The notes beneath the pieces are model-generated. The model saw only the letters and a list, made by a program, of their open reading frames with translations, ran no database searches and was not told the origin of the DNA. This document shows positions 1 through 64,000 of a DNA stretch of 64,000 nt, in pieces (the first letter of the stretch is position 1; each line of letters starts with the position of its first letter). The position numbers were made by a program, and so were the translations under genes. Origin of the DNA: an uncultured Lachnospiraceae bacterium (GTDB lineage: Bacteria; Bacillota; Clostridia; Lachnospirales; Lachnospiraceae); assembly GCA_947624875.1 (NCBI GenBank), contig CANQMA010000002.1, forward strand, positions 1 to 64,000, read 5' to 3'.

Positions 1-91
1 AGAATATTTTACGTTGTACCTTCTTTTTATTTGACTGAAGATGGGGGGAGCAGAAGCGTAGAAAGTTACGATTTACAACAAATTAGCAACC

Positions 92-1618
92 TTGAAGTGT
101 GGCTGGAATGTAAATGTTAGTTGGAACTACTTGACATCCCTGGATGTGAGTCAGAATACAGAATTAACATGGTTGGATTGCAGTTATAACGAACTGACAG
201 CCCTGAATGTCAGTCAAAATACAGAATTAACAGACTTGTCTTGCGGTAGTAACCAACTAACCACTCTGGATGTGAGTCAAAATACAAAATTAACATACTT
301 GTATTGCAGTGATAACGAACTGACAGCCCTGAATGTCAGTCAAAATACAGAATTAACACACTTGTCTTGCGGTAGTAACCAACTAACCACCCTAGATGTG
401 AGGGGGAATACAAAATTAACAACCCTGTATTGCTATTGGAATACACTAACAGCCTTGGATGTGAGTCAGAATACAAAACTAACAACCTTGGATTGCAGAG
501 GTAATCAGCTGACAACTTTGGATGTCAGCAAGAATACAGAACTAACAGACTTGTCTTGTGGTAGTAACCAACTAACCACCCTGGATGTGAGTCAAAATAC
601 AGAATTAACATACTTGGAGTGCAGTAATAACGGACTGACAGCCCTGAATGTCAGTCAAAATACAGAATTAACACGGTTGGATTGCAGTTATAACAGTTTG
701 ACAGTCCTGGATGTGAATCAAAATAAAGGATTAAAATACTTGGATTGCAGTAGCAATCAACTGACAAATCTGAATGTGAATGGAAATGAAGGATTAACAG
801 ATTTGGCTTGTGATAGTAATAAACTGACTACTTTAGATGTGAGTGGAAATACAGAATTAACATGGTTGTCTTGTGGTAGTAATGAACTGAAAACTTTGGA
901 TGTCAGCAAGAATACAGAATTAATATACCTATATTGTGATAGAGACAGCTTGGCAGAATTGGATGTGAGTCAGAATAAAGGATTAACATTATTGCAGTGC
1001 AATGAAAACAGCCTGACGAAATTGGATGTGAGTCAGAATGAAGGATTAATATACTTGGATTGTAGTAATAACAGTCTGGCAGAAATGAATTTAAGTCAGA
1101 ATACAGAATTAAAATACCTGTATTGCTATGGAAACAGCCTCACGGAATTGGATTTAAGCGGGAATACAGGATTAGCAGACTTGGATTGTAGTAATAATCA
1201 ACTGATAGCCCTGGATGTGAGTGGGAACATGGAATTGACAGACTTGGATTGCAGTGGTAACCAACTGACAACTCTGGATGTAAGCCAGAATACAAAATTA
1301 ACATCTTTGTGGTGTGGTATTAACCAACTTACCACTCTGGATGTGACTGGGAATACAGAATTAACAAACTTAGATTGCGGTGGTAACCAATTGACAGCCC
1401 TGGATGTAAGCAAGAATACAGAATTAACATACTTGTCTTGCTATGGAAACAGCCTGACAGAACTGGATGTGAGTCAGAATACAGAATTAACAACCTTGGA
1501 TTGCAACTGGAACCAACTGACAACTCTGGATTTAAGCCGGAATACACAATTAACAGGATTATATTGTGATGAAACCGTAAACGTTATAGGGTATGAAGGA
1601 AACAGATATTACGAATAA
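92..1618 (+). CDS. Leucine-rich-repeat protein (internalin/Bacteroidales-type 21-aa LRR), 5' end probably incomplete or frameshifted
   Basis: 508-aa ORF made almost entirely of ~21-aa repeats of type LDVSQNTELTxLxCSxNxLTx; starts at a TTG with no convincing RBS; a different upstream frame is open to about position 120. Confidence 0.75.
   Translation: MKCGWNVNVSWNYLTSLDVSQNTELTWLDCSYNELTALNVSQNTELTDLSCGSNQLTTLDVSQNTKLTYLYCSDNELTALNVSQNTELTHLSCGSNQLTTLDVRGNTKLTTLYCYWNTLTALDVSQNTKLTTLDCRGNQLTTLDVSKNTELTDLSCGSNQLTTLDVSQNTELTYLECSNNGLTALNVSQNTELTRLDCSYNSLTVLDVNQNKGLKYLDCSSNQLTNLNVNGNEGLTDLACDSNKLTTLDVSGNTELTWLSCGSNELKTLDVSKNTELIYLYCDRDSLAELDVSQNKGLTLLQCNENSLTKLDVSQNEGLIYLDCSNNSLAEMNLSQNTELKYLYCYGNSLTELDLSGNTGLADLDCSNNQLIALDVSGNMELTDLDCSGNQLTTLDVSQNTKLTSLWCGINQLTTLDVTGNTELTNLDCGGNQLTALDVSKNTELTYLSCYGNSLTELDVSQNTELTTLDCNWNQLTTLDLSRNTQLTGLYCDETVNVIGYEGNRYYE
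124..1560 (+). repeat. Tandem 63-bp (21-aa) LRR-encoding repeats, more than 20 copies
   Basis: Repeated DNA such as 'ttgtcttgcggtagtaaccaactaaccac' and 'ctggatgtgagtcaaaatacagaattaaca' recurring at 63-bp spacing or multiples. Confidence 0.85.
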
Positions 1619-1636
1619 GCATATAAAAGCATAGAG

Positions 1637-1679
1637 AAAAGGTCTTCTATATATGATGTAAATATACAGGAGGCCTTTT
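1637..1679 (+). terminator. Intrinsic terminator-like hairpin after LRR gene
   Basis: aaaaggtcttctatata-loop-atatacaggaggccttttt; paired arms (with G-U pairs) followed by a T tract. Confidence 0.7.
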
Positions 1680-1817
1680 TCTAAAAAAGGTAGAGAGTTC
1701 TATGAAGGAAAAAAATATGAGATGAAAGAAATTTTATCTGCAAAATCAATTGACAACATATATAAAGAAATAATTGAAGAAAACAATTTGGCCAAAATAT
1801 GCGCGGAGGATAGAAAG

Positions 1818-2930
1818 TTAGACTGGGGACGGAATCTTTCCGTTCATAAATTTCAGAACCTTTTGCTTAGTCTCTTTATCTTTGATAATTGCAGGCTGCC
1901 AGTTGTTGGTTTCCCCGGTATATACATAGCAAGGAAGGATGTTCCCTTTTTCTGCGGATAAATTCCCCTGAACATCAATTGTCAGAGTATGCTGATAAAT
2001 GATGGTACGATTTTCCGGATGCCGGTTCCCGCCAAAAATGAAATTTCCGATAGAATAAATAATGGTTTTCCCATGGTAAATTTCTCTTGGCTGTAAAACG
2101 TGCGGGTGATCCCCGATAATCAAATCAACCCCGGCATCAATCAAGGCGTGGCATGCATTGACTTTCCAAGATTCTGCAGTGTGCACTGCTTCCTCTCCGC
2201 CATGAAAATATAAAATCTGATAATCACTTTTCTTCTCAGCCTTTTTCAGATACTTTTGAATCGCATCCACAACCCCATCATGATACATGGAAACGCAGAT
2301 GATGGCGATGCGGTAGCCGTTTTTCTCATAATAAACAATTTTTCCTTCTTCACCCCACAGCACATGAGCGGCATCGAGCGCTTTTCGTGTATCTTCATGT
2401 CCCTGAAGACCATAGTCGTTAATGTGGTTATTGTCGATAGAAACCATATCAATGCCGCCAACTGATAAAATCTGGGCATTTTTCGCTTTGGTCTTAAACC
2501 AATAGGCTTCAATATTGGGGTTACTGTATTGTCCTTTATCGGACATTGTAAGATTTTTGCTGTCGGAGTAAACATTTTCACAGTCTGCAATCGTAAAGTC
2601 GTCGTTTAAAAACAGAGATTGAACTTTTGACAAAAAGTAGGACGGCTTTTTTTCCGCTGCTACTTCCTCAAAGCAATGATCATAAGACGTGCGCGCGTCA
2701 GTGGCGCACAGACAGTCTCCGACAAAACTCAGTTGAATCTGAAAGGTCGACGGCGTCGTGGTTTCCGGCGGACGAGTCTCTGTCTGTTCTGATTTTACGA
2801 GAGCCCGGCTCGTTGCTGGTTTTGTGTTTTCTGAAATGGTGCCTACGATTTCTTCCTGAAGACTGCAACAGATCAAAATAATAATGCAGCTCAACAAGAT
2901 TGGCGTGGCAATCAAAAGTACTTTTTTCAT
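1818..2930 (-). CDS. CapA family protein (PGA_cap metallophosphatase-like)
   Basis: N-terminal signal anchor; LSFVGDCLCATD..., DMVSIDNNHINDYG, LYFHGGEEAVH, GVDLIIGDHPHVLQPREIYHGKTIIYSIGNFIFGG motifs typical of CapA. ATG at 2930 preferred over GTG at 2942 (GTGAGG serves as RBS). Confidence 0.9.
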   Translation of the reverse strand: MKKVLLIATPILLSCIIILICCSLQEEIVGTISENTKPATSRALVKSEQTETRPPETTTPSTFQIQLSFVGDCLCATDARTSYDHCFEEVAAEKKPSYFLSKVQSLFLNDDFTIADCENVYSDSKNLTMSDKGQYSNPNIEAYWFKTKAKNAQILSVGGIDMVSIDNNHINDYGLQGHEDTRKALDAAHVLWGEEGKIVYYEKNGYRIAIICVSMYHDGVVDAIQKYLKKAEKKSDYQILYFHGGEEAVHTAESWKVNACHALIDAGVDLIIGDHPHVLQPREIYHGKTIIYSIGNFIFGGNRHPENRTIIYQHTLTIDVQGNLSAEKGNILPCYVYTGETNNWQPAIIKDKETKQKVLKFMNGKIPSPV

Positions 2931-2960
2931 GTTTTTCCTCACAAAAATTTACATAAAAAC

Positions 2961-4106
2961 TTAATTGTTAGAATCTGTCGGGAGTTCCTTTTTTTGTTTT
3001 CCAAACAAAGCCCGAATACTGCAATAGCATTTTGATACCATCCAGTCAAAATATTTTACGCAGAGGTTAATTAGAAATGCTGAAACAACGGAGCAGATAA
3101 AAACAAATGGCACAATGATAAAGTAGTATTTCAGTTTATCCTGTATCGGACCGACAAGGCTGTTTAATTTATCGTATGCATATAAATCAAAAACATAAGA
3201 AATCAGATAAACTGTCAGAGACAAATCTGCCAATTTCCATAAGACGGTTTTAATCGCATTAGGCAGATGTTTGGTTGGAATCCGGCTTATCATAAGGAAT
3301 ATAAAAATGGATAAAAGAAAAGCCTCAAACCCGGACCAGGAACTATAAGATTTTGTATCAAACAAGATTCCATATCTTCGATAGTAATTAAATGCACCAA
3401 ATAAAACCGTACATAAAGGAAACAAAATGACCAAAAACTTTGTTTTTATTTTGATATCGTAATCGCAAAGATATGCGCCTAAAAAGAAATAGGTAATCGG
3501 ATAAAGACTTTCCCAACAATCTGGAATGATTTTGGTAGTATTATCGTTGATGGCCGGTGTCTGCCACCATTGCCATGAATCAAAACGCCATATATTTATC
3601 AGTGAGGGCAGTATGGTAAGAAAAATGAGTGTTAAGAGTAAAACCTGTCGCTGCCTTTTGCTTTTCAGATTCTGATAAATCAGATTTAAGAATGGAGTTA
3701 GCAAAAACAGACCAATATATAGTTCGACATACCAGGAATATTCATCCGCTTCGTAACGAAGAATTTTTGTTACAGCTCTTCCCAGATTATAAGATTCATT
3801 CATGTAAAAAATATGAAACAAAATACTGATAATACTGCAGAAGAGATAGATGTAAAGAGTCTTTTTTAGTCCGCTATAATAAGTTTTTGATAATTTTTTG
3901 TTGCGCGTCAGATATCCGGTCAGAATAAAAAACAGCGGGACGCAAATAGAAAAAAGAGTCCGCATTGTGCACATGATAAAAAATTCCGTGCCGTAAATGG
4001 TTTCGGAATAGAAATCAATATTGCGTAAAAAATGGATAGAAACGACAGAGAAAGAAGCAAGAATTCGGATAATATCCAGCGAGGTGTTGCGTTGGTTGAG
4101 ATTCAT
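2961..4106 (-). CDS. Acyltransferase family 3 membrane protein
   Basis: RNTSLDIIRILASFSVVSIHFLRN...; multiple TM segments; RBS gaaggag upstream. Confidence 0.85.
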   Translation of the reverse strand: MNLNQRNTSLDIIRILASFSVVSIHFLRNIDFYSETIYGTEFFIMCTMRTLFSICVPLFFILTGYLTRNKKLSKTYYSGLKKTLYIYLFCSIISILFHIFYMNESYNLGRAVTKILRYEADEYSWYVELYIGLFLLTPFLNLIYQNLKSKRQRQVLLLTLIFLTILPSLINIWRFDSWQWWQTPAINDNTTKIIPDCWESLYPITYFFLGAYLCDYDIKIKTKFLVILFPLCTVLFGAFNYYRRYGILFDTKSYSSWSGFEAFLLSIFIFLMISRIPTKHLPNAIKTVLWKLADLSLTVYLISYVFDLYAYDKLNSLVGPIQDKLKYYFIIVPFVFICSVVSAFLINLCVKYFDWMVSKCYCSIRALFGKQKKELPTDSNN

Positions 4107-4270
4107 ATAAACTCCTTCATTCGTATGAAATATTTTTTATATCGAATATTTGTATCAAATACATTTTGTATATCTTATAGAATACACTGAATCCGAATTT
4201 TTTTCAAACAGTTTGTTGACTTTTTCGATGAAAACAGTGTCTGCTTTTTAAATTAATACTGCTGGAGATT

Positions 4271-4299
4271 TTGTCAAATAGAAGAATGTATGATATACT
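4271..4299 (+). promoter_or_regulatory. Sigma-A-like promoter for acyltransferase gene at 4379
   Basis: TTGTCA (4271-4276), 17-nt spacer, TATACT (4294-4299). Confidence 0.6.
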
Positions 4300-4378
4300 A
4301 ATGCGGTGAATTTGGGGCAATAGAAAAGGGTCTCGAAATAAAAGACACAACACAATGAAAAAAGGAGATTAAAGATCA

Positions 4379-5401
4379 ATGAGTGAAGAAAGGATATATT
4401 ATTGGGATAATTTGAAATGCCTGCTGATTTTTCTGGTAGTAGTGGGGCATTTTTTAATTCCGGTTTACCATGATAGCGGACGAAGCATTGAAGCCGTATA
4501 TTTCTTTATTTATCTGTTTCATATGCCGGCTTTCATTTTTGTGTCCGGATTTTTTGCAAAAAGTTATCTGAAAAAAGATGTGCCGGTAGTCGGCAAACTG
4601 ATGGGATTTCTGTTATTGTATGTCATCTATAAAATTTTAATCTGGGGCGTGGCAGGAATCTGCACCGGTACTTTCCCAGAGTTTGATCTTTTTGAAGAAA
4701 CGGGAGCTCCATGGTATCTGTTTGCAATGTTTGCATGGTATCTGATGTTGCCATTGATGGCAAAATTTAAAGGGATTATCTGTATTTCAGCGACAATGAT
4801 TCTCGGACTTTATATCGGTCTTGAAGACCGGATTGGGCCATTATTCTGCCTTTCCAAAATCATTATCTTTCTTCCGTTTTTTATGGCGGGGTTCTACTTT
4901 AGTAAAGATACCATACGCAGGCTGACATGCGTTAGAAATAAAATCATTTCGGCGGTAGTGCTGATCGTAATCGCAATCGGCGTCGTAGCCCGTATGGATT
5001 GGATTACATCTGTGGAAGCGTTGCTTTATGCAAATCAGCCTTATAGGATTTTAAGTAAACTGTCTTCCTTAGAGGCGATAGGGGCAAGAGCCTGCTTATA
5101 TTTGATTGCATTTGTGATGATTTTTGCAATCTTATGCCTGATTCCACAGAGAAAACTCTGCATTTCCTATATTGGGAGCAGAACATTATCAATTTTTGTT
5201 TTACACAGACTAATCCGAGATGTTTTCGTTGATTTTGAAGTGTTCGACAGAATCGGAGTGAAAGGAATAAAACTGCTGTTGTTCTGCCTTGCAGTTTCAG
5301 CAGTTGTCACTTGGATTTCTTCCGCAAAAATATTTTACAGAATTTGCAACAGCGTATTCCATATAAATTACAAACCGATTCTGAAGAACGATGAAGAATA
5401 A
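4379..5401 (+). CDS. Acyltransferase family 3 membrane protein
   Basis: RIYYWDNLKCLLIFLVVVGHFLIPV, FHMPAFIFVSGFFAKSY; multi-TM AT3 pattern. Confidence 0.85.
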   Translation: MSEERIYYWDNLKCLLIFLVVVGHFLIPVYHDSGRSIEAVYFFIYLFHMPAFIFVSGFFAKSYLKKDVPVVGKLMGFLLLYVIYKILIWGVAGICTGTFPEFDLFEETGAPWYLFAMFAWYLMLPLMAKFKGIICISATMILGLYIGLEDRIGPLFCLSKIIIFLPFFMAGFYFSKDTIRRLTCVRNKIISAVVLIVIAIGVVARMDWITSVEALLYANQPYRILSKLSSLEAIGARACLYLIAFVMIFAILCLIPQRKLCISYIGSRTLSIFVLHRLIRDVFVDFEVFDRIGVKGIKLLLFCLAVSAVVTWISSAKIFYRICNSVFHINYKPILKNDEE

Positions 5402-5409
5402 AATCTCCA

Positions 5410-6984
5410 TTACTGCCCTGCGCGCCTGAAAAGCCTTCTTGGCGCACTAATCCGGCGTACGATATTCTGCCAGCCGACGGAGGCCAAAAGCGCATATAAT
5501 GGGACGAAAGCGTAGAGATATCTTGCGCGGGATTCAAACAGCGTTTCAAAAACGGTCAGTCCGATGATTGTAAGCGAGACAATCATGAGCGGCTTTTTCT
5601 GCCGGTTGTTTTTTCCAATCAGGGAAAAGACGGACAGGATTAAAACCGCAAACCAGACAATCTGCTTTATGACCGCAAAGAACCGGTAATATTTTCCATT
5701 AAAATACAAGATGTTTTTGAAAAATGGCGAGGCAGGCGACTTGTCGGGAAAAGTCTGCCGGTAAAAATATCTGCCGCCCTCCTGACTCCAGCCGAAAACG
5801 CCGTTCGCGTAATTTGAGGATGTTTTTGTGAGCGCCAGCCGGGCTGTGCCGGAAAAACCTAATTTTTTCAGCCTTTTTGCAGCCTCCTCCAAATTTGCTT
5901 TGGAGCGCTCCTGAGGCGTGGAAAGACCAGCTGAAAAACGGACATCGTCAGCGCTATACTGCCCCTGTGTTTTTTCATTCAGCCCCTGCATAAAATAGTG
6001 CGTCATTCCAAACGCTGCATTTTTATTCAACTGAAACGGCAGGGCAGAGGTTATATGCAGTACGGAAAAATGAAGAATAATAACAGAAAGAATTGCCGGA
6101 ACAGCGCAGCGCAGCAGCCGGGCAATTTTTTCTTTGTCAAATTTAAAATTGGAAAAAAGAAATTCAACAATCAGAATGGCAATCAGGGGAATTACCGTTT
6201 GGGGTTTCAAGCGATAGCCGATAAACGAAACAGAGGCTATGAGAGACCATTTGAGCGGAAGATATTTTCTGTTTTCCAGCGTTATCCAGAGCCATAAAAT
6301 TAAAATCGGAAAAATCAGGCACATGGCGTCAGAATAAGGAATCATCAGCCATGGCGATGTGCCGGCGAGCAGCAGAAATAAAGTCCACCCAAGCCAAGCC
6401 GTAATCATGTTTCCGGTAATGTGCTGTAAAATTTTAAACAGGAGAATTCCTGAAATGCCTGATAAAACGCATTGCAGAATAATAAGAAGAAAGACGTCGT
6501 TTTGAAGGCTGGTAATACCAATCAGTTTTGCAAATTTAAAAATATGTACGAAAAGGGATTCCAGTAAAAGATTGTTGGGACATCTGGAAAAATAAGAATG
6601 GCTTAAAAGAGATAAATCATTATTTGAAATCCGGTAGGCGTTATCGGTTAGAATCTGAACGTCCCAGCTTGTTAAAAAGTAACTGTTCCAGAAGGTAAAA
6701 AGTTGGAGTAAAAATAGCGTGAGGGGGGGGGTACTGAGCACAATGAAATTACGATTATGCTTCAGTTTGAGATATAAACCGGACGCACCCTGAATACGGC
6801 GCGTATACCATATTGTAACTAAAAAAATCAATGTTGCTGCAATCAATATGCAAACCGGCGCAGAAATTAAAAAATTCTGCGCCAGTACAAAATTACTCAG
6901 TTTATAAAAACAGGTAACAACAATTAGAATGCAGCACATCATAATCGGATAAATCCAATTTAAAATGTTTTGTAAGACTTTCAT
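5410..6984 (-). CDS. Multi-TM glycosyltransferase-like (GT-C / GT39-like) membrane protein
   Basis: 524 aa, many TM helices, LTSWDVQILTDNAYRIS and late 'FESRARYLYAFVPLYALLASVGW' typical of GT-C envelope enzymes; RBS ggagaa. Confidence 0.65.
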   Translation of the reverse strand: MKVLQNILNWIYPIMMCCILIVVTCFYKLSNFVLAQNFLISAPVCILIAATLIFLVTIWYTRRIQGASGLYLKLKHNRNFIVLSTPPLTLFLLQLFTFWNSYFLTSWDVQILTDNAYRISNNDLSLLSHSYFSRCPNNLLLESLFVHIFKFAKLIGITSLQNDVFLLIILQCVLSGISGILLFKILQHITGNMITAWLGWTLFLLLAGTSPWLMIPYSDAMCLIFPILILWLWITLENRKYLPLKWSLIASVSFIGYRLKPQTVIPLIAILIVEFLFSNFKFDKEKIARLLRCAVPAILSVIILHFSVLHITSALPFQLNKNAAFGMTHYFMQGLNEKTQGQYSADDVRFSAGLSTPQERSKANLEEAAKRLKKLGFSGTARLALTKTSSNYANGVFGWSQEGGRYFYRQTFPDKSPASPFFKNILYFNGKYYRFFAVIKQIVWFAVLILSVFSLIGKNNRQKKPLMIVSLTIIGLTVFETLFESRARYLYAFVPLYALLASVGWQNIVRRISAPRRLFRRAGQ

Positions 6985-7015
6985 ATGCTTCTCCTTTGTT
7001 TAAAAAACATTGCTG

Positions 7016-8500
7016 CTATTTTTGAAATGTTCCGCTGTAATTGGTAGCTTTTTCCCAGTTTTCATAAGGGTTCATCTGTTCCCAGTATGTTTTAATAGAA
7101 TTTTGTTCCCGGACATAAAGTTTTAACAGGTCTTGTTTATAAGTTAATTCTTCCGGCGTAATCTGCGGTAATCCGGCAGGGATTTCCCCTTTCTTATAAA
7201 ACTTACCAAAGAACCAGAGTTTATTCCATTTATCCGCCAGACCGGAACAGGTTGAAACAACTGCTTTGTTGACGTATTTATGATGGAAATGTCCGGTTTC
7301 TCCCGTCGGACTATGGCTGACAATCTGATCCCAGTTTTTGTAGTTAATAATCGTGTCAATATCCTCGGCAAGGGCGTCCTGAACATAATTCCAGCGGTCA
7401 ATCTTCCACTTGCCGTCAAATCCTTTATAGAGGTCAGGATAATCTAAAATAATTCCCTTGATTCCCAATTGATTAAGTACATTAAAATATTCCGTTTTAC
7501 GCGTCAGGAAATACTGACTTGTCATACAGACAACAAACCATTTCCCGGTCATCAGATGCGCGCCGCCCCAAAGGGTCTCATCATCAGGATGCGCTACAAT
7601 CATCAGATTGGTACAGTCGTCAATTCCCAGATTTCCAAGCATTGCACGGGAAACAAAGCCTTTTTTTGCCTGAATGTATAATGTTGCAGTTACTTTATAT
7701 TTTTTGTCAGCCGATGCCGCCGTGATACATACGGTTCCCGGACGTGTGGTCTTAACATAACCGGAAGGCGTAATTGAAACGACGTCATCCTGTGTAGAAA
7801 ATGTCATCGGAACATACGGATGATTCACATATTCCAGATGCAGCTGAAGACTGTCGCCATACTCGCAAAAAATAGTTTTTCCTTCCTTAATCCTGATTTC
7901 CGGAACATATTCGGAGCGGATTAAGAGGGATTCTTTTTTACCTGTCTTTGTAGAGCAGGCGGTAATCGTTACCGAACCTTCTTTTTTTACATTGAGACGG
8001 CCCTTTTTATTGACTTTTATAATATCAGGATTGGAACTTTCCCACTTGATCTTTTCGTCCGTGACATGCGGAACTGTGGTGGCTTTTAAGTAATATTTTT
8101 TCCCGATATAATAATGCTCGCTGGTATTTTCGATGTTGATGGATTTTACGCTTTGCAAAACCTTTACTTTGGTTTTTGCCTTGAATTTACTTCCCTTTAT
8201 TTTTGCATAAACCGTGGTTTTTCCTTTTTGGAGTGCGGTCAATACTCCTTTCTTATTGACTTTTGCAATCGCGCGGTTAGAGGAAGAAAAAATAACTTTC
8301 TTTTTTCGAAATTTTTTGGTCACCGAAACTTTTAAAGTCTTTTTCTGTGAAGTATACAGGGTGATATTCTGGCTTTTCTTTTTGAAAGTGATGGTTTTGC
8401 CTGCAGCCTGCGCGTCCAGACTAAAAGACATACAAATCAATAGAATAGAGACGCCAAAAAAAAGTCCTTTCATTAGCAAGTTTTTCATTTGATCTTTCAT
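7016..8500 (-). CDS. Secreted protein with Big_2-like Ig domains fused to a PIG-L family deacetylase
   Basis: Signal peptide; KKKTLKVSVTKK...SSSNRAIAKVNKKGVLTALQKGKTTVYAK (Big_2 style); C-terminal NLMIVAHPDDETLWGGAHLM (AHPDDE motif) and SHSPTGETGHFHHKYV. Confidence 0.88.
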   Translation of the reverse strand: MKDQMKNLLMKGLFFGVSILLICMSFSLDAQAAGKTITFKKKSQNITLYTSQKKTLKVSVTKKFRKKKVIFSSSNRAIAKVNKKGVLTALQKGKTTVYAKIKGSKFKAKTKVKVLQSVKSINIENTSEHYYIGKKYYLKATTVPHVTDEKIKWESSNPDIIKVNKKGRLNVKKEGSVTITACSTKTGKKESLLIRSEYVPEIRIKEGKTIFCEYGDSLQLHLEYVNHPYVPMTFSTQDDVVSITPSGYVKTTRPGTVCITAASADKKYKVTATLYIQAKKGFVSRAMLGNLGIDDCTNLMIVAHPDDETLWGGAHLMTGKWFVVCMTSQYFLTRKTEYFNVLNQLGIKGIILDYPDLYKGFDGKWKIDRWNYVQDALAEDIDTIINYKNWDQIVSHSPTGETGHFHHKYVNKAVVSTCSGLADKWNKLWFFGKFYKKGEIPAGLPQITPEELTYKQDLLKLYVREQNSIKTYWEQMNPYENWEKATNYSGTFQK

Positions 8501-8557
8501 TTTTCATCCTTCTTTCTTAAACATATAAGCAGTAATTATTATATACAATTAATTTGA

Positions 8558-8929
8558 TTACATCGTGTGATCCTGCAGTACAATTTTTTCTAATTCACGA
8601 ATTCTTTTTTCATATAAAGCACATTTTTGGGTTAATTTCCTGTTTCTGTCATTTAATTTTGAAACGATGGACGTGATAGAAATACAAATAATAATCAAAA
8701 ATAAAAGCAGGAGGGCAAAAATACCGTTTGTCCACTCAACAATACCGATATGTCTCAACGGAACGGCAATAATGCTCGGGAAAATAACGACAAGCACCAT
8801 TACAATACCGGTAAAGAGCCATAGCAATGTATATTTTAGCGCAAGACTGTTCTTTTTTAACATGACAAATAAAAATATAAAATAAAGAACCAGTGCAAAC
8901 AACAAAGAAAATCTTAAATATTCATTCAT
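8558..8929 (-). CDS. DUF2304 family membrane protein
   Basis: 123 aa, three TM segments plus C-terminal coiled coil; located directly downstream of a DPM1-like GT2, the usual DUF2304 context. Confidence 0.8.
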   Translation of the reverse strand: MNEYLRFSLLFALVLYFIFLFVMLKKNSLALKYTLLWLFTGIVMVLVVIFPSIIAVPLRHIGIVEWTNGIFALLLLFLIIICISITSIVSKLNDRNRKLTQKCALYEKRIRELEKIVLQDHTM

Positions 8930-9636
8930 TACTTTTCACCTCCCATCGATATTGTTAAGCGTTTCATGATAATTGAAACGGATACCTTTACCATATAATA
9001 AATGGATTTAAATTTCCGAATCGAGCTGACGCCGCCCTCGCGCTCATGCATAATGACCGGCACTTCTTCAATTTTTGCGCCATGCATAACGCCGGTGACA
9101 ATCGCTTCCGGTTCCGGGTAATCCTGCGCATAGTCGGTGGAATACAGGCATGTCAGTCGGGCATTGGTTGCCCGGAATCCGCTTGTGACGTCATAAACCT
9201 TTTGACCGCACATCAGACGGATTAAAAAACTTAAAAAGTTAATGCCGGCGCGCCGCATCGCCGAAGACTGAAATCCCTCTTTATCAATAAATCTTGAGCC
9301 GACCGTCATATCAGCCCTGCCGTCCAAAATCGGCTGAATCAGTTTAGAAATATATGCAGGGTCATGTTGTCCGTCGCCGTCAATCTGAATTGCAATATCA
9401 TAACCGTTCTCAGCAGCATACATATAACCTGCCTGAACCGCGCCGCCAATTCCTAAGTTGACGGGGAGCGTAATGTAGTTTGCGCCGATCCGCGCCAAAA
9501 TTTCTTCGGTCTGGTCCGTAGAACAGTCATTGACAACCAGATAGTCAACATCTGCATCACAATCGGTCAAGCGATGGATCACTTTTTCAATATTTTCACT
9601 TTCATTAAATGCCGGAACAATTACCAGTATTTTCAT
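8929..9636 (-). CDS. Glycosyltransferase family 2 (dolichyl/polyprenyl-phosphate sugar synthase-like)
   Basis: MKILVIVPAFNESENIEKVI, YLVVNDCSTDQTEEI, IAIQIDGDGQHDPAYI, GSRF motifs. Confidence 0.92.
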   Translation of the reverse strand: MKILVIVPAFNESENIEKVIHRLTDCDADVDYLVVNDCSTDQTEEILARIGANYITLPVNLGIGGAVQAGYMYAAENGYDIAIQIDGDGQHDPAYISKLIQPILDGRADMTVGSRFIDKEGFQSSAMRRAGINFLSFLIRLMCGQKVYDVTSGFRATNARLTCLYSTDYAQDYPEPEAIVTGVMHGAKIEEVPVIMHEREGGVSSIRKFKSIYYMVKVSVSIIMKRLTISMGGEK

Positions 9637-9637
9637 A

Positions 9638-11524
9638 TCAATCCTCCTCTTTATTTTTTTGAGAAATAAAATATCCGGTCATAATCACATACACAGGAGT
9701 ACTTAATACGATTGGATAAACATATCGCATCATCGTATTTGCAGGTCCTGCAATCGCTGTCAGTAATAGAACAAACATCGGAGTCATCATCAGAATTTTT
9801 TTCTTATCTTTATAGCGGATCAGCGCAGCAATCATGCAAAACAGTCCCCACACGTAAAATCCGATGCTGACAAACATGCCGATTCCCGGAAAACTACGTA
9901 TAATAGTGGACATCTGCGTCATCTCTCCACGAATTGTATCAAGACTTTTAATCGTAGTCAAACCGTAGGGTTCTCCGGTAGGAGCAATTGTTGTGTAAGT
10001 AAGCCATCGCTGCGCTTCCGGATAAAAATATCCGTAGCAGTTGCTCATTGTCGCCTGAACATATAATCCCGGATATTTAATCAGATATTTCTCCCATACT
10101 TTCAAGAAGTTCGAAAATTGTTCTTTGGTATGGTCCTTTTTATAATTGATTTTTACCGGATCGGAAAGCTCCGGATTGTATATCTTAGCCAGACGGGAAT
10201 AGTTGAGCACGCCGTCAATCGCTTCAATATCTTCCTGAGAAAGTTCATCCCCATGTTCTTTTACCAGACGTGCAATCTGCTGAAATGGAATCGAATACGC
10301 TTCTGCAGGACTTCCCGGAGAAATCTTTAATGCAGGATAAACCACATAAGTGACCAGCATAAAAATTACAATAGGGGCAAACAGTGGAAGTACAAGTTGT
10401 TTCAAGTGCTTTCTGTATGCAATGATAAAAATAACTGCGGAAATGGCGACAATATAGAGCCCGTTATTCCTTAAGAACATCATCAAAAGAGCAAATAATG
10501 CAATTTCAATGAGGTTCTGTTTTTTGCTGATAAATTCTTTCGGGCTGCGCACCAGTTCAATCACAAGTAAAAGATAGAGCAGCGTCACAAAAGAGAAGTT
10601 CGTATCTTTTAATGTGGCAAAAGCAAAGTTCGCATTTAATGGAAGAAGTCCATATAATAATAGCAGTAAAACTCTTATTTTTTTGTTAATTCCTTTTTTG
10701 GCAAGAAAACGAATCGTGTAGGATAAAACCAATGCAAAAAGAACTGCCTGAACAGATACAAACAGAAATAGTCCAATGTATGCAGAACCGAGAAGATTTC
10801 CGATTTTCATAAACAGGACAGCGAGTAAGGTCTGCAGAACCGGATTATTATTATTTAGGGTCACATTCGGGTCAATTGGCGTAACGACACGAAGACTATT
10901 GGTATCGATGCCGTAAAATGTGTTTAACATATCAAAAAAGTCGTAGTTTGTAAGTCCGGGGAACGTGGCGATAAAATATGGAAGCCACATCAGAAGAATC
11001 AGTCCCGCCACAGCAAACAGGGATTTTCTGTTTGTTGTAAACCAGGAAGTAACCTTCTGGTCTTCTTTTACAAAGGAGATTTTTCGGAACAAAACAAAAA
11101 TGCCGCAAATAGCAAAATAGAATAAAACTCCGTGTCCAATAAAGGAAAGCAGAGCTTTTACAAAATTGCGTCCGCCGCCAAAAATCAAATCCCAGCTGGC
11201 AGTTGCTTTAAAAGACATGCCGAAAACCTGAAAAAAGGAAAAGATTGCAGCGAACACAACGGCGCATTTTGACATTTTCGGTTCACACTGCCAGATGATA
11301 TAAAACAGAATAGACAGCGCGGCTAAAATAATCCATGACTCGCTGGTATATCCGCCAAGCGAAATTTTAATATCCCATAACATTCTGAAAAGAATATGGG
11401 GATTATCTACCAGCATATTCTCTTCAATGACTTTATTTGTAACAGTGTTTAATGATAAATGCAATGCAATATTGGCTAGAAACGCAAAGAAAACACACAG
11501 TCCGAGTTTTTTCCGATTAATCAT
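9638..11524 (-). CDS. Large polytopic membrane protein, DUF6020-like
   Basis: 628 aa with many TM helices; WLPYFIATFPGLTNYDFFDMLN motif; in cluster with GT2/DUF2304/GtrA. Confidence 0.7.
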   Translation of the reverse strand: MINRKKLGLCVFFAFLANIALHLSLNTVTNKVIEENMLVDNPHILFRMLWDIKISLGGYTSESWIILAALSILFYIIWQCEPKMSKCAVVFAAIFSFFQVFGMSFKATASWDLIFGGGRNFVKALLSFIGHGVLFYFAICGIFVLFRKISFVKEDQKVTSWFTTNRKSLFAVAGLILLMWLPYFIATFPGLTNYDFFDMLNTFYGIDTNSLRVVTPIDPNVTLNNNNPVLQTLLAVLFMKIGNLLGSAYIGLFLFVSVQAVLFALVLSYTIRFLAKKGINKKIRVLLLLLYGLLPLNANFAFATLKDTNFSFVTLLYLLLVIELVRSPKEFISKKQNLIEIALFALLMMFLRNNGLYIVAISAVIFIIAYRKHLKQLVLPLFAPIVIFMLVTYVVYPALKISPGSPAEAYSIPFQQIARLVKEHGDELSQEDIEAIDGVLNYSRLAKIYNPELSDPVKINYKKDHTKEQFSNFLKVWEKYLIKYPGLYVQATMSNCYGYFYPEAQRWLTYTTIAPTGEPYGLTTIKSLDTIRGEMTQMSTIIRSFPGIGMFVSIGFYVWGLFCMIAALIRYKDKKKILMMTPMFVLLLTAIAGPANTMMRYVYPIVLSTPVYVIMTGYFISQKNKEED

Positions 11525-11637
11525 TTAAAACCTCCCAAACAATGGATCTATTACCATCTCTCAACAAAATTCAATAATCATTTTACCTACTATATTAATA
11601 TAACACAACTTTCTTTTTTTAAAAATCCACATTTTCG

Positions 11638-12102
11638 TCAGTTATTTTCCTGGGAGTCTTTCTTTTTAAAAATCAGTAATTTACTGAAAATATAATTTAA
11701 AATCACGACGATAATACTTACCAAAATTTTGCTCAGCATTCCCTCGATACCAAAAATCGTCTGATGAAGCCCCAGTTTGACCAGGAGAGGAACGCCGAAT
11801 ATTTCCAGCAGTCCTGTCAGAAATCTTGCGGAAACAAAGAGAAAAGCTTCTCTTAAAACATATTTGAATTTCCAGCTGTAACTTTGGAATACCCATATTT
11901 TATTGGTGATATATGCGAAAATAACTGCAATCGTCCATGAAATAATATTTGAGACAAGCACTTTTGTGTCAGCATTTGTGATTGGAAGCGTAGAAACCGT
12001 AATCGCATAAGATGCCCAGTTTACAACCGTAGTGGCGCCTCCCATAATAAGATACATAATGATTTCTTTATATTTCGAAAATAATGATTTAATGTGGTTC
12101 AT
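11638..12102 (-). CDS. GtrA family protein
   Basis: YLIMGGATTVVNWASYAI..., NIISWTIAVIFAYITNKIWVF; start ATG 12102 preceded by AGGAGG. Confidence 0.88.
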   Translation of the reverse strand: MNHIKSLFSKYKEIIMYLIMGGATTVVNWASYAITVSTLPITNADTKVLVSNIISWTIAVIFAYITNKIWVFQSYSWKFKYVLREAFLFVSARFLTGLLEIFGVPLLVKLGLHQTIFGIEGMLSKILVSIIVVILNYIFSKLLIFKKKDSQENN

Positions 12103-12392
12103 AGTAATTTTAATCCTCCTAAAATCGTGCAAAATGCATGTTAATTATATTACATAATAAAAAAAAAACAAGGTCTGCGAAGATTCTGTCAAAATAAAAA
12201 TGTGGATTTATCAAAAGGAATACAAAGAGGATCATAAGGAACAGTGTGCCAACGCACCGAATTTAATATGCACGGAACAATGAAATTTTTGATATTACTG
12301 TACACAAGACGCAAAAAAGGGTATAATAAAAAAATCTGATAAAATTTCGTAGAAAAATATCAAATTCTTTGTGGGGAAAACTAGGAGGAAAA

Positions 12393-14954
12393 ATGCAGAA
12401 GAAAGTTAGTATTATAGTACCAATATATAAAGTTGAGAAGTGGCTTGACAGATGTCTGGATTCTTTGGTTCATCAGACATTAGAAGAGATTGAAATTATT
12501 GCAGTAAACGATGGAAGCCCTGACAACAGTCAGGCAATCATTGACCGGTATGTTGAACAATATCCGGATAAAGTGTATGGATATATTAAGGAAAATGGGG
12601 GATTGTCGGATGCCCGGAATTATGGGCTGCAGTATGCGCATGGAGAATATATTGCGTTTGTGGACAGTGATGATTATGTAGATGTCACTGCCTATGAAAA
12701 ACTCTATAATAAAGCAAAAGAAGAAGATTCTGAGATTGTAGTCTGCGGCTATTTCAAAGTGAATGATGCGGACAATACGATGAAAAGCGCCCAGAAAGGA
12801 AATCTTGCATATTACAATGCGTCAGCAAAGGAAAATAAAGACCTGATTGAAATTAATGCGCCATATGCATGGAATAAACTGGTGAAAAAGGAATTGTTCG
12901 ACCGAACCGGAATTCTTTTTCCAAAGGGATATATTTATGAGGATATCTGCACAATGTATCCGCTGCTTGCATGCGCAAAAAAAGTATCAAAGGTAGACGA
13001 AGAATTAATTTATTATATTATTGAACGCGAAGACTCTATCACGGCAACGTTTAATAAATCGAAAGCGCTCATTGTAAAAAGCCTGGAACTGTTAAATCAA
13101 AGATTTATCAATCTGGGGCTTTTTGATGAATTTAGAGATCAGATTGTGGTAATCAATCTGCGTCATATTTATTTTAGACTGACAGAGTTTCACAGGTATA
13201 AGGACCGGAAACATCAGATACAATTAATTAACAATTCATTCCGACTGCTGAATAAGTATTTTCCTGACTGGAGAGTGAATTCAGGAAATTATATTTATTT
13301 TAGGCTGCGGAAAGACCGAAATATCAAGCGGTGGTTTTATAAGAGAAGATTATACTGGATTATGGTAGCGCTCATGCCGCTGAATTGGATTATTGCATAT
13401 AGAGAAAATGATTATAACAAAACGCATCCGTTTAGTGATATGAAAAGAAAATATGTAAGTTATTGTGAGACAAAAAAGGTTGCACCAAAACGGGTGCTGA
13501 TAGAATCTTTTCATGGAAAAAACATTTCGGATTCTCCATATTATATCATGAAAGAACTGGTGAAACGGGGAGGATATCAGATTTACGTTACTTCTACAAA
13601 AAATGCGTGGAAGGAAAATAAAGAGTTTATCCGCCGCAATCATTATCCTGTGAAGTTAGTACAATTGGGGACAGCGAAGTATTATAAAATTCTCGCCACG
13701 GCAAAATATCTTGTGAATAATGTTTCATTTCCAATCTGCCAGGTGACGAGAAAAGAGCAGATTTATCTGAATACATGGCATGGCACGCCGTTAAAGACAC
13801 TTGGAAAAAATATGCGCAAGGGAATTGAGTCCATGTTTAATATTCAGCATAATTTTCTGCAGAGCACGTATCTTTTGTTCCCAAATGAGTTTACAAAAGA
13901 CTGTATGATGGAAGATTATAATCTGGACAAGCTGTATACCAGGACAACGATTGTTTCCGGCTATCCAAGAAATTCGATTTTCAGTGATCCGGAGGCGGGC
14001 AGAAAAGTGAAAGAACAGCTGGGGCTTACCGGAAAGACGGTCTATATCTATATGCCGACATGGCGTGGGAAGAACAGTTATGGGAAAATGGGAATCGAAC
14101 AGGTTGACGAGATATTGAGCGCATTGGATCAGGAGCTTGATCAGGATCATCTGCTCTTTGTAAATTTACATCCAAACATTGGATCTGAAATAGATTACAA
14201 TCAATATCAATACATTCAACCGTTCCCGAAACAAGTGCCGAATTACGAGTTTGTAAATTGTTCGGATGCGCTGATTACGGATTATTCCAGTATCTTTTTT
14301 GATTATTCCATTACCAGAAAACCAATTGTTCTGTTTATGTATGATTTTGACGAATACATGGAAGAACGGGGAATGTATCTCGACATAGAACAACTGCCAT
14401 TTAAAAAGATATACAGTATCGAGGATATGTGCAGGGTAGTTAGAAATCATGAAATAAGCGGTTACACATATGACAATGCGACGGATTATTTCAATCAGTT
14501 TTTAAAATACGATTCTTTGGATGCAACGGAAAAACTTGTCGATTTTGTTTTTGAACAAAAGGATCGGGGTCTGCTGGTACAAAGTTATGCGTCAAACAAG
14601 GAAAAGGCGTGGAAAGTATGCATTCAGAAAGGCAGAATTGACAACAAAGAAAAGTATGACGAATTCATTTATTCCAATGATTTAGAAAATACGATTTTTG
14701 TGATAAGAAACACGCATTTCCACGCTTTGATGAATAAGTGGTTCTATGAGGAATATAACCAGAAAGTGACTTATATTATTTTCAAATATAATAGACTCAT
14801 AAATAGTAAAGATGAAAAAATATTTAAGTCTGAAAAAGAAAGTCTCAGCAGTGAAAGAGAAAAAATAAAACAAAAGGCCCGAAACAGAGCGTTTGAGCGT
14901 TCTCTGCCGGGAATCAACATCAGCAATAGAAAGAAGATTAAGCGGATTATTTAA
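12393..14954 (+). CDS. Bifunctional GT2 glycosyltransferase / CDP-glycerol glycerophosphotransferase (TagF-like)
   Basis: VSIIVPIYKVEKWLDRCLDSL...AFVDSDDYVD (GT2) followed by YLNTWHGTPLKTLG, YMPTWRGKNSYG, ALITDYSSIFFDYSITRKPIVLFMYD (glycerophosphotransferase); ATG 12393 preceded by aggagg. Confidence 0.92.
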   Translation: MQKKVSIIVPIYKVEKWLDRCLDSLVHQTLEEIEIIAVNDGSPDNSQAIIDRYVEQYPDKVYGYIKENGGLSDARNYGLQYAHGEYIAFVDSDDYVDVTAYEKLYNKAKEEDSEIVVCGYFKVNDADNTMKSAQKGNLAYYNASAKENKDLIEINAPYAWNKLVKKELFDRTGILFPKGYIYEDICTMYPLLACAKKVSKVDEELIYYIIEREDSITATFNKSKALIVKSLELLNQRFINLGLFDEFRDQIVVINLRHIYFRLTEFHRYKDRKHQIQLINNSFRLLNKYFPDWRVNSGNYIYFRLRKDRNIKRWFYKRRLYWIMVALMPLNWIIAYRENDYNKTHPFSDMKRKYVSYCETKKVAPKRVLIESFHGKNISDSPYYIMKELVKRGGYQIYVTSTKNAWKENKEFIRRNHYPVKLVQLGTAKYYKILATAKYLVNNVSFPICQVTRKEQIYLNTWHGTPLKTLGKNMRKGIESMFNIQHNFLQSTYLLFPNEFTKDCMMEDYNLDKLYTRTTIVSGYPRNSIFSDPEAGRKVKEQLGLTGKTVYIYMPTWRGKNSYGKMGIEQVDEILSALDQELDQDHLLFVNLHPNIGSEIDYNQYQYIQPFPKQVPNYEFVNCSDALITDYSSIFFDYSITRKPIVLFMYDFDEYMEERGMYLDIEQLPFKKIYSIEDMCRVVRNHEISGYTYDNATDYFNQFLKYDSLDATEKLVDFVFEQKDRGLLVQSYASNKEKAWKVCIQKGRIDNKEKYDEFIYSNDLENTIFVIRNTHFHALMNKWFYEEYNQKVTYIIFKYNRLINSKDEKIFKSEKESLSSEREKIKQKARNRAFERSLPGINISNRKKIKRII

Positions 14955-14999
14955 CCCGTGATTATAAAGGCATGGGAGAAAAATTATAGGAGAAAAGCC

Positions 15000-16097
15000 A
15001 TGGCAAAGAATGGAGTTCCCGTAGAAACTACGGAAGAAAAATATGAACGGGCAAGAAGGTTAGAATCTTCTACCGAATGTCTGCTGCGGGATAAGGAACG
15101 GGCAGATATTTATAAGAAGGTGTCAAAAATCTATGAGGAACTTGGTTCCTATGAAGATGCAAAAGAGCGCAGGGAAGCCTGCGCAGCAAAAGCGTCTGAA
15201 TATCGAAAAAAATATCAGAGACAGGAAGAAGAGAAAAAGGCGTTAGAGCAGAAAAACAAAGAGCAGGAAGAACATTCAGGCGGCAGGAAAGCCGGGAAGG
15301 CAGTATTGGTACTGATTGCGCTGGTACTGATTGCAGCGGCAGGATTTGCCGTATTCTTAAAGACAAAGCCGGGACGCTACGCCAGAGCTGACTTTTACGA
15401 AAAGCATGAAAACTATAAAAAATCCTATCAGATGTTTCAAAATCTAAAAGGGTATCGGGATAGCGCAGACCGGAGCAAAGAATGTTATTACGAATATGCA
15501 GGTCAATGCGCAGAGCAGAAAGATCTGACCACCGCAAAAAATGTGTATCGACAACTGCAGGATTATAAAGAGAGCGAAGAGCGACTGACAGAAGTCGAGA
15601 TAGAAAATATCCGGGAAAAAGATATTGGCGATGAAGTCTTATATGGGGAGTGCCGGTGGCTCATTCTCGAAAAAGAGAAAGACCGCGTATTCCTTTTGAA
15701 ATCAGTACCGGTCAATGGAGTCGCCTACAATGAGCATGTTGGGAAAGAAACGACGACATGGGAAAATTCGAGTCTTCGCGAATATCTCAACAGCGCATTT
15801 ATCGACGAGACTTTTAACACGCCGGCACAGAGCCGTATTGAAACGACAGCAATACAGACCGCAGACAAACAAAAGGTAATCACAACGAAAGACCGGCTGT
15901 TTCTGTTAAACGCCGGGCAGGCAGAGCAGTATCAGGACATTCACCAAAATTATCTGAGAGACTGGTGGGTAATTGATGCCGGAGCCCATAAAAACACGGC
16001 GCAGTTTGTATCTTACGGAGTCCTGATGCCATATGGATATGATGTGACCGATACGAATATTAACATCCGTCCGGCGATGTGGATTTCCATAAAATAA
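15000..16097 (+). CDS. TPR-like membrane protein with DUF6273-like C-terminal domain
   Basis: Repeats of type YEELGSYEDAKERRE / QMFQNLKGYRDSADRSKEC / YRQLQDYKESEERL; one TM; WLILEKEKDRVFLLKSVPVNGVAYNEH..TTWENSSLREYLNSAFIDETF; RBS aggag before ATG 15000. Confidence 0.7.
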   Translation: MAKNGVPVETTEEKYERARRLESSTECLLRDKERADIYKKVSKIYEELGSYEDAKERREACAAKASEYRKKYQRQEEEKKALEQKNKEQEEHSGGRKAGKAVLVLIALVLIAAAGFAVFLKTKPGRYARADFYEKHENYKKSYQMFQNLKGYRDSADRSKECYYEYAGQCAEQKDLTTAKNVYRQLQDYKESEERLTEVEIENIREKDIGDEVLYGECRWLILEKEKDRVFLLKSVPVNGVAYNEHVGKETTTWENSSLREYLNSAFIDETFNTPAQSRIETTAIQTADKQKVITTKDRLFLLNAGQAEQYQDIHQNYLRDWWVIDAGAHKNTAQFVSYGVLMPYGYDVTDTNINIRPAMWISIK

Positions 16098-16113
16098 GAA
16101 TCACAAGCAAATA

Positions 16114-16147
16114 AAAAGACCATCTGCAGTATTGCAGATGGTCTTTT
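16114..16147. terminator. Bidirectional intrinsic terminator
   Basis: aaaagaccatctgcagtattgcagatggtctttt perfect inverted repeat between convergent genes. Confidence 0.85.
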
Positions 16148-16179
16148 ATTTGTGGTTTGAAATTATTTTTCAGGCGTAC

Positions 16180-16863
16180 TTACTGCACGTCACTGTAATA
16201 TGCTAAAACATCATATCCGCCGCGCATATTATCTTGAAGATAAAGTGTCAGCATACAGTCTTTTGTGCGCCAGAATGTGGACTTGTTTCCATTGCTGTAT
16301 TCCCGTACATGACTTGGTTCCCCATAAGCGGCTTTATTTTTTTCGACAATGGAATCATAACTGTCTCCAAGTGTTCCAAAGTTAATGCGGATTTCAGCAA
16401 GTTTGTCGTTTTTAAATTCGTAAGTAAGGTTCGCGTGCGGGTCTGACAGGATTACCTGCGCGCCAAAAAATTCCGGCGCTTTCTTGGCAGTATCCACAAA
16501 CGAGTAGGATACAAAGGAAATTCCGGAACCGTCAGAGGCATCCCCGGAGTCGCTTCCGTCATTGGTATCCTTCATTTTCTTTTCCATATTCATTACTTTT
16601 GATTTTTTCATTCCCAAGCGTAATTTCCGTACAGCCGCAATATCCGCATCAATGGTCGCGGTATAGTCGCCGGACTGCGAAACAACAGAAATCTGTGGAG
16701 CATTAGTATTTGAATTCGTCACGGGAGTTTCGTCCGTCCCTTTTAATTTCATTAACAAAATAATAGCAAAAACACAGATAACTGTGGTGATAATAGCAAT
16801 GATAAGATACTGTTTATTTTTATCCGTTGGATTCGTTTTGTTCTTTTGCTGCTCATTATTCAT
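16180..16863 (-). CDS. Hypothetical membrane-anchored protein
   Basis: 227 aa, N-terminal TM (YLIIAIITTVICVFAIILLM), extracytoplasmic domain; good RBS (gaggccgc region). Confidence 0.65.
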   Translation of the reverse strand: MNNEQQKNKTNPTDKNKQYLIIAIITTVICVFAIILLMKLKGTDETPVTNSNTNAPQISVVSQSGDYTATIDADIAAVRKLRLGMKKSKVMNMEKKMKDTNDGSDSGDASDGSGISFVSYSFVDTAKKAPEFFGAQVILSDPHANLTYEFKNDKLAEIRINFGTLGDSYDSIVEKNKAAYGEPSHVREYSNGNKSTFWRTKDCMLTLYLQDNMRGGYDVLAYYSDVQ

Positions 16864-16946
16864 GATACGCGGCCTCCTCTAAAAATATCTTTCTCAATCT
16901 TAACATAAACATGAAATAAATAAAAGAAAAATATCCGAAAAGGATA

Positions 16947-16974
16947 TTGAATCTTATAGAATATCTGATATAAT
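16947..16974 (+). promoter_or_regulatory. Sigma-A-like promoter for ATP-grasp gene leader
   Basis: TTGAAT (16947-16952), 16-nt spacer, TATAAT (16969-16974). Confidence 0.65.
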
Positions 16975-16989
16975 GAAATTGTAGTACCA

Positions 16990-17082
16990 AATACTTGAGT
17001 GAGTCACTCCTATGACTCGCAGGTATACTAACATATTTTTCAGTCCGGAACGGTTAAGACAAGGGGGTCCTAACCGTTCTTT
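16990..17082 (+). ncRNA. Candidate structured 5' leader RNA (class not identified)
   Basis: Two stable stems: ATACTTG..GAGTCA-CTCCTA-TGACTC..CAGGTAT and GAACGGTTA-loop-TAACCGTTC between a strong promoter and the start codon. Confidence 0.45.
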
Positions 17083-17117
17083 ACGTTACGAGGATCTTGA
17101 TAGAAAGGGCAAAGAGA

Positions 17118-17999
17118 ATGAAAACAGCGTGGCTGATTGTCAATGGATACATGAGTAGTCAAAAATTTGATGAAATTTATATGTGGCTTATAAGGGCGGC
17201 AAAAAAGAAAGGCATTGCTTTAAAGAAATTGCCCAATGACCAATTAGCTTCAATTTTTCCTCTTGGCGGCGGCAGGACTTTCCGGGAAGAAAAACCGGAT
17301 TTTGTGTTGTTCTGGGATAAAGATGTGAAACTGGCAAGGATTCTTGAAGCGGAGGGGTTTGCAGTATTCAACTGCGCAGATGCAATCGAAGTGTGCGATG
17401 ACAAAGCGTTGACCTATCTCCGCCTCAAAAATACATCCATAAAAATGCCAAAAACTTTTGCTGCGCCAATGACTTTTGAAAAGTCTTATCAGGATTTTAA
17501 TTTTTTGCTGAAAGTGCAGGAAACTTTGGGTTATCCGATGATTTTAAAAGAAAACAAAGGATCGTTTGGGGAACAGGTCTATTTGGTAAACAATTACCGG
17601 GAGGCAGTACAAAAAATCAAGGAAATCGGGCATCATGAATTTGTGATGCAGGAATTTATAGAACACTCCAGGGGACGGGATGTCCGGATTCATGTGGTGG
17701 GAGATCAAATCGTCACGGCAATGAAAAGGACGAACTTAAAGGATTTCAGAGCCAATATTACGAATGGCGGGACCATGGAACCATGGGAGCCCACGAAAGA
17801 ACAGCAGCAGATGGCAATCGAGGTCTGCCGGAAACTGCGGCTGGATTTTGCCGGGGTCGATCTTCTCTTTGGAAATGATGAAGAACCATTGCTTTGTGAG
17901 GTAAATTCAAACGCTCATTTTAAAAATATTTATGACTGTACCGGAGTGAATGTTGCAGACGCCATTATCGGGCATCTCATGAAGAAAACAGGGCGCTGA
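17118..17999 (+). CDS. ATP-grasp family protein (RimK-like)
   Basis: GYPMILKENKGSFGEQVYLVNN, FVMQEFIEHSRGRDVRIHVVGDQIVTAMKR, LDFAGVDLLF..PLLCEVNSNAHFKNIYDCTGVNVA. Confidence 0.85.
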   Translation: MKTAWLIVNGYMSSQKFDEIYMWLIRAAKKKGIALKKLPNDQLASIFPLGGGRTFREEKPDFVLFWDKDVKLARILEAEGFAVFNCADAIEVCDDKALTYLRLKNTSIKMPKTFAAPMTFEKSYQDFNFLLKVQETLGYPMILKENKGSFGEQVYLVNNYREAVQKIKEIGHHEFVMQEFIEHSRGRDVRIHVVGDQIVTAMKRTNLKDFRANITNGGTMEPWEPTKEQQQMAIEVCRKLRLDFAGVDLLFGNDEEPLLCEVNSNAHFKNIYDCTGVNVADAIIGHLMKKTGR

Positions 18000-18789
18000 C
18001 AATATAGGCGGCAAATAGTTTTGCAATATTGATGTCAGAAACCTCGTAAAGCATACGGGCGCCGACGACATCTTCAATTTCGTTGAAAACAGCCTTCCCC
18101 TCATGGAAAGTAAAATCAATTCCGGCATAATCTAAAGGAAATTGATTTAAAACGGATGATACCAGATTTTTCTCGTAATGGTTTAACGGATACAGACAGA
18201 CGGTGCCGCCAAGACTGTAATTACTTTGAAAATGGGTCTCTGATGTGCGAAGAACAGCAGAGATAATCTGATTTCCAAGAATATAAACGCGGACGTCTCT
18301 GCCTAAATCGCTGCAGCACTTTTGCACAAGATATTTTTTGCCATGCAATGCAGTTACTGCCGCTTTTTCTTCCTCCGCAGAGTCTGCCATAAACACTTCC
18401 GTACCGCCGTGTCCGTGGCGGCTTTTTAATATGATGGGATAGGGAAAACTGCCGGTCACGTAGTCCCTGCCATCGATACATTCCATCAAAGGGACGACTC
18501 CCTGAAGATGGCGGTAAGTCGCTAATTTGTCATTTGTGACTGCGGTTACAAGAGCAGTGTTAAAGACGCGCACGCCAAGAGATTCAAACAGCCGGGCAAC
18601 CGAATGAAAGCGGCTTCGATTGATTACGAAGCGTGGAAGCGGCTCTGTGATTTGAGGTTCTTTCTGAAACTGTTCATAGAGCATAAGATTTAAGCGGATA
18701 CCGTACCGCAGAAATTCTTTTCTCAACATTTCATAAAAAGAACGGTTTTTCTGAAAATCTTTTTGCGTATATATAATATATCCAAACAT
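17977..18789 (-). CDS. ATP-grasp family protein (RimK-like), convergent paralogue
   Basis: PYPIILKSRHGHGGTEVFMA, YLVQKCCSDLGRDVRVYILGNQIISAVLRTS, LDYAGIDFTFHEGKAVFNEIEDVVGARMLYEVSDINIA. Confidence 0.8.
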   Translation of the reverse strand: MFGYIIYTQKDFQKNRSFYEMLRKEFLRYGIRLNLMLYEQFQKEPQITEPLPRFVINRSRFHSVARLFESLGVRVFNTALVTAVTNDKLATYRHLQGVVPLMECIDGRDYVTGSFPYPIILKSRHGHGGTEVFMADSAEEEKAAVTALHGKKYLVQKCCSDLGRDVRVYILGNQIISAVLRTSETHFQSNYSLGGTVCLYPLNHYEKNLVSSVLNQFPLDYAGIDFTFHEGKAVFNEIEDVVGARMLYEVSDINIAKLFAAYIVSALFSS

Positions 18790-18895
18790 TCAATTAATTT
18801 CCCTGTTTTTTCTTTATGATAACACAAAACCCCAAACTTGTGGTAAAATAGCGGGGAAAAGCAGCGGCGGTGCCCGCGCCGGGAGAGAGAATCAT

Positions 18896-19471
18896 ATGAA
18901 TTTTGCAAAGAGATTATTTGGTCATTTTATGACCATTACAAAACATCGACATCTTGTCATTCGTCATTGCGCCAAAGCGGGGATTTTATGGCAGGGTCTG
19001 CGCCATGACCTATCAAAATATTCCCCCACGGAATTTATTCCGGGAGTCCGCTATTATACAGGATACCGCAGCCCGAATGAGGGAGAGCGGGAAGCCTATG
19101 GATATTCCTTTGCATGGATGCACCACAAAGGAAGAAATAAACATCATTACGAATATTGGAATGATTATAATTTGGAAACAAAACGGAATGAGCCGGTTGA
19201 AATGCCCTACCGGTATTTGGCGGAAATGTTTTGCGACCGGGTAGCGGCAAGCAAAATATATAACGGAAAGAAATATACGGATGCGTCTGCGATGGAGTAT
19301 TACCAGAAAAGAACGCCGCATCGGAGTATTCATGCAAATACGAAGAACGAATTGGAAAAACTGCTTCAAATGCTGATTGATTGCGGGGAAGCGCAGACTT
19401 TCCAATATATCAGAAAGCAGGTCAAAGCAGCGGGAGCGAAAGAAAAAGCATGGAGAGCAGTGAGAAAATGA
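18896..19471 (+). CDS. DUF5662 family protein
   Basis: HFMTITKHRHLVIRHCAKAGILWQGLRHDLSKYSPTEF...HHKGRNKHHYEYWNDY. Confidence 0.8.
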   Translation: MNFAKRLFGHFMTITKHRHLVIRHCAKAGILWQGLRHDLSKYSPTEFIPGVRYYTGYRSPNEGEREAYGYSFAWMHHKGRNKHHYEYWNDYNLETKRNEPVEMPYRYLAEMFCDRVAASKIYNGKKYTDASAMEYYQKRTPHRSIHANTKNELEKLLQMLIDCGEAQTFQYIRKQVKAAGAKEKAWRAVRK

Positions 19472-20115
19472 AGAATGGAACAAATCTCTATAAAAAAAAC
19501 ATTCCGATTTTTACAATCCTTTTAGCAGCGGTCAATGTGCTTGTATTTTTATATATGGCAGTTACCGGAGATACAGAAGATACGCTGTTTCTTTATAATC
19601 ATGGTGGAATGCAGGTACAGGCAGTTTTAGAAGACGGAGAGTGGTATCGGGTTCTGACGCATATGTTTATTCATTCAGGAGCAGATCATCTGTTAAATAA
19701 TATGGTGATGCTGATCGCTGTCGGATATACCATGGAAAACGCATATGGCAGATGGAAGTTTGTTTTTTCATATTTTGTCTGTGGGATTTTTGCAACGCTG
19801 ACCTCATCACTTTATGAATTATATACAGGCGATTTTGCGGTTGGTGTCGGCGCATCCGGCGCTATTATGGGCATTTTTGCCATTTTTGTAGCGATGAATA
19901 TTAAGATGAGAAAATCTCTCGGCAGGGATCATACCAATCGTCTTCTGCTGTTGATTGTGCTGATGGTTTTTGGTAATATGCAGGAGGGCGTTGATTGGAT
20001 GGCGCATCTTGGAGGGGCTGTCTGCGGCCTGGTTCTGGGACTTTTGCTGTATCGCCCAAAATGGCTGAAAACGAGAGCGGATGACGGGTTTCAAAATGAA
20101 TTTTGGTCTGCATGA
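19468..20115 (+). CDS. Rhomboid family intramembrane serine protease
   Basis: RVLTHMFIHSGADHLLNNMVML, VGVGASGAIMGIFAIF (GASG), DWMAHLGGAVCGLVLG; ATGA overlap with upstream stop. Confidence 0.9.
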   Translation: MKNGTNLYKKNIPIFTILLAAVNVLVFLYMAVTGDTEDTLFLYNHGGMQVQAVLEDGEWYRVLTHMFIHSGADHLLNNMVMLIAVGYTMENAYGRWKFVFSYFVCGIFATLTSSLYELYTGDFAVGVGASGAIMGIFAIFVAMNIKMRKSLGRDHTNRLLLLIVLMVFGNMQEGVDWMAHLGGAVCGLVLGLLLYRPKWLKTRADDGFQNEFWSA

Positions 20116-20150
20116 ATAAGGCAGGCTTTGTATCAACAAGGAGGAGTAAG

Positions 20151-21257
20151 ATGAAGCAGTATGATTACCTCATTGTGGGAGCGGGATTGTTTGGGGCGGT
20201 CTTTGCCCATGAAGCAACAAGGAAAGGAAGAACCTGTCTCGTGATTGACAGGCGGGAACATATTGCAGGCAATATTTATTGTGAAAAAATCGAAGGAATC
20301 CATGTGCACAAATATGGCGCGCATATTTTCCATACAAGCAGTCGGGAAATATGGGATTATGTAAACCAATTTGCCGAGTTTAACAATTATATCAACTCGC
20401 CGGTTGCCTCTTATAAAGACGAATTGTACAACCTGCCGTTTAATATGAATACATTCAGCAAAATGTGGAATATTAAAACGCCGAATGAGGCAAAAGAAAT
20501 TATTGAAAAACAGAAGGCCGGACTGAATATTTCCGAGCCGAAAAATCTGGAAGAGCAGGCGTTGTCCCTGGTCGGTACAGATATTTATGAAAAACTGATT
20601 AAAGGTTATACTGAAAAACAGTGGGGAAGAGACTGCCGGGAACTTCCTGCATTTATTATAAAAAGGCTTCCGCTCCGGTTTATTTATGATAACAACTATT
20701 TTAATGACCGCTATCAGGGCATTCCAATCGGCGGATATAACGGTATTGTGGAAAAACTGCTCGAAGGCAGCGATGTGTTATTAAACACAGATTATTTTGA
20801 TTATATAAAAACGCATCAGAATGCTGCAAAGAAAACGGTTTATACCGGAATGATTGATGAATATTTTAACTTTCAATTTGGACATTTGGAATATCGCACC
20901 GTTCGGTTTGAAACAGAAGTACTCGATGAAGAAAATTATCAGGGCAATGCGGTTGTCAATTATACAGAGCGGGAAATTCCGTATACGCGGATTATTGAAC
21001 ACAAGCATTTTGAATTCGGCACGCAGCCGAAAACAGTTATTTCCAGAGAATACTCGTCAGAGTGGAAACCGGGGATTGAACCGTATTATCCAATTAATGA
21101 TGAAAAGAACAGCGCTTTATTCAGACAGTATCAGCAGCTGGCGGAAAAAGAAGAAAATGTTATTTTCGGCGGAAGGCTCGGAAATTATCAGTACTATGAT
21201 ATGGATAAGGTCATTGAGGCAGCGCTTGATTGCGCAAAAAGAGAACTTGTCTGCTAA
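20151..21257 (+). CDS. glf: UDP-galactopyranose mutase
   Basis: YDYLIVGAGLFGAVFAHEA, RREHIAGNIYCEKIEGIHVHKYGAHIFHTS, GYTEKQWGRDCRELPAFIIKRLPLRF, GRLGNYQYYDMDKVI. Confidence 0.95.
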   Translation: MKQYDYLIVGAGLFGAVFAHEATRKGRTCLVIDRREHIAGNIYCEKIEGIHVHKYGAHIFHTSSREIWDYVNQFAEFNNYINSPVASYKDELYNLPFNMNTFSKMWNIKTPNEAKEIIEKQKAGLNISEPKNLEEQALSLVGTDIYEKLIKGYTEKQWGRDCRELPAFIIKRLPLRFIYDNNYFNDRYQGIPIGGYNGIVEKLLEGSDVLLNTDYFDYIKTHQNAAKKTVYTGMIDEYFNFQFGHLEYRTVRFETEVLDEENYQGNAVVNYTEREIPYTRIIEHKHFEFGTQPKTVISREYSSEWKPGIEPYYPINDEKNSALFRQYQQLAEKEENVIFGGRLGNYQYYDMDKVIEAALDCAKRELVC

Positions 21258-21324
21258 AGCAGAATGAAATTTCGCGCCGGGATGCGCGCGCTATAAAAAT
21301 ATATGAATGGAAAGGAGCAAAAAA

Positions 21325-21732
21325 ATGGAGGATTGTATTTTTTGCAAACTGGCAAATGGAGAGATTGAAACAAATACGTTTTATGAAGATGATGATTTCC
21401 GGGTGATTTTTGATGCCAGCCCGGCAACGGAGGGACATGTCCTGATTCTGCCGAAAAAACATTACGCCAATGTGTTTGAACTTCCGGAGGAACTTGCATC
21501 AAAGGTTTATGTTCTGGCAAAAAAAGTTGCAGCGGCGTTAAAAGAAATCACCGGCTGCAACGGCGTCAATATTTTGCAAAATAACGGTGAAGCAGCAGGA
21601 CAGACGGTATTTCATTTTCATATGCATGTCATTCCAAGATATCATGAAGAAATTCTAAAATGGAATCAAAAGGAAATCAATCAGGAAAAGGTTGATGAAA
21701 TAATCAAAAAGGCTGAAACGCTGTTAAAATAA
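21325..21732 (+). CDS. HIT family protein
   Basis: CIFCKLANGEI, EGHVLILPKKHYANVFEL, NNGEAAGQTVFHFHMHVIPRY (HxHxHxx); RBS aaaggag. Confidence 0.94.
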   Translation: MEDCIFCKLANGEIETNTFYEDDDFRVIFDASPATEGHVLILPKKHYANVFELPEELASKVYVLAKKVAAALKEITGCNGVNILQNNGEAAGQTVFHFHMHVIPRYHEEILKWNQKEINQEKVDEIIKKAETLLK

Positions 21733-21744
21733 AATATTTTTGAA

Positions 21745-21778
21745 AAAAGAGTTCTCCTGATTTCAGGAGAACTCTTTT
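21745..21778. terminator. Bidirectional intrinsic terminator overlapping the murG stop codon
   Basis: aaaagagttctcctgatttcaggagaactctttt perfect inverted repeat. Confidence 0.85.
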
Positions 21779-22821
21779 ATTAGTTGAATAATTTTTTCTA
21801 CTCCGCCGGAAAGGGTGGAGCGTTTCATTTGATCGATATAGACCTGTCGGTTTTGATAGACTTCTTTGACTGCGTCAATTAAATCCTGAGGAGTCGCTGT
21901 ATCTTCGTCAAGAACTTTACTAAATCCCTGTTTCTCAAAAGATTTTGCATTTAAAATCTGGTCGCCCCGGCTGACCTTTGCAGAAAGAGGAATTAATATA
22001 TTAGGTTTTGCCAGCGCGGCAATTTCACAAATAGAATTTGCACCGGCTCTGGAAATGATTAAATCTGCCATTGCAAAAAAATCTTTCATCTCGTCGCTGA
22101 TGTATTCAAACTGGACATAACCGTCTGTACCGGAAAAGCTTTCGTCAACTTTTCCTTTCCCACAGAGATGCGCCACCTGAAAAGTCTCCAGCAGTTTAGG
22201 CAGAGCTTCGCGGAGCATCCGGTTGACATTTTCAGCTCCCAGGCTGCCGCCGGTCACCATGATTACCGGTTTCGCTGCAGAAAAGCCGCATAAGTTTAAG
22301 GCGTGAAGTCTGCTTCCTTCAAATAATTCCCGGCGGATTGGCGAGCCGGTATGTACTGCCTTTGCGCCAAGATGCTTTGCGGTTTCCGGAAAATTATGAC
22401 ATACCTTCGTTGCTTTTTTAATTGCCAGCCGGTTCGCGAGACCGGGCGTCATATCTGATTCGTGGATAATGACCGGTATTTTATATTTATGCGCCGCATA
22501 GACAACCGGAACAGTTACAAAACCGCCTTTGGAAAATACAATGTCCGGCTGATATGTTTTCATAATCTTTTTTGCTTCAAAATATCCTTTGACAACGCGG
22601 AAAGGGTCTGTAAAATTTTTCAAACTAAAGTATCTGCGCAGTTTTCCGGATGAAATTCCTTCATAGTCCAGACCTGCATCTGACACAAGTTTCTTTTCCA
22701 TGCCGTCTTTTGTTCCGATATATTTAATCTGATAGCCGTTTTCTTCTAATTTCGGCACGAGCGCAATATTCGGTGTCACATGTCCTGCAGTACCGCCGCC
22801 GGTCAATATGATTTTTTTCAT
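21763..22821 (-). CDS. murG: UDP-N-acetylglucosamine--N-acetylmuramyl-(pentapeptide) pyrophosphoryl-undecaprenol N-acetylglucosamine transferase
   Basis: KIILTGGGTAGHVTPNIALVPKLEENGYQIKYIGTKDGME, VMVTGGSLGAENVN, ISRAGANSICEIAALAKPNILIPL. Confidence 0.95.
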   Translation of the reverse strand: MKKIILTGGGTAGHVTPNIALVPKLEENGYQIKYIGTKDGMEKKLVSDAGLDYEGISSGKLRRYFSLKNFTDPFRVVKGYFEAKKIMKTYQPDIVFSKGGFVTVPVVYAAHKYKIPVIIHESDMTPGLANRLAIKKATKVCHNFPETAKHLGAKAVHTGSPIRRELFEGSRLHALNLCGFSAAKPVIMVTGGSLGAENVNRMLREALPKLLETFQVAHLCGKGKVDESFSGTDGYVQFEYISDEMKDFFAMADLIISRAGANSICEIAALAKPNILIPLSAKVSRGDQILNAKSFEKQGFSKVLDEDTATPQDLIDAVKEVYQNRQVYIDQMKRSTLSGGVEKIIQLIKEFS

Positions 22822-22839
22822 ATGCATCAGTCTCCGTTT

Positions 22840-24255
22840 TTATTTATTATATTCCTTGATCTGTTTCTTTATGGCAGAGGAATCCTTTCCATCTAAAGTC
22901 ATCCGAATCAAATTGGAGGCATTGCTGATGGAAGTTTCATCCTGATATACGATGGATGGAGAACTGCCGTCCCATAAAATCCGGTCCCGTCCGGATGCGC
23001 CGGTTACACTATAAGACAATATCTTCCACCCGTCATAGTCTCCGTGTGTGGAAATTGCTGTCTGGAATTTCACCAGGGAAGTCAAATCCAGATTTGTAGT
23101 AAACGTGCTTCCCAGAGTGTCCAGAATATCTCCAAAATTGCTGGACAAAAAGGTATTTGTTGACAACAGTCTGTTTGCCATTGCCCGCACGACTTTTATC
23201 TGATTTTTATTACGTCCCATATCGCCGCCGGCAACCTTGTGACGTTCGCGGGCATAGGTCAGCGCTTCAATCCCGTTTAGTTTCTGCTTTCCTTTCTGGA
23301 AAGTATAGGTCGCGCGGCCATTATCATTTTCATAGTTTGCATAGGTGTGCGTTGAGAATCCCTGGTCAACGTTTACAGTAATTCCGCCCATAGCGTCAAT
23401 CAGCCTTCCAAACCCGGTAAAATTGAGCCGGACATAGGAATAGTGATTTCTGTCAATGTCAAATCCATATAAATCCTGTAAGGTGTTCATCAGCGCCGTG
23501 AACCCGGTATACTTGGAATCTTTTTTATACATGGATGCCGTTCCCCATTTACCGCCGCTGGCAATAACATCATAGCCGCTTCCCCATTCGGACGGGCTTA
23601 ATTTTTTCCCGTTACCGTCATAGGCAATTCCGCTTCCATACAGGCCGACATGCGTCAGTTTTTCAAAAGAGGAATCCGGGTTAGGGTCTACGCTCTCACC
23701 GGACACATGAACATAATAATCTCTTGGCGTGGAAACCATCAGAACCGTATAAGTTTTCGGATTTACAACAGCGAGAATATTGGTGTCCGAACGGCCGTTG
23801 ACTTTTGGATTGTACTCTCCAAAATCATCGGACGCAGAAACATATACAATAAACGGTGTTTCCGTATCTACCTGCTGGCTGCCGCCCACGGTACTTAAAA
23901 ATGCAGTGATCTTATTGGAAAACACGGATCCGACAACCAGAATAATAATCATAAGAACGGCAAATATTTTACCAAACGTACGGACACTTCTTTTGCCCAG
24001 CTGTGTAAACAGCGACACAGCAAACAGCGCCACCAGTACGCCAATGCAGACGGCAAGCAGCGTTGTACTCAAAATCATATAAATCTGCAGAACAAACCAG
24101 ACGGATGCGGCAAACTGCAATAACGCAAGAATAATTCCAAAAACCCTGCTCTTTTTCGCCTGGTCTTTCTTTTTCCCCGGAGAAATACGGGACTCCGAAT
24201 TGTAGCCGTAATCGCCGGTGCGGCGATTGATATCGGAAAGCATTTTCTGACTCAT
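22840..24255 (-). CDS. LytR-CpsA-Psr (LCP) family protein
   Basis: Multi-TM N-terminus; RSDTNILAVVNPKTYTVLMVSTPRDYYV, GIEALTYARERHKVAGGDMGRNKNQIKVVRAM. Confidence 0.93.
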   Translation of the reverse strand: MSQKMLSDINRRTGDYGYNSESRISPGKKKDQAKKSRVFGIILALLQFAASVWFVLQIYMILSTTLLAVCIGVLVALFAVSLFTQLGKRSVRTFGKIFAVLMIIILVVGSVFSNKITAFLSTVGGSQQVDTETPFIVYVSASDDFGEYNPKVNGRSDTNILAVVNPKTYTVLMVSTPRDYYVHVSGESVDPNPDSSFEKLTHVGLYGSGIAYDGNGKKLSPSEWGSGYDVIASGGKWGTASMYKKDSKYTGFTALMNTLQDLYGFDIDRNHYSYVRLNFTGFGRLIDAMGGITVNVDQGFSTHTYANYENDNGRATYTFQKGKQKLNGIEALTYARERHKVAGGDMGRNKNQIKVVRAMANRLLSTNTFLSSNFGDILDTLGSTFTTNLDLTSLVKFQTAISTHGDYDGWKILSYSVTGASGRDRILWDGSSPSIVYQDETSISNASNLIRMTLDGKDSSAIKKQIKEYNK

Positions 24256-24397
24256 ACAAACCTCCTATGTATTGCACCAAAACAAAATGTTTTGATCGTT
24301 TTCTTTTGTTTTCATCAATGAAAGCCTGAAAATTTTTCAAGACCTTTTTATTATACTACAGAATTAAAAAAAACAAAAATAAAACTATTACCATTTG

Positions 24398-25810
24398 TCA
24401 GGTTTTTAATTTCAAAATGAGGTCATTAAAGAATAATTGTGTATATTTATCATTTAAATAAAATTTGTTTCTAATTAGATAGTCTTTGAAATTAACAAAG
24501 TCCGACAAAATAGTATTGTTACATAACAAAATAATAAATTCGCCCAAATAAGGAAAGTCAGATGTGTCAAAACTTCCATAAATCAGGTTTGTATATGGAG
24601 GGTGTAATTTTATATGTATATTTTCAGGGAGAAATATCTTGCTGTTATCAACAAGGTAAAAAGACTTTTCGGAAGACTCAAGACATTTTTGAAGAATATG
24701 AATGCGATCTCTGACAGGCAATGGATTTGCATATTTTTCAGGGAAAGATTTAAGATATCCCTTTTGTGCAAAATTAATAAATCCTTCTAATGAATTTAAA
24801 TATAAAAAGGATTGAGAATCAGTTTCCGTTAATTTAATCCATTCATAATATCGATGGACAAAATAATTTTTATCAGGAACAGAATCTTTCGCAATGTCCT
24901 CCAAGATATCCAAGGTAAGATATTTTGTCGGGCAAGGGTCTACGCCGATAGAAATTTCAAAAGGCTGTTCTATGTTTTGAGCCAGATGCTGCTGAATTTG
25001 GAAAATACTATCCGGAAATAGTACGAGGGGCATACATTGAGACAAGATAGATTTTGCCTTTTTAATTAATTCATTGACAATTGAAGTCTCCAAAATTAAT
25101 AAGCCATTGTTCAGAAGTTTATTATATAATATTGCGCCTTTATTCGTGACAATAAAAAATGGGAATAAATTATCTAACTGAAAAGGATGATTATTGTCAT
25201 AGTAATAAAAGGTATTAAATCTATTTTGGGCATACTTAATACTTCTAAAAATATTTCTTAAATTATGAATATCAGATCCAATATTATCAAAATTAACAAT
25301 ATGGAAAAATGACATATTTAAATGCTGAAGTAAAAAGGAGTAAATAAGGTCGTCAATATTTTTTTGTTCAAATGAAAAATTACAATAAATCGCAGGCGTT
25401 TTTTCATTAGATGATAAAGCAGACAGCAGGGTAATAATAGAATTATTTAACTGCTCGGCAGTAGAAAGATAAGTAAGATTTTTGGTGAATTTCTGAGTTT
25501 TATCGGGAAAAAACAACTCTAAATCATTTTGCAGAGTCAGGGCTTTTAGTTCAGAAATGATAAATTGTATCTTAGTGTGGTTATCAACGCCATATATTTC
25601 TTCATAATAAGCATCTCTCAGCAGCTTTTTTTGAACCGTAGAAAATGGGAATTGGTTTAACATATTATGAAATTTATCTTCCGGCAATTTTTTTTTACCC
25701 GAAAAAATATTATACAGCCACCCCCGGTTCAAATCAGTGATTTTTGAAAACAGACGGACGCTTGTTTCAGAATCATTGATATATTGTTTTAAAAGTTCTC
25801 CAAAGTTCAT
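24398..25810 (-). CDS. Putative transcriptional regulator with N-terminal XRE/HTH-like region, divergent from the Tad operon
   Basis: N-terminal ~70 aa SVRLFSKITDLNRGWLYNIFSGKKKLPEDKFHNML resembles an HTH; ~400-aa C-terminal region unrecognised; RBS GGAGGATTTCA. Confidence 0.55.
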   Translation of the reverse strand: MNFGELLKQYINDSETSVRLFSKITDLNRGWLYNIFSGKKKLPEDKFHNMLNQFPFSTVQKKLLRDAYYEEIYGVDNHTKIQFIISELKALTLQNDLELFFPDKTQKFTKNLTYLSTAEQLNNSIITLLSALSSNEKTPAIYCNFSFEQKNIDDLIYSFLLQHLNMSFFHIVNFDNIGSDIHNLRNIFRSIKYAQNRFNTFYYYDNNHPFQLDNLFPFFIVTNKGAILYNKLLNNGLLILETSIVNELIKKAKSILSQCMPLVLFPDSIFQIQQHLAQNIEQPFEISIGVDPCPTKYLTLDILEDIAKDSVPDKNYFVHRYYEWIKLTETDSQSFLYLNSLEGFINFAQKGYLKSFPEKYANPLPVRDRIHILQKCLESSEKSFYLVDNSKIFLPENIHIKLHPPYTNLIYGSFDTSDFPYLGEFIILLCNNTILSDFVNFKDYLIRNKFYLNDKYTQLFFNDLILKLKT

Positions 25811-25825
25811 TGAAATCCTCCATGT

Positions 25826-25847
25826 AAAAAAATGTCAAAAAATGTAA
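25826..25847. promoter_or_regulatory. Candidate operator copy 1
   Basis: AAAAAAATGTCAAAAAATGTAA; 19/22 identical to 25934-25955. Confidence 0.45.
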
Positions 25848-25933
25848 TTAACTAAAAATTATAAAATATTATGTTATAAAAACAACGTGCTACCCAATAA
25901 ATATTTTTTTATAAATTTAAAGTTAGCAAATTG

Positions 25934-25955
25934 AAAAAAAGGTCGAAAAGTGTAA
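25934..25955. promoter_or_regulatory. Candidate operator copy 2
   Basis: AAAAAAAGGTCGAAAAGTGTAA; 19/22 identical to 25826-25847. Confidence 0.45.
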
Positions 25956-25995
25956 AAATCTCAAATAATATTGAATAAATTTATGAGGGAAATAC

Positions 25996-27054
25996 ATGAA
26001 GATTAAAATTGCCTTATTGGAAAAAGATGAAAATTATTTAAAGCGTCTTGCGATGGTTTTTAGCAGCAGATATTCAGATAAGCTGGAAATTCATTCATTT
26101 ACAAAAAAGGAAACTGCCATAAAAAGCCTTTCACAAGATAAGATCGATCTCTTAATTTCCAGTGAATTGTTTAGTGTCGATGAAACAGAACTGCCTTCAC
26201 GCTGTATTTTGGCATATTTTGTAGACAGTATGGATATTGATACGGTAAGAGGACAGAAAGCAATCTGTAAATTTCAAAAGGCGGAATTGATATATAAACA
26301 GATTTTAAACATCTATGCAGAAAGAGAAAGTTCTTTTACCGGAAAAAAATTTAGTGAAAATGATGTAAAAAGCGTGTTTTTTACATCATTTAGCGGAGGA
26401 GTGGGATGCTCTTCCCTTGCCGCAGCATTTGCGATAAGGCTTGCACTGGCTCATAAAAAAGTCATGTATTTAAATCTGGAAAAAACAGGTGACGCCGAAC
26501 TTTTTTTCCAAGGAGAAGGCCGGTTTAATTTCAGCGATATTATCTATGCGTTAAAAAGTAAAAAGGCAAATCTGTCAATGAAAATAGAGAGTAGCGTTAA
26601 AATCTCCACAGAGGGTGTGAATTTTTTTGCGGCTCCGAAAGTTGCTTTAGATGCCATGGAATTAAAAATCGAGGAAATTGAAGTTTTGTTAAATGAAATA
26701 TCTAATTGCGGCTATGAGTTTATCATCATAGACGCCGGATTTCATTTTGACGGCTTGAGTTATATGCTGTGGAAAAAATCCAATGAAGTGGTGATTGTTT
26801 CAGACGGAACTGAAATCGCAAATTCAAAGTTTAATAGAGCATATCAATCTCTCGGCATTATTCAGGAACAGGATGAAAGTTTCCGACTGGATAAAGCAGA
26901 TTTAGTATATAACAAATTCAGCAATAAAATATGTCAAGTTATAACGGGACTGGAAATCAATGATTTGGGAGGCATACCTCGGTATGAGCATGCTTTGACA
27001 AAACAGGTGGTTGAGCAGATCAGTTCAATGGATTTCTTAGATAAAATATTGTAA
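25996..27054 (+). CDS. TadZ/CpaE-like ParA-fold protein with receiver-like N-terminal domain
   Basis: KIALLEKDENYLKRLAMVF (receiver-like); VFFTSFSGGVGCSSLAAAFAIRLALAHKKVMYLNLE; immediately upstream of cpaF/tadA. Confidence 0.8.
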   Translation: MKIKIALLEKDENYLKRLAMVFSSRYSDKLEIHSFTKKETAIKSLSQDKIDLLISSELFSVDETELPSRCILAYFVDSMDIDTVRGQKAICKFQKAELIYKQILNIYAERESSFTGKKFSENDVKSVFFTSFSGGVGCSSLAAAFAIRLALAHKKVMYLNLEKTGDAELFFQGEGRFNFSDIIYALKSKKANLSMKIESSVKISTEGVNFFAAPKVALDAMELKIEEIEVLLNEISNCGYEFIIIDAGFHFDGLSYMLWKKSNEVVIVSDGTEIANSKFNRAYQSLGIIQEQDESFRLDKADLVYNKFSNKICQVITGLEINDLGGIPRYEHALTKQVVEQISSMDFLDKIL

Positions 27055-27081
27055 TGCATGGCAGTGAAGAGGTGAAACTTT

Positions 27082-28320
27082 ATGGATGAAATGCCTGTAG
27101 AAAATATGGTTTCAGAAATACGAAAATATATAACCGAATATTTACCGCTCAGCCAAATGTCGGATGAGGAACTTGAGGAAAAAATTGAGGAAATTGTAGC
27201 AGAGAAAACCAACAGTACATATTACCCAATTGAAAAGAAGCTGGATATCGTACATAAGGTATACAGTTCCATTAGAGGATTAGGACTTCTTGATACAATT
27301 ATGAACGATGAAAATATTACAGAGGTAATGATTAATGGTCCAGACAATATTTTTATCGAAAAAAATGGAAAGTTGACTAAAATGAATCAAAAATTTGAGA
27401 GTCAGAGAAGGCTTGAAGATATCATCCAGAGAATTGTGGGACAGGCAGGCCGTGAAGTAAACCAGGCAAATCCCATCTGTGATACAAGACTTCAGGACGG
27501 CTCTCGTGTCAGCGTCGTACTGCCTCCAATCGCCTTGTGTGGACCGACAATGACAATCCGTAAATTCTCAAAGGAACCGATGACGATAGAAAAATTGATT
27601 GAGTATGGTTCCATTACACAGGAAATCGCTGAAAAGCTGGAACTTTTAGTTCGAGCAAAATATAACATTTTTGTATGTGGGGGAACGGGCTCCGGAAAAA
27701 CAACGTTTTTGAACGCATTATCAAATTATATTCCTAAAGATGAAAGAATTATCACCATTGAGGATTCGGCGGAACTGCAGATTAAAGGAATTGACAATCT
27801 GGTAAGTTTGGAAACCAGAAATGCCAATACATCCGGTGCGGGAGAAATCACAATAAGAGATTTGATAAAGTCTTCTCTTCGAATGAGACCTGAGAGGATT
27901 ATTGTTGGAGAGGTCCGTGGCGGAGAGGCGCTGGATATGCTTCAGGCAATGAACACAGGGCATGACGGTTCGCTGTCAACCGGACATGGAAACAGCACGC
28001 ATGATATGCTCAGCCGTCTGGAGACAATGGTATTGCAGGGTACGGAAGGGCTTCCGCTGGAAGCAATCAGGCAGCAAATAGGTTCGGCGCTTGATATTAT
28101 GATTCATCTTTCAAGATTGCGGGACAAATCCAGGAAAACAATGGAAATCACGGAAGTGCTGGGATACGAAAACGGAGAAATCATATTAAATCCGCTGTAT
28201 GAGTTCCAAGAGGATGAAAAAAGCACGCTTGAAAAAGTGTCAGGCAGTCTGGTGCGGACAAAGAATCCAATGAAGAATACGTTAAAACTTCAGTTGTCGG
28301 GAATTAAAGTAGAAATATAA
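27082..28320 (+). CDS. CpaF/TadA family secretion ATPase
   Basis: ITEVMINGPDNIFIEKNGKL, GGTGSGKTTFLNALSNYIPKDERIITIEDSAELQI, RPERIIVGEVRGGEALDMLQAMNTGHDGSLSTGHGNS. Confidence 0.95.
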   Translation: MDEMPVENMVSEIRKYITEYLPLSQMSDEELEEKIEEIVAEKTNSTYYPIEKKLDIVHKVYSSIRGLGLLDTIMNDENITEVMINGPDNIFIEKNGKLTKMNQKFESQRRLEDIIQRIVGQAGREVNQANPICDTRLQDGSRVSVVLPPIALCGPTMTIRKFSKEPMTIEKLIEYGSITQEIAEKLELLVRAKYNIFVCGGTGSGKTTFLNALSNYIPKDERIITIEDSAELQIKGIDNLVSLETRNANTSGAGEITIRDLIKSSLRMRPERIIVGEVRGGEALDMLQAMNTGHDGSLSTGHGNSTHDMLSRLETMVLQGTEGLPLEAIRQQIGSALDIMIHLSRLRDKSRKTMEITEVLGYENGEIILNPLYEFQEDEKSTLEKVSGSLVRTKNPMKNTLKLQLSGIKVEI

Positions 28321-28333
28321 CAGGGAGACAGAA

Positions 28334-29188
28334 ATGGGAAAAAAGAATGCTGTAGAAGAGCCGGAATATATTATTTCACCAATTAATACACGGTTGTTAA
28401 ATTATAAAGTGTATAAGATGTCTGCAAAAGAAAAGTTATTATATGCATTGATTGGATTTGTTGCCGGTGGATTAATTGGACTGCTGTTCTATGGCGGTTT
28501 ATTTAAAGGTGATAATGGTGCGGCGACAAGAGCAACGTATATCAGTAATGTCATTGTATTTTCGTTAGCGGGAGTGATTGCCGACAAAATATTTATTCCA
28601 TTGATGAAAAAAAGTCTGCAGACAAAGAGACTATCAAAACTAAAAATTCAATTCAGGGATTTTTTATCTGCAATGTCTAACTCTATGTCCAGTGGGATGA
28701 ACGTCAATGAATCGTTAATTGCTGCAAGAGAAGATTTGACGATTCAATATTCAGAGGAAGCATATATTGTGGTTGAAGTCGTAGAAATGATTAATGGAAT
28801 TCAAAATAATATTCCGATAGAAGATACAATCAAGAATTTTGGGGAGAGAAGCGGAATAGACGATATATCCAACTTTGGAATTGTTTTTTCAGTCTGTTAT
28901 CGGACGGGTGGCAATTTAAAAGATATTATAAGGCGTTCGACGGATATCATTAGTGAAAAAATGATTATTATGGAAGAGATTGAAACCAAAATCACTTCAA
29001 ATAAGATGCAGATGAAAGTAATGATGATAATTCCAATTGTTATGATGGCATTATTAAAAACAATGAGCAGCGAGTTTGCGGAAAGTTATTCAACAGTCAT
29101 TGGGGTGATATGCATAACAGTCTCAATGGGATTTTTTGTTGGGGCATATATATTAGGAAATAAAATTATGAACATACAAGGAGATTAG
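28334..29188 (+). CDS. TadB-like type II secretion F domain protein
   Basis: LKIQFRDFLSAMSNSMSSGMNVNESLIAAREDL, RTGGNLKDIIRRSTDIISEKM; in Tad order. Confidence 0.88.
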   Translation: MGKKNAVEEPEYIISPINTRLLNYKVYKMSAKEKLLYALIGFVAGGLIGLLFYGGLFKGDNGAATRATYISNVIVFSLAGVIADKIFIPLMKKSLQTKRLSKLKIQFRDFLSAMSNSMSSGMNVNESLIAAREDLTIQYSEEAYIVVEVVEMINGIQNNIPIEDTIKNFGERSGIDDISNFGIVFSVCYRTGGNLKDIIRRSTDIISEKMIIMEEIETKITSNKMQMKVMMIIPIVMMALLKTMSSEFAESYSTVIGVICITVSMGFFVGAYILGNKIMNIQGD

Positions 29189-29190
29189 TT

Positions 29191-30042
29191 GTGATTAGAT
29201 TGGTAATGGCCACCGTACTGGGAGTTTTGTTTATTATACAGATGAAGGCAGGCGGCAAATATGATTCAATGGTTGAAAATTTAGATCAAAATGAGTATCC
29301 GCTGAAAAGTTTTTATTGCGTTGGATTTGCATGGAACAATACCAAATTCTTGAAAATTCCTGCGGGTGTTTATAGAAAACTGATTAACCAGGCAAGAATT
29401 TTATATGACAGTAAGTATGCACAGTATTATGTACTTGTCCGGTGGGCGCAGATTGTCTCCATGACCCATTTGTTTTTACTTTGCAGTTTGATTATATCGT
29501 CTGTTTTCGATTCCACATTTTTTGCTGTTGTCGGGATAGGAATTACTGTTTTTACAGCATATTCGCTTTTTATAAATATGGATGAGAAGATTAAAAAAAG
29601 AGAAGCAGAGTGTAATGTCGAACTTCCGGAAGTGGTTTCTTCTATGGCCTTGTTGATTAATTCAGGAATGGTATTAAAAGAAGCGTGGAGTACGGTTGCG
29701 TACAGTAAGCAGGGAGAAATATATACGTTAATGCAAAGCGCCTGTATTGATATGCAGAATGGAATGTCGGAAGCAGACGCCATTTACAAGTTTGGAATTC
29801 TGTCCGGATCCACGGAAATAAAAAAATTTACCAGCAATATAGTACAAGGACTGGAAAAAGGAAGTAATGAACTGAGCCACATACTTACCATGCAGTCATC
29901 AGAGATGTGGAATATTAAAAGGCAGTATATGCTTCAAAAAGGAGAAGCGGCAGCATCAAAATTATTAGCGCCGATTGCATGTATTTTTGTTGGAATTATT
30001 ATTATGGTCATTGCCGGAGCAATAGGAATGTTGGCATCTTAA
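29191..30042 (+). CDS. TadC-like type II secretion F domain protein
   Basis: ELPEVVSSMALLINSGMVLKEAWSTVAYSKQGEIYTLMQ; GTG start; follows tadB. Confidence 0.85.
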   Translation: MIRLVMATVLGVLFIIQMKAGGKYDSMVENLDQNEYPLKSFYCVGFAWNNTKFLKIPAGVYRKLINQARILYDSKYAQYYVLVRWAQIVSMTHLFLLCSLIISSVFDSTFFAVVGIGITVFTAYSLFINMDEKIKKREAECNVELPEVVSSMALLINSGMVLKEAWSTVAYSKQGEIYTLMQSACIDMQNGMSEADAIYKFGILSGSTEIKKFTSNIVQGLEKGSNELSHILTMQSSEMWNIKRQYMLQKGEAAASKLLAPIACIFVGIIIMVIAGAIGMLAS

Positions 30043-30077
30043 GATGTTAATATAAATTTTTTAAGGAGGGAAACATT

Positions 30078-30290
30078 ATGGGATTAATTAATGACAAACT
30101 GACGCAGGGTTATATCTGGGCATTAAGCAGGTTGAACTCTTTGTTACATGATGACAATGGGGATACAAATTTTATTTCCATTGCTATTGTTACAGCTATT
30201 GTCGTTGTGCTGGCAGGAATCTTTCTTGCCTTGGGACAAGAGGGCCTGAATGCGGTGAAAGACAAGGTAATGGATTTCATCAACGGTTAA
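30078..30290 (+). CDS. Flp1-like type IVb pilin
   Basis: 70 aa; DDNGDTNFISIAIVTAIVVVLAGIFLALG hydrophobic pilin-like segment; strong RBS aaggaggg; between tadC and prepilin peptidase. Confidence 0.75.
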   Translation: MGLINDKLTQGYIWALSRLNSLLHDDNGDTNFISIAIVTAIVVVLAGIFLALGQEGLNAVKDKVMDFING

Positions 30291-30335
30291 TAAGACAATG
30301 AATTACAAAGGCTACACAAGTTTGAGGAGTAAATC

Positions 30336-31043
30336 ATGACAGGAATCATCACCATCTTATGCTTTATCACTATTCTGATTTTAAATATAACAGCTTACCA
30401 ATATACAAAAAATATTTTATGGAATAGTGGCAATACCAAAAAATGGAATGGAAAAGAAAGCGCTAAGATGGTGATGCACACCTGGGCCGCAGAAATCCGG
30501 GGAATTGATAGAAAAAAATGGACGGTACTGATTGCATTCACGGCGATATCGGATTTTCAAATTTATTATGTGCTGCAAGAAAGTTATTTAACGCAGATTA
30601 AATGCAGGCTGATATTTGTGACGGCAATCTTGTCAGTGTGCGCCATCATAGACTTATATAGTAAAAGAATCCCCAATATTTTAGTACTTTGTGTGCTGGT
30701 CTGCGGCATTCTTTTCTTAGGTGTTGATGCAATCATAGAAAAGAAAACAGAGTATATTGTTACGGGGATAGCTGGCTTTGCTATATGTTTAATTCTGTTA
30801 TTTTTTTTATCACTGATTTCAAAAGGTGGACTGGGAATGGGTGATGTTAAGATAATTTCCGCTGTGGCATTCATAACCGGTTTAGAGACCGCTTTTTATA
30901 TGGTTTTCTTTGGAATGATTATTTGTATGGGTGTTTCAATCTATTTGTTGTTATTTAAAAAGATGAGTAAAAAAGATACGATTCCATTCGGACCGTTTTT
31001 ATATATAGGATTTTTATTGACAGTATTATTTGGAAATTTTTAG
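30336..31043 (+). CDS. A24 family prepilin peptidase (TadV/CpaA-like)
   Basis: AIIDLYSKRIPN and GGLGMGDVKIISAVAF (GxGxGDxK-type) aspartate motifs; multi-TM. Confidence 0.88.
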   Translation: MTGIITILCFITILILNITAYQYTKNILWNSGNTKKWNGKESAKMVMHTWAAEIRGIDRKKWTVLIAFTAISDFQIYYVLQESYLTQIKCRLIFVTAILSVCAIIDLYSKRIPNILVLCVLVCGILFLGVDAIIEKKTEYIVTGIAGFAICLILLFFLSLISKGGLGMGDVKIISAVAFITGLETAFYMVFFGMIICMGVSIYLLLFKKMSKKDTIPFGPFLYIGFLLTVLFGNF

Positions 31044-31050
31044 GACGATT

Positions 31051-32400
31051 ATGAAGAAAATAAGATTTTTATTAGCGCTTGCAATTGTTGCACTGCTAGG
31101 TATCAGCTGGGGAAAATATTTATATGGAAAAGAAAGAACGATGAGCCAGTATAGCAAAAATATCACGCAGGCAGATAACTATATGAAACAAAAGTTATAT
31201 GATCGTGCAATACAAAAATATACAAAAGCAATCGAGTACAAATCTACAGAAAAAAATTGGGAAAAATTGCTTAAGGCATATCAATTGCGGAGTGAAGAAA
31301 CAGATATTTATGGGAAAGAGGCTGCAGACGATTATATTGTGCAGTTAGATAAAGCAATTCATACGATAGAACCAAATGAAGATATGATTTTGGAATTAAC
31401 AGATTCGTATGTTAAAGAAGAAGAGTATGAAGAAGCGCAAAATACGTTAAAATATGCGGAATCAAAAGGCATAAAGAGTAAAGCACTAGAAGAGAAAAAG
31501 GAAGAGATTCGATATATATATACGCTGAATAGTACTAAAATTACATCTTTTTCTTCTTATTCTAATGATAGTTATGCAGTTAATAATGGAAGTTATTGGG
31601 GAATTATTGATAGTGACGGAGAACTGGATCATGAGTTTGAATATAGTTATTTAAGCCAGAGTGGGGAGGATCAGGTAAGAATTATCACCAAAGGGGAAGA
31701 CAGTAGATTGTATGATAAAGAAGACAAGGTGTTAGGAATTTTTGATTTTACGGTTTCTGATGCAGGAACATATGCGGAGAATAAAATTGCTGTAAAAAAT
31801 GGAGAATTTTATTCATATTATAATGCGCTTGCCCAAAAACAGTTTGGTGAATTTGAGCAGGCAGGAACATTTACCGAAGGACTGGCAGCGGTAAAAAAAG
31901 ATGGAAAATGGGGAATAATAGATGAAAAAGGGAAAATAAAAGAAGAATATGCATACGATGAGATTGTTTTAGATAATCAGGGACATTATTGCAACAATGG
32001 CATTATACTCGCAAAAAACAATGGAAAATATAGTATTTATAATGAAAAGTTCAAAAAAATAGGGAAGTTTGAGTGTGAAGAGATAGGGGTTCCTACAGAA
32101 GATAAACTATACGCTTTTATGAAAAATGGAAAATGGGGATTTGTCGATTCTGAAGGAAAAGAGATTATCTCTCCGGAGTATGATGGGGCAAAGAGTTTTT
32201 CAAACGGACTTGCAGCAGTGTGTAAAGATGGAAAGTGGGGATTTATCACAAAGAATAATAAATTAGTAATTGACTATGAGTTTACAGATGCCGATTACTT
32301 TAATGAAAACGGAATATGTATTGTTCAATGTCAGGACCCATACGAAGAATCCGGATATACATGGAAAGTATTAAAATTAGAATTGGGGTTGGAAAAATAA
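31051..32400 (+). CDS. WG-repeat-containing membrane-anchored protein
   Basis: N-terminal TM; TPR-like region; repeats KKDGKWGIIDEKGKIKEEYAYDEI / MKNGKWGFVDSEGKEIISPEYDGA / CKDGKWGFITKNNKLVIDYEF. Confidence 0.88.
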   Translation: MKKIRFLLALAIVALLGISWGKYLYGKERTMSQYSKNITQADNYMKQKLYDRAIQKYTKAIEYKSTEKNWEKLLKAYQLRSEETDIYGKEAADDYIVQLDKAIHTIEPNEDMILELTDSYVKEEEYEEAQNTLKYAESKGIKSKALEEKKEEIRYIYTLNSTKITSFSSYSNDSYAVNNGSYWGIIDSDGELDHEFEYSYLSQSGEDQVRIITKGEDSRLYDKEDKVLGIFDFTVSDAGTYAENKIAVKNGEFYSYYNALAQKQFGEFEQAGTFTEGLAAVKKDGKWGIIDEKGKIKEEYAYDEIVLDNQGHYCNNGIILAKNNGKYSIYNEKFKKIGKFECEEIGVPTEDKLYAFMKNGKWGFVDSEGKEIISPEYDGAKSFSNGLAAVCKDGKWGFITKNNKLVIDYEFTDADYFNENGICIVQCQDPYEESGYTWKVLKLELGLEK

Positions 32401-32459
32401 AATAATAATTTTTTCTTACTATTCAGAATAGCAAATAAAAGTGGAGGGATAAGATTAAG

Positions 32460-33278
32460 ATGAAACGAAAAATTGCGATAGGGCTGGTTTTGGCAATGCT
32501 GTTTTTAAGTGGTTGTAGTGGAAATGAGGATGAAAAGAATTTAGTGAAAAATAGTGAAGAAAATGTAGAAACAAATGTGGACTGTTTCTTTTGGGAGGGG
32601 AGTGAAGTGTACGGATTTGACACGAGTGCTCCCGTGACAGAGACACTGATTATTCCAAAGGAATGTACGAAAGTCCGGTATGCTACATTTTCAGATCAGA
32701 ACAATACGATCAAACATGTCGTATTTGAAAGTGACGACACGGTTGTTGAAGATTCTTTTAATTATCTCGTTAACTTAGAAAGCATAAAACTGCCCGGAAA
32801 CATGAAGGAACTTGTCGGAAACAGCTTTTTGGGATGCGCAAAACTGACTTCTATTGCTCTCCCCAACAGTATTGAAACAATAGGAGATCATGCGTTCAGT
32901 AACTGTACCGGATTGACGCAAATCAATCTTGGGACAGAACTCAAATCCATAGAAGATGCAGCCTTTTTCAATTGTCAAAATCTTCAAGATGTTACATTAC
33001 AGCATGTTGAAAGTATTGGGAACGACGCCTTTTTTTCCTGTGATTCTTTAAAAACAATCAAATTGCCTGAGGGACTCAGATCCATTGGGAAGACAAGTTT
33101 TGCGGATTGTGACAAACTGGAGAGCATTTATCTTCCTGAAAGTTTAGAAAATATTGATGGCACGGCGCTTGCACAGACGCATACAGTGACGGTTTATGTA
33201 AAGAAAGACAGTTATGCGGATAAAGAATTTGATACCGGATATGGAACGGCTGGAGGGCTTGTTAAAAAATATTATTAA
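32460..33278 (+). CDS. BspA-type leucine-rich-repeat (LRR_5) lipoprotein
   Basis: Lipobox LFLSGC; repeats ...IETIGDHAFSNCTGLTQINLGTELKSIEDAAFFNCQNLQDVTL. Confidence 0.9.
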   Translation: MKRKIAIGLVLAMLFLSGCSGNEDEKNLVKNSEENVETNVDCFFWEGSEVYGFDTSAPVTETLIIPKECTKVRYATFSDQNNTIKHVVFESDDTVVEDSFNYLVNLESIKLPGNMKELVGNSFLGCAKLTSIALPNSIETIGDHAFSNCTGLTQINLGTELKSIEDAAFFNCQNLQDVTLQHVESIGNDAFFSCDSLKTIKLPEGLRSIGKTSFADCDKLESIYLPESLENIDGTALAQTHTVTVYVKKDSYADKEFDTGYGTAGGLVKKYY

Positions 33279-33295
33279 ATGTAAAGAGGTAAAAC

Positions 33296-33931
33296 ATGGA
33301 AAAGCGGACGAATGATTCAGGAGAACTGATGATTGAGTCATCAATCATTATTTCCATAACGATGGTGGTTTTAGTAGCGATGATAGGGCTGGGGTTTTAT
33401 TTGTACCAAAAAGCAATGGTTAATACCGTCGCGAGTGAAACTGCAGTATATATTGCTAAAAACTATAAATATACAACGTTAAATAAGCTGGATGATGAAA
33501 TCGTCAATACTTCGCAAATGAAAAATTTAAAAAAATATCGGGCGTATTTTTCCTTATCAAATAAAAATAAAACAAAAGAATATGTAAACAGAAGGTCAAA
33601 GGTAACAAGCTTTGGCAATGAGATGGCAGATATTGAGAAGTTAGAAATCAAACGAGATAACATAGGACGACAGCGGGTAGAATTAAAAATATCTGTCAAT
33701 GCAAATATTATATTTGAAAATGTCCTCGTCAGTATAGGACTGATAGACCGTAATCCAAAAATATATTCAACCGCATATGCGGAATGTGTTGATTTGACCG
33801 GTTATAACAGTCAGGTCAATTTTGTGAACTATTTGGGAAATGGTATCGAAAAAGGTAGATTTGGTCAAATATATAATAATGTGAGTACAACAATTCAAAA
33901 TATCAAATCCATTATAGATAAATTGTTATAA
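33296..33931 (+). CDS. TadE/pilin-like pseudopilin
   Basis: NDSGELMIESSIIISITMVVLVAMIGLGFYLYQKAMV hydrophobic segment preceded by G-E; in the Tad operon. Confidence 0.6.
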   Translation: MEKRTNDSGELMIESSIIISITMVVLVAMIGLGFYLYQKAMVNTVASETAVYIAKNYKYTTLNKLDDEIVNTSQMKNLKKYRAYFSLSNKNKTKEYVNRRSKVTSFGNEMADIEKLEIKRDNIGRQRVELKISVNANIIFENVLVSIGLIDRNPKIYSTAYAECVDLTGYNSQVNFVNYLGNGIEKGRFGQIYNNVSTTIQNIKSIIDKLL

Positions 33932-33944
33932 AGAGGACAGAAAG

Positions 33945-36545
33945 ATGATTTTCAAAAAGAAAATAAAATATCGATATATTAAAAAAACAAAGGGTATCAT
34001 ATCTATTTTTTTGTGTCTCATTTTAACTCCATGTCTGACATTAGTGAGTTCATTAATTGAATATAGCAGATATCAAAATGCAGTCCAAACGACAAAAGAA
34101 GTGGTAAGTGTTTCTACAACTTCAACGTTATCGAATTATGATCAATATGTTAATAACCGCTTTGGACTGATGTCGGTATCTCAGGATATGAATATTGATA
34201 CGACATTTAAAAAATATAATCAAAATAATGTGAGATTAATGGGGGAAGCAGTCGATTTAGATTTAAATGATACAAATGCATCAGGAGCAGCGCCGCTGTC
34301 AGACCGGGGAATTATGCGCCAGCAGATAGTCGATTTTGGAGAGACTACTGTTCTTGCACATAGCGCTTTAAAAGACCTGAATATAGAAGATATTATAAAG
34401 CGGTTAGAAGATTCAAAAATAATAACAAACTTAGATAAAATTACTTCAAGTACAGCTGATTTGACCGGTGCAGTAAAGGATTTGGTAGAAGAAGGGGAGA
34501 CTTTTGTAAAAAAAATTAAAGATGTTGAGACAAAACTGAACGATGTTTCGACTAAAGAAAAAGATTTTGTCAAAAAGGTTCACAGTCTTTTACAGACAAT
34601 CAAAAAAAGTAAAAATGATCTATCAATAGAGTATGAAAAAGATACACAAGTAGTGAACATTCAATATACTGGCGATGAACAGATAAAATCTCTAAATGAC
34701 TATATTTATAGTTTATATGCAAAAAAAATTGACGAATTAATCACAGCGGGCATTGCATTAAAGAAAAGTTTAAATAGTGCATCCAGCGCAATTAATTCTT
34801 TAAGTAGTGCTTACGACAACCTAAAAGAGAAAGTGGACACTGCAAAAGATAAACTGAATAGTTTAACAAATTTATCTGAAGGTGATGGGAACAAAACGGA
34901 ATCAGAAAAAAATGTCATGCAGTCTGTTGAAAAAGGAAGTGACGTCTTAAAAAAAATTGTTGAGGAGATTTCAAAAACTGTACAGGAACAGGGAGAAAAA
35001 TTAAAAGAAGATACAATTAAAAATATTAAAGATGCAATTTCAGATACGATTGAACGAATCAAGACGGATGTGGGAATTGGTGGCGCGATTAATAAATTAA
35101 AAAATCTGTCGGTAGATGGGAAAATCAAAGTTATCAAAAATCTTCTTAAAGGTGACTTTAAGGGAACCATTTCCTCATTTCTTCCAGAGGGTTTTGCCAG
35201 TTTTAACAGCGCTGTAAAGACGGTGACGAAAGCAGTAAACGATGCAATTACAAAGGCAGCGGGTGATTTCAAAACCAAAGCCGAGTCTTCAATTAAGAAT
35301 GGATTGAAGGAGCTGTTAGAGACGGTACAAAAGTTGTTTCATTTAGACGTCTGTTTTAATGGAAACCTGAATGCTGTGCTCAGCGATGGTTGCTTCAGCC
35401 AATTAATCGGTGAAGAAAGCCCAAACCCATATGTCACAATGCTAAACGGAGTTAGCGGAATATTTTCCAATACTAAAGATTTTATAGAATCAATGGGAAG
35501 TTTTAAGTTTGTAGAAGCACTAAAGGCAATAAAAAAAGTATATGACTCCATCAGTACTGTATTGAAAGCCATGGGACAATTTATCAGAGATACTGTAAGT
35601 AATATATCCAGATTATTTGGCTATATTACTGGGGATATTGGGGCATTATACGAAGATTATATCATTGATGCTTATGCAGTACATAATTTTCCAAATCGAC
35701 TCAACTATAATTCGGGAGCCTCTTTGACAACTTTTGATTTTAATAAAATTCCTTATTCAGGCGGTTCAAACACTTCCATGTTGCCATCTTCCCTCTTGGG
35801 TATAAGCAGTTTATTTGACACACTAAGTGGAAAATCAGGAGAAGACAATATGTTTTGTGGCGCGGAATTAGAGTATATTCTTGCAGGAACAAAATCAGAA
35901 ATCTGTAATCAGGCCATTTCATTTATGAACCTATACATGCTAAGACTGATTTTAGACCTTGTGCCAATTTTTACTGACGAAGGAGTCAATGCAATGGCGG
36001 CTTCCGCAACCATTGCCGCATGGATTGTATACATTGCAGTTATTTTGGGTGAACCATTTTGCGATACAGTCATTCTTGTCAATGGCGGAGAAAGTTACTT
36101 GTTTAAAGGTAAATGTTATCTATCACCTACCGGCATTGTCGATCTTGGAAAAGATATTGCGTCTCTGGCAACAGAGAACGAAACAGTGAAAAATGAATTA
36201 ACAAATTATTTTGGAAACTCATTACAAAGAAAAATGAATCAACTGGCGGGCGGAGGAACATTTACAGGGAAGGATGGCAGATTCAAAGCAGATTATCAAA
36301 CACATATGCTGCTATCCTTGCTGCTCTCTGCAGATCCTGAAGATACATTGGTAAGAATAGCGAATATTATTCATATGGAATCCAAACAGTATTATAAAAA
36401 AGACGGAAAGAGTTTTAGCATTAAGAAGGCATATACTGCAGTTAAGTCAAATACAGACGTTACATTTAATGCATTCATAGATATTTTTAAATTTAATGGG
36501 TCTTCGATGTTTAATAAAACATTATTGGAGCAAAGAGGTTACTAA
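33945..36545 (+). CDS. DUF5702-like Tad-associated protein
   Basis: KKTKGIISIFLCLILTPCLTLVSSLIEYSRYQNA N-terminal TM typical of TadG/DUF5702-like proteins in Clostridia; long coiled-coil region; 866 aa. Confidence 0.7.
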   Translation: MIFKKKIKYRYIKKTKGIISIFLCLILTPCLTLVSSLIEYSRYQNAVQTTKEVVSVSTTSTLSNYDQYVNNRFGLMSVSQDMNIDTTFKKYNQNNVRLMGEAVDLDLNDTNASGAAPLSDRGIMRQQIVDFGETTVLAHSALKDLNIEDIIKRLEDSKIITNLDKITSSTADLTGAVKDLVEEGETFVKKIKDVETKLNDVSTKEKDFVKKVHSLLQTIKKSKNDLSIEYEKDTQVVNIQYTGDEQIKSLNDYIYSLYAKKIDELITAGIALKKSLNSASSAINSLSSAYDNLKEKVDTAKDKLNSLTNLSEGDGNKTESEKNVMQSVEKGSDVLKKIVEEISKTVQEQGEKLKEDTIKNIKDAISDTIERIKTDVGIGGAINKLKNLSVDGKIKVIKNLLKGDFKGTISSFLPEGFASFNSAVKTVTKAVNDAITKAAGDFKTKAESSIKNGLKELLETVQKLFHLDVCFNGNLNAVLSDGCFSQLIGEESPNPYVTMLNGVSGIFSNTKDFIESMGSFKFVEALKAIKKVYDSISTVLKAMGQFIRDTVSNISRLFGYITGDIGALYEDYIIDAYAVHNFPNRLNYNSGASLTTFDFNKIPYSGGSNTSMLPSSLLGISSLFDTLSGKSGEDNMFCGAELEYILAGTKSEICNQAISFMNLYMLRLILDLVPIFTDEGVNAMAASATIAAWIVYIAVILGEPFCDTVILVNGGESYLFKGKCYLSPTGIVDLGKDIASLATENETVKNELTNYFGNSLQRKMNQLAGGGTFTGKDGRFKADYQTHMLLSLLLSADPEDTLVRIANIIHMESKQYYKKDGKSFSIKKAYTAVKSNTDVTFNAFIDIFKFNGSSMFNKTLLEQRGY

Positions 36546-37118
36546 ATGAATAATAAAAGGAGCATTACCGTGAAAAAAAATGAAAGAGGTTCCGTAACAT
36601 TAGAAGCTAGTTTAGTTTTGCCGATATTTATTTTCATTTTTCTATTTTGTTATGGAATCCTGATGATGTTTTCCGGTCAGCAACTAATATCACATGCTCT
36701 TTTGCAGAGCGCCGAGAGTTTGTCATTGGATTCATTTGCATCAGAAAAAATTGGAGATACAGGTTTGGAAAGTGCAAAAAGTGCAGTAAATATGTTGTAT
36801 GAAAGCATTATAAGCAATTCCGAAAACAAAGAATATTTTTCATCTAATGAGAAATGGTATAGCGGTGCGGATGTTAGCGAGGAAGCAAAAAAAAGATTTT
36901 TGGGATATTTTTCCGGCGGAGACGAATCAAAAGCTGCATCGGTTCTTTCGATTGTAGGAATTAATGACGGATGGAGCGGGATGACATTTCATGACAGTTA
37001 TATAACAGATGATGGAGATCTTCATGTCATAGTAAACTACGAACAAAAATTTTTATTTGATTTTGGTGGATTGACAGTTTTTGATAGGAAAATGGAAGTC
37101 ATTGCACATATGTGGTAG
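36546..37118 (+). CDS. TadE-like pseudopilin
   Basis: NERGSVTLEASLVLPIFIFIFLFCYGILMMFSGQQ (G-S-V-T-L-E-A motif). Confidence 0.85.
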   Translation: MNNKRSITVKKNERGSVTLEASLVLPIFIFIFLFCYGILMMFSGQQLISHALLQSAESLSLDSFASEKIGDTGLESAKSAVNMLYESIISNSENKEYFSSNEKWYSGADVSEEAKKRFLGYFSGGDESKAASVLSIVGINDGWSGMTFHDSYITDDGDLHVIVNYEQKFLFDFGGLTVFDRKMEVIAHMW

Positions 37119-37131
37119 AGGAAAGAACATA

Positions 37132-38775
37132 ATGAATAAAGATAAATTTTACATTGAAAATCAGGGAATATATACATATTTAACATATCAGTTATCCATC
37201 AATGACGATGTGGACACGATGGGACTTGGGATGATTACAAACAATCAGATCAATGGAATTGCCCCGGTCATATATACACAGATGGATCAGGATATTTTTC
37301 TGAAATACAATATTTCGGCAAGGGTATCTGTCAGTGACTTTTTTTCCGGCATGGTCAATCGAAAAAGACTGCTGGGTGTTTTTGCAAGTATTATGGATGC
37401 CATTATATCTGCTGAAGAATACATGATTGACTATGGGAACCTTCTTTTTGATTTAGATTACATCTATGTAGACGTCAGCACAAATAAAGCGGAAATGATA
37501 TGTGTTCCCATTATGAATAAAGAAATAGAAGGGGTAGACTTAGAACTTTTCTTTAAAAATATCATGTTTTCTACACAGTTTGATCAGACAGAAAATAGTG
37601 ATTATGTTGCAAAAATCATGAATTATTTGAACAGTTCACCAACGTTAAACCCGGTTGAATTTAAATTGATGATCAATCAATTGCAGAATGAGCATGGGAA
37701 AAATAATTTCAATCAGTCAGCGGCGCGCCGGCAGACAGCGCAAGTTGAAACAGGAACAAGACCACAGAAAGCAGAATCCGTCCCGCCAACACCGGCTTCT
37801 GCAAGCCCGGTGAATACACAGCCAGCGCAGGCAAACAGTCATAAACAACTGACTCCGCAGATGAAACCAGAGTTTCAGGGAAATGTGAACCCTGAGGTTA
37901 ATTCGCAGATAGACGAAATACAGAACAAGGGAAAAAAGAAAAATAAAAACAAAAAGAAGCAAACGGTAATCAGTGAAAACGTACCTATTTCAAATATAAA
38001 TGTGCCAAATCAAGAAACAACACGGCAAAGCGTGGAAAACATACAGAATAATCACGAAAAACGGATGTCATGGTTTTATCTGATGCAGCATTACAATAAG
38101 GAAAATGCAGCAATATATAAAGCACAGAAGGCAAATAAGAAAGCGGGAATAGTTCCGCCGCAGGCAAATGGGATTCCATCAAAAATGCCGGACAGTTATC
38201 AAACAATGAACAAGGTTCCGGTGAAGACACCGCCATTACAAAAACCGGATATCGGAATGAATATGCCCGGGCGCGGTATGGATGCTGTTCAAAGAACTGA
38301 GAAAGATTCTATGGTGAATTCCGCCATGGATAGAAATGTAATCAATGTTCAGGGAGCGCAGCAGGAACATACACTCGGACAGACAAAAGCTAATTTCGGA
38401 GAGACAGTTGTGTTGAATCAGGGAATGTCTAATGCGGGAGAGACAACTGTTTTAGGCGCCGGAGTACAGCAGATGGAAATTGTTCCGTTTTTAATCCGTT
38501 CCAAAAATAATGAAAAGATACTACTGAATAAGCCGGTATTTCGTATCGGTAAAGAAAAAAGTTATGTGGATTATTTTGTGAGCGATAATCCGGCGGTTAG
38601 CAGAAGCCATGCCAATATCATCACAAGAGAAAAAGACTATTTTATCATTGACACAAATTCTAAAAACCATACTTATGTGAATGGAAACATGATTCAAAGC
38701 AATACAGAAGTAAAAATTACACATGGAACGAAAATCCGGCTTGCAAATGAGGATTTTATATTTAACCTTTATTAA
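37132..38775 (+). CDS. DUF6382-like / FHA domain protein
   Basis: C-terminal FHA: FRIGKEKSYVDYFVSDNPAVSRSHANIITREKDYFIIDTNSKNHTYVNGNMI; Q/P/N-rich linker; ATG 37132 with RBS agagga. Confidence 0.88.
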   Translation: MNKDKFYIENQGIYTYLTYQLSINDDVDTMGLGMITNNQINGIAPVIYTQMDQDIFLKYNISARVSVSDFFSGMVNRKRLLGVFASIMDAIISAEEYMIDYGNLLFDLDYIYVDVSTNKAEMICVPIMNKEIEGVDLELFFKNIMFSTQFDQTENSDYVAKIMNYLNSSPTLNPVEFKLMINQLQNEHGKNNFNQSAARRQTAQVETGTRPQKAESVPPTPASASPVNTQPAQANSHKQLTPQMKPEFQGNVNPEVNSQIDEIQNKGKKKNKNKKKQTVISENVPISNINVPNQETTRQSVENIQNNHEKRMSWFYLMQHYNKENAAIYKAQKANKKAGIVPPQANGIPSKMPDSYQTMNKVPVKTPPLQKPDIGMNMPGRGMDAVQRTEKDSMVNSAMDRNVINVQGAQQEHTLGQTKANFGETVVLNQGMSNAGETTVLGAGVQQMEIVPFLIRSKNNEKILLNKPVFRIGKEKSYVDYFVSDNPAVSRSHANIITREKDYFIIDTNSKNHTYVNGNMIQSNTEVKITHGTKIRLANEDFIFNLY

Positions 38776-38803
38776 CACCTGAGAAGAATTTGATGGAGAA
38801 AAA

Positions 38804-39571
38804 ATGAATTTTGTAATTTCAGCGACAACAGATATAGGAATAAGAAAAAAGACAAATCAGGACAGCCTGTCCGTGAAAACAATTCAGACAAATCAGGGAA
38901 GAATGGTTTTTGCAGTTCTCTGTGATGGGATGGGAGGATTGCAGCGGGGCGAGGTGGCAAGCGCCGCCCTGATTCATGCTTTCAACCAGTGGGTTACAGA
39001 ACAATTGCCTTCATTGTGTAATGCGCCGATAGAAGATTACATCATTCGGGAACAATGGATGGAGATTGCAGCCAAAATGAATGAAGAAATCAAACGGTAT
39101 GGAAATTATCATCAGGTGCAGCTGGGAACAACACTGGTTGCAATATTGATTACTGAAAAAAGGTATTACATCATCAATGTAGGAGATTCCAGAGCATATG
39201 AAATAAAAGATGAACTGATTCAATTGACGAAGGATCAGACTTTCGTAGAGCGAGAAGTTCAATTGGGGAATATGACAAGAGAACAAGCTGAAAAAGACAG
39301 TAGAAAAAATGTCTTATTACAATGTGTCGGCGCATCTCCGGAAGTATATCCGGAAATGTTTTTTGGAGATACAAAGCAAGATGCTGTATATATGCTCTGT
39401 TCAGACGGATTTAGACATGAAATCAGTACGGATGAAATATTCAATGGGTTCAAACCGGACAATCTATTAAATGAGTTGGATATGGAACGCAATGCGCGTC
39501 GGTTAATTGATATAAACAAGCAGAGACAGGAAACAGATAATATTTCAGTGGTTCTGGTCAGAACCTTTTAG
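38804..39571 (+). CDS. PP2C-family serine/threonine phosphatase
   Basis: TDIGIRKKTNQDSLSV, VLCDGMGGLQRGEVAS, NVGDSRAYEI, CSDGFRHEI, ETDNISVVLV. Confidence 0.93.
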   Translation: MNFVISATTDIGIRKKTNQDSLSVKTIQTNQGRMVFAVLCDGMGGLQRGEVASAALIHAFNQWVTEQLPSLCNAPIEDYIIREQWMEIAAKMNEEIKRYGNYHQVQLGTTLVAILITEKRYYIINVGDSRAYEIKDELIQLTKDQTFVEREVQLGNMTREQAEKDSRKNVLLQCVGASPEVYPEMFFGDTKQDAVYMLCSDGFRHEISTDEIFNGFKPDNLLNELDMERNARRLIDINKQRQETDNISVVLVRTF

Positions 39572-39579
39572 GAGAGAAC

Positions 39580-41253
39580 ATGTTACAGATAGGTCAGTTA
39601 GTAGATGGAAAATATAAAATACTGAACAAAGTCGGACAAGGTGGGATGAGTGTTGTTTATCTTGCAATGAATGAAAAAGCAAATAAACAATGGGCAATTA
39701 AGGAAGTCCGTAAAGACGGAGTAAAAGACTTTGAAGTGGTAAAGCAGGGTCTGGTAGTGGAAACCGATATGTTAAAAAGGTTAAGCCATCCAAGTCTTCC
39801 AAGTATTATAGATGTCATTGAGGATGAAGATACCTTCTTAATTGTCATGGATTATATTGAAGGAAATCCATTGAGCAAAATTCTCGAAGAGTACGGCGCG
39901 CAGCCACAGAAAAATGTGATTGAGTGGGCAAAACAACTTTGTGATGTGCTGGGATATCTTCACACCAGACATCCGGCAATTATTTATCGGGATATGAAAC
40001 CGGGTAATGTAATGTTAAAACCGGATGGAAAAGTCACCCTGATTGATTTTGGTACAGCAAGAGAATTTAAAGAAAAAAATCTGGCAGATACGACTTGTCT
40101 GGGCACGGTAGGGTACGCTGCTCCGGAACAGTTTGGTGGAATGGGACAGACGGATGCAAGAACAGATATTTATTGTCTTGGGGCAACATTATATCATTTA
40201 GTTACCGGCATGAACCCATGCGAGCCGCCGTATGAAATAAAGCCAATTCGTTCAATTAATCCTATGCTGTCAAGTGGTTTGGAACGAATTATTTTGAAAT
40301 GTACACAACGCAATCCGGAAGACCGGTATCAGTCCTGCGCGGAGTTAATGTATGCTCTGGAGCATTATGAGGAAATTGATGATATTTACCGGAGACGTCA
40401 GGTTAAAAAAATTGCGGCATTTGCGATATCCTCCATACTGACAATCGGCTGCGGTATAACATCCGCATGGGGATATACATCTGCTGAAAAAAAGAAAAGT
40501 GAAAACTATTTTGAAATTTTGAAAACTGCTGATTCTGCAGAAGATTATTACGATGCAATTCTGACAGACCCTGTGAAAAAAGACGCCTATATTCAACTGA
40601 ATGATTTTCTGATAGAGGATTATGTTTTGACTTCCGACGAGGGACAGAAGTTAAAGCAGTTACAGATCGGGTTGGACCAAAAGAATAACAGAGGGTTTTC
40701 AGAGCGCGTGGATGTATTTAATGAATTTAGGGAAAGTAACAGAGATGATTACATAGATGTTTGCTATGCCATTGGAGAGAGTTTTCTGTTTTCTTATGAT
40801 GTCAGTGTGGATATGGACCGGTATGTAAATGCAGCCAGTTGGTTTGAATCTGCAAAAGAAAAATATCCTATTACAGATATTTACTGTGATATGGCGGATT
40901 GTTTGGAAGCAATCAATCAATATGGAAACGCAAAAGTGAAACAGACAGAAAAAATGTATGAGCAGTATAAAGTGCTGTGGGAACAGATAAAAAAACTGGA
41001 ACAGAAGACAGAACAATCGGATGGAATTGATTCAAAAATACAGGTTTGGAATGAAATCAATAACATAATAAATCATAATATTATGCAATTTTTAGATATT
41101 ACAGATTTAGATCAGATTAAGGCTTTGTTAGAACAAATAGATCAACGAGCAGAGACGGTTAATGAATCTGTAGTGCAGGAAGATATTAAAAATCTGAGAA
41201 AGTCTATTTCAGAATCCATTAAGAAAATTAATTCGGCAGAAGAGATTTCATAA
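39580..41253 (+). CDS. Serine/threonine protein kinase with single TM and C-terminal non-PASTA domain
   Basis: LNKVGQGGMSVVYLAMN, WAIKEV, IIYRDMKPGNVML, LIDFGTAREF, GTVGYAAPEQF. Confidence 0.94.
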   Translation: MLQIGQLVDGKYKILNKVGQGGMSVVYLAMNEKANKQWAIKEVRKDGVKDFEVVKQGLVVETDMLKRLSHPSLPSIIDVIEDEDTFLIVMDYIEGNPLSKILEEYGAQPQKNVIEWAKQLCDVLGYLHTRHPAIIYRDMKPGNVMLKPDGKVTLIDFGTAREFKEKNLADTTCLGTVGYAAPEQFGGMGQTDARTDIYCLGATLYHLVTGMNPCEPPYEIKPIRSINPMLSSGLERIILKCTQRNPEDRYQSCAELMYALEHYEEIDDIYRRRQVKKIAAFAISSILTIGCGITSAWGYTSAEKKKSENYFEILKTADSAEDYYDAILTDPVKKDAYIQLNDFLIEDYVLTSDEGQKLKQLQIGLDQKNNRGFSERVDVFNEFRESNRDDYIDVCYAIGESFLFSYDVSVDMDRYVNAASWFESAKEKYPITDIYCDMADCLEAINQYGNAKVKQTEKMYEQYKVLWEQIKKLEQKTEQSDGIDSKIQVWNEINNIINHNIMQFLDITDLDQIKALLEQIDQRAETVNESVVQEDIKNLRKSISESIKKINSAEEIS

Positions 41254-41270
41254 ACAGAAAGGTAGTAGCC

Positions 41271-41801
41271 ATGACATATGATACATATCGATATATTTTC
41301 TTTGGCGCCGCAATTCTATGTGCAGTCATGCTGATTGTAACAGTTATATTATTTTTTGCCCTTCATATCCGAAAGGCGATCGGTGATTTAACTGGAAGCA
41401 ATGCAAAAAGAGAAATTCAAAAGATTCGGCAGGAAAATGAGCAGACAGAAAATGCAAACAATCAAAAAAGAACCGGGAACAGAAGAAAAGGAAAAGCAGC
41501 AGCAGAAAATTCCGACAGCCCTCCGGATTATTCAAGAAACATGAACACAGGGGTCGTTACTGCTAAAATTGCTACCCAAAATTTAAGCCCGGACCATGAT
41601 ACAATACCAGATTCAGACAATGAAACAGAAGTGTTATCAGACATTTCATTGGATGAAACAGCATTATTAAGCCAATTCGAGGAACAGGATGAGGCGGCAT
41701 ACAATGAGACCGTTCTTCTAAATCAGAATAATACCGGAACGGTTGTATTTGAGATTGAAAGAGATATTACCTTCATCCATACAGATGAAGTGATTTGGTA
41801 G
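41271..41801 (+). CDS. Hypothetical single-TM protein with cytoplasmic tail of repeated ETxxL motifs
   Basis: N-terminal TM followed by HIRK; tail NETEVL..DETALL..NETVLL. Confidence 0.7.
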   Translation: MTYDTYRYIFFGAAILCAVMLIVTVILFFALHIRKAIGDLTGSNAKREIQKIRQENEQTENANNQKRTGNRRKGKAAAENSDSPPDYSRNMNTGVVTAKIATQNLSPDHDTIPDSDNETEVLSDISLDETALLSQFEEQDEAAYNETVLLNQNNTGTVVFEIERDITFIHTDEVIW

Positions 41802-41811
41802 GAATTTTGCA

Positions 41812-42360
41812 ATGAGACCAAAAAACCTCAGAAATGGAAAGATGACAAAAAAACATTCTGGCGGACATTGGAGAGACTGTTTTTATCTGACAATTTCAAT
41901 CATCTGTTTTTTTCTGTTATCCGTCAGCATTTTTTTAATGTATTTTAACAGAAATGATTGGAATTACACTAATAAGACAGCTGGCATATTATTTTGGGCT
42001 GCTCTAATTGGTGGAGGACTTGCACAATTTATATTATGGCTGAGTTACAAAAAATGGATGCGGAAAAACAAGATTCGAAGAAAGAAAAAAAGAAAAGCAG
42101 GCGTTAGGTGCTTTTTTTCAGATAGGAATGCAGCCATTGCAGATATCATAATGTTTGCAATGATAATCGCTGTAGTGATTGTTTTTTTAACAGCAGGAGA
42201 ATTTGAGCGGTATATTGTGCTTTCATTGTTTATATTTTCTTTCTGCATGCATTGTATTTTAAACGGAAAACTCTATTATCATGCGTTAAATCAAGATAAC
42301 ATTTTAAATAGACTATGGGAAAAAAGGAGAGATTCAGAAAATGAAAGGATTGAAAAGTAA
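41812..42360 (+). CDS. Hypothetical membrane protein
   Basis: Four predicted TM segments with basic loops; ORF in operon order, overlaps the next start. Confidence 0.65.
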   Translation: MRPKNLRNGKMTKKHSGGHWRDCFYLTISIICFFLLSVSIFLMYFNRNDWNYTNKTAGILFWAALIGGGLAQFILWLSYKKWMRKNKIRRKKKRKAGVRCFFSDRNAAIADIIMFAMIIAVVIVFLTAGEFERYIVLSLFIFSFCMHCILNGKLYYHALNQDNILNRLWEKRRDSENERIEK

Positions 42361-45300
42361 AGGAAAAAATCGTGTAGTTGCTCTGCTTATGGCGCTCACT
42401 CTGTTAGTTGGAATGATTCCTGATTCAATGCAGCGCGTATTGGCTGAGGAAGAAGCCAATACAGTACAAGAGACTACAGAAGAGTCAACTGGCATTGTTG
42501 TGGAAGAAGAGGAAACAGAAACTGAGCCGGAAAAGGCGTCAGAAAAATCTGTGCCGGAAACAAAGGAGATGACAACACAGGAGAACTCTCTGCAGACAGA
42601 AGCAATCACTCAGAGCAAACCAAAAAAAACTGCAAACACTGCGGAAGGCGAAAAGACATCTGATTCGAGTTTTCGCTTTGTCATGCCGGACAAAGAGGAA
42701 GAAACGGTCAAAGAGTATAATGCAGTATTTCATACAGACAATACGATTATGATTGAGGCAAAAAGTGATGAAAATGCTGATAACGCCAGAACTATAACAT
42801 ATGAGATTGTTCAATTTGTCGACGGAAAGGGAAATACTCATGCAAAGGATGATGCAGAGACTGACTTAAATGATTTCATCGTACTTTCCGATCCAAATCG
42901 AGAGGGAAAGGTGAGTGTGCAGATTAAGGTTGCAGGAACGGCAACCATCTCTGCGACAATTGAAGGAAATGAACTTTTTAGTGAGACACAAATTTCCTGT
43001 CAGATTAACATCAGCAAAGCAACGACAGAGGTCAGATTCATTAAAGATGGAAACAAAATTGAAAATGACAGCGTTAAGTATGGAGAAAGTTATACCTTAA
43101 ATGCAGAGGCAGACCATGCAGAAAATATCGAATATTCCTTGAAAAATAAGCAGGACGAGGATTATGTAGAAGTTGGAAAAACAGGAATTGTCACTGTAAA
43201 AAAACCAAAGAATGAGGAAGTCATTATCACTGCAACAGCCACGGACAATCTGGGAAATTACGAAGGGACGGCAGATTTTCGTTTAAAGACAGAGAAAGCA
43301 GACAGAAACCTTGAGTTTGAAAGTGAAGCAATAACAGTAACTTATGGCGACAAAATACAGAATGTAATAAAGAATAATATTACTGGAAAAGACCCTGAAA
43401 AGGAAAGCAGGGGAACTTATACCGTTTGGGATAAAGATGGAAAGCAGGATACTGACGGAACCTATGCAACAGTGACTGCAGAGGGCGATATCAAATTAAA
43501 TGCAGACAAATTTAAAGATATTGAAGAGGAATACTCTATAACCGTAAAAGCAAATTTTGCAGAAGATGATTATTATAATGAAAAAGAAATCTCTTATAGC
43601 ATTACGGTAAAAAGAGCGGATGCGCCGGCACAAGAGTGCAAAGTGGATGGAACAAAGGAAGATGGAAGCGAATATTATCGCGGCATCGTAACAATCAATG
43701 CTCCGGAAGGCTATCAAATTAGTTTTGAGGATAATGTTGGAACAGCGGGATGGAGCGATTCGCTGAAGATTGAGGAAACACAGGAAAATATTTCATTTTA
43801 TCTAAAAAATTCAAATGGAGACATTACAGGGAAATTGTCCGTTGATGGAATTTATATCGATAATATTTTTCCTGAAATTCATTGTACCTGCCGGGAACTT
43901 GAATTGTATGAAAGAAATTATTTATATATAAATAAAAATGAAGAAATATCTGTTACAGCAACAGATAATGTAAAAATTTCAGTTTTAAAATACAAGGTAG
44001 ACGGGGGAGACTGGCAGGAAATCCGGGTCGGGATGGATGAAACCAGCATTCATGCACAAATTCCGATAACAGTCCAAAATAAAACGGAGAACATATCTTT
44101 TGCAGCAGTAGATGCGGCAGGAAACATTGGAGAAACGGTTACATGGGGAGAATACACACTTAATCCGCTGGATTTTCTAAATGTGGTTACGGATGATATT
44201 GCGCCACAATTAGAAATTACATATGATAGTCCGGAAAAAGAAGTGGAGGATGAAAAATACTATCAAAGTGATATGAACATCTCTCTGGAAATTACAGAGG
44301 CGAATTTTAATAAAAAAGCAGCAGTTGTTCAAATTTCTGATAATAATGGAGAAAGCTGGGAAACACAGAGTGTTGAATGGAATCAGTATAATACTAAAGG
44401 AGCGGATAAATGGGATGCCGTTGTTCCTATCACGACAGACGGCACGTATCAAATTAAAGTCAACTGCACGGATCTTGCAGGAAACAAAATGGATGAGGTT
44501 GTATCTTCTAAAGTAGTCATGGATCAAACCGCACCAAAAACTGCATTTCATCTGCCTGAGCCGAAGAATATTGTCAAAGGAGATTCTAAAATCAGTGGAG
44601 ATCAATATGGACTGTACGCAGATGATCCAGAGGCGGTTTTGTTCTATGGGGAAAAGGAAATCATTGCACAAATCAATATTTTTGAAGAGAATTTTGACGC
44701 AGACGGCGTAACTGTCCTGGTGAATGGCAGCAAGGCAGTCATGAGGGGAGACTGGACAAAGGCAGACAGTGACAGCGGATATACAAATGAGGTGACACTA
44801 GATAAGGAAGGGACGAACATTATCACAGTAGAGTGTCAGGACAATGCTGGAAATCGGATGGACGAGGTTCATTCTGCGCAAATTGTCATTGACACCAAAT
44901 CGCCAACGTCCGATATAAAACTGCTACAGCCAAAAAATGTTGTAAAAAATAACAAAAAAATAGAAGATGTGCTTCAATATTCAGATTATCAGACAGATAC
45001 ACAGGCAAAATTTTATTATGACCAACAGACAAGCGCAGAAATCAGCATAACTGAGAATTACTTTAATCCGCAGGATGTCACTGTGCTGGTAAATGGAAAA
45101 GCGGCTACATGGGCAAATGATGAATGGAGTAACTCTGAAGGCGGTAATGTGTATACAAATCAGCTTATTCTGAATCAGGAGGGCTCAAACATTATTACTG
45201 TTCAATATCAGGATTATTCAGGAAATAGGATGAGTGATCTCGTATCGTCCGAAATTATTATTGACACAAAAAATCCGGAGAAAAAAATAGATTTAAGCGA

Positions 45301-48300
45301 TAAACCGGTTAGCATTGACCAGAAAAATGCAGAAAACGAGTACGTTCCGGTAGAGAATTTAGATGCTTGGGAACAGTATATAGAAGATGTAGATACACGC
45401 ATAAACTATACATATGGTCCAAAGGTCATTTTAGAGGTTACAGATGATAACTTTGATCCGGATGGAGTGACACTCATGCAGAATCAGACTGACATCAGTA
45501 CACAGTGCCTGTGGAATAAGCAGGGTCCATCAAATGTATGGAGAACTGAAATTCAGATAAATCTGGGTGGTAAATATCAGTTTCAGATTTTGGGAAAAGA
45601 TTATGCGGGGCATGAGTTTTCAGGAACTTCTGCATATATTGTTGTCAATATGGATTCCATCACGAGAAGCGTTACACTCAGCCAGCCAAAAAAAATAGTG
45701 ACAGACAATCAGGGAACAGAAAAGGAAACGAATGAAGAAAACCTGAAATCGGAAAACCAATCAGAAAAATTTTATTATAGTGGGGAAATGGAACTGACTG
45801 TCGAAATAACAGATACCGACACGCTCTATACTGAAGATAATTTTGGTAAGAGTGTAGACATCAAAGTTAATTCGGAAACCATACAGACTGAAAAAGCAGC
45901 ATGGAAAAAATCCGGAAGCACCTATCAAAATACAATTAAACTCAAAACTTCAGGGGAGTATGTGATTACCATTGCACATCAGAATCATTTTGCAGTGCAA
46001 ATGGATCAGTATACCTCACCGACCATTATCATTGATGGAAGTCGACCGGAACGGACAGTGATGTTAAAACGGCCTAATAAGGTTGTTCAGGACGAAAAAG
46101 GAACAGAGATTGATTACACGGAGGACCTGGGGAAAGAAGAGACGATAACAAATCGGTTCTATTACAGGGGACAGGCAGACATTGATTTGTTAATTACGGA
46201 AGAGAATTTCTATGAGGGAGACGTAGAAGTAGAAGTCAACGAGGAGCCGTACACTCTTAGTCAGGAGTGGAACCACGAAGAGGACGGCAGAAACACGAAC
46301 CACATCACGTTTGAAGAGAATGGAACTTATGTCATCACAATGAATTATACGGATAAGTCCGGAAATATTATGGATAGTTATACGTCTCCGGTGATTATTG
46401 TAGATGACAAAAAACCGGAACGCACGGTGATGTTAAAACAGCCTAATAAGGTTGTTCAGGATGAAAAAGGAACAGAGATTAAGTACACGGAGGACCTGGG
46501 AAAAGAAGAGACAATAACAAATCGGTTCTATTACAGGGAACAGGCAGACATTGATCTGTTAATTACGGAAGAGAATTTCTATGAGGGAAACGTAGAAGTA
46601 GAAGTCAACGAAGAGCCATACACTCTTAGTCAGGAGTGGAACCACGAAGAGGACGGCAGAAACACGAACCACATCACGTTTGAAGAGAATGGAACTTATG
46701 TCATCACAATGAATTATACGGATAAGTCCGGAAATATTATGGATAGTTATACGTCTCCGGTGATTATTGTAGATGACAAAAAACCGGAACGCACGGTGAT
46801 GTTAAAACAGCCTAATAGGGTTGTTCAGGATGAAAAAGGAACAGAGATTGAGTACACGGACGATTTGGGGAAAGAAGAGACAATAACAAATCGGTTCTAT
46901 TACAGGGAACAGGCAGACATTGATTTGTTAATTACGGAAGAGAATTTCTATGAGGGAGACGTAGAAGTAGAAGTCAACGAGGAGCCGTACACTCTTAGTC
47001 AGGAGTGGAACCACGAAGAGGACGGCAGAAACACGAACCACATCACGTTTGAAGAGAATGGAACTTATGTCATCACAATGAATTATACGGATAAATCCGG
47101 AAATGTTATGGATAGTTATACGTCTCCGGTGATTATTGTAGATGACAAAGAACCGGAGCGCACGGTGACCTTTACGAAACCGCAAAATATTTTAGACCAA
47201 AATAACAAAAAAATACCAGACGCAGCAGAAACGGATAATTTTAATGAAAAATATGCTGATGACTCTACAAAAACATTCTATTATAAAAAGGACAGCGATT
47301 ATGCGGATAATGGGAATGTGGTAAATGTTACATTCAATATCAGCGAAATATATTTTTACGGAAAAGACGTCGAAGTTGAGGTCAATGGAAAGGAATATGC
47401 TCTTGACCGGGAGTGGGATAAAAATGGAGATATATATTCTAATATCATTCAATTTCAGGATGAAGGAGAATATGTTATAACAGTGGAGTATACGGATAAG
47501 TCTGGCAACGCAATGAAGATTTATACTTCACCGAAAATTGTTATTGATGCAACCTGCCCGGGAAGAAAAGTTCAATTGTCGAAGACAAGTAGTGGAGAAA
47601 TCCTTAAAAAATCAGAAAACGGAACATATGAAGTACAGGCTTATGACCAAAAAGTAAATGCATATTCTGAAAACAGAGGAGATCGTTTTTATTATACAAA
47701 AGATATTCCTGCCAGACTGACAATGTATCTTGATGAAAAATATTTCTTTACGGAAAACCAATCTGATGTAAAGATACAAATTACTAGAAATGGAGAAAAT
47801 TATTCGGTAGATAAACCAGTCTGGGAAAAAACAAAGAATGCAAATGAATGGACAAGCACATTAACAATTGCTGAAGAAGGCTTATATGTCGTTCGGATTA
47901 CCTATCAAGACCCTGCCAATAATGAAATGGAGGAATATATTTCACCTGAAATTTATGTGGATTCCTCTGCGCCGGAAATGAAAACACAATTAACAAAACC
48001 AAATAAGGCTGTTTATGGCAATAGTGCGTCGGACGAATTAAGAAATCATGTCATCGAAGGAGAGAGTTTAGAACAGTTATTGTCTACAGACGGCGAAAAT
48101 ATTTATAATGATGAGAAGTTTTATTATAATGACAAAGCGGAGATTCAATTAAATATTAGTGAGATAAATTTCTACACAGATGATGTAGAGGTAGAAATGA
48201 CATGGAAACCGGATAATAATCCGGAAACGCAGGAAGTCACAGTAAATAAGGATAATCTGATGAACAAAACAGAGATAGGCAGAATATATCAGACAATCTA

Positions 48301-51300
48301 TAATGCTGCAGACTGGTCACTGGTAAATAATGTTTACATGAATAAGATTTCCCTTACAGAAAATGGAATTTATAAGATTAAGATTTCTTATAAGGATAAA
48401 TCAGGAAATCTAATGAAAGAGTATATCTCACCAAATATTTTTATTGACAAAAATACTCCGACGGACATGGCTGTAAGTTATAAGGACACACCGACAGCAG
48501 ACTACTACTATTATAATGACAGAGTGGAATTAGAATTAAGCGCTCAGGATTCCATTTCAGGTATTGACCATTTTGAGTGGGTTTATGTGGCTGAAAAAGG
48601 AATTAGTGACATTAATTTTAATGGGGATGTCAAGGATGTCATTTCCTACTTAAATGAAAATATTACTTATGAAGATTGGGAGGGCTCTAGCGCAACGGCG
48701 AAATTTGTTATTCCAATACCGCCAACTGATAATGCTGTGCAAAAGACATTAGAGCAACTCCGAGGAAAAATTAAATTTACAGTATGGGACAGAGCACAAA
48801 ATAAATCTGATTATACGGACGAAAAGAATTCTATTGTAGTGGACAATGTCAGCCCTGCAAGAACTGTAAAATTGTCACAACCAAAGCAAGTAGTAAATCA
48901 GAATACATTAAATACCAAGAATACTTATTCGCTGGATACCGGAACAGGTCAAAGCGGAAATAGCGGGTCTGTTTTGTATTATGATGAGAAGGCAGTAGTA
49001 TCTTTGAATATTAATGAAGCAAACTTTTATGCTGAAGATGTTCATGTTTATGTCAATGGACAGAAGAAAGACGTCTCATGGGTACATAAGGACAAGGATA
49101 ATTATGCTGCAAATGTGGATATCACCGGAGATGGGGATTATATTGTACGAATGACTTATACGGACCGGTCCGGAAATACGATGCTCGAATATGTGTCAGA
49201 TAAAATTGTAATTGATACAGTGAAACCGGTATTGAAGGTTGATTACGACACGGATAATCCGGAGAATACAATTAATGGAAGACAATATTTTAATAAAAAC
49301 AGAAAAGTTGTAATCACTGTAACGGAACACAACTTCCGTGCAGACGATATACAAGCTGAACTGAGTGCTAAAGATGTTACCGGAAAAAATATTGATGTCA
49401 AATTGAAAGGCGCAGATGGAAGCGAAATTATGGCAAGCAAGCTGGCAGAGTATCTTTCTGACAGAGGACATTGGAGCAGCAAAAATGATGTCCGTACTGC
49501 AACATTTACATATTCTTCTGATGCAAATTATACTTTTGATATTTCTTATGCAGATTTGGCACAACGGAAAGCGGCTAATTATAAGAAAGATTATTTTACG
49601 GTAGACAAGAAAGCTCCTTCTAAATTAAAAGTGACTTATAGTACATCCGTATTGGAAAATATTATGAAAAATATTTCTTTTGGCTATTACAATGCAAAAG
49701 TAACAGTAACAATTAGCGCTAAAGATAATATTTCGGGTGTCAATCGGTTTGTGTATAGTTATTTTAATAGTAAAAATGTAAGCAGCGTCAATGCAGAATT
49801 AATTGATAAAGCTATTAAGAATGCTAGAATTACGCAGAAAGGAAATCTGTTTACCGCACAGTTTAAAATTCCGAAAGATGTATTAAATAAAAACAATCAG
49901 TTTAATGGTAAAGTAGAATTTGCTTCCTATGACAGGTCTGAAAATAGTCAGGAAAAACAAAGTAATAAGAGGATTGTTGTAGACAATATTGCTCCAAAGA
50001 TGGATATTCAATATAACAAACCGGTTTCAAGCAGAGGAAATATTGACTATTATTCAGGTAATATTGAGGCGTCTATTCATATAAAAGAAGCAAACTTTTA
50101 TACACAAGATGTAAAAATCTTAGTTTCTAAAAATGGAGGTCGTGGAAATGGCATCGCTGCAAAATGGAGTAATCAGGGCACAGATGATCACACCGGAAAA
50201 TTTACTCTAAGCGGTGACGGGGATTATGTTATTTCTATTCAATATAAGGACCGTTCATCTAATCAGATGAAGGATTATAAGTCAAAGCAGATGACAATTG
50301 ATACCAAAGCGCCGACATTGAATGTCTCAAAAATTGTAGCAAATTCTGCAAATAAAGATAAGAAATACCAGTTTGTTATTACTGCAAATGATCAGAATTT
50401 TGATATATCTTCGTTTAAACCAAAATTGTCATATATTACAAGAAATGGCAATGGTAAATTTATTGAAAAGACTGTTTCATTCGGTAATGTTAAAACATCT
50501 GGAAAGAATTATATTATAACTGTGGATAATTTGGAAACTGACGGAGTGTATACGTTGACCAGCAGTATCCGGGATTATGCAAATCATTCTTATGGAAAGA
50601 TAAAGCTTGATGATGGAAAAGAATACAACTCTGTTAATTTTTCAATCAATCGTAAAGGATCAATCTTTACAGTCGACGATGAAACAATGAGCAATGTCAA
50701 TAAATATTATATTTACAGTGTTGGCAGTGATGTAGTTATTAAGGAGACAAATGTTGACCCAATACAAAAATATTCCGTAAAATTAAACAATAAGACATTG
50801 ACGGAAGGAAAAGATTTTACGACATCGCAAAGCAATGGGAAAAACCAGTGGAGCGTAAGAACATATGTTATTAAGAAATCGCTTTTCGAACAAGAGGGTA
50901 AATATCAGATTGCTGTAGAATCTATTGATAAAACGGGAACCATGGCATATAGTGATGTAAAAAATCTGGATTTGTCTTTTGTAGTAGACCAGAAAGCTCC
51001 AGTTTTGACGTTTAGCGGACTTGAAAATGGCGGGCGCTATCAGGTACAGGAACAGACGGTTGTTGTAGGCGTTTCGGATGATGGTGGAAAACCATATTCT
51101 TTCACGGCAATTGTGTTAGACAGAAATGGAAATCCGTTAGTGGACGCAAATGGAAAAGATATTAGTGTACGGTTCTCCTTAAAAGAAGAAGAACTTGAAA
51201 AATATCTTATGCAAAATAATGGAAAAATCACATTCACCATTCCGGAAGGTTATGAAAATCAGGTCAAAATTATTTGTGATGATTATGTTCAAAAAGCTGA

Positions 51301-51475
51301 TACAAATGAATATAATCAACTGTTTGAGCGTGTCACAGTATCTTTGAGCAGTTTCATTATCTTCTATGCAAACAAACCACTGTTTTATAGTTTGATTGCG
51401 GTCATTCTGGTTCTTTTGGCCGGCACCATTATAATCATATGGAAGCGGAAAAAAGGCAAAAAACAAGCAGCCTGA
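42341..51475 (+). CDS. 3044-aa Ig-like-repeat surface protein with signal peptide and C-terminal TM anchor
   Basis: Signal peptide KNRVVALLMALTLLVGMIPDSMQRVLAEE; about 15 modules with signature I.E.NFY..DV.V.VN....W......G.Y.I...Y.D.SGN.M..Y.S..I.ID...P; C-terminal PLFYSLIAVILVLLAGTIIIIWKRKKGKK. Confidence 0.9.
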   Translation: MKGLKSKGKNRVVALLMALTLLVGMIPDSMQRVLAEEEANTVQETTEESTGIVVEEEETETEPEKASEKSVPETKEMTTQENSLQTEAITQSKPKKTANTAEGEKTSDSSFRFVMPDKEEETVKEYNAVFHTDNTIMIEAKSDENADNARTITYEIVQFVDGKGNTHAKDDAETDLNDFIVLSDPNREGKVSVQIKVAGTATISATIEGNELFSETQISCQINISKATTEVRFIKDGNKIENDSVKYGESYTLNAEADHAENIEYSLKNKQDEDYVEVGKTGIVTVKKPKNEEVIITATATDNLGNYEGTADFRLKTEKADRNLEFESEAITVTYGDKIQNVIKNNITGKDPEKESRGTYTVWDKDGKQDTDGTYATVTAEGDIKLNADKFKDIEEEYSITVKANFAEDDYYNEKEISYSITVKRADAPAQECKVDGTKEDGSEYYRGIVTINAPEGYQISFEDNVGTAGWSDSLKIEETQENISFYLKNSNGDITGKLSVDGIYIDNIFPEIHCTCRELELYERNYLYINKNEEISVTATDNVKISVLKYKVDGGDWQEIRVGMDETSIHAQIPITVQNKTENISFAAVDAAGNIGETVTWGEYTLNPLDFLNVVTDDIAPQLEITYDSPEKEVEDEKYYQSDMNISLEITEANFNKKAAVVQISDNNGESWETQSVEWNQYNTKGADKWDAVVPITTDGTYQIKVNCTDLAGNKMDEVVSSKVVMDQTAPKTAFHLPEPKNIVKGDSKISGDQYGLYADDPEAVLFYGEKEIIAQINIFEENFDADGVTVLVNGSKAVMRGDWTKADSDSGYTNEVTLDKEGTNIITVECQDNAGNRMDEVHSAQIVIDTKSPTSDIKLLQPKNVVKNNKKIEDVLQYSDYQTDTQAKFYYDQQTSAEISITENYFNPQDVTVLVNGKAATWANDEWSNSEGGNVYTNQLILNQEGSNIITVQYQDYSGNRMSDLVSSEIIIDTKNPEKKIDLSDKPVSIDQKNAENEYVPVENLDAWEQYIEDVDTRINYTYGPKVILEVTDDNFDPDGVTLMQNQTDISTQCLWNKQGPSNVWRTEIQINLGGKYQFQILGKDYAGHEFSGTSAYIVVNMDSITRSVTLSQPKKIVTDNQGTEKETNEENLKSENQSEKFYYSGEMELTVEITDTDTLYTEDNFGKSVDIKVNSETIQTEKAAWKKSGSTYQNTIKLKTSGEYVITIAHQNHFAVQMDQYTSPTIIIDGSRPERTVMLKRPNKVVQDEKGTEIDYTEDLGKEETITNRFYYRGQADIDLLITEENFYEGDVEVEVNEEPYTLSQEWNHEEDGRNTNHITFEENGTYVITMNYTDKSGNIMDSYTSPVIIVDDKKPERTVMLKQPNKVVQDEKGTEIKYTEDLGKEETITNRFYYREQADIDLLITEENFYEGNVEVEVNEEPYTLSQEWNHEEDGRNTNHITFEENGTYVITMNYTDKSGNIMDSYTSPVIIVDDKKPERTVMLKQPNRVVQDEKGTEIEYTDDLGKEETITNRFYYREQADIDLLITEENFYEGDVEVEVNEEPYTLSQEWNHEEDGRNTNHITFEENGTYVITMNYTDKSGNVMDSYTSPVIIVDDKEPERTVTFTKPQNILDQNNKKIPDAAETDNFNEKYADDSTKTFYYKKDSDYADNGNVVNVTFNISEIYFYGKDVEVEVNGKEYALDREWDKNGDIYSNIIQFQDEGEYVITVEYTDKSGNAMKIYTSPKIVIDATCPGRKVQLSKTSSGEILKKSENGTYEVQAYDQKVNAYSENRGDRFYYTKDIPARLTMYLDEKYFFTENQSDVKIQITRNGENYSVDKPVWEKTKNANEWTSTLTIAEEGLYVVRITYQDPANNEMEEYISPEIYVDSSAPEMKTQLTKPNKAVYGNSASDELRNHVIEGESLEQLLSTDGENIYNDEKFYYNDKAEIQLNISEINFYTDDVEVEMTWKPDNNPETQEVTVNKDNLMNKTEIGRIYQTIYNAADWSLVNNVYMNKISLTENGIYKIKISYKDKSGNLMKEYISPNIFIDKNTPTDMAVSYKDTPTADYYYYNDRVELELSAQDSISGIDHFEWVYVAEKGISDINFNGDVKDVISYLNENITYEDWEGSSATAKFVIPIPPTDNAVQKTLEQLRGKIKFTVWDRAQNKSDYTDEKNSIVVDNVSPARTVKLSQPKQVVNQNTLNTKNTYSLDTGTGQSGNSGSVLYYDEKAVVSLNINEANFYAEDVHVYVNGQKKDVSWVHKDKDNYAANVDITGDGDYIVRMTYTDRSGNTMLEYVSDKIVIDTVKPVLKVDYDTDNPENTINGRQYFNKNRKVVITVTEHNFRADDIQAELSAKDVTGKNIDVKLKGADGSEIMASKLAEYLSDRGHWSSKNDVRTATFTYSSDANYTFDISYADLAQRKAANYKKDYFTVDKKAPSKLKVTYSTSVLENIMKNISFGYYNAKVTVTISAKDNISGVNRFVYSYFNSKNVSSVNAELIDKAIKNARITQKGNLFTAQFKIPKDVLNKNNQFNGKVEFASYDRSENSQEKQSNKRIVVDNIAPKMDIQYNKPVSSRGNIDYYSGNIEASIHIKEANFYTQDVKILVSKNGGRGNGIAAKWSNQGTDDHTGKFTLSGDGDYVISIQYKDRSSNQMKDYKSKQMTIDTKAPTLNVSKIVANSANKDKKYQFVITANDQNFDISSFKPKLSYITRNGNGKFIEKTVSFGNVKTSGKNYIITVDNLETDGVYTLTSSIRDYANHSYGKIKLDDGKEYNSVNFSINRKGSIFTVDDETMSNVNKYYIYSVGSDVVIKETNVDPIQKYSVKLNNKTLTEGKDFTTSQSNGKNQWSVRTYVIKKSLFEQEGKYQIAVESIDKTGTMAYSDVKNLDLSFVVDQKAPVLTFSGLENGGRYQVQEQTVVVGVSDDGGKPYSFTAIVLDRNGNPLVDANGKDISVRFSLKEEELEKYLMQNNGKITFTIPEGYENQVKIICDDYVQKADTNEYNQLFERVTVSLSSFIIFYANKPLFYSLIAVILVLLAGTIIIIWKRKKGKKQAA
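46052..47158 (+). repeat. Three near-identical 369-bp (123-aa) tandem modules
   Basis: Copies begin at 46052, 46421 and 46790 (RTVMLK[RQ]PN[KR]VVQDEKGTEI...), each 369 bp. Confidence 0.95.
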
Positions 51476-51504
51476 TCTGCGAACGGTTAAAAACAGTTTA
51501 TAAT

Positions 51505-51546
51505 GAAAAAACCTTATCGGAGATAACATCTGATAAGGCTTTTTCA
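51505..51546 (+). terminator. Intrinsic terminator after the giant surface-protein gene
   Basis: gaaaaaaccttatcggagataacatctgataaggctttttc hairpin with T tract. Confidence 0.75.
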
Positions 51547-51773
51547 TTATCTGCCTCTATTTTTCCCCATCATTTTACTAAATCATTTTCTCTATTTATT
51601 TACACAGTAAAAATATATCTATTATAATTATTTGGAATAAAGTGAGAAAATAGTTCGGATGAAAATGGTAAAAAATAAATAACAGGAAAATCTGTGCATG
51701 AAGAATAAAAATCTGAGGGTAAAAATCCACCAATTTTCCTAAAAGGAAAGCAACTGATAAAAATCGGTTCAGT

Positions 51774-51802
51774 TTGACAAATAATACCCCCTTTGGTAAA
51801 AT
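51774..51802 (+). promoter_or_regulatory. Sigma-A-like promoter for polymer biosynthesis operon
   Basis: TTGACA (51774-51779), 17-nt spacer, TAAAAT (51797-51802). Confidence 0.7.
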
Positions 51803-51861
51803 TTAGTTAATTAAATCCTGAGAAAACAGGAATATGTTTCGTGTATTTGTTTACTTGGAAA

Positions 51862-51902
51862 CCGGGCAGCAGAAAGAATTTTTTCATCCCGGACTTTTTT
51901 TA
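51862..51902 (+). terminator. Candidate leader attenuator (terminator-like hairpin upstream of sugar transferase)
   Basis: CCGGG..GAAAGAATTTTTTC..CCCGG followed by actttttttaat, between promoter and start codon. Confidence 0.5.
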
Positions 51903-51939
51903 ATATCTTGCTTCGGCATAAAGCATCAGGAGGCAGAAA

Positions 51940-53301
51940 ATGAGAGAATCGAGAGCATTTCGGCGGATTGTCCTGTTACTGTTGATTACAGTGAATGTTG
52001 TGGGACAGACTGCTATTTTTGCATATTTTTGGGTGACGCATTATAATCTGGGAATTGACAGACAGTTTGTATTTAGAGGACATATGGTGATGTTCCTTCT
52101 CTATGCGTTACTGTTTTCTATTTTTGCCAATGTATACGGCGTCTTCAAAATCAGACGCCTGCAATATTCAAATTTAGTTTTTTCTCAGATTCTGGCACTT
52201 CTTTTTACCAATGTAATCGAATACTTTGAAATTTCTCTTCTTTCCCTGCAGATGGTATCGCCGGCCACGCTGATTGGCATGACTTTTGACAATATTCTTT
52301 TTGGGCTGGTCTGGTGTTGGATTGAAATAAAGGTTTACCGCTGGCTATATCCACCAAAAGATATGCTGCTCATATACAGCGACAGGGATCCTGACAATTT
52401 AGTCAAAAAAATCCGGACAAGAAACGATAAATATATTATTACCGCGGAAATGCACTGCGACACGGATCCGGAAGAACTGCACCGCGCGATTTTAAGCCAT
52501 CAGTCCGTGATTCTCTGCGATATTCCAAGCGGAAAAAGAAATCAAATCATTAAGTATTGTTATTCCCATGATAAGAGGGCGTATATTACGCCAAAACTGT
52601 CTGACCTGATTATTATTGGCTGCGAGCAGAATACACTGTTTGATTCTCCGCTCCTTGTTTCAAAAATAGAGGGGCTGAAGTGGGAGCAGGCGGCGGCAAA
52701 ACGGGTGATGGATATTGTCATTGCGCTGTTGCTGAGCGTTCCAACGCTGATTGTGATGCTGTTTGTTGCCATAGGAAATTTAATCTGGGATAGAGGTCCG
52801 CTCTTTTATACGCAGCCACGGCTGACCAGGAACGGAAAAGTATTTCATATCCTAAAATTCCGCAGCATGAAAGTGAATTCCGAAACAGAGGGCGCCCGCC
52901 TCGCCATGAAAGATGATGACCGGATTACAAAAGTGGGAAAAGTTCTTCGCGCAACGCATTTAGACGAACTGCCGCAGGTCTTTAATATTTTGATGGGACA
53001 GATGTCAGTCGTTGGACCGAGACCGGAAAGACCGGAAATTGCGAAAGAATATGAGGAAGATATTCCGGAATTTTCATTTCGTTTGAAAGTGAAAGCAGGA
53101 TTGACGGGATATGCTCAGGTTTATGGAAAGTATAATACGACGCCATACGATAAATTGAAATTGGATTTATACTATATCCAGCACTATAAATTTTATATGG
53201 ATATCCAGTTGATTCTGATGACCTTCAAGATTATGTTTTTAAAGGAAACCAGTGAAGGGGTAGACCAGAATCAGAAAACTGCAAAACTTGAAAAGAAATA
53301 G
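51940..53301 (+). CDS. Polyprenyl glycosylphosphotransferase (bacterial sugar transferase)
   Basis: Multi-TM N-terminus; KRVMDIVIALLLSVPTLIVMLFVAIGNLIWDRGPLFYTQPRLTRNGKVFHILKFRSM, LDELPQVFNILMGQMSVVGPRPERPE. Confidence 0.95.
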   Translation: MRESRAFRRIVLLLLITVNVVGQTAIFAYFWVTHYNLGIDRQFVFRGHMVMFLLYALLFSIFANVYGVFKIRRLQYSNLVFSQILALLFTNVIEYFEISLLSLQMVSPATLIGMTFDNILFGLVWCWIEIKVYRWLYPPKDMLLIYSDRDPDNLVKKIRTRNDKYIITAEMHCDTDPEELHRAILSHQSVILCDIPSGKRNQIIKYCYSHDKRAYITPKLSDLIIIGCEQNTLFDSPLLVSKIEGLKWEQAAAKRVMDIVIALLLSVPTLIVMLFVAIGNLIWDRGPLFYTQPRLTRNGKVFHILKFRSMKVNSETEGARLAMKDDDRITKVGKVLRATHLDELPQVFNILMGQMSVVGPRPERPEIAKEYEEDIPEFSFRLKVKAGLTGYAQVYGKYNTTPYDKLKLDLYYIQHYKFYMDIQLILMTFKIMFLKETSEGVDQNQKTAKLEKK

Positions 53302-53309
53302 GTGAGTGT

Positions 53310-54125
53310 ATGACAGAGTATTCTGTACTAATGTCCGTTTATTATAAAGAAAAATCTGAATATCTGCGAACCGCCATAGAAAGTATGCTGAGTCAAAGCA
53401 TCCCGCCAAATGACTTTGTGCTGGTCTGTGACGGTCCGCTTACTGACAGCCTGGAAGAAGTGATTGCAAGTTATCAAGCATCTGCTCCAGGCTTATTCAA
53501 TGTATACCGTCTTCCAAAAAATGTTGGGCTTGCAAAGGCGCTGAATCACGGGATTTTACAATGCAAAAATGAAATCATTGCCCGTATGGATAGCGATGAT
53601 ATCAGCGCGCCTGACCGGATGGAAAAAGAGTTGAGAGTGGTTGAAGAACAGAATGCAGACCTGGTGGGCGCAAATGTAATTGAATTTTTTGGAGAGGTCA
53701 CGAATACAGGCGGCGTCAGACAGGTTCCGGAACATCGTGGGGAAATGCTCCGCTTTGCGAAAAAGAGAAGTCCGTTTAACCATCCGACAGTGGTATATAA
53801 AAAGGAAGCGGTGATCAGAGCCGGACTGTATGGAGATTACCGGTTTTTTGAGGATTATCAGTTGTGGGCGTCCATGTTAAAGCAGGGCTGCAAAGGGTAT
53901 AATATTCAGGAAAATCTGGTTTATATGAGAGCCGGCGAGGGAATGTATGAACGCCGTGGAGGACTTCGCTATCTGAAATGCATTTTTCGTTTTCAAAAAC
54001 GCTTGAAAGAACTTGGTTACACAAATGAATTTGAGTTTATAGGAAATGTTATTTCCCGTTCACTTGTCAGTCTCCTTCCGGGAAATTTTAGGAAAACAGT
54101 TTATCAAAAGATTCTGCGCAGATAA
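53310..54125 (+). CDS. Glycosyltransferase family 2
   Basis: YSVLMSVYYKEKSEYLRTAIESMLSQS, FVLVCDGPLTD, IIARMDSDDISAPDRMEKE. Confidence 0.93.
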   Translation: MTEYSVLMSVYYKEKSEYLRTAIESMLSQSIPPNDFVLVCDGPLTDSLEEVIASYQASAPGLFNVYRLPKNVGLAKALNHGILQCKNEIIARMDSDDISAPDRMEKELRVVEEQNADLVGANVIEFFGEVTNTGGVRQVPEHRGEMLRFAKKRSPFNHPTVVYKKEAVIRAGLYGDYRFFEDYQLWASMLKQGCKGYNIQENLVYMRAGEGMYERRGGLRYLKCIFRFQKRLKELGYTNEFEFIGNVISRSLVSLLPGNFRKTVYQKILRR

Positions 54126-54185
54126 AAAAGGACGGAAGTCTTAGTTGATCAGTTTTGATACAAAAAGCGGAGAATGGAGAAAAAC

Positions 54186-55322
54186 ATGAAAAAAACGCTG
54201 TTAAAAATTTTTTTTAGACCTTTGACCTTATTCAATAAATTCATTAAAAAAGATCCACATTTGATTTTCTTTTATTCCAATTTAGGCTTTCGGGATAATG
54301 TCAGGGCGTTTTATGATTATCTGATTGAACATGAGTATCACAAAAAATACCGGATTGTAGTCAGTGTCAATGATTTTGAAGACTATGAGAAATCGGCGCC
54401 GGACGGCGTTTCTTTTATTGGAAACAGGCAGGGCATTCCGGTTTTTCTCAAAGCAAAGTATGCTTTTTACTGTTTTGGAAAATATCCGATCAAGCCGGCA
54501 AAAAGACAGATGGTAGTCAATTTATGGCATGGGACGCCGCTGAAAAAGATTGGTAATTTAGAACAGGGGCATGAGCATACAGATTATAACTTCTTTACAA
54601 AAGTATTGACTTCCTCCCCAATGTACAAACCGATTATGGCTGATATTTTTGGCTGCAAAAAAAGTCAGGTAGAGGTCATGGGAAACCCAAGAAATGACGA
54701 AATGTTTCGAAAAGACAGACTCGTGGATACCGCAATCCGCAGAGGATGTAGGAAAATGTTCGCATGGCTTCCGACATATCGTGAATATGATGGAGATTTC
54801 GTTATTTCGACATTGAGTAAAGATGATTTAAAAGAGCTTGACCGGTATCTCAAAGAGATTGAGTGCCGTATGATAATAAAAACACATCCAATGCAGCAGC
54901 CGGATCTTACCGGAATCAAATATTCAGCGGTTGAATTTATTACGGAGGAGCAGTTAAAAAAACAAAAGATGACAGTTTATACGCTGCTTCGAAACGCTGA
55001 CGCGCTGATTACTGATTATTCTTCCGTGTACTTTGATTATCTGTTGTTAGACAGGCCGATTGCTTTTGCAATCGACGATATGGAAACATATGCTTTCCGG
55101 AGGGGATTTGTCTTTGAAAATCCAAAGGAGTTTATGCCCGGAATGGAAATCAGAACGCTGTACGATATGGAAAAATTCATTTCCGACACATTCAATGGAG
55201 AGGATTCATACCGGAAGCAGCGGAAAGCAGTCTGCGACAAGGTCAATTATTATCAGGATGGAAATGCCTGTGAAAGAATTGCAAAACGCTTTTTAAAGGG
55301 AAAAAATGATGAAACAGATTAA
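54186..55322 (+). CDS. CDP-glycerol glycerophosphotransferase family protein
   Basis: VVNLWHGTPLKKIG, VMGNPRNDEMF, FAWLPTYREYDGD, KTHPMQ, ALITDYSSVYFDYLLLDRPIAFAIDD. Confidence 0.92.
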   Translation: MKKTLLKIFFRPLTLFNKFIKKDPHLIFFYSNLGFRDNVRAFYDYLIEHEYHKKYRIVVSVNDFEDYEKSAPDGVSFIGNRQGIPVFLKAKYAFYCFGKYPIKPAKRQMVVNLWHGTPLKKIGNLEQGHEHTDYNFFTKVLTSSPMYKPIMADIFGCKKSQVEVMGNPRNDEMFRKDRLVDTAIRRGCRKMFAWLPTYREYDGDFVISTLSKDDLKELDRYLKEIECRMIIKTHPMQQPDLTGIKYSAVEFITEEQLKKQKMTVYTLLRNADALITDYSSVYFDYLLLDRPIAFAIDDMETYAFRRGFVFENPKEFMPGMEIRTLYDMEKFISDTFNGEDSYRKQRKAVCDKVNYYQDGNACERIAKRFLKGKNDETD

Positions 55323-56511
55323 AAACTTGTTAAGATGGCTCATGCTCGTTTATAAAAGACTATTATATTGGGTTGCAAAAAAAACGACAAAAATCAAACC
55401 GCAGCAGATTGTGTTTGAGAGTTTTCAGGGAAGGAGTTTTTCCTGCAATCCGAAAGGAATTTACGAAGCAATGATTGCTGATGACCGATACAGCGGTTTT
55501 CAGTATGTGTGGGTTTTCCGGGATCTAAAAAAAGGGGAAAAAGCAATCGGAAGAAGCGATGTCAGCATTGTCCGGTTTGAAAGTTTTTCCTATTATAAAG
55601 CATTTGCCGGGGCAAAATACTGGGTGCTGAATTCCAATACGAGAAGTTTTTTAAAACCCCGCAAAGGACAGATTTATGTGCAGACATGGCATGGGACGCC
55701 GCTCAAAAAAATTGGGTGTGACGTCGTAAAAGAAGGAAATGCAGTTACAAAAGTTTCCGAAATCCCGAAAATATATCACAGAGAGGCAGAAAAAATTTCC
55801 TATATGATATCTCCGTCAGCGTACTGTACGGAGAAACTGATTTCTGCATTCCGCTTAAAAGAGCATCATAAAGAAAAAATTGTTCTGGAAACCGGATATC
55901 CGAGAAATGACAGTTTATTTCAATACACAGAGGAAACAATAAAAAATATAAAGCAGAAACTTGGACTGCCGTCAGACAAAAAAATAATGTTATATGCGCC
56001 TACATTTCGGGACAACCGGCACTCCACAGTCGGAGGGTTCTTTGTTGACACGAAGATGGATTTTGGAAAAATGAGGGAACAGTTCGGAGGACAATATGTC
56101 CTACTGTTTCGCGCCCATTATTTTATTGCTCAGCAGATGCATTTAGAACAATATCAGGGATTCGTGAAAGATGTTTCCACAGTGGGTGATGTCAATGAAC
56201 TTTACCTGATCAGCGATTTGCTGATTACCGACTATTCTTCCGTTTTCTTTGATTATGCAAACTTAAAGCGTCCGATGTTTTTTTATCTGTATGATTATGA
56301 AGAATATCGGGATACGGTTCGGGATTTATACTTTGATATGAAAGAACTTCCGGGACCGATTGCAGCCTCACAAGAGCAGTTAATGGAGGAAATCCGGACC
56401 TATGATAAGTCCTTATGGGAAAAGCGATATCAGGCATTTCACGACCGATACAATTATCTCGATGATAAAGACAGCGGGAAACGGGTCGTGGAACAAATTA
56501 TTAAAGGATAA
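55306..56511 (+). CDS. CDP-glycerol glycerophosphotransferase family protein
   Basis: YVQTWHGTPLKKIGCD, ETGYPRNDSLF, MLYAPTFRDNRHS, LLITDYSSVFFDYANLKRPMFFYLYDYEEYR. Confidence 0.94.
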   Translation: MMKQIKNLLRWLMLVYKRLLYWVAKKTTKIKPQQIVFESFQGRSFSCNPKGIYEAMIADDRYSGFQYVWVFRDLKKGEKAIGRSDVSIVRFESFSYYKAFAGAKYWVLNSNTRSFLKPRKGQIYVQTWHGTPLKKIGCDVVKEGNAVTKVSEIPKIYHREAEKISYMISPSAYCTEKLISAFRLKEHHKEKIVLETGYPRNDSLFQYTEETIKNIKQKLGLPSDKKIMLYAPTFRDNRHSTVGGFFVDTKMDFGKMREQFGGQYVLLFRAHYFIAQQMHLEQYQGFVKDVSTVGDVNELYLISDLLITDYSSVFFDYANLKRPMFFYLYDYEEYRDTVRDLYFDMKELPGPIAASQEQLMEEIRTYDKSLWEKRYQAFHDRYNYLDDKDSGKRVVEQIIKG

Positions 56512-56550
56512 AACCTTTAGGAAAGCGATGTTATAAAACCGATAAAAATG

Positions 56551-56579
56551 TTGACTATTTTCGACAGAATCTATACAAT
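56551..56579 (+). promoter_or_regulatory. Sigma-A-like promoter upstream of tagD
   Basis: TTGACT (56551-56556), 17-nt spacer, TACAAT (56574-56579). Confidence 0.65.
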
Positions 56580-56633
56580 GGTTGAGGAAAGTCGCAAGTT
56601 TAAATAAATGGAAGGAAATGAGGAGAATTAATT

Positions 56634-57041
56634 ATGAAACGAGTAATTACGTATGGAACTTTTGACATGCTGCATTACGGACATATTAATCTGCTGAGAC
56701 GTGCAAAAGAACATGGAGATTATCTGGTCGTAGTACTTTCTACGGATGAATTCAACTGGAATTCAAAACATAAAAAATGCTATTTTACCTACGAACAGCG
56801 GAAAATGGTTTTGGAATCTATCCGATATGTAGATTTGGTTATCCCGGAAAATAACTGGGAACAGAAAGTTTCAGATGTACAGGATTATAAGATTGATACA
56901 TTTGTTATGGGAAGCGACTGGGAAGGCAAGTTTGACTTCTTAAAAGATTATTGTGAAGTTGTATATCTCCCGAGAACGGAGGGAATTTCCACAACACAGA
57001 TTAAGAGCGACTTAAACAGTAAGGACTTGACTAAAAAATAA
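56634..57041 (+). CDS. tagD: Glycerol-3-phosphate cytidylyltransferase
   Basis: KRVITYGTFDMLHYGHINLLRRAKEHGDYLVVVLSTDEFNW, FVMGSDWEGKFDFL, GISTTQIKSDL. Confidence 0.95.
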   Translation: MKRVITYGTFDMLHYGHINLLRRAKEHGDYLVVVLSTDEFNWNSKHKKCYFTYEQRKMVLESIRYVDLVIPENNWEQKVSDVQDYKIDTFVMGSDWEGKFDFLKDYCEVVYLPRTEGISTTQIKSDLNSKDLTKK

Positions 57042-57072
57042 GATTTTCCGTGGTACAAGTTGGAGGAATCAA

Positions 57073-59256
57073 ATGGTTAGTATTATCGTGACATTCAAAA
57101 AAGATTTGAAATATCTGAAAGACTGTCTGGAAAGTATTGCAGTGCAGGAATACAATGATATTGAAACGATATTGGTATTGGACCATACAGACGAGGATGT
57201 AACCCCGCTGGTGGAAGAATATCAAAAGCAGATTAATCTTTCTGTCTATCAGGTGGAAGAAGGAAAATCCGGTGTTTCTGCAGCAAGAAATCTCGGGCTT
57301 AGAAAAGTTACCGGAGAATATCTGATGTTTCTTGACGGCGATGATTTTATTCTGGAGGGGACGCTCAACAGTTTTTTGAGCGTCATGGACGAGGATACGG
57401 ATATTGTTTATGCCCAGCTTCGAAACACCCGGGCAACCAGAGAGGCATATATTGAAGGAAGGGCTGAGCCTTTTAAGGGAGAGGATGAAGTGCTGGAGGC
57501 ACTCGACTTTAATGATTACTTCAATTATTGTATTGAGCGCTATAAAGTGCTTGAAAAACTGACGATTCTTTCCTGCCTTTATCGAACAGCGTTGTGGAAA
57601 GAGAACAATATTTCATTTAATGACGAACTTATTTTCTACGCAGATGTAAAGCCTATGGCGCAGGTCTTTAGTAAGGCAAAACAGATTAAAGGCGCAGAGG
57701 GAGCGGTCTACATCAAGAGACATCACAATGATAAAGTAAACAATCCGTCTCTGCTGCAGTATCCAAAAGACGAGACGATGTCCAATTATATTCAGGCATA
57801 TAAAGAAGCCATTGCAGCTGTCGAAGATGAAAAGATTGAGAAACATCTGAATCTGGTTCTGGCAAAATTTATTTCAAGGCTGTTCCCAAAAAAATACCGG
57901 GGCAGCGAGGACGATAAATGGCGTGGGGAATATTATGACCAGCTTTTGGAAATTTCCCAGACAATTGATAAAAAATACGTGAAGAAATCAGATATGTTCC
58001 GCCGGAATAAAAAGTATGTGTTTGCATTTATGAAGGGGGACAGATCAAAAATCGGAAAAATTTCCAATAGACTGCTCGCCAAGAGAAAAATGAACCGGAT
58101 TCTGACAGATAAAAGATTCCGGAATAAAACAATTACCCTTTATTTCTTCAATAAGATGTCTTTGAAGAAAAACTGGGTTGTGTTTGAAAGCTTCATGGGA
58201 AGAAACTATTCCGGCCAGCCGAAATATGTTTATCAGTATATGCAGGAACACTGTGGAAACCAGTACCGGTATATCTGGATTGTTGACAGGCGCGGTATTA
58301 AAATTGATGGAAATTGTAAAAAGGTAAGACGCTGGAGTCTTCGCTATTACTATTATATGAACCGCAGCAAATATTGGGTGCTGAATATGCGCCAGCCACT
58401 GAGTATTGTAAGAAGAGATGAAACGGTGATGCTTCAGACATGGCACGGAACTCCGTTGAAAAAACTGGCGTTTGACTTGGAAAATATTCATTCCTATACT
58501 CCGAAATATAAGGAAAATGTGTTTAAACAGACCCGTGGATGGGACTATATGCTCTCAGACAATCCATATTCTTCCAAATGTTTCCAAAGCGCATATATGC
58601 TTGAGGAAGGACAGATTCTTGAAGCGGGATATCCGGCAAATGATCCAATGTATGCGCCGGATAAAGAACAGCGCGCGCTGGATATCAAGAAAAAACTTGG
58701 AATTCCACTGGATAAAAAGGTTATTCTTTATGCGCCGACTTGGCGCGATGACCAGTTTATAGATACCGGTGAATATGGATTTGAACTGGATCTGGATGTG
58801 AAAAAGTTAAAAGAAGAATTTTCAGATGAGTATGTTCTTTTGATGAGACTTCACTATCTGGTAGTTGAGCATTTGGACATGAAACAGTATGGAGATTTTA
58901 CGATAGACGTATGTAATTATGACGACATCACCGATCTGTATCTGGTTACAGATTTGCTGATCACTGATTATTCTTCTGTTTTCTTTGATTTTGCAAATCT
59001 GAAAAGACCAATGCTGTTTTATATGTATGATTTGGAAAATTATCGGGATAACCTGCATGGATTTTACATGAACATTCAGGAATCACTTCCGGGGCCAATT
59101 CTGCAGACCAATGAAGAGGTGCGCGACGCCATACGAAATCTTCCTCAAGTGCAAAAAGAATATGAGGAAAAATATGAAAGATTTTATGAGGAGTTCTGCT
59201 GCCTGGATGATGGAAATGCTGCGCAGCGTGTTGTCGACACCGTATTTCAAAAATAA
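57073..59256 (+). CDS. Bifunctional GT2 / CDP-glycerol glycerophosphotransferase
   Basis: SIIVTFKKDLKYLKDCLESI..MFLDGDDFI then MLQTWHGTPLKKLAFD, EAGYPANDPMY, ILYAPTWRDDQF, LLITDYSSVFFDFANLKRPMLFYMYDLENYRD. Confidence 0.94.
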   Translation: MVSIIVTFKKDLKYLKDCLESIAVQEYNDIETILVLDHTDEDVTPLVEEYQKQINLSVYQVEEGKSGVSAARNLGLRKVTGEYLMFLDGDDFILEGTLNSFLSVMDEDTDIVYAQLRNTRATREAYIEGRAEPFKGEDEVLEALDFNDYFNYCIERYKVLEKLTILSCLYRTALWKENNISFNDELIFYADVKPMAQVFSKAKQIKGAEGAVYIKRHHNDKVNNPSLLQYPKDETMSNYIQAYKEAIAAVEDEKIEKHLNLVLAKFISRLFPKKYRGSEDDKWRGEYYDQLLEISQTIDKKYVKKSDMFRRNKKYVFAFMKGDRSKIGKISNRLLAKRKMNRILTDKRFRNKTITLYFFNKMSLKKNWVVFESFMGRNYSGQPKYVYQYMQEHCGNQYRYIWIVDRRGIKIDGNCKKVRRWSLRYYYYMNRSKYWVLNMRQPLSIVRRDETVMLQTWHGTPLKKLAFDLENIHSYTPKYKENVFKQTRGWDYMLSDNPYSSKCFQSAYMLEEGQILEAGYPANDPMYAPDKEQRALDIKKKLGIPLDKKVILYAPTWRDDQFIDTGEYGFELDLDVKKLKEEFSDEYVLLMRLHYLVVEHLDMKQYGDFTIDVCNYDDITDLYLVTDLLITDYSSVFFDFANLKRPMLFYMYDLENYRDNLHGFYMNIQESLPGPILQTNEEVRDAIRNLPQVQKEYEEKYERFYEEFCCLDDGNAAQRVVDTVFQK

Positions 59257-59269
59257 AGCAATCGGCGCA

Positions 59270-60985
59270 TCAGCGGGGCAGGGCATTGACAAATTCTGCC
59301 CAGTATTTGGTGACGCCGCCAATTACTTTCACCTCATCAAACTGCATGGTACCGAGAGTACGCCGCACTTCATGCCTGAAAAAGTTTTTGGTCTGTGAAG
59401 TTACAAATGGCAGTGCGTACCATACCAGAATCCGTACTTCTGCAGGCAGATGATTAAAGAACTGTTTATTTTTTTCATCTTTAAAAGATGTTACCAACAG
59501 AGTGACATCTTTTTTTTCAAAATCAATAGACTCTAAATATTCGAGCAGTTCATGATAAGAACTTTCTTGATTTACCCGTGTGTTAAAGCAGATAAGCGCA
59601 CGGGTCTTATTTTGACGAAATCCCTCAAATGCATAAATGCCTGTTTCGGTTCGCCGGTACTGTCTTAAATAAAATTCTGAGAGATCTTCCCGGAGCGCCA
59701 CATCTTCCTCCGGCATGGACATTTTCTTAAAAACAATATCAATCAGGCGCCTGCAGCTATTTCCGTCTTCATTATAAGTACACCATGAAAGCATGGTCTG
59801 ATAACGTTTCTGATAAGTTTTCAGATAATCTTTCGGAGCTTTTGTCACTAAGGATAAAGTCTGGCAAATCACATCTTTCTCTGAGGAAACAAGCCCCGGT
59901 AAAGAATCTACCGGAACATAAAGCCCTCTGCCGGTTTCGTACTGTTCTAAATCCGGCACATAAAAAATCATCGGTTTTCCGGTTGCCAGATAATCAAAGA
60001 AAATGCTGGAGTAATCGGAAATCAATACATCGACAACAGACAGCAGTTCATTCGTGTCAATCGTAAATGGAATGAGAAAATCACGCAGCCCCGGTTCTGC
60101 AGCCAGAATCCGGTAAAGAAAATAGTGGACGCGCAGATAAATCCGATATTCCTGTTGATTGACGGAATCAGCAAACTGATAGATGAGTTGTTTTAATTCT
60201 TTTACGTCGTAATCAAGACGGTCATAAAGGCTTCCCTTCCATGTTGGAGCGTAAAGGATTATCTTTTTATCTGTCTGAAGCCCAAGACGGTTTAATTTTT
60301 CATATACATATTTTTTGTCCGGCGCAGTCAGACAGTCCATACGGGGTGTCCCGATTTCTAAAAGAGTTCCCTCAAACAATTCGTCAAGTTTATAAGAGCG
60401 TCGATACATGATATCCGTCATAAACCGGTTGGATGACAAAAGATAATCGGCAGATAAAAAATGTCTTGCAGGTCCCCGCGCATTTTCAACCCGCTCTGCA
60501 GTGTGCTCATAGCCCATATATTTCGTCGGAACGCCATGCCATGTATTGATATAAACCTGCTGTGGACGTTTTTCAAAAAAGTAGCCAAAAGTAGTATTTG
60601 CAATCAGATACTGACATGTCGCAAGATACTCGTAGTACCGGGAGGAACCGCGCTTTACAATCACAACATTGGCCAGGGAAGAAAACTCTTTGGTATTTGG
60701 CTCTGCGCGCTCTAAATCGTCCACTGCCCAGACATGGACAAAATCTTTGAAGAAAGAATCTTTCAAAAGAGCCTTAAAAATGGCGCGCGGATTGTCCAAA
60801 ATCCCCAGACCGGCAAAAGCCTCATAAAAAACATACTGTTCTTTGATTGGTTTCTTCAATGAATGAAAATATACCTTTTTTCCATAGTCTTTTTGGGGCA
60901 TGAAAAAAGGCTGCAAAATTCTTTTGCAAAATCTCCTGACGTTTGATTTGATTGATGGCCGGATTGTTGCTGCGATTTTATCCAT
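59270..60985 (-). CDS. CDP-glycerol glycerophosphotransferase family protein with truncated GT4-like C-terminal domain
   Basis: YINTWHGVPTKYMGYE, EIGTPRMDCL, ILYAPTWKGSLYDRL, VLISDYSSIFFDYLATGKPMIFYVPDLEQYE; C-terminal ~110 aa resembles the first GT4 subdomain of the 61006-63453 protein. Confidence 0.92.
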   Translation of the reverse strand: MDKIAATIRPSIKSNVRRFCKRILQPFFMPQKDYGKKVYFHSLKKPIKEQYVFYEAFAGLGILDNPRAIFKALLKDSFFKDFVHVWAVDDLERAEPNTKEFSSLANVVIVKRGSSRYYEYLATCQYLIANTTFGYFFEKRPQQVYINTWHGVPTKYMGYEHTAERVENARGPARHFLSADYLLSSNRFMTDIMYRRSYKLDELFEGTLLEIGTPRMDCLTAPDKKYVYEKLNRLGLQTDKKIILYAPTWKGSLYDRLDYDVKELKQLIYQFADSVNQQEYRIYLRVHYFLYRILAAEPGLRDFLIPFTIDTNELLSVVDVLISDYSSIFFDYLATGKPMIFYVPDLEQYETGRGLYVPVDSLPGLVSSEKDVICQTLSLVTKAPKDYLKTYQKRYQTMLSWCTYNEDGNSCRRLIDIVFKKMSMPEEDVALREDLSEFYLRQYRRTETGIYAFEGFRQNKTRALICFNTRVNQESSYHELLEYLESIDFEKKDVTLLVTSFKDEKNKQFFNHLPAEVRILVWYALPFVTSQTKNFFRHEVRRTLGTMQFDEVKVIGGVTKYWAEFVNALPR

Positions 60986-61005
60986 ATGCACTCCTGTATC
61001 GTATT

Positions 61006-63453
61006 TTAAATCAAATTTTCTAATTCCTTCATGGTTTCCCGGTTATATTCCTGATAACTGAACTGATAAGACGGGGCGCCCTGTTGGATAAACTGTTCCA
61101 TACCGCGGAGGATATCTTCCGTGTTTGTACCCGTCAAAATCTGTCCATTTGGAATCACAGCGGATTGGTAAGTGCCAAATTTTGACATGATAATCGGCAT
61201 AGAGAGAAGGCGTGCTTCTAAAATTGATACCGGCTGCCCTTCATAAAGGGAAGGAAGTATAAAACAGTCACATTCTTTCATAATCTGAAATGGATTTTCA
61301 ACGTTTCCGGTCAGATATACTTTCCCATCCAATTTGAATTCAGAAATCAGAGCAGACAGAGAATCCCGCAATGGGCCGTCGCCTAAAATATATAACCGTG
61401 TATCCGGGTATTTTTCATGTATTTTTGCAAATGCGCAGATTAAAGTTTTTTGATTTTTCTCCGGAGAAAGACGTCCCATATTGATAAACGAAATCAGAGA
61501 AGAATCCAAAATTTCCGGAATTCCCAAAGAATCTGCAAGTTCCTGTGAGAGCGGTTCTCTCACACAGGACAGTACCCGGTCAAAATTTGCCGTATTTCTG
61601 ACAAACGCGCACCGGTCAGCCAAATGGCTATAACCGATTTTGCTGAGATTGACTTTCATAATATCCTCAGAACAGCCAACAATCTTGTCATAAAAATCAT
61701 AGACGGAAAAGACGACGCGGAGTTCTCTTCGATGCGGATGCTTTCCGTTGACCGATTTATTCTGGTCAGTTTTTAAATCATTGTGCTGCCAGATAAGTTT
61801 TTTTGCGCCCTTTGCGCTCAGTAACAGAATCGAATAAAAAGAGCCATAGCCGGAATAGTCTATCACCGTATCAAACCGGCTTTCTCCAAAACAGCGTAAA
61901 TACTCACGGTCATACATTGCCTTTGGATAAATCTTTTTTATCAAAGGAAAATGAAATCCAAAAACGCGCAGAAAGTCGTTGCGAATCTGTTCCATAAACG
62001 TTGCCGGCGTATAGTCAATCCGCGCAAACGCGCGAACCGGCTGTGGCAGGGAACAGATCATTGTCCTGCATTCTTCCAGTTTTAAATTGGCGGCAAAAAC
62101 AGTGACATCATATTGACTGTAATCAAGATACTGCAGCGTATTGCGCAGCGCAGTGGAAATGCCGTTCATGCGTAGCCCTCCTGCGAAAAAAAGCAGTTTC
62201 TTTTTTTCTGTCGTGCAGGAAATCAGACGATAAGGCCTGCCGTTTTTGTCTGTTGTATGGTGCCGGAAGACAATATCAATAATCCGGCGGGAAACCTCGC
62301 CATCGTCATACGGGCAGGCAAACTGCCTGGATTTTTCATAACTGTCTGCATATTCTTCAAAAACCGGTGCAATTTTGTTCAGCGCCTCTCCAACCTGCGA
62401 AAGCGTTGTGAGCGCGGGGCCCGGCAGGTCGGAAGGATTTAAGTAAAGCCCCCGGTCCGTTTGATATTGTTCTAAATCCTTGATATAGAATAATACCGGC
62501 TTACCGCTGGCAAGAAAATCATAGAAGATGCTGGAATAATCGGAAATCAAAATGTCTGTCACGGAAAGCAGTTCATTTGTGTCCATTTCAGCCGGAATCA
62601 GCATTTCAGAAAGATTTCCGGATTTGGCCAGTTCTTTATAAACAACCTGGTGCGGCTTGATTAAAATCTGATATTGGTCAGTGTCAATTATCTGCTCCAG
62701 CGATTCTTTAAACTCCGTAAATTCCTCTGCGTTAATTTCCGGTTTATAATAATCTGTCCCCTTCCATGTCGGCGCATACAAAATGATTTTTTTGTCCGAA
62801 TCGATGGAAATGCCAAGCGACTGCAGTTTTTCTATCACAGAAGAGCGTTCTGTGTGAAACAGGCGGTCGTTTCTCGGATAACCTTCCTCGATAATCGTTC
62901 CCTGATAAAGGCCGTCCAGTTTATATTGTTTTTTATAGATTGAAGTTAAAAAAGGGTTTGCCGAAATCAGATAATCGGCAGATAGAAAATTTCTAAGAAC
63001 ATTGGAAATCGTCGCAGCAGAATCCGGAATGTCATACCCCAGACTTTTCAGCGGCGTACCGTGCCATGTATTGATGTATACCTGTCCCGGTTTTTTACAA
63101 TAATAATATGGCATGGAAACGTTTGTGATCAGATACCCTGCGCAGGCCAATGCCTTCAAATGCGCTTTACTGTGGCGCTTTACCACTACAACGTCAGGGT
63201 CATCATTCAAAGGATTTTGTATATTGTCTGAGTCCAGCACCCAAACATGTTTGAACTGCCTAAATTCCGGATCCGCTTTCAGCGCAAGGAATAATGCATA
63301 CGGATTGCAGATAAAACCTCTGCCAAAATAAGAATCGTACAAGACGAGATTCTGGTCAATTTTAAGGTGCTTATAATAGTTCGCATATTTCGAACGCCGG
63401 AACGTGACTTTTAAACTTCCTGCTTTCTTTTTAAGAATGCTCAGTTTACCCAT
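61006..63453 (-). CDS. Bifunctional CDP-glycerol glycerophosphotransferase / GT4 glycosyltransferase
   Basis: YINTWHGTPLKSLGYD, EEGYPRNDRLF, ILISDYSSIFYDFLASGKPVLFYIKDLEQYQ; then INMGRLSPEKNQKTLICAFAKI, LYILGDGPLRDSL, VYLTGNVENPFQIMKECDCFILPSLYEGQPVSILEA. Confidence 0.94.
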   Translation of the reverse strand: MGKLSILKKKAGSLKVTFRRSKYANYYKHLKIDQNLVLYDSYFGRGFICNPYALFLALKADPEFRQFKHVWVLDSDNIQNPLNDDPDVVVVKRHSKAHLKALACAGYLITNVSMPYYYCKKPGQVYINTWHGTPLKSLGYDIPDSAATISNVLRNFLSADYLISANPFLTSIYKKQYKLDGLYQGTIIEEGYPRNDRLFHTERSSVIEKLQSLGISIDSDKKIILYAPTWKGTDYYKPEINAEEFTEFKESLEQIIDTDQYQILIKPHQVVYKELAKSGNLSEMLIPAEMDTNELLSVTDILISDYSSIFYDFLASGKPVLFYIKDLEQYQTDRGLYLNPSDLPGPALTTLSQVGEALNKIAPVFEEYADSYEKSRQFACPYDDGEVSRRIIDIVFRHHTTDKNGRPYRLISCTTEKKKLLFFAGGLRMNGISTALRNTLQYLDYSQYDVTVFAANLKLEECRTMICSLPQPVRAFARIDYTPATFMEQIRNDFLRVFGFHFPLIKKIYPKAMYDREYLRCFGESRFDTVIDYSGYGSFYSILLLSAKGAKKLIWQHNDLKTDQNKSVNGKHPHRRELRVVFSVYDFYDKIVGCSEDIMKVNLSKIGYSHLADRCAFVRNTANFDRVLSCVREPLSQELADSLGIPEILDSSLISFINMGRLSPEKNQKTLICAFAKIHEKYPDTRLYILGDGPLRDSLSALISEFKLDGKVYLTGNVENPFQIMKECDCFILPSLYEGQPVSILEARLLSMPIIMSKFGTYQSAVIPNGQILTGTNTEDILRGMEQFIQQGAPSYQFSYQEYNRETMKELENLI

Positions 63454-63537
63454 GAAATTCTCCCATTTTCACATATTTATATACATCATATCACAGATAG
63501 ATTGTTTTTCAAAATCTTTTAAAAATGGACATATTGT

Positions 63538-63565
63538 TTGACAATCATTGCAAATATTATATAAT
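63538..63565 (+). promoter_or_regulatory. Sigma-A-like promoter for TagG-like permease
   Basis: TTGACA (63538-63543), 16-nt spacer, TATAAT (63560-63565). Confidence 0.7.
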
Positions 63566-63601
63566 AATGTGAGTATTGCTGTTTGTATATACGGAGGATT
63601 T

Positions 63602-64000
63602 ATGAAGAAATATGTTGATAGTTTTTTGAGATATCGATACTTATTGAAAGAACTTGTTGTAAAAGGAATCCGATTAAAGTATAGAAGATCTTATCTTGGC
63701 CTGGTCTGGACACTGCTGGAACCGCTGCTGACGACACTGGTGCTGACCTTGGTGTTCGGCACGCTGCTTGGACGGGGAGACGCTCTCTATCCAATCTATA
63801 TTTTGTCCGGACGTTTGATTTACAGCTGTTTTTCAAGCTGTACCAAGATTTCAATGCGCTCTATCAGGGCAAATCAGGCGATGATAAAAAAGGTCTATGT
63901 ACCGAAATATTTATATCCGTTGTCCAGCACCCTGTACAATTACATTTTATTTTTACTGTCATTGATTATTCTTGCAATTATGTCTCTGGTCTTTCGAGTA
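63602..64000 (+). CDS. ABC-2 type transporter permease (TagG/Wzm-like), truncated by window end
   Basis: Translated directly: MKKYVDSFLRYRYLLKELVVKGIRLKYRRSYLGLVWTLLEPLLTTLVLTLVFGTLLGRGDALYPIYILSGRLIYSCFSS...; open to position 64000; RBS ggagg. Confidence 0.88.
   Translation, partial: MKKYVDSFLRYRYLLKELVVKGIRLKYRRSYLGLVWTLLEPLLTTLVLTLVFGTLLGRGDALYPIYILSGRLIYSCFSSCTKISMRSIRANQAMIKKVYVPKYLYPLSSTLYNYILFLLSLIILAIMSLVFRV

Follow-up and report, generated by a model that had tools for sequence, protein, structure and literature searches.

A T-x-[V/I/L]-L motif shared by a small membrane protein and a neighbouring FHA protein: a candidate phospho-threonine docking code behind a Tad pilus operon in Lachnospiraceae

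Reading of phospho-Thr by FHA domains is known from several signalling systems. OdhI reads its own pT15 in structure 2KB3, with hydrophobic residues at +2 and +3, the +3 residue being a crucial recognition feature; the FHA domain of DgcB reads its own N-terminal pThr peptide, with the hydrophobic +3 residue in a pocket (PMC6733907). In the T6SS, PpkA phosphorylates TssL at its cytoplasmic Thr14 and Fha then binds (PMC3953482). TraF is reported as a pseudokinase and a homologue of EssB/YukC, in which the pseudokinase domain makes contact with FHA of the T7SSb ATPase (PMC13037476). Genes of related types are described for T7SSe in the available text of PMC11217815: TseJ carries DUF6382 plus FHA, TseF is a PPM phosphatase, TseD is a kinase, TseI is, via TsdI, an Ig-like protein with a signal peptide and a C-terminal TM helix, and TseK has a single TM helix and a cytoplasmic stretch described there only as short and unstructured. 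The same text, as far as available, discusses linkage to Tad for T7SSg and T7SSh only. No literature on TseK, TseJ or DUF6382 was found beyond PMC11217815, and the literature searched names no substrate or reader site for these kinase/FHA cassettes.

The sequence analysed here, the window, is the whole stretch of 64,000 nucleotides at positions 1 to 64,000 of contig CANQMA010000002.1 (assembly GCA_947624875.1), from an uncultured Lachnospiraceae bacterium. Its interval 26000-51475 holds a T7SSe-type signalling cassette behind a Tad pilus operon. Upstream of the cassette, the operon comprises what we take to be TadZ, TadA, two TadB/C-like proteins, a prepilin peptidase, pseudopilin-type proteins, DUF5702 and TadE. 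The Tad genes are followed, in order, by genes for a DUF6382-FHA protein, a PP2C, a membrane Ser/Thr kinase, a 176-aa protein, a 182-aa multi-TM protein and a 3044-aa repeat protein. The features are:

37132..38775, + strand: DUF6382-FHA protein, TseJ-like (Pfam PF19909 E=2.9e-18, PF00498 E=1.6e-13; AlphaFold models, Foldseek)
38401..38415, + strand: FHA-linker motif a, E-T-V-V-L, with its Thr 27 residues before the FHA start (spacing table)
38440..38454, + strand: FHA-linker motif b, E-T-T-V-L, with its Thr 14 residues before the FHA start
38485..38772, + strand: FHA domain, starting PFLIRS; pocket residues GK, SR.H and N.T retained; OdhI match E=4e-4
38804..39571, + strand: PP2C-type phosphatase, TseF-like (PF13672 E=2.1e-12)
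39580..41253, + strand: membrane Ser/Thr kinase with extracellular domain, TseD-like (PF00069 E=1e-46)
40087..40107, + strand: kinase activation loop DTTCLGT, a T-x-x-L
41271..41801, + strand: 176-aa TseK-like membrane protein, with orthologues at 65 loci
41622..41636, + strand: tail motif 1, E-T119-E-V-L (NETEVL), in a column nearly invariant in alignment A3
41655..41669, + strand: tail motif 2, E-T130-A-L-L (DETALL), in a column nearly invariant in alignment A3
41706..41720, + strand: tail motif 3, E-T147-V-L-L (NETVLL)
41748..41798, + strand: conserved C-terminal block of the 176-aa protein, FEIERDITFIHTDEVIW, which is not TxxL (alignment A3)
41812..42360, + strand: 182-aa multi-TM protein, a neighbour in many cassettes
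42341..51475, + strand: 3044-aa secreted repeat protein with signal peptide and C-terminal TM helix, TseI-like (likeness to TsdI/TseI as described in the available text of PMC11217815)

Ser/Thr kinases, phosphatases and FHA proteins adjoin Tad pili and T7SS variants throughout this family. A profile of the kinase extracellular domain has matches in 140/397 family genomes, and at one locus (L048) the cassette comes immediately after genes for a TseC-type ATPase and WXG100-type proteins. The window genome yielded no T7SS ATPase (one full-length FtsK/SpoIIIE match, on contig 20, plus a stray match of 21 positions), an absence that is not absolute, completeness of the genome being 84%. Nothing within the window matched the WXG100 HMM, and the locus is of Tad type. 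That T7SSe signalling genes occur at a T7SS-free locus suggests that this cassette probably acts as a portable regulator for envelope machines and not as part of the secretion apparatus. Downstream, 51940-63453 appears by eye from the sequence to be a cell-surface polymer cluster, with a sugar transferase, a glycosyltransferase, a cytidylyltransferase and several large CDP-glycerol glycerophosphotransferase-like proteins.

The 176-aa protein has a single N-terminal TM helix (approximately residues 11-33), a positively charged cytoplasmic flank and a disordered-type tail with three E-T-x-x-L motifs; it matches no Pfam family above cut-off. The motif tail is predicted to be cytoplasmic by the positive-inside rule, since the hydrophobic helix is followed by a basic stretch, HIRKAIGDLTGSNAKREIQKIR. 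In the available text of PMC11217815, a single TM helix and a short, unstructured portion on the cytoplasmic side are given for TsdH and TseK alike, so the 176-aa protein may be TseK-like or TseH-like. The initial annotation had proposed five motifs, and all five stand where it placed them: NETEVL, DETALL and NETVLL in the tail, and GETVVL and GETTVL directly before the FHA domain, with Glu at -1 and Leu at +3 of the Thr in 5/5. In composition-preserving shuffles of the window tail alone, at least three ET..L are reached with p ~1e-5 and at least three T.[VIL]L with p ~2e-5; the values for the window FHA linker are 0.0007 (ET..L) and 0.004 (T.[VIL]L). A look-alike, GETTVLA, is found at 34338-34358 in the secreted DUF5702 protein, outside the cytoplasm. 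It was considered as a sixth motif and dropped, being unconserved in the nearest orthologue (L044) and probably due to chance.

To 65 tail proteins gathered by HMM from fetched loci, the same counts were extended; the HMM was iterated on full-length proteins, tails included, and may favour motif-bearing members, although motif-less ones (L121, L128, L154, L159) were recovered too. Alignment A3 of the tails is poor (mean column identity 18%), and the T-x-x-L columns are among the few that are nearly invariant, with variants such as PTEVL, STDVL, GTTVL, VTTVL, ATMVL, ETELL and TTKLD around the fixed core. T..L is seen 223 times versus 44.0 in shuffles (z 30), and T.[VIL]L 145 times versus 7.9. 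The Ser equivalents behave differently: S..L, at 34 versus 39.3, shows no enrichment, and not one S.[VIL]L occurs in the 65 tails (0 versus 7.1 expected from shuffles). T...L, T....L and L..T are not enriched over shuffles in the same set, while T.L is, because of the hydrophobic +2. Position by position around the Thr, Leu at +3 is the strongest signal (z 27.6), Val at +2 is next and Glu at -1 is weak (z 4.5). The pattern persists in 25 tails representing one per 50% kinase identity, with T..L at 74 versus 14.3 shuffled, T.[VIL]L at 47 versus 2.5 and S.[VIL]L at 0 versus 2.4. Three T.[VIL]L within 60 aa occur in 22/65 tail proteins and in 0/1161 other proteins of the same loci, the background set drawn from the fetched loci.

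As read from these sequences, the code is T-x-[V/I/L]-L, with Glu at -1 as a lineage preference. ETxxL as the code was rejected because Glu is at -1 in just 73/223 T..L sites. The expectation that ETxxL would be conserved within variable linkers was thus borne out for the T-x-[V/I/L]-L core but not for the Glu, kept in about a third of cases. Non-conservation in orthologues, named at the outset as one outcome that would count against the proposal, did not occur, and the motif is kept across distant relatives in scrambled tails. Chance, or the low-complexity composition of Glu/Thr-rich tails, could account for some of the numbers, as some tails are tandem repeats (e.g. L164, L127) and inflate the counts. 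However, it is contradicted by the shuffles, the non-redundant representatives and the neighbouring proteins, and lineages that differ in their repeat unit all retain T-x-phi-L. This explanation was rejected as refuted by the composition-preserving shuffles, and its probability is negligible.

Tail motifs are absent in some orthologues (L121, L128, L154, L159) and nearly absent in L163. These five are 71-96 aa long, with the TM helix kept and the motif tail lost, and most of their loci yielded no DUF6382-FHA gene. A second conserved block, FxIxxxIxxIHTDExI, closes the tail proteins and is retained in the motif-tail-less L128, L154, L159 and L163.

The DUF6382-FHA protein consists of an N-terminal pseudokinase-like domain, a long disordered-type linker and a C-terminal FHA domain. 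In 81/92 linkers, versus 24 expected, T..L lies in the 50 residues that immediately precede the FHA domain, and the linker Thr mostly stands 33-35 residues ahead of the FHA xGK. Across 69 divergent proteins of the DUF6382-FHA type (mean column identity 27%), the Thr of linker motif b occupies a column conserved in at least 90%, on par with the pocket residues S82, R83, N104 and T106 (alignment numbering). The pocket itself (K/R, S, R/K, N) is intact in 87/93. By sequence, linker plus FHA matches only OdhI structures in the PDB (2kb3, 2kb4, 4qcj, 8p5x; E=4e-4), and the Foldseek neighbours of the FHA domain include the DgcB FHA with its own N-terminal phosphopeptide, EmbR with a phosphopeptide, and FhaA. 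An intramolecular switch is suggested by the OdhI homology together with the fixed spacing, although that spacing would fit a self-switch or head-to-tail linking alike.

In the AlphaFold models the FHA core has pLDDT 97-98 and the linker approximately 45-65. With values this low in the linker, the models do not place the motif within the FHA fold, and its interpretation as a structural strand of that fold was discarded as unsupported. The motif might also be a phosphorylation-independent peptide, for example a beta-strand or hydrophobic hook docking on the pseudokinase domain or on pilus parts. Hydrophobic residues at +2 and +3 would suit such a peptide, and T7SSb offers a contact between the EssB pseudokinase and an FHA domain that presumably needs no phosphorylation (available text of PMC11217815). 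However, the linker copy is not modelled as structured, and the use of Thr but never Ser in the hydrophobic context (145 versus 0) is difficult to account for unless pThr is read, which makes this explanation highly improbable.

The DUF6382 domain (37132-37758) is modelled by AlphaFold with a kinase-like fold (pLDDT 92.8). Its best PDB match is the N-terminal domain of TraF, with a TM of ~0.5 and high rmsd, and its catalytic residues were judged by eye. The kinase-like model and the match to TraF, a reported homologue of EssB/YukC, suggest, with moderate support, that the FHA protein is a pseudokinase-FHA scaffold. DUF6382 is present in 289/299 genomes of the family. Two DUF6382 matches are listed for the window genome, the best of which (E=1.6e-42) is much stronger than that of the window copy in the Pfam scan (E=2.9e-18). 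The genome also has a second FHA protein of 249 aa (contig 18, L179:6564-7313), lacking DUF6382 and located amid housekeeping genes.

Tail motifs are found at 41/43 loci with an FHA gene and at 16/22 without one (Fisher p 0.015, a value that ignores phylogeny and to which contig ends add noise). Within a locus, tail and linker motifs resemble each other more than in permutations (37 loci, p<1e-4, with phylogeny not fully corrected), and this holds among 15 representatives (p 0.005). Tail-linker pairing is also seen in three other families of the same class, where at L191 QTVIL/QTVVL is shared by the tail and FHA proteins. The two motif sites are nevertheless separable, as there are motif-rich tails without a linker motif (L174, L175, L195) and Tad-only loci with the linker motif and no tail protein. 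Five loci (L119, L151, L158, L160, L161) have the kinase, the phosphatase and a motif-bearing tail but no FHA gene nearby, so that the reader is elsewhere or the motif has another use; a DUF6382-FHA protein encoded at a Tad locus in another part of the genome might be the reader there.

Such loci without an adjacent FHA gene favour the possibility that the motifs are kinase substrate sites only, with phosphorylation altering tail charge or membrane association and no FHA reader involved. The kinase, usually with the phosphatase, adjoins the tail gene, and bacterial kinases of the PknB/PrkC type favour Thr followed by hydrophobic residues, which could yield the motif. This explanation does not account for the same motif at a fixed distance before the FHA domain, found even in Tad-only loci without an adjacent kinase, or for the co-occurrence of tail motifs with the FHA gene, and a strict Leu at +3 with Ser wholly absent looks more like the mark of an FHA domain than like that of a kinase acting by itself. 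It is therefore considered unlikely. Rather less probable still is that the phosphorylated tail is read by another FHA protein, either the small one on contig 18 or, in T7SSe relatives, the FHA domains of TseC, with the TseJ-like protein using only its own linker motif. The window genome does encode that second FHA protein, and TseC FHA domains retain the phospho-Thr consensus in the available text of PMC11217815. However, the tail and linker motifs of one locus are alike beyond chance, the tail motif and a neighbouring FHA gene tend to occur together, and no TseC-type ATPase was found in the window genome.

Docking of the tail on the FHA domain of the DUF6382-FHA protein is thus the preferred reading. 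The original idea of a pThr docking code with a +3 determinant, shared by tail and FHA linker, looks largely right and, on the sequences, better supported than when first put: the motif is conserved in variable linkers and Thr-specific, its clusters are absent from neighbouring proteins, and it goes with covariation, FHA-gene co-occurrence and an intact pocket. Its Glu at -1 is no part of the code, the two sites are separable, and the motif system, first tied to this operon, extends to T7SSe-type and Tad-type loci. We put the probability at approximately 0.7 that the 176-aa protein bears in its tail an array of phospho-Thr docking sites, T-x-[V/I/L]-L, written by the kinase, read by the FHA domain and reset by the PP2C phosphatase.

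What we infer for phosphorylation by the operon kinase, FHA binding and an effect on the pilus is as follows. The membrane kinase would sense something extracellular and phosphorylate Thr in the tail, the DUF6382-FHA protein would bind pThr via the pocket of its FHA domain with the +3 Leu as specificity residue, and the PP2C phosphatase would reset the phosphorylation state. Once bound, this pseudokinase-FHA protein would be held at the membrane beside the Tad pilus, or beside the T7SSe secretion machine in relatives, where it may serve as an assembly or regulatory hub, as T6SS Fha does on phosphorylated TssL. Once phosphorylated, the linker motif is probably a rival of the tail for the FHA pocket, in a self-switch of the OdhI/GarA type, or else a link joining FHA proteins head to tail. 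GarA docks on PknB, and the kinase activation loop, in this clade mostly DT[TV]xLGT, is itself a T-x-x-L; by analogy the active, phosphorylated kinase might be an additional FHA dock, which is a lead only. More tentatively, and with less confidence than in the array itself, the kinase-written multivalent pThr array on a small membrane adaptor, with as many as 13 T..L sites in one tail, could cluster a self-linking pseudokinase-FHA scaffold at the membrane and so switch Tad pili and T7SSe machines on or off. It would then be an envelope-signalling module general to Clostridia that passes between two export machines of unrelated kinds; we find this possible but doubtful.

FHA phospho-Thr signalling is known, and the T-x-[VIL]-L code of tail and linker is undescribed in the literature searched. 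The motif supplies exact candidate residues and predicts which proteins talk to each other. With Thr never replaced by Ser, T-x-[VIL]-L is also a readable code by which further members of the pathway may be found by sequence.

Compared with the described systems, the window resembles the TseJ/F/D/K plus TseI set of T7SSe, as given in the available text of PMC11217815, in having a DUF6382-FHA protein, a PPM phosphatase, a membrane kinase, a single-TM protein with an unstructured tail and a large Ig-like envelope protein, but here the cassette stands behind Tad pilus genes, in a genome that yielded no T7SS ATPase. It resembles the GarA/OdhI switch in that the window FHA domain matches only OdhI in the PDB by sequence, its pocket is intact, and a conserved pThr-type motif with hydrophobic +2 and +3 lies in a flexible stretch N-terminal to it. 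It differs from GarA/OdhI in its motif (TxphiL versus ETTSVF), in the fusion of the FHA domain to a pseudokinase-like domain, in the motif array on a second protein, and in its setting, a pilus/secretion locus as opposed to TCA-cycle enzymes as target. DgcB shares the self-peptide N-terminal to the FHA domain, but is a diguanylate cyclase without a membrane array. EssB/YukC and TraF are approached by the DUF6382 domain, which models with a kinase-like fold and has the TraF N-terminal domain as best PDB match; in contrast to them, the window pseudokinase-like domain is without a membrane anchor and is fused to FHA in one chain. The PpkA-PppA-Fha system of T6SS is also alike, with a membrane kinase, a PP2C and an FHA protein encoded beside a machine (in the window, the Tad genes upstream). 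There the site is one Thr in TssL (DLPpTVVEI, with Glu at +3), whereas the window has several +3 Leu sites on a small dedicated adaptor, and the proteins are otherwise unlike. Nevertheless, the two are close in logic, with a cytoplasmic Thr on an inner-membrane component bound by an FHA protein when phosphorylated, as reported for TssL and predicted from the sequence for the window.
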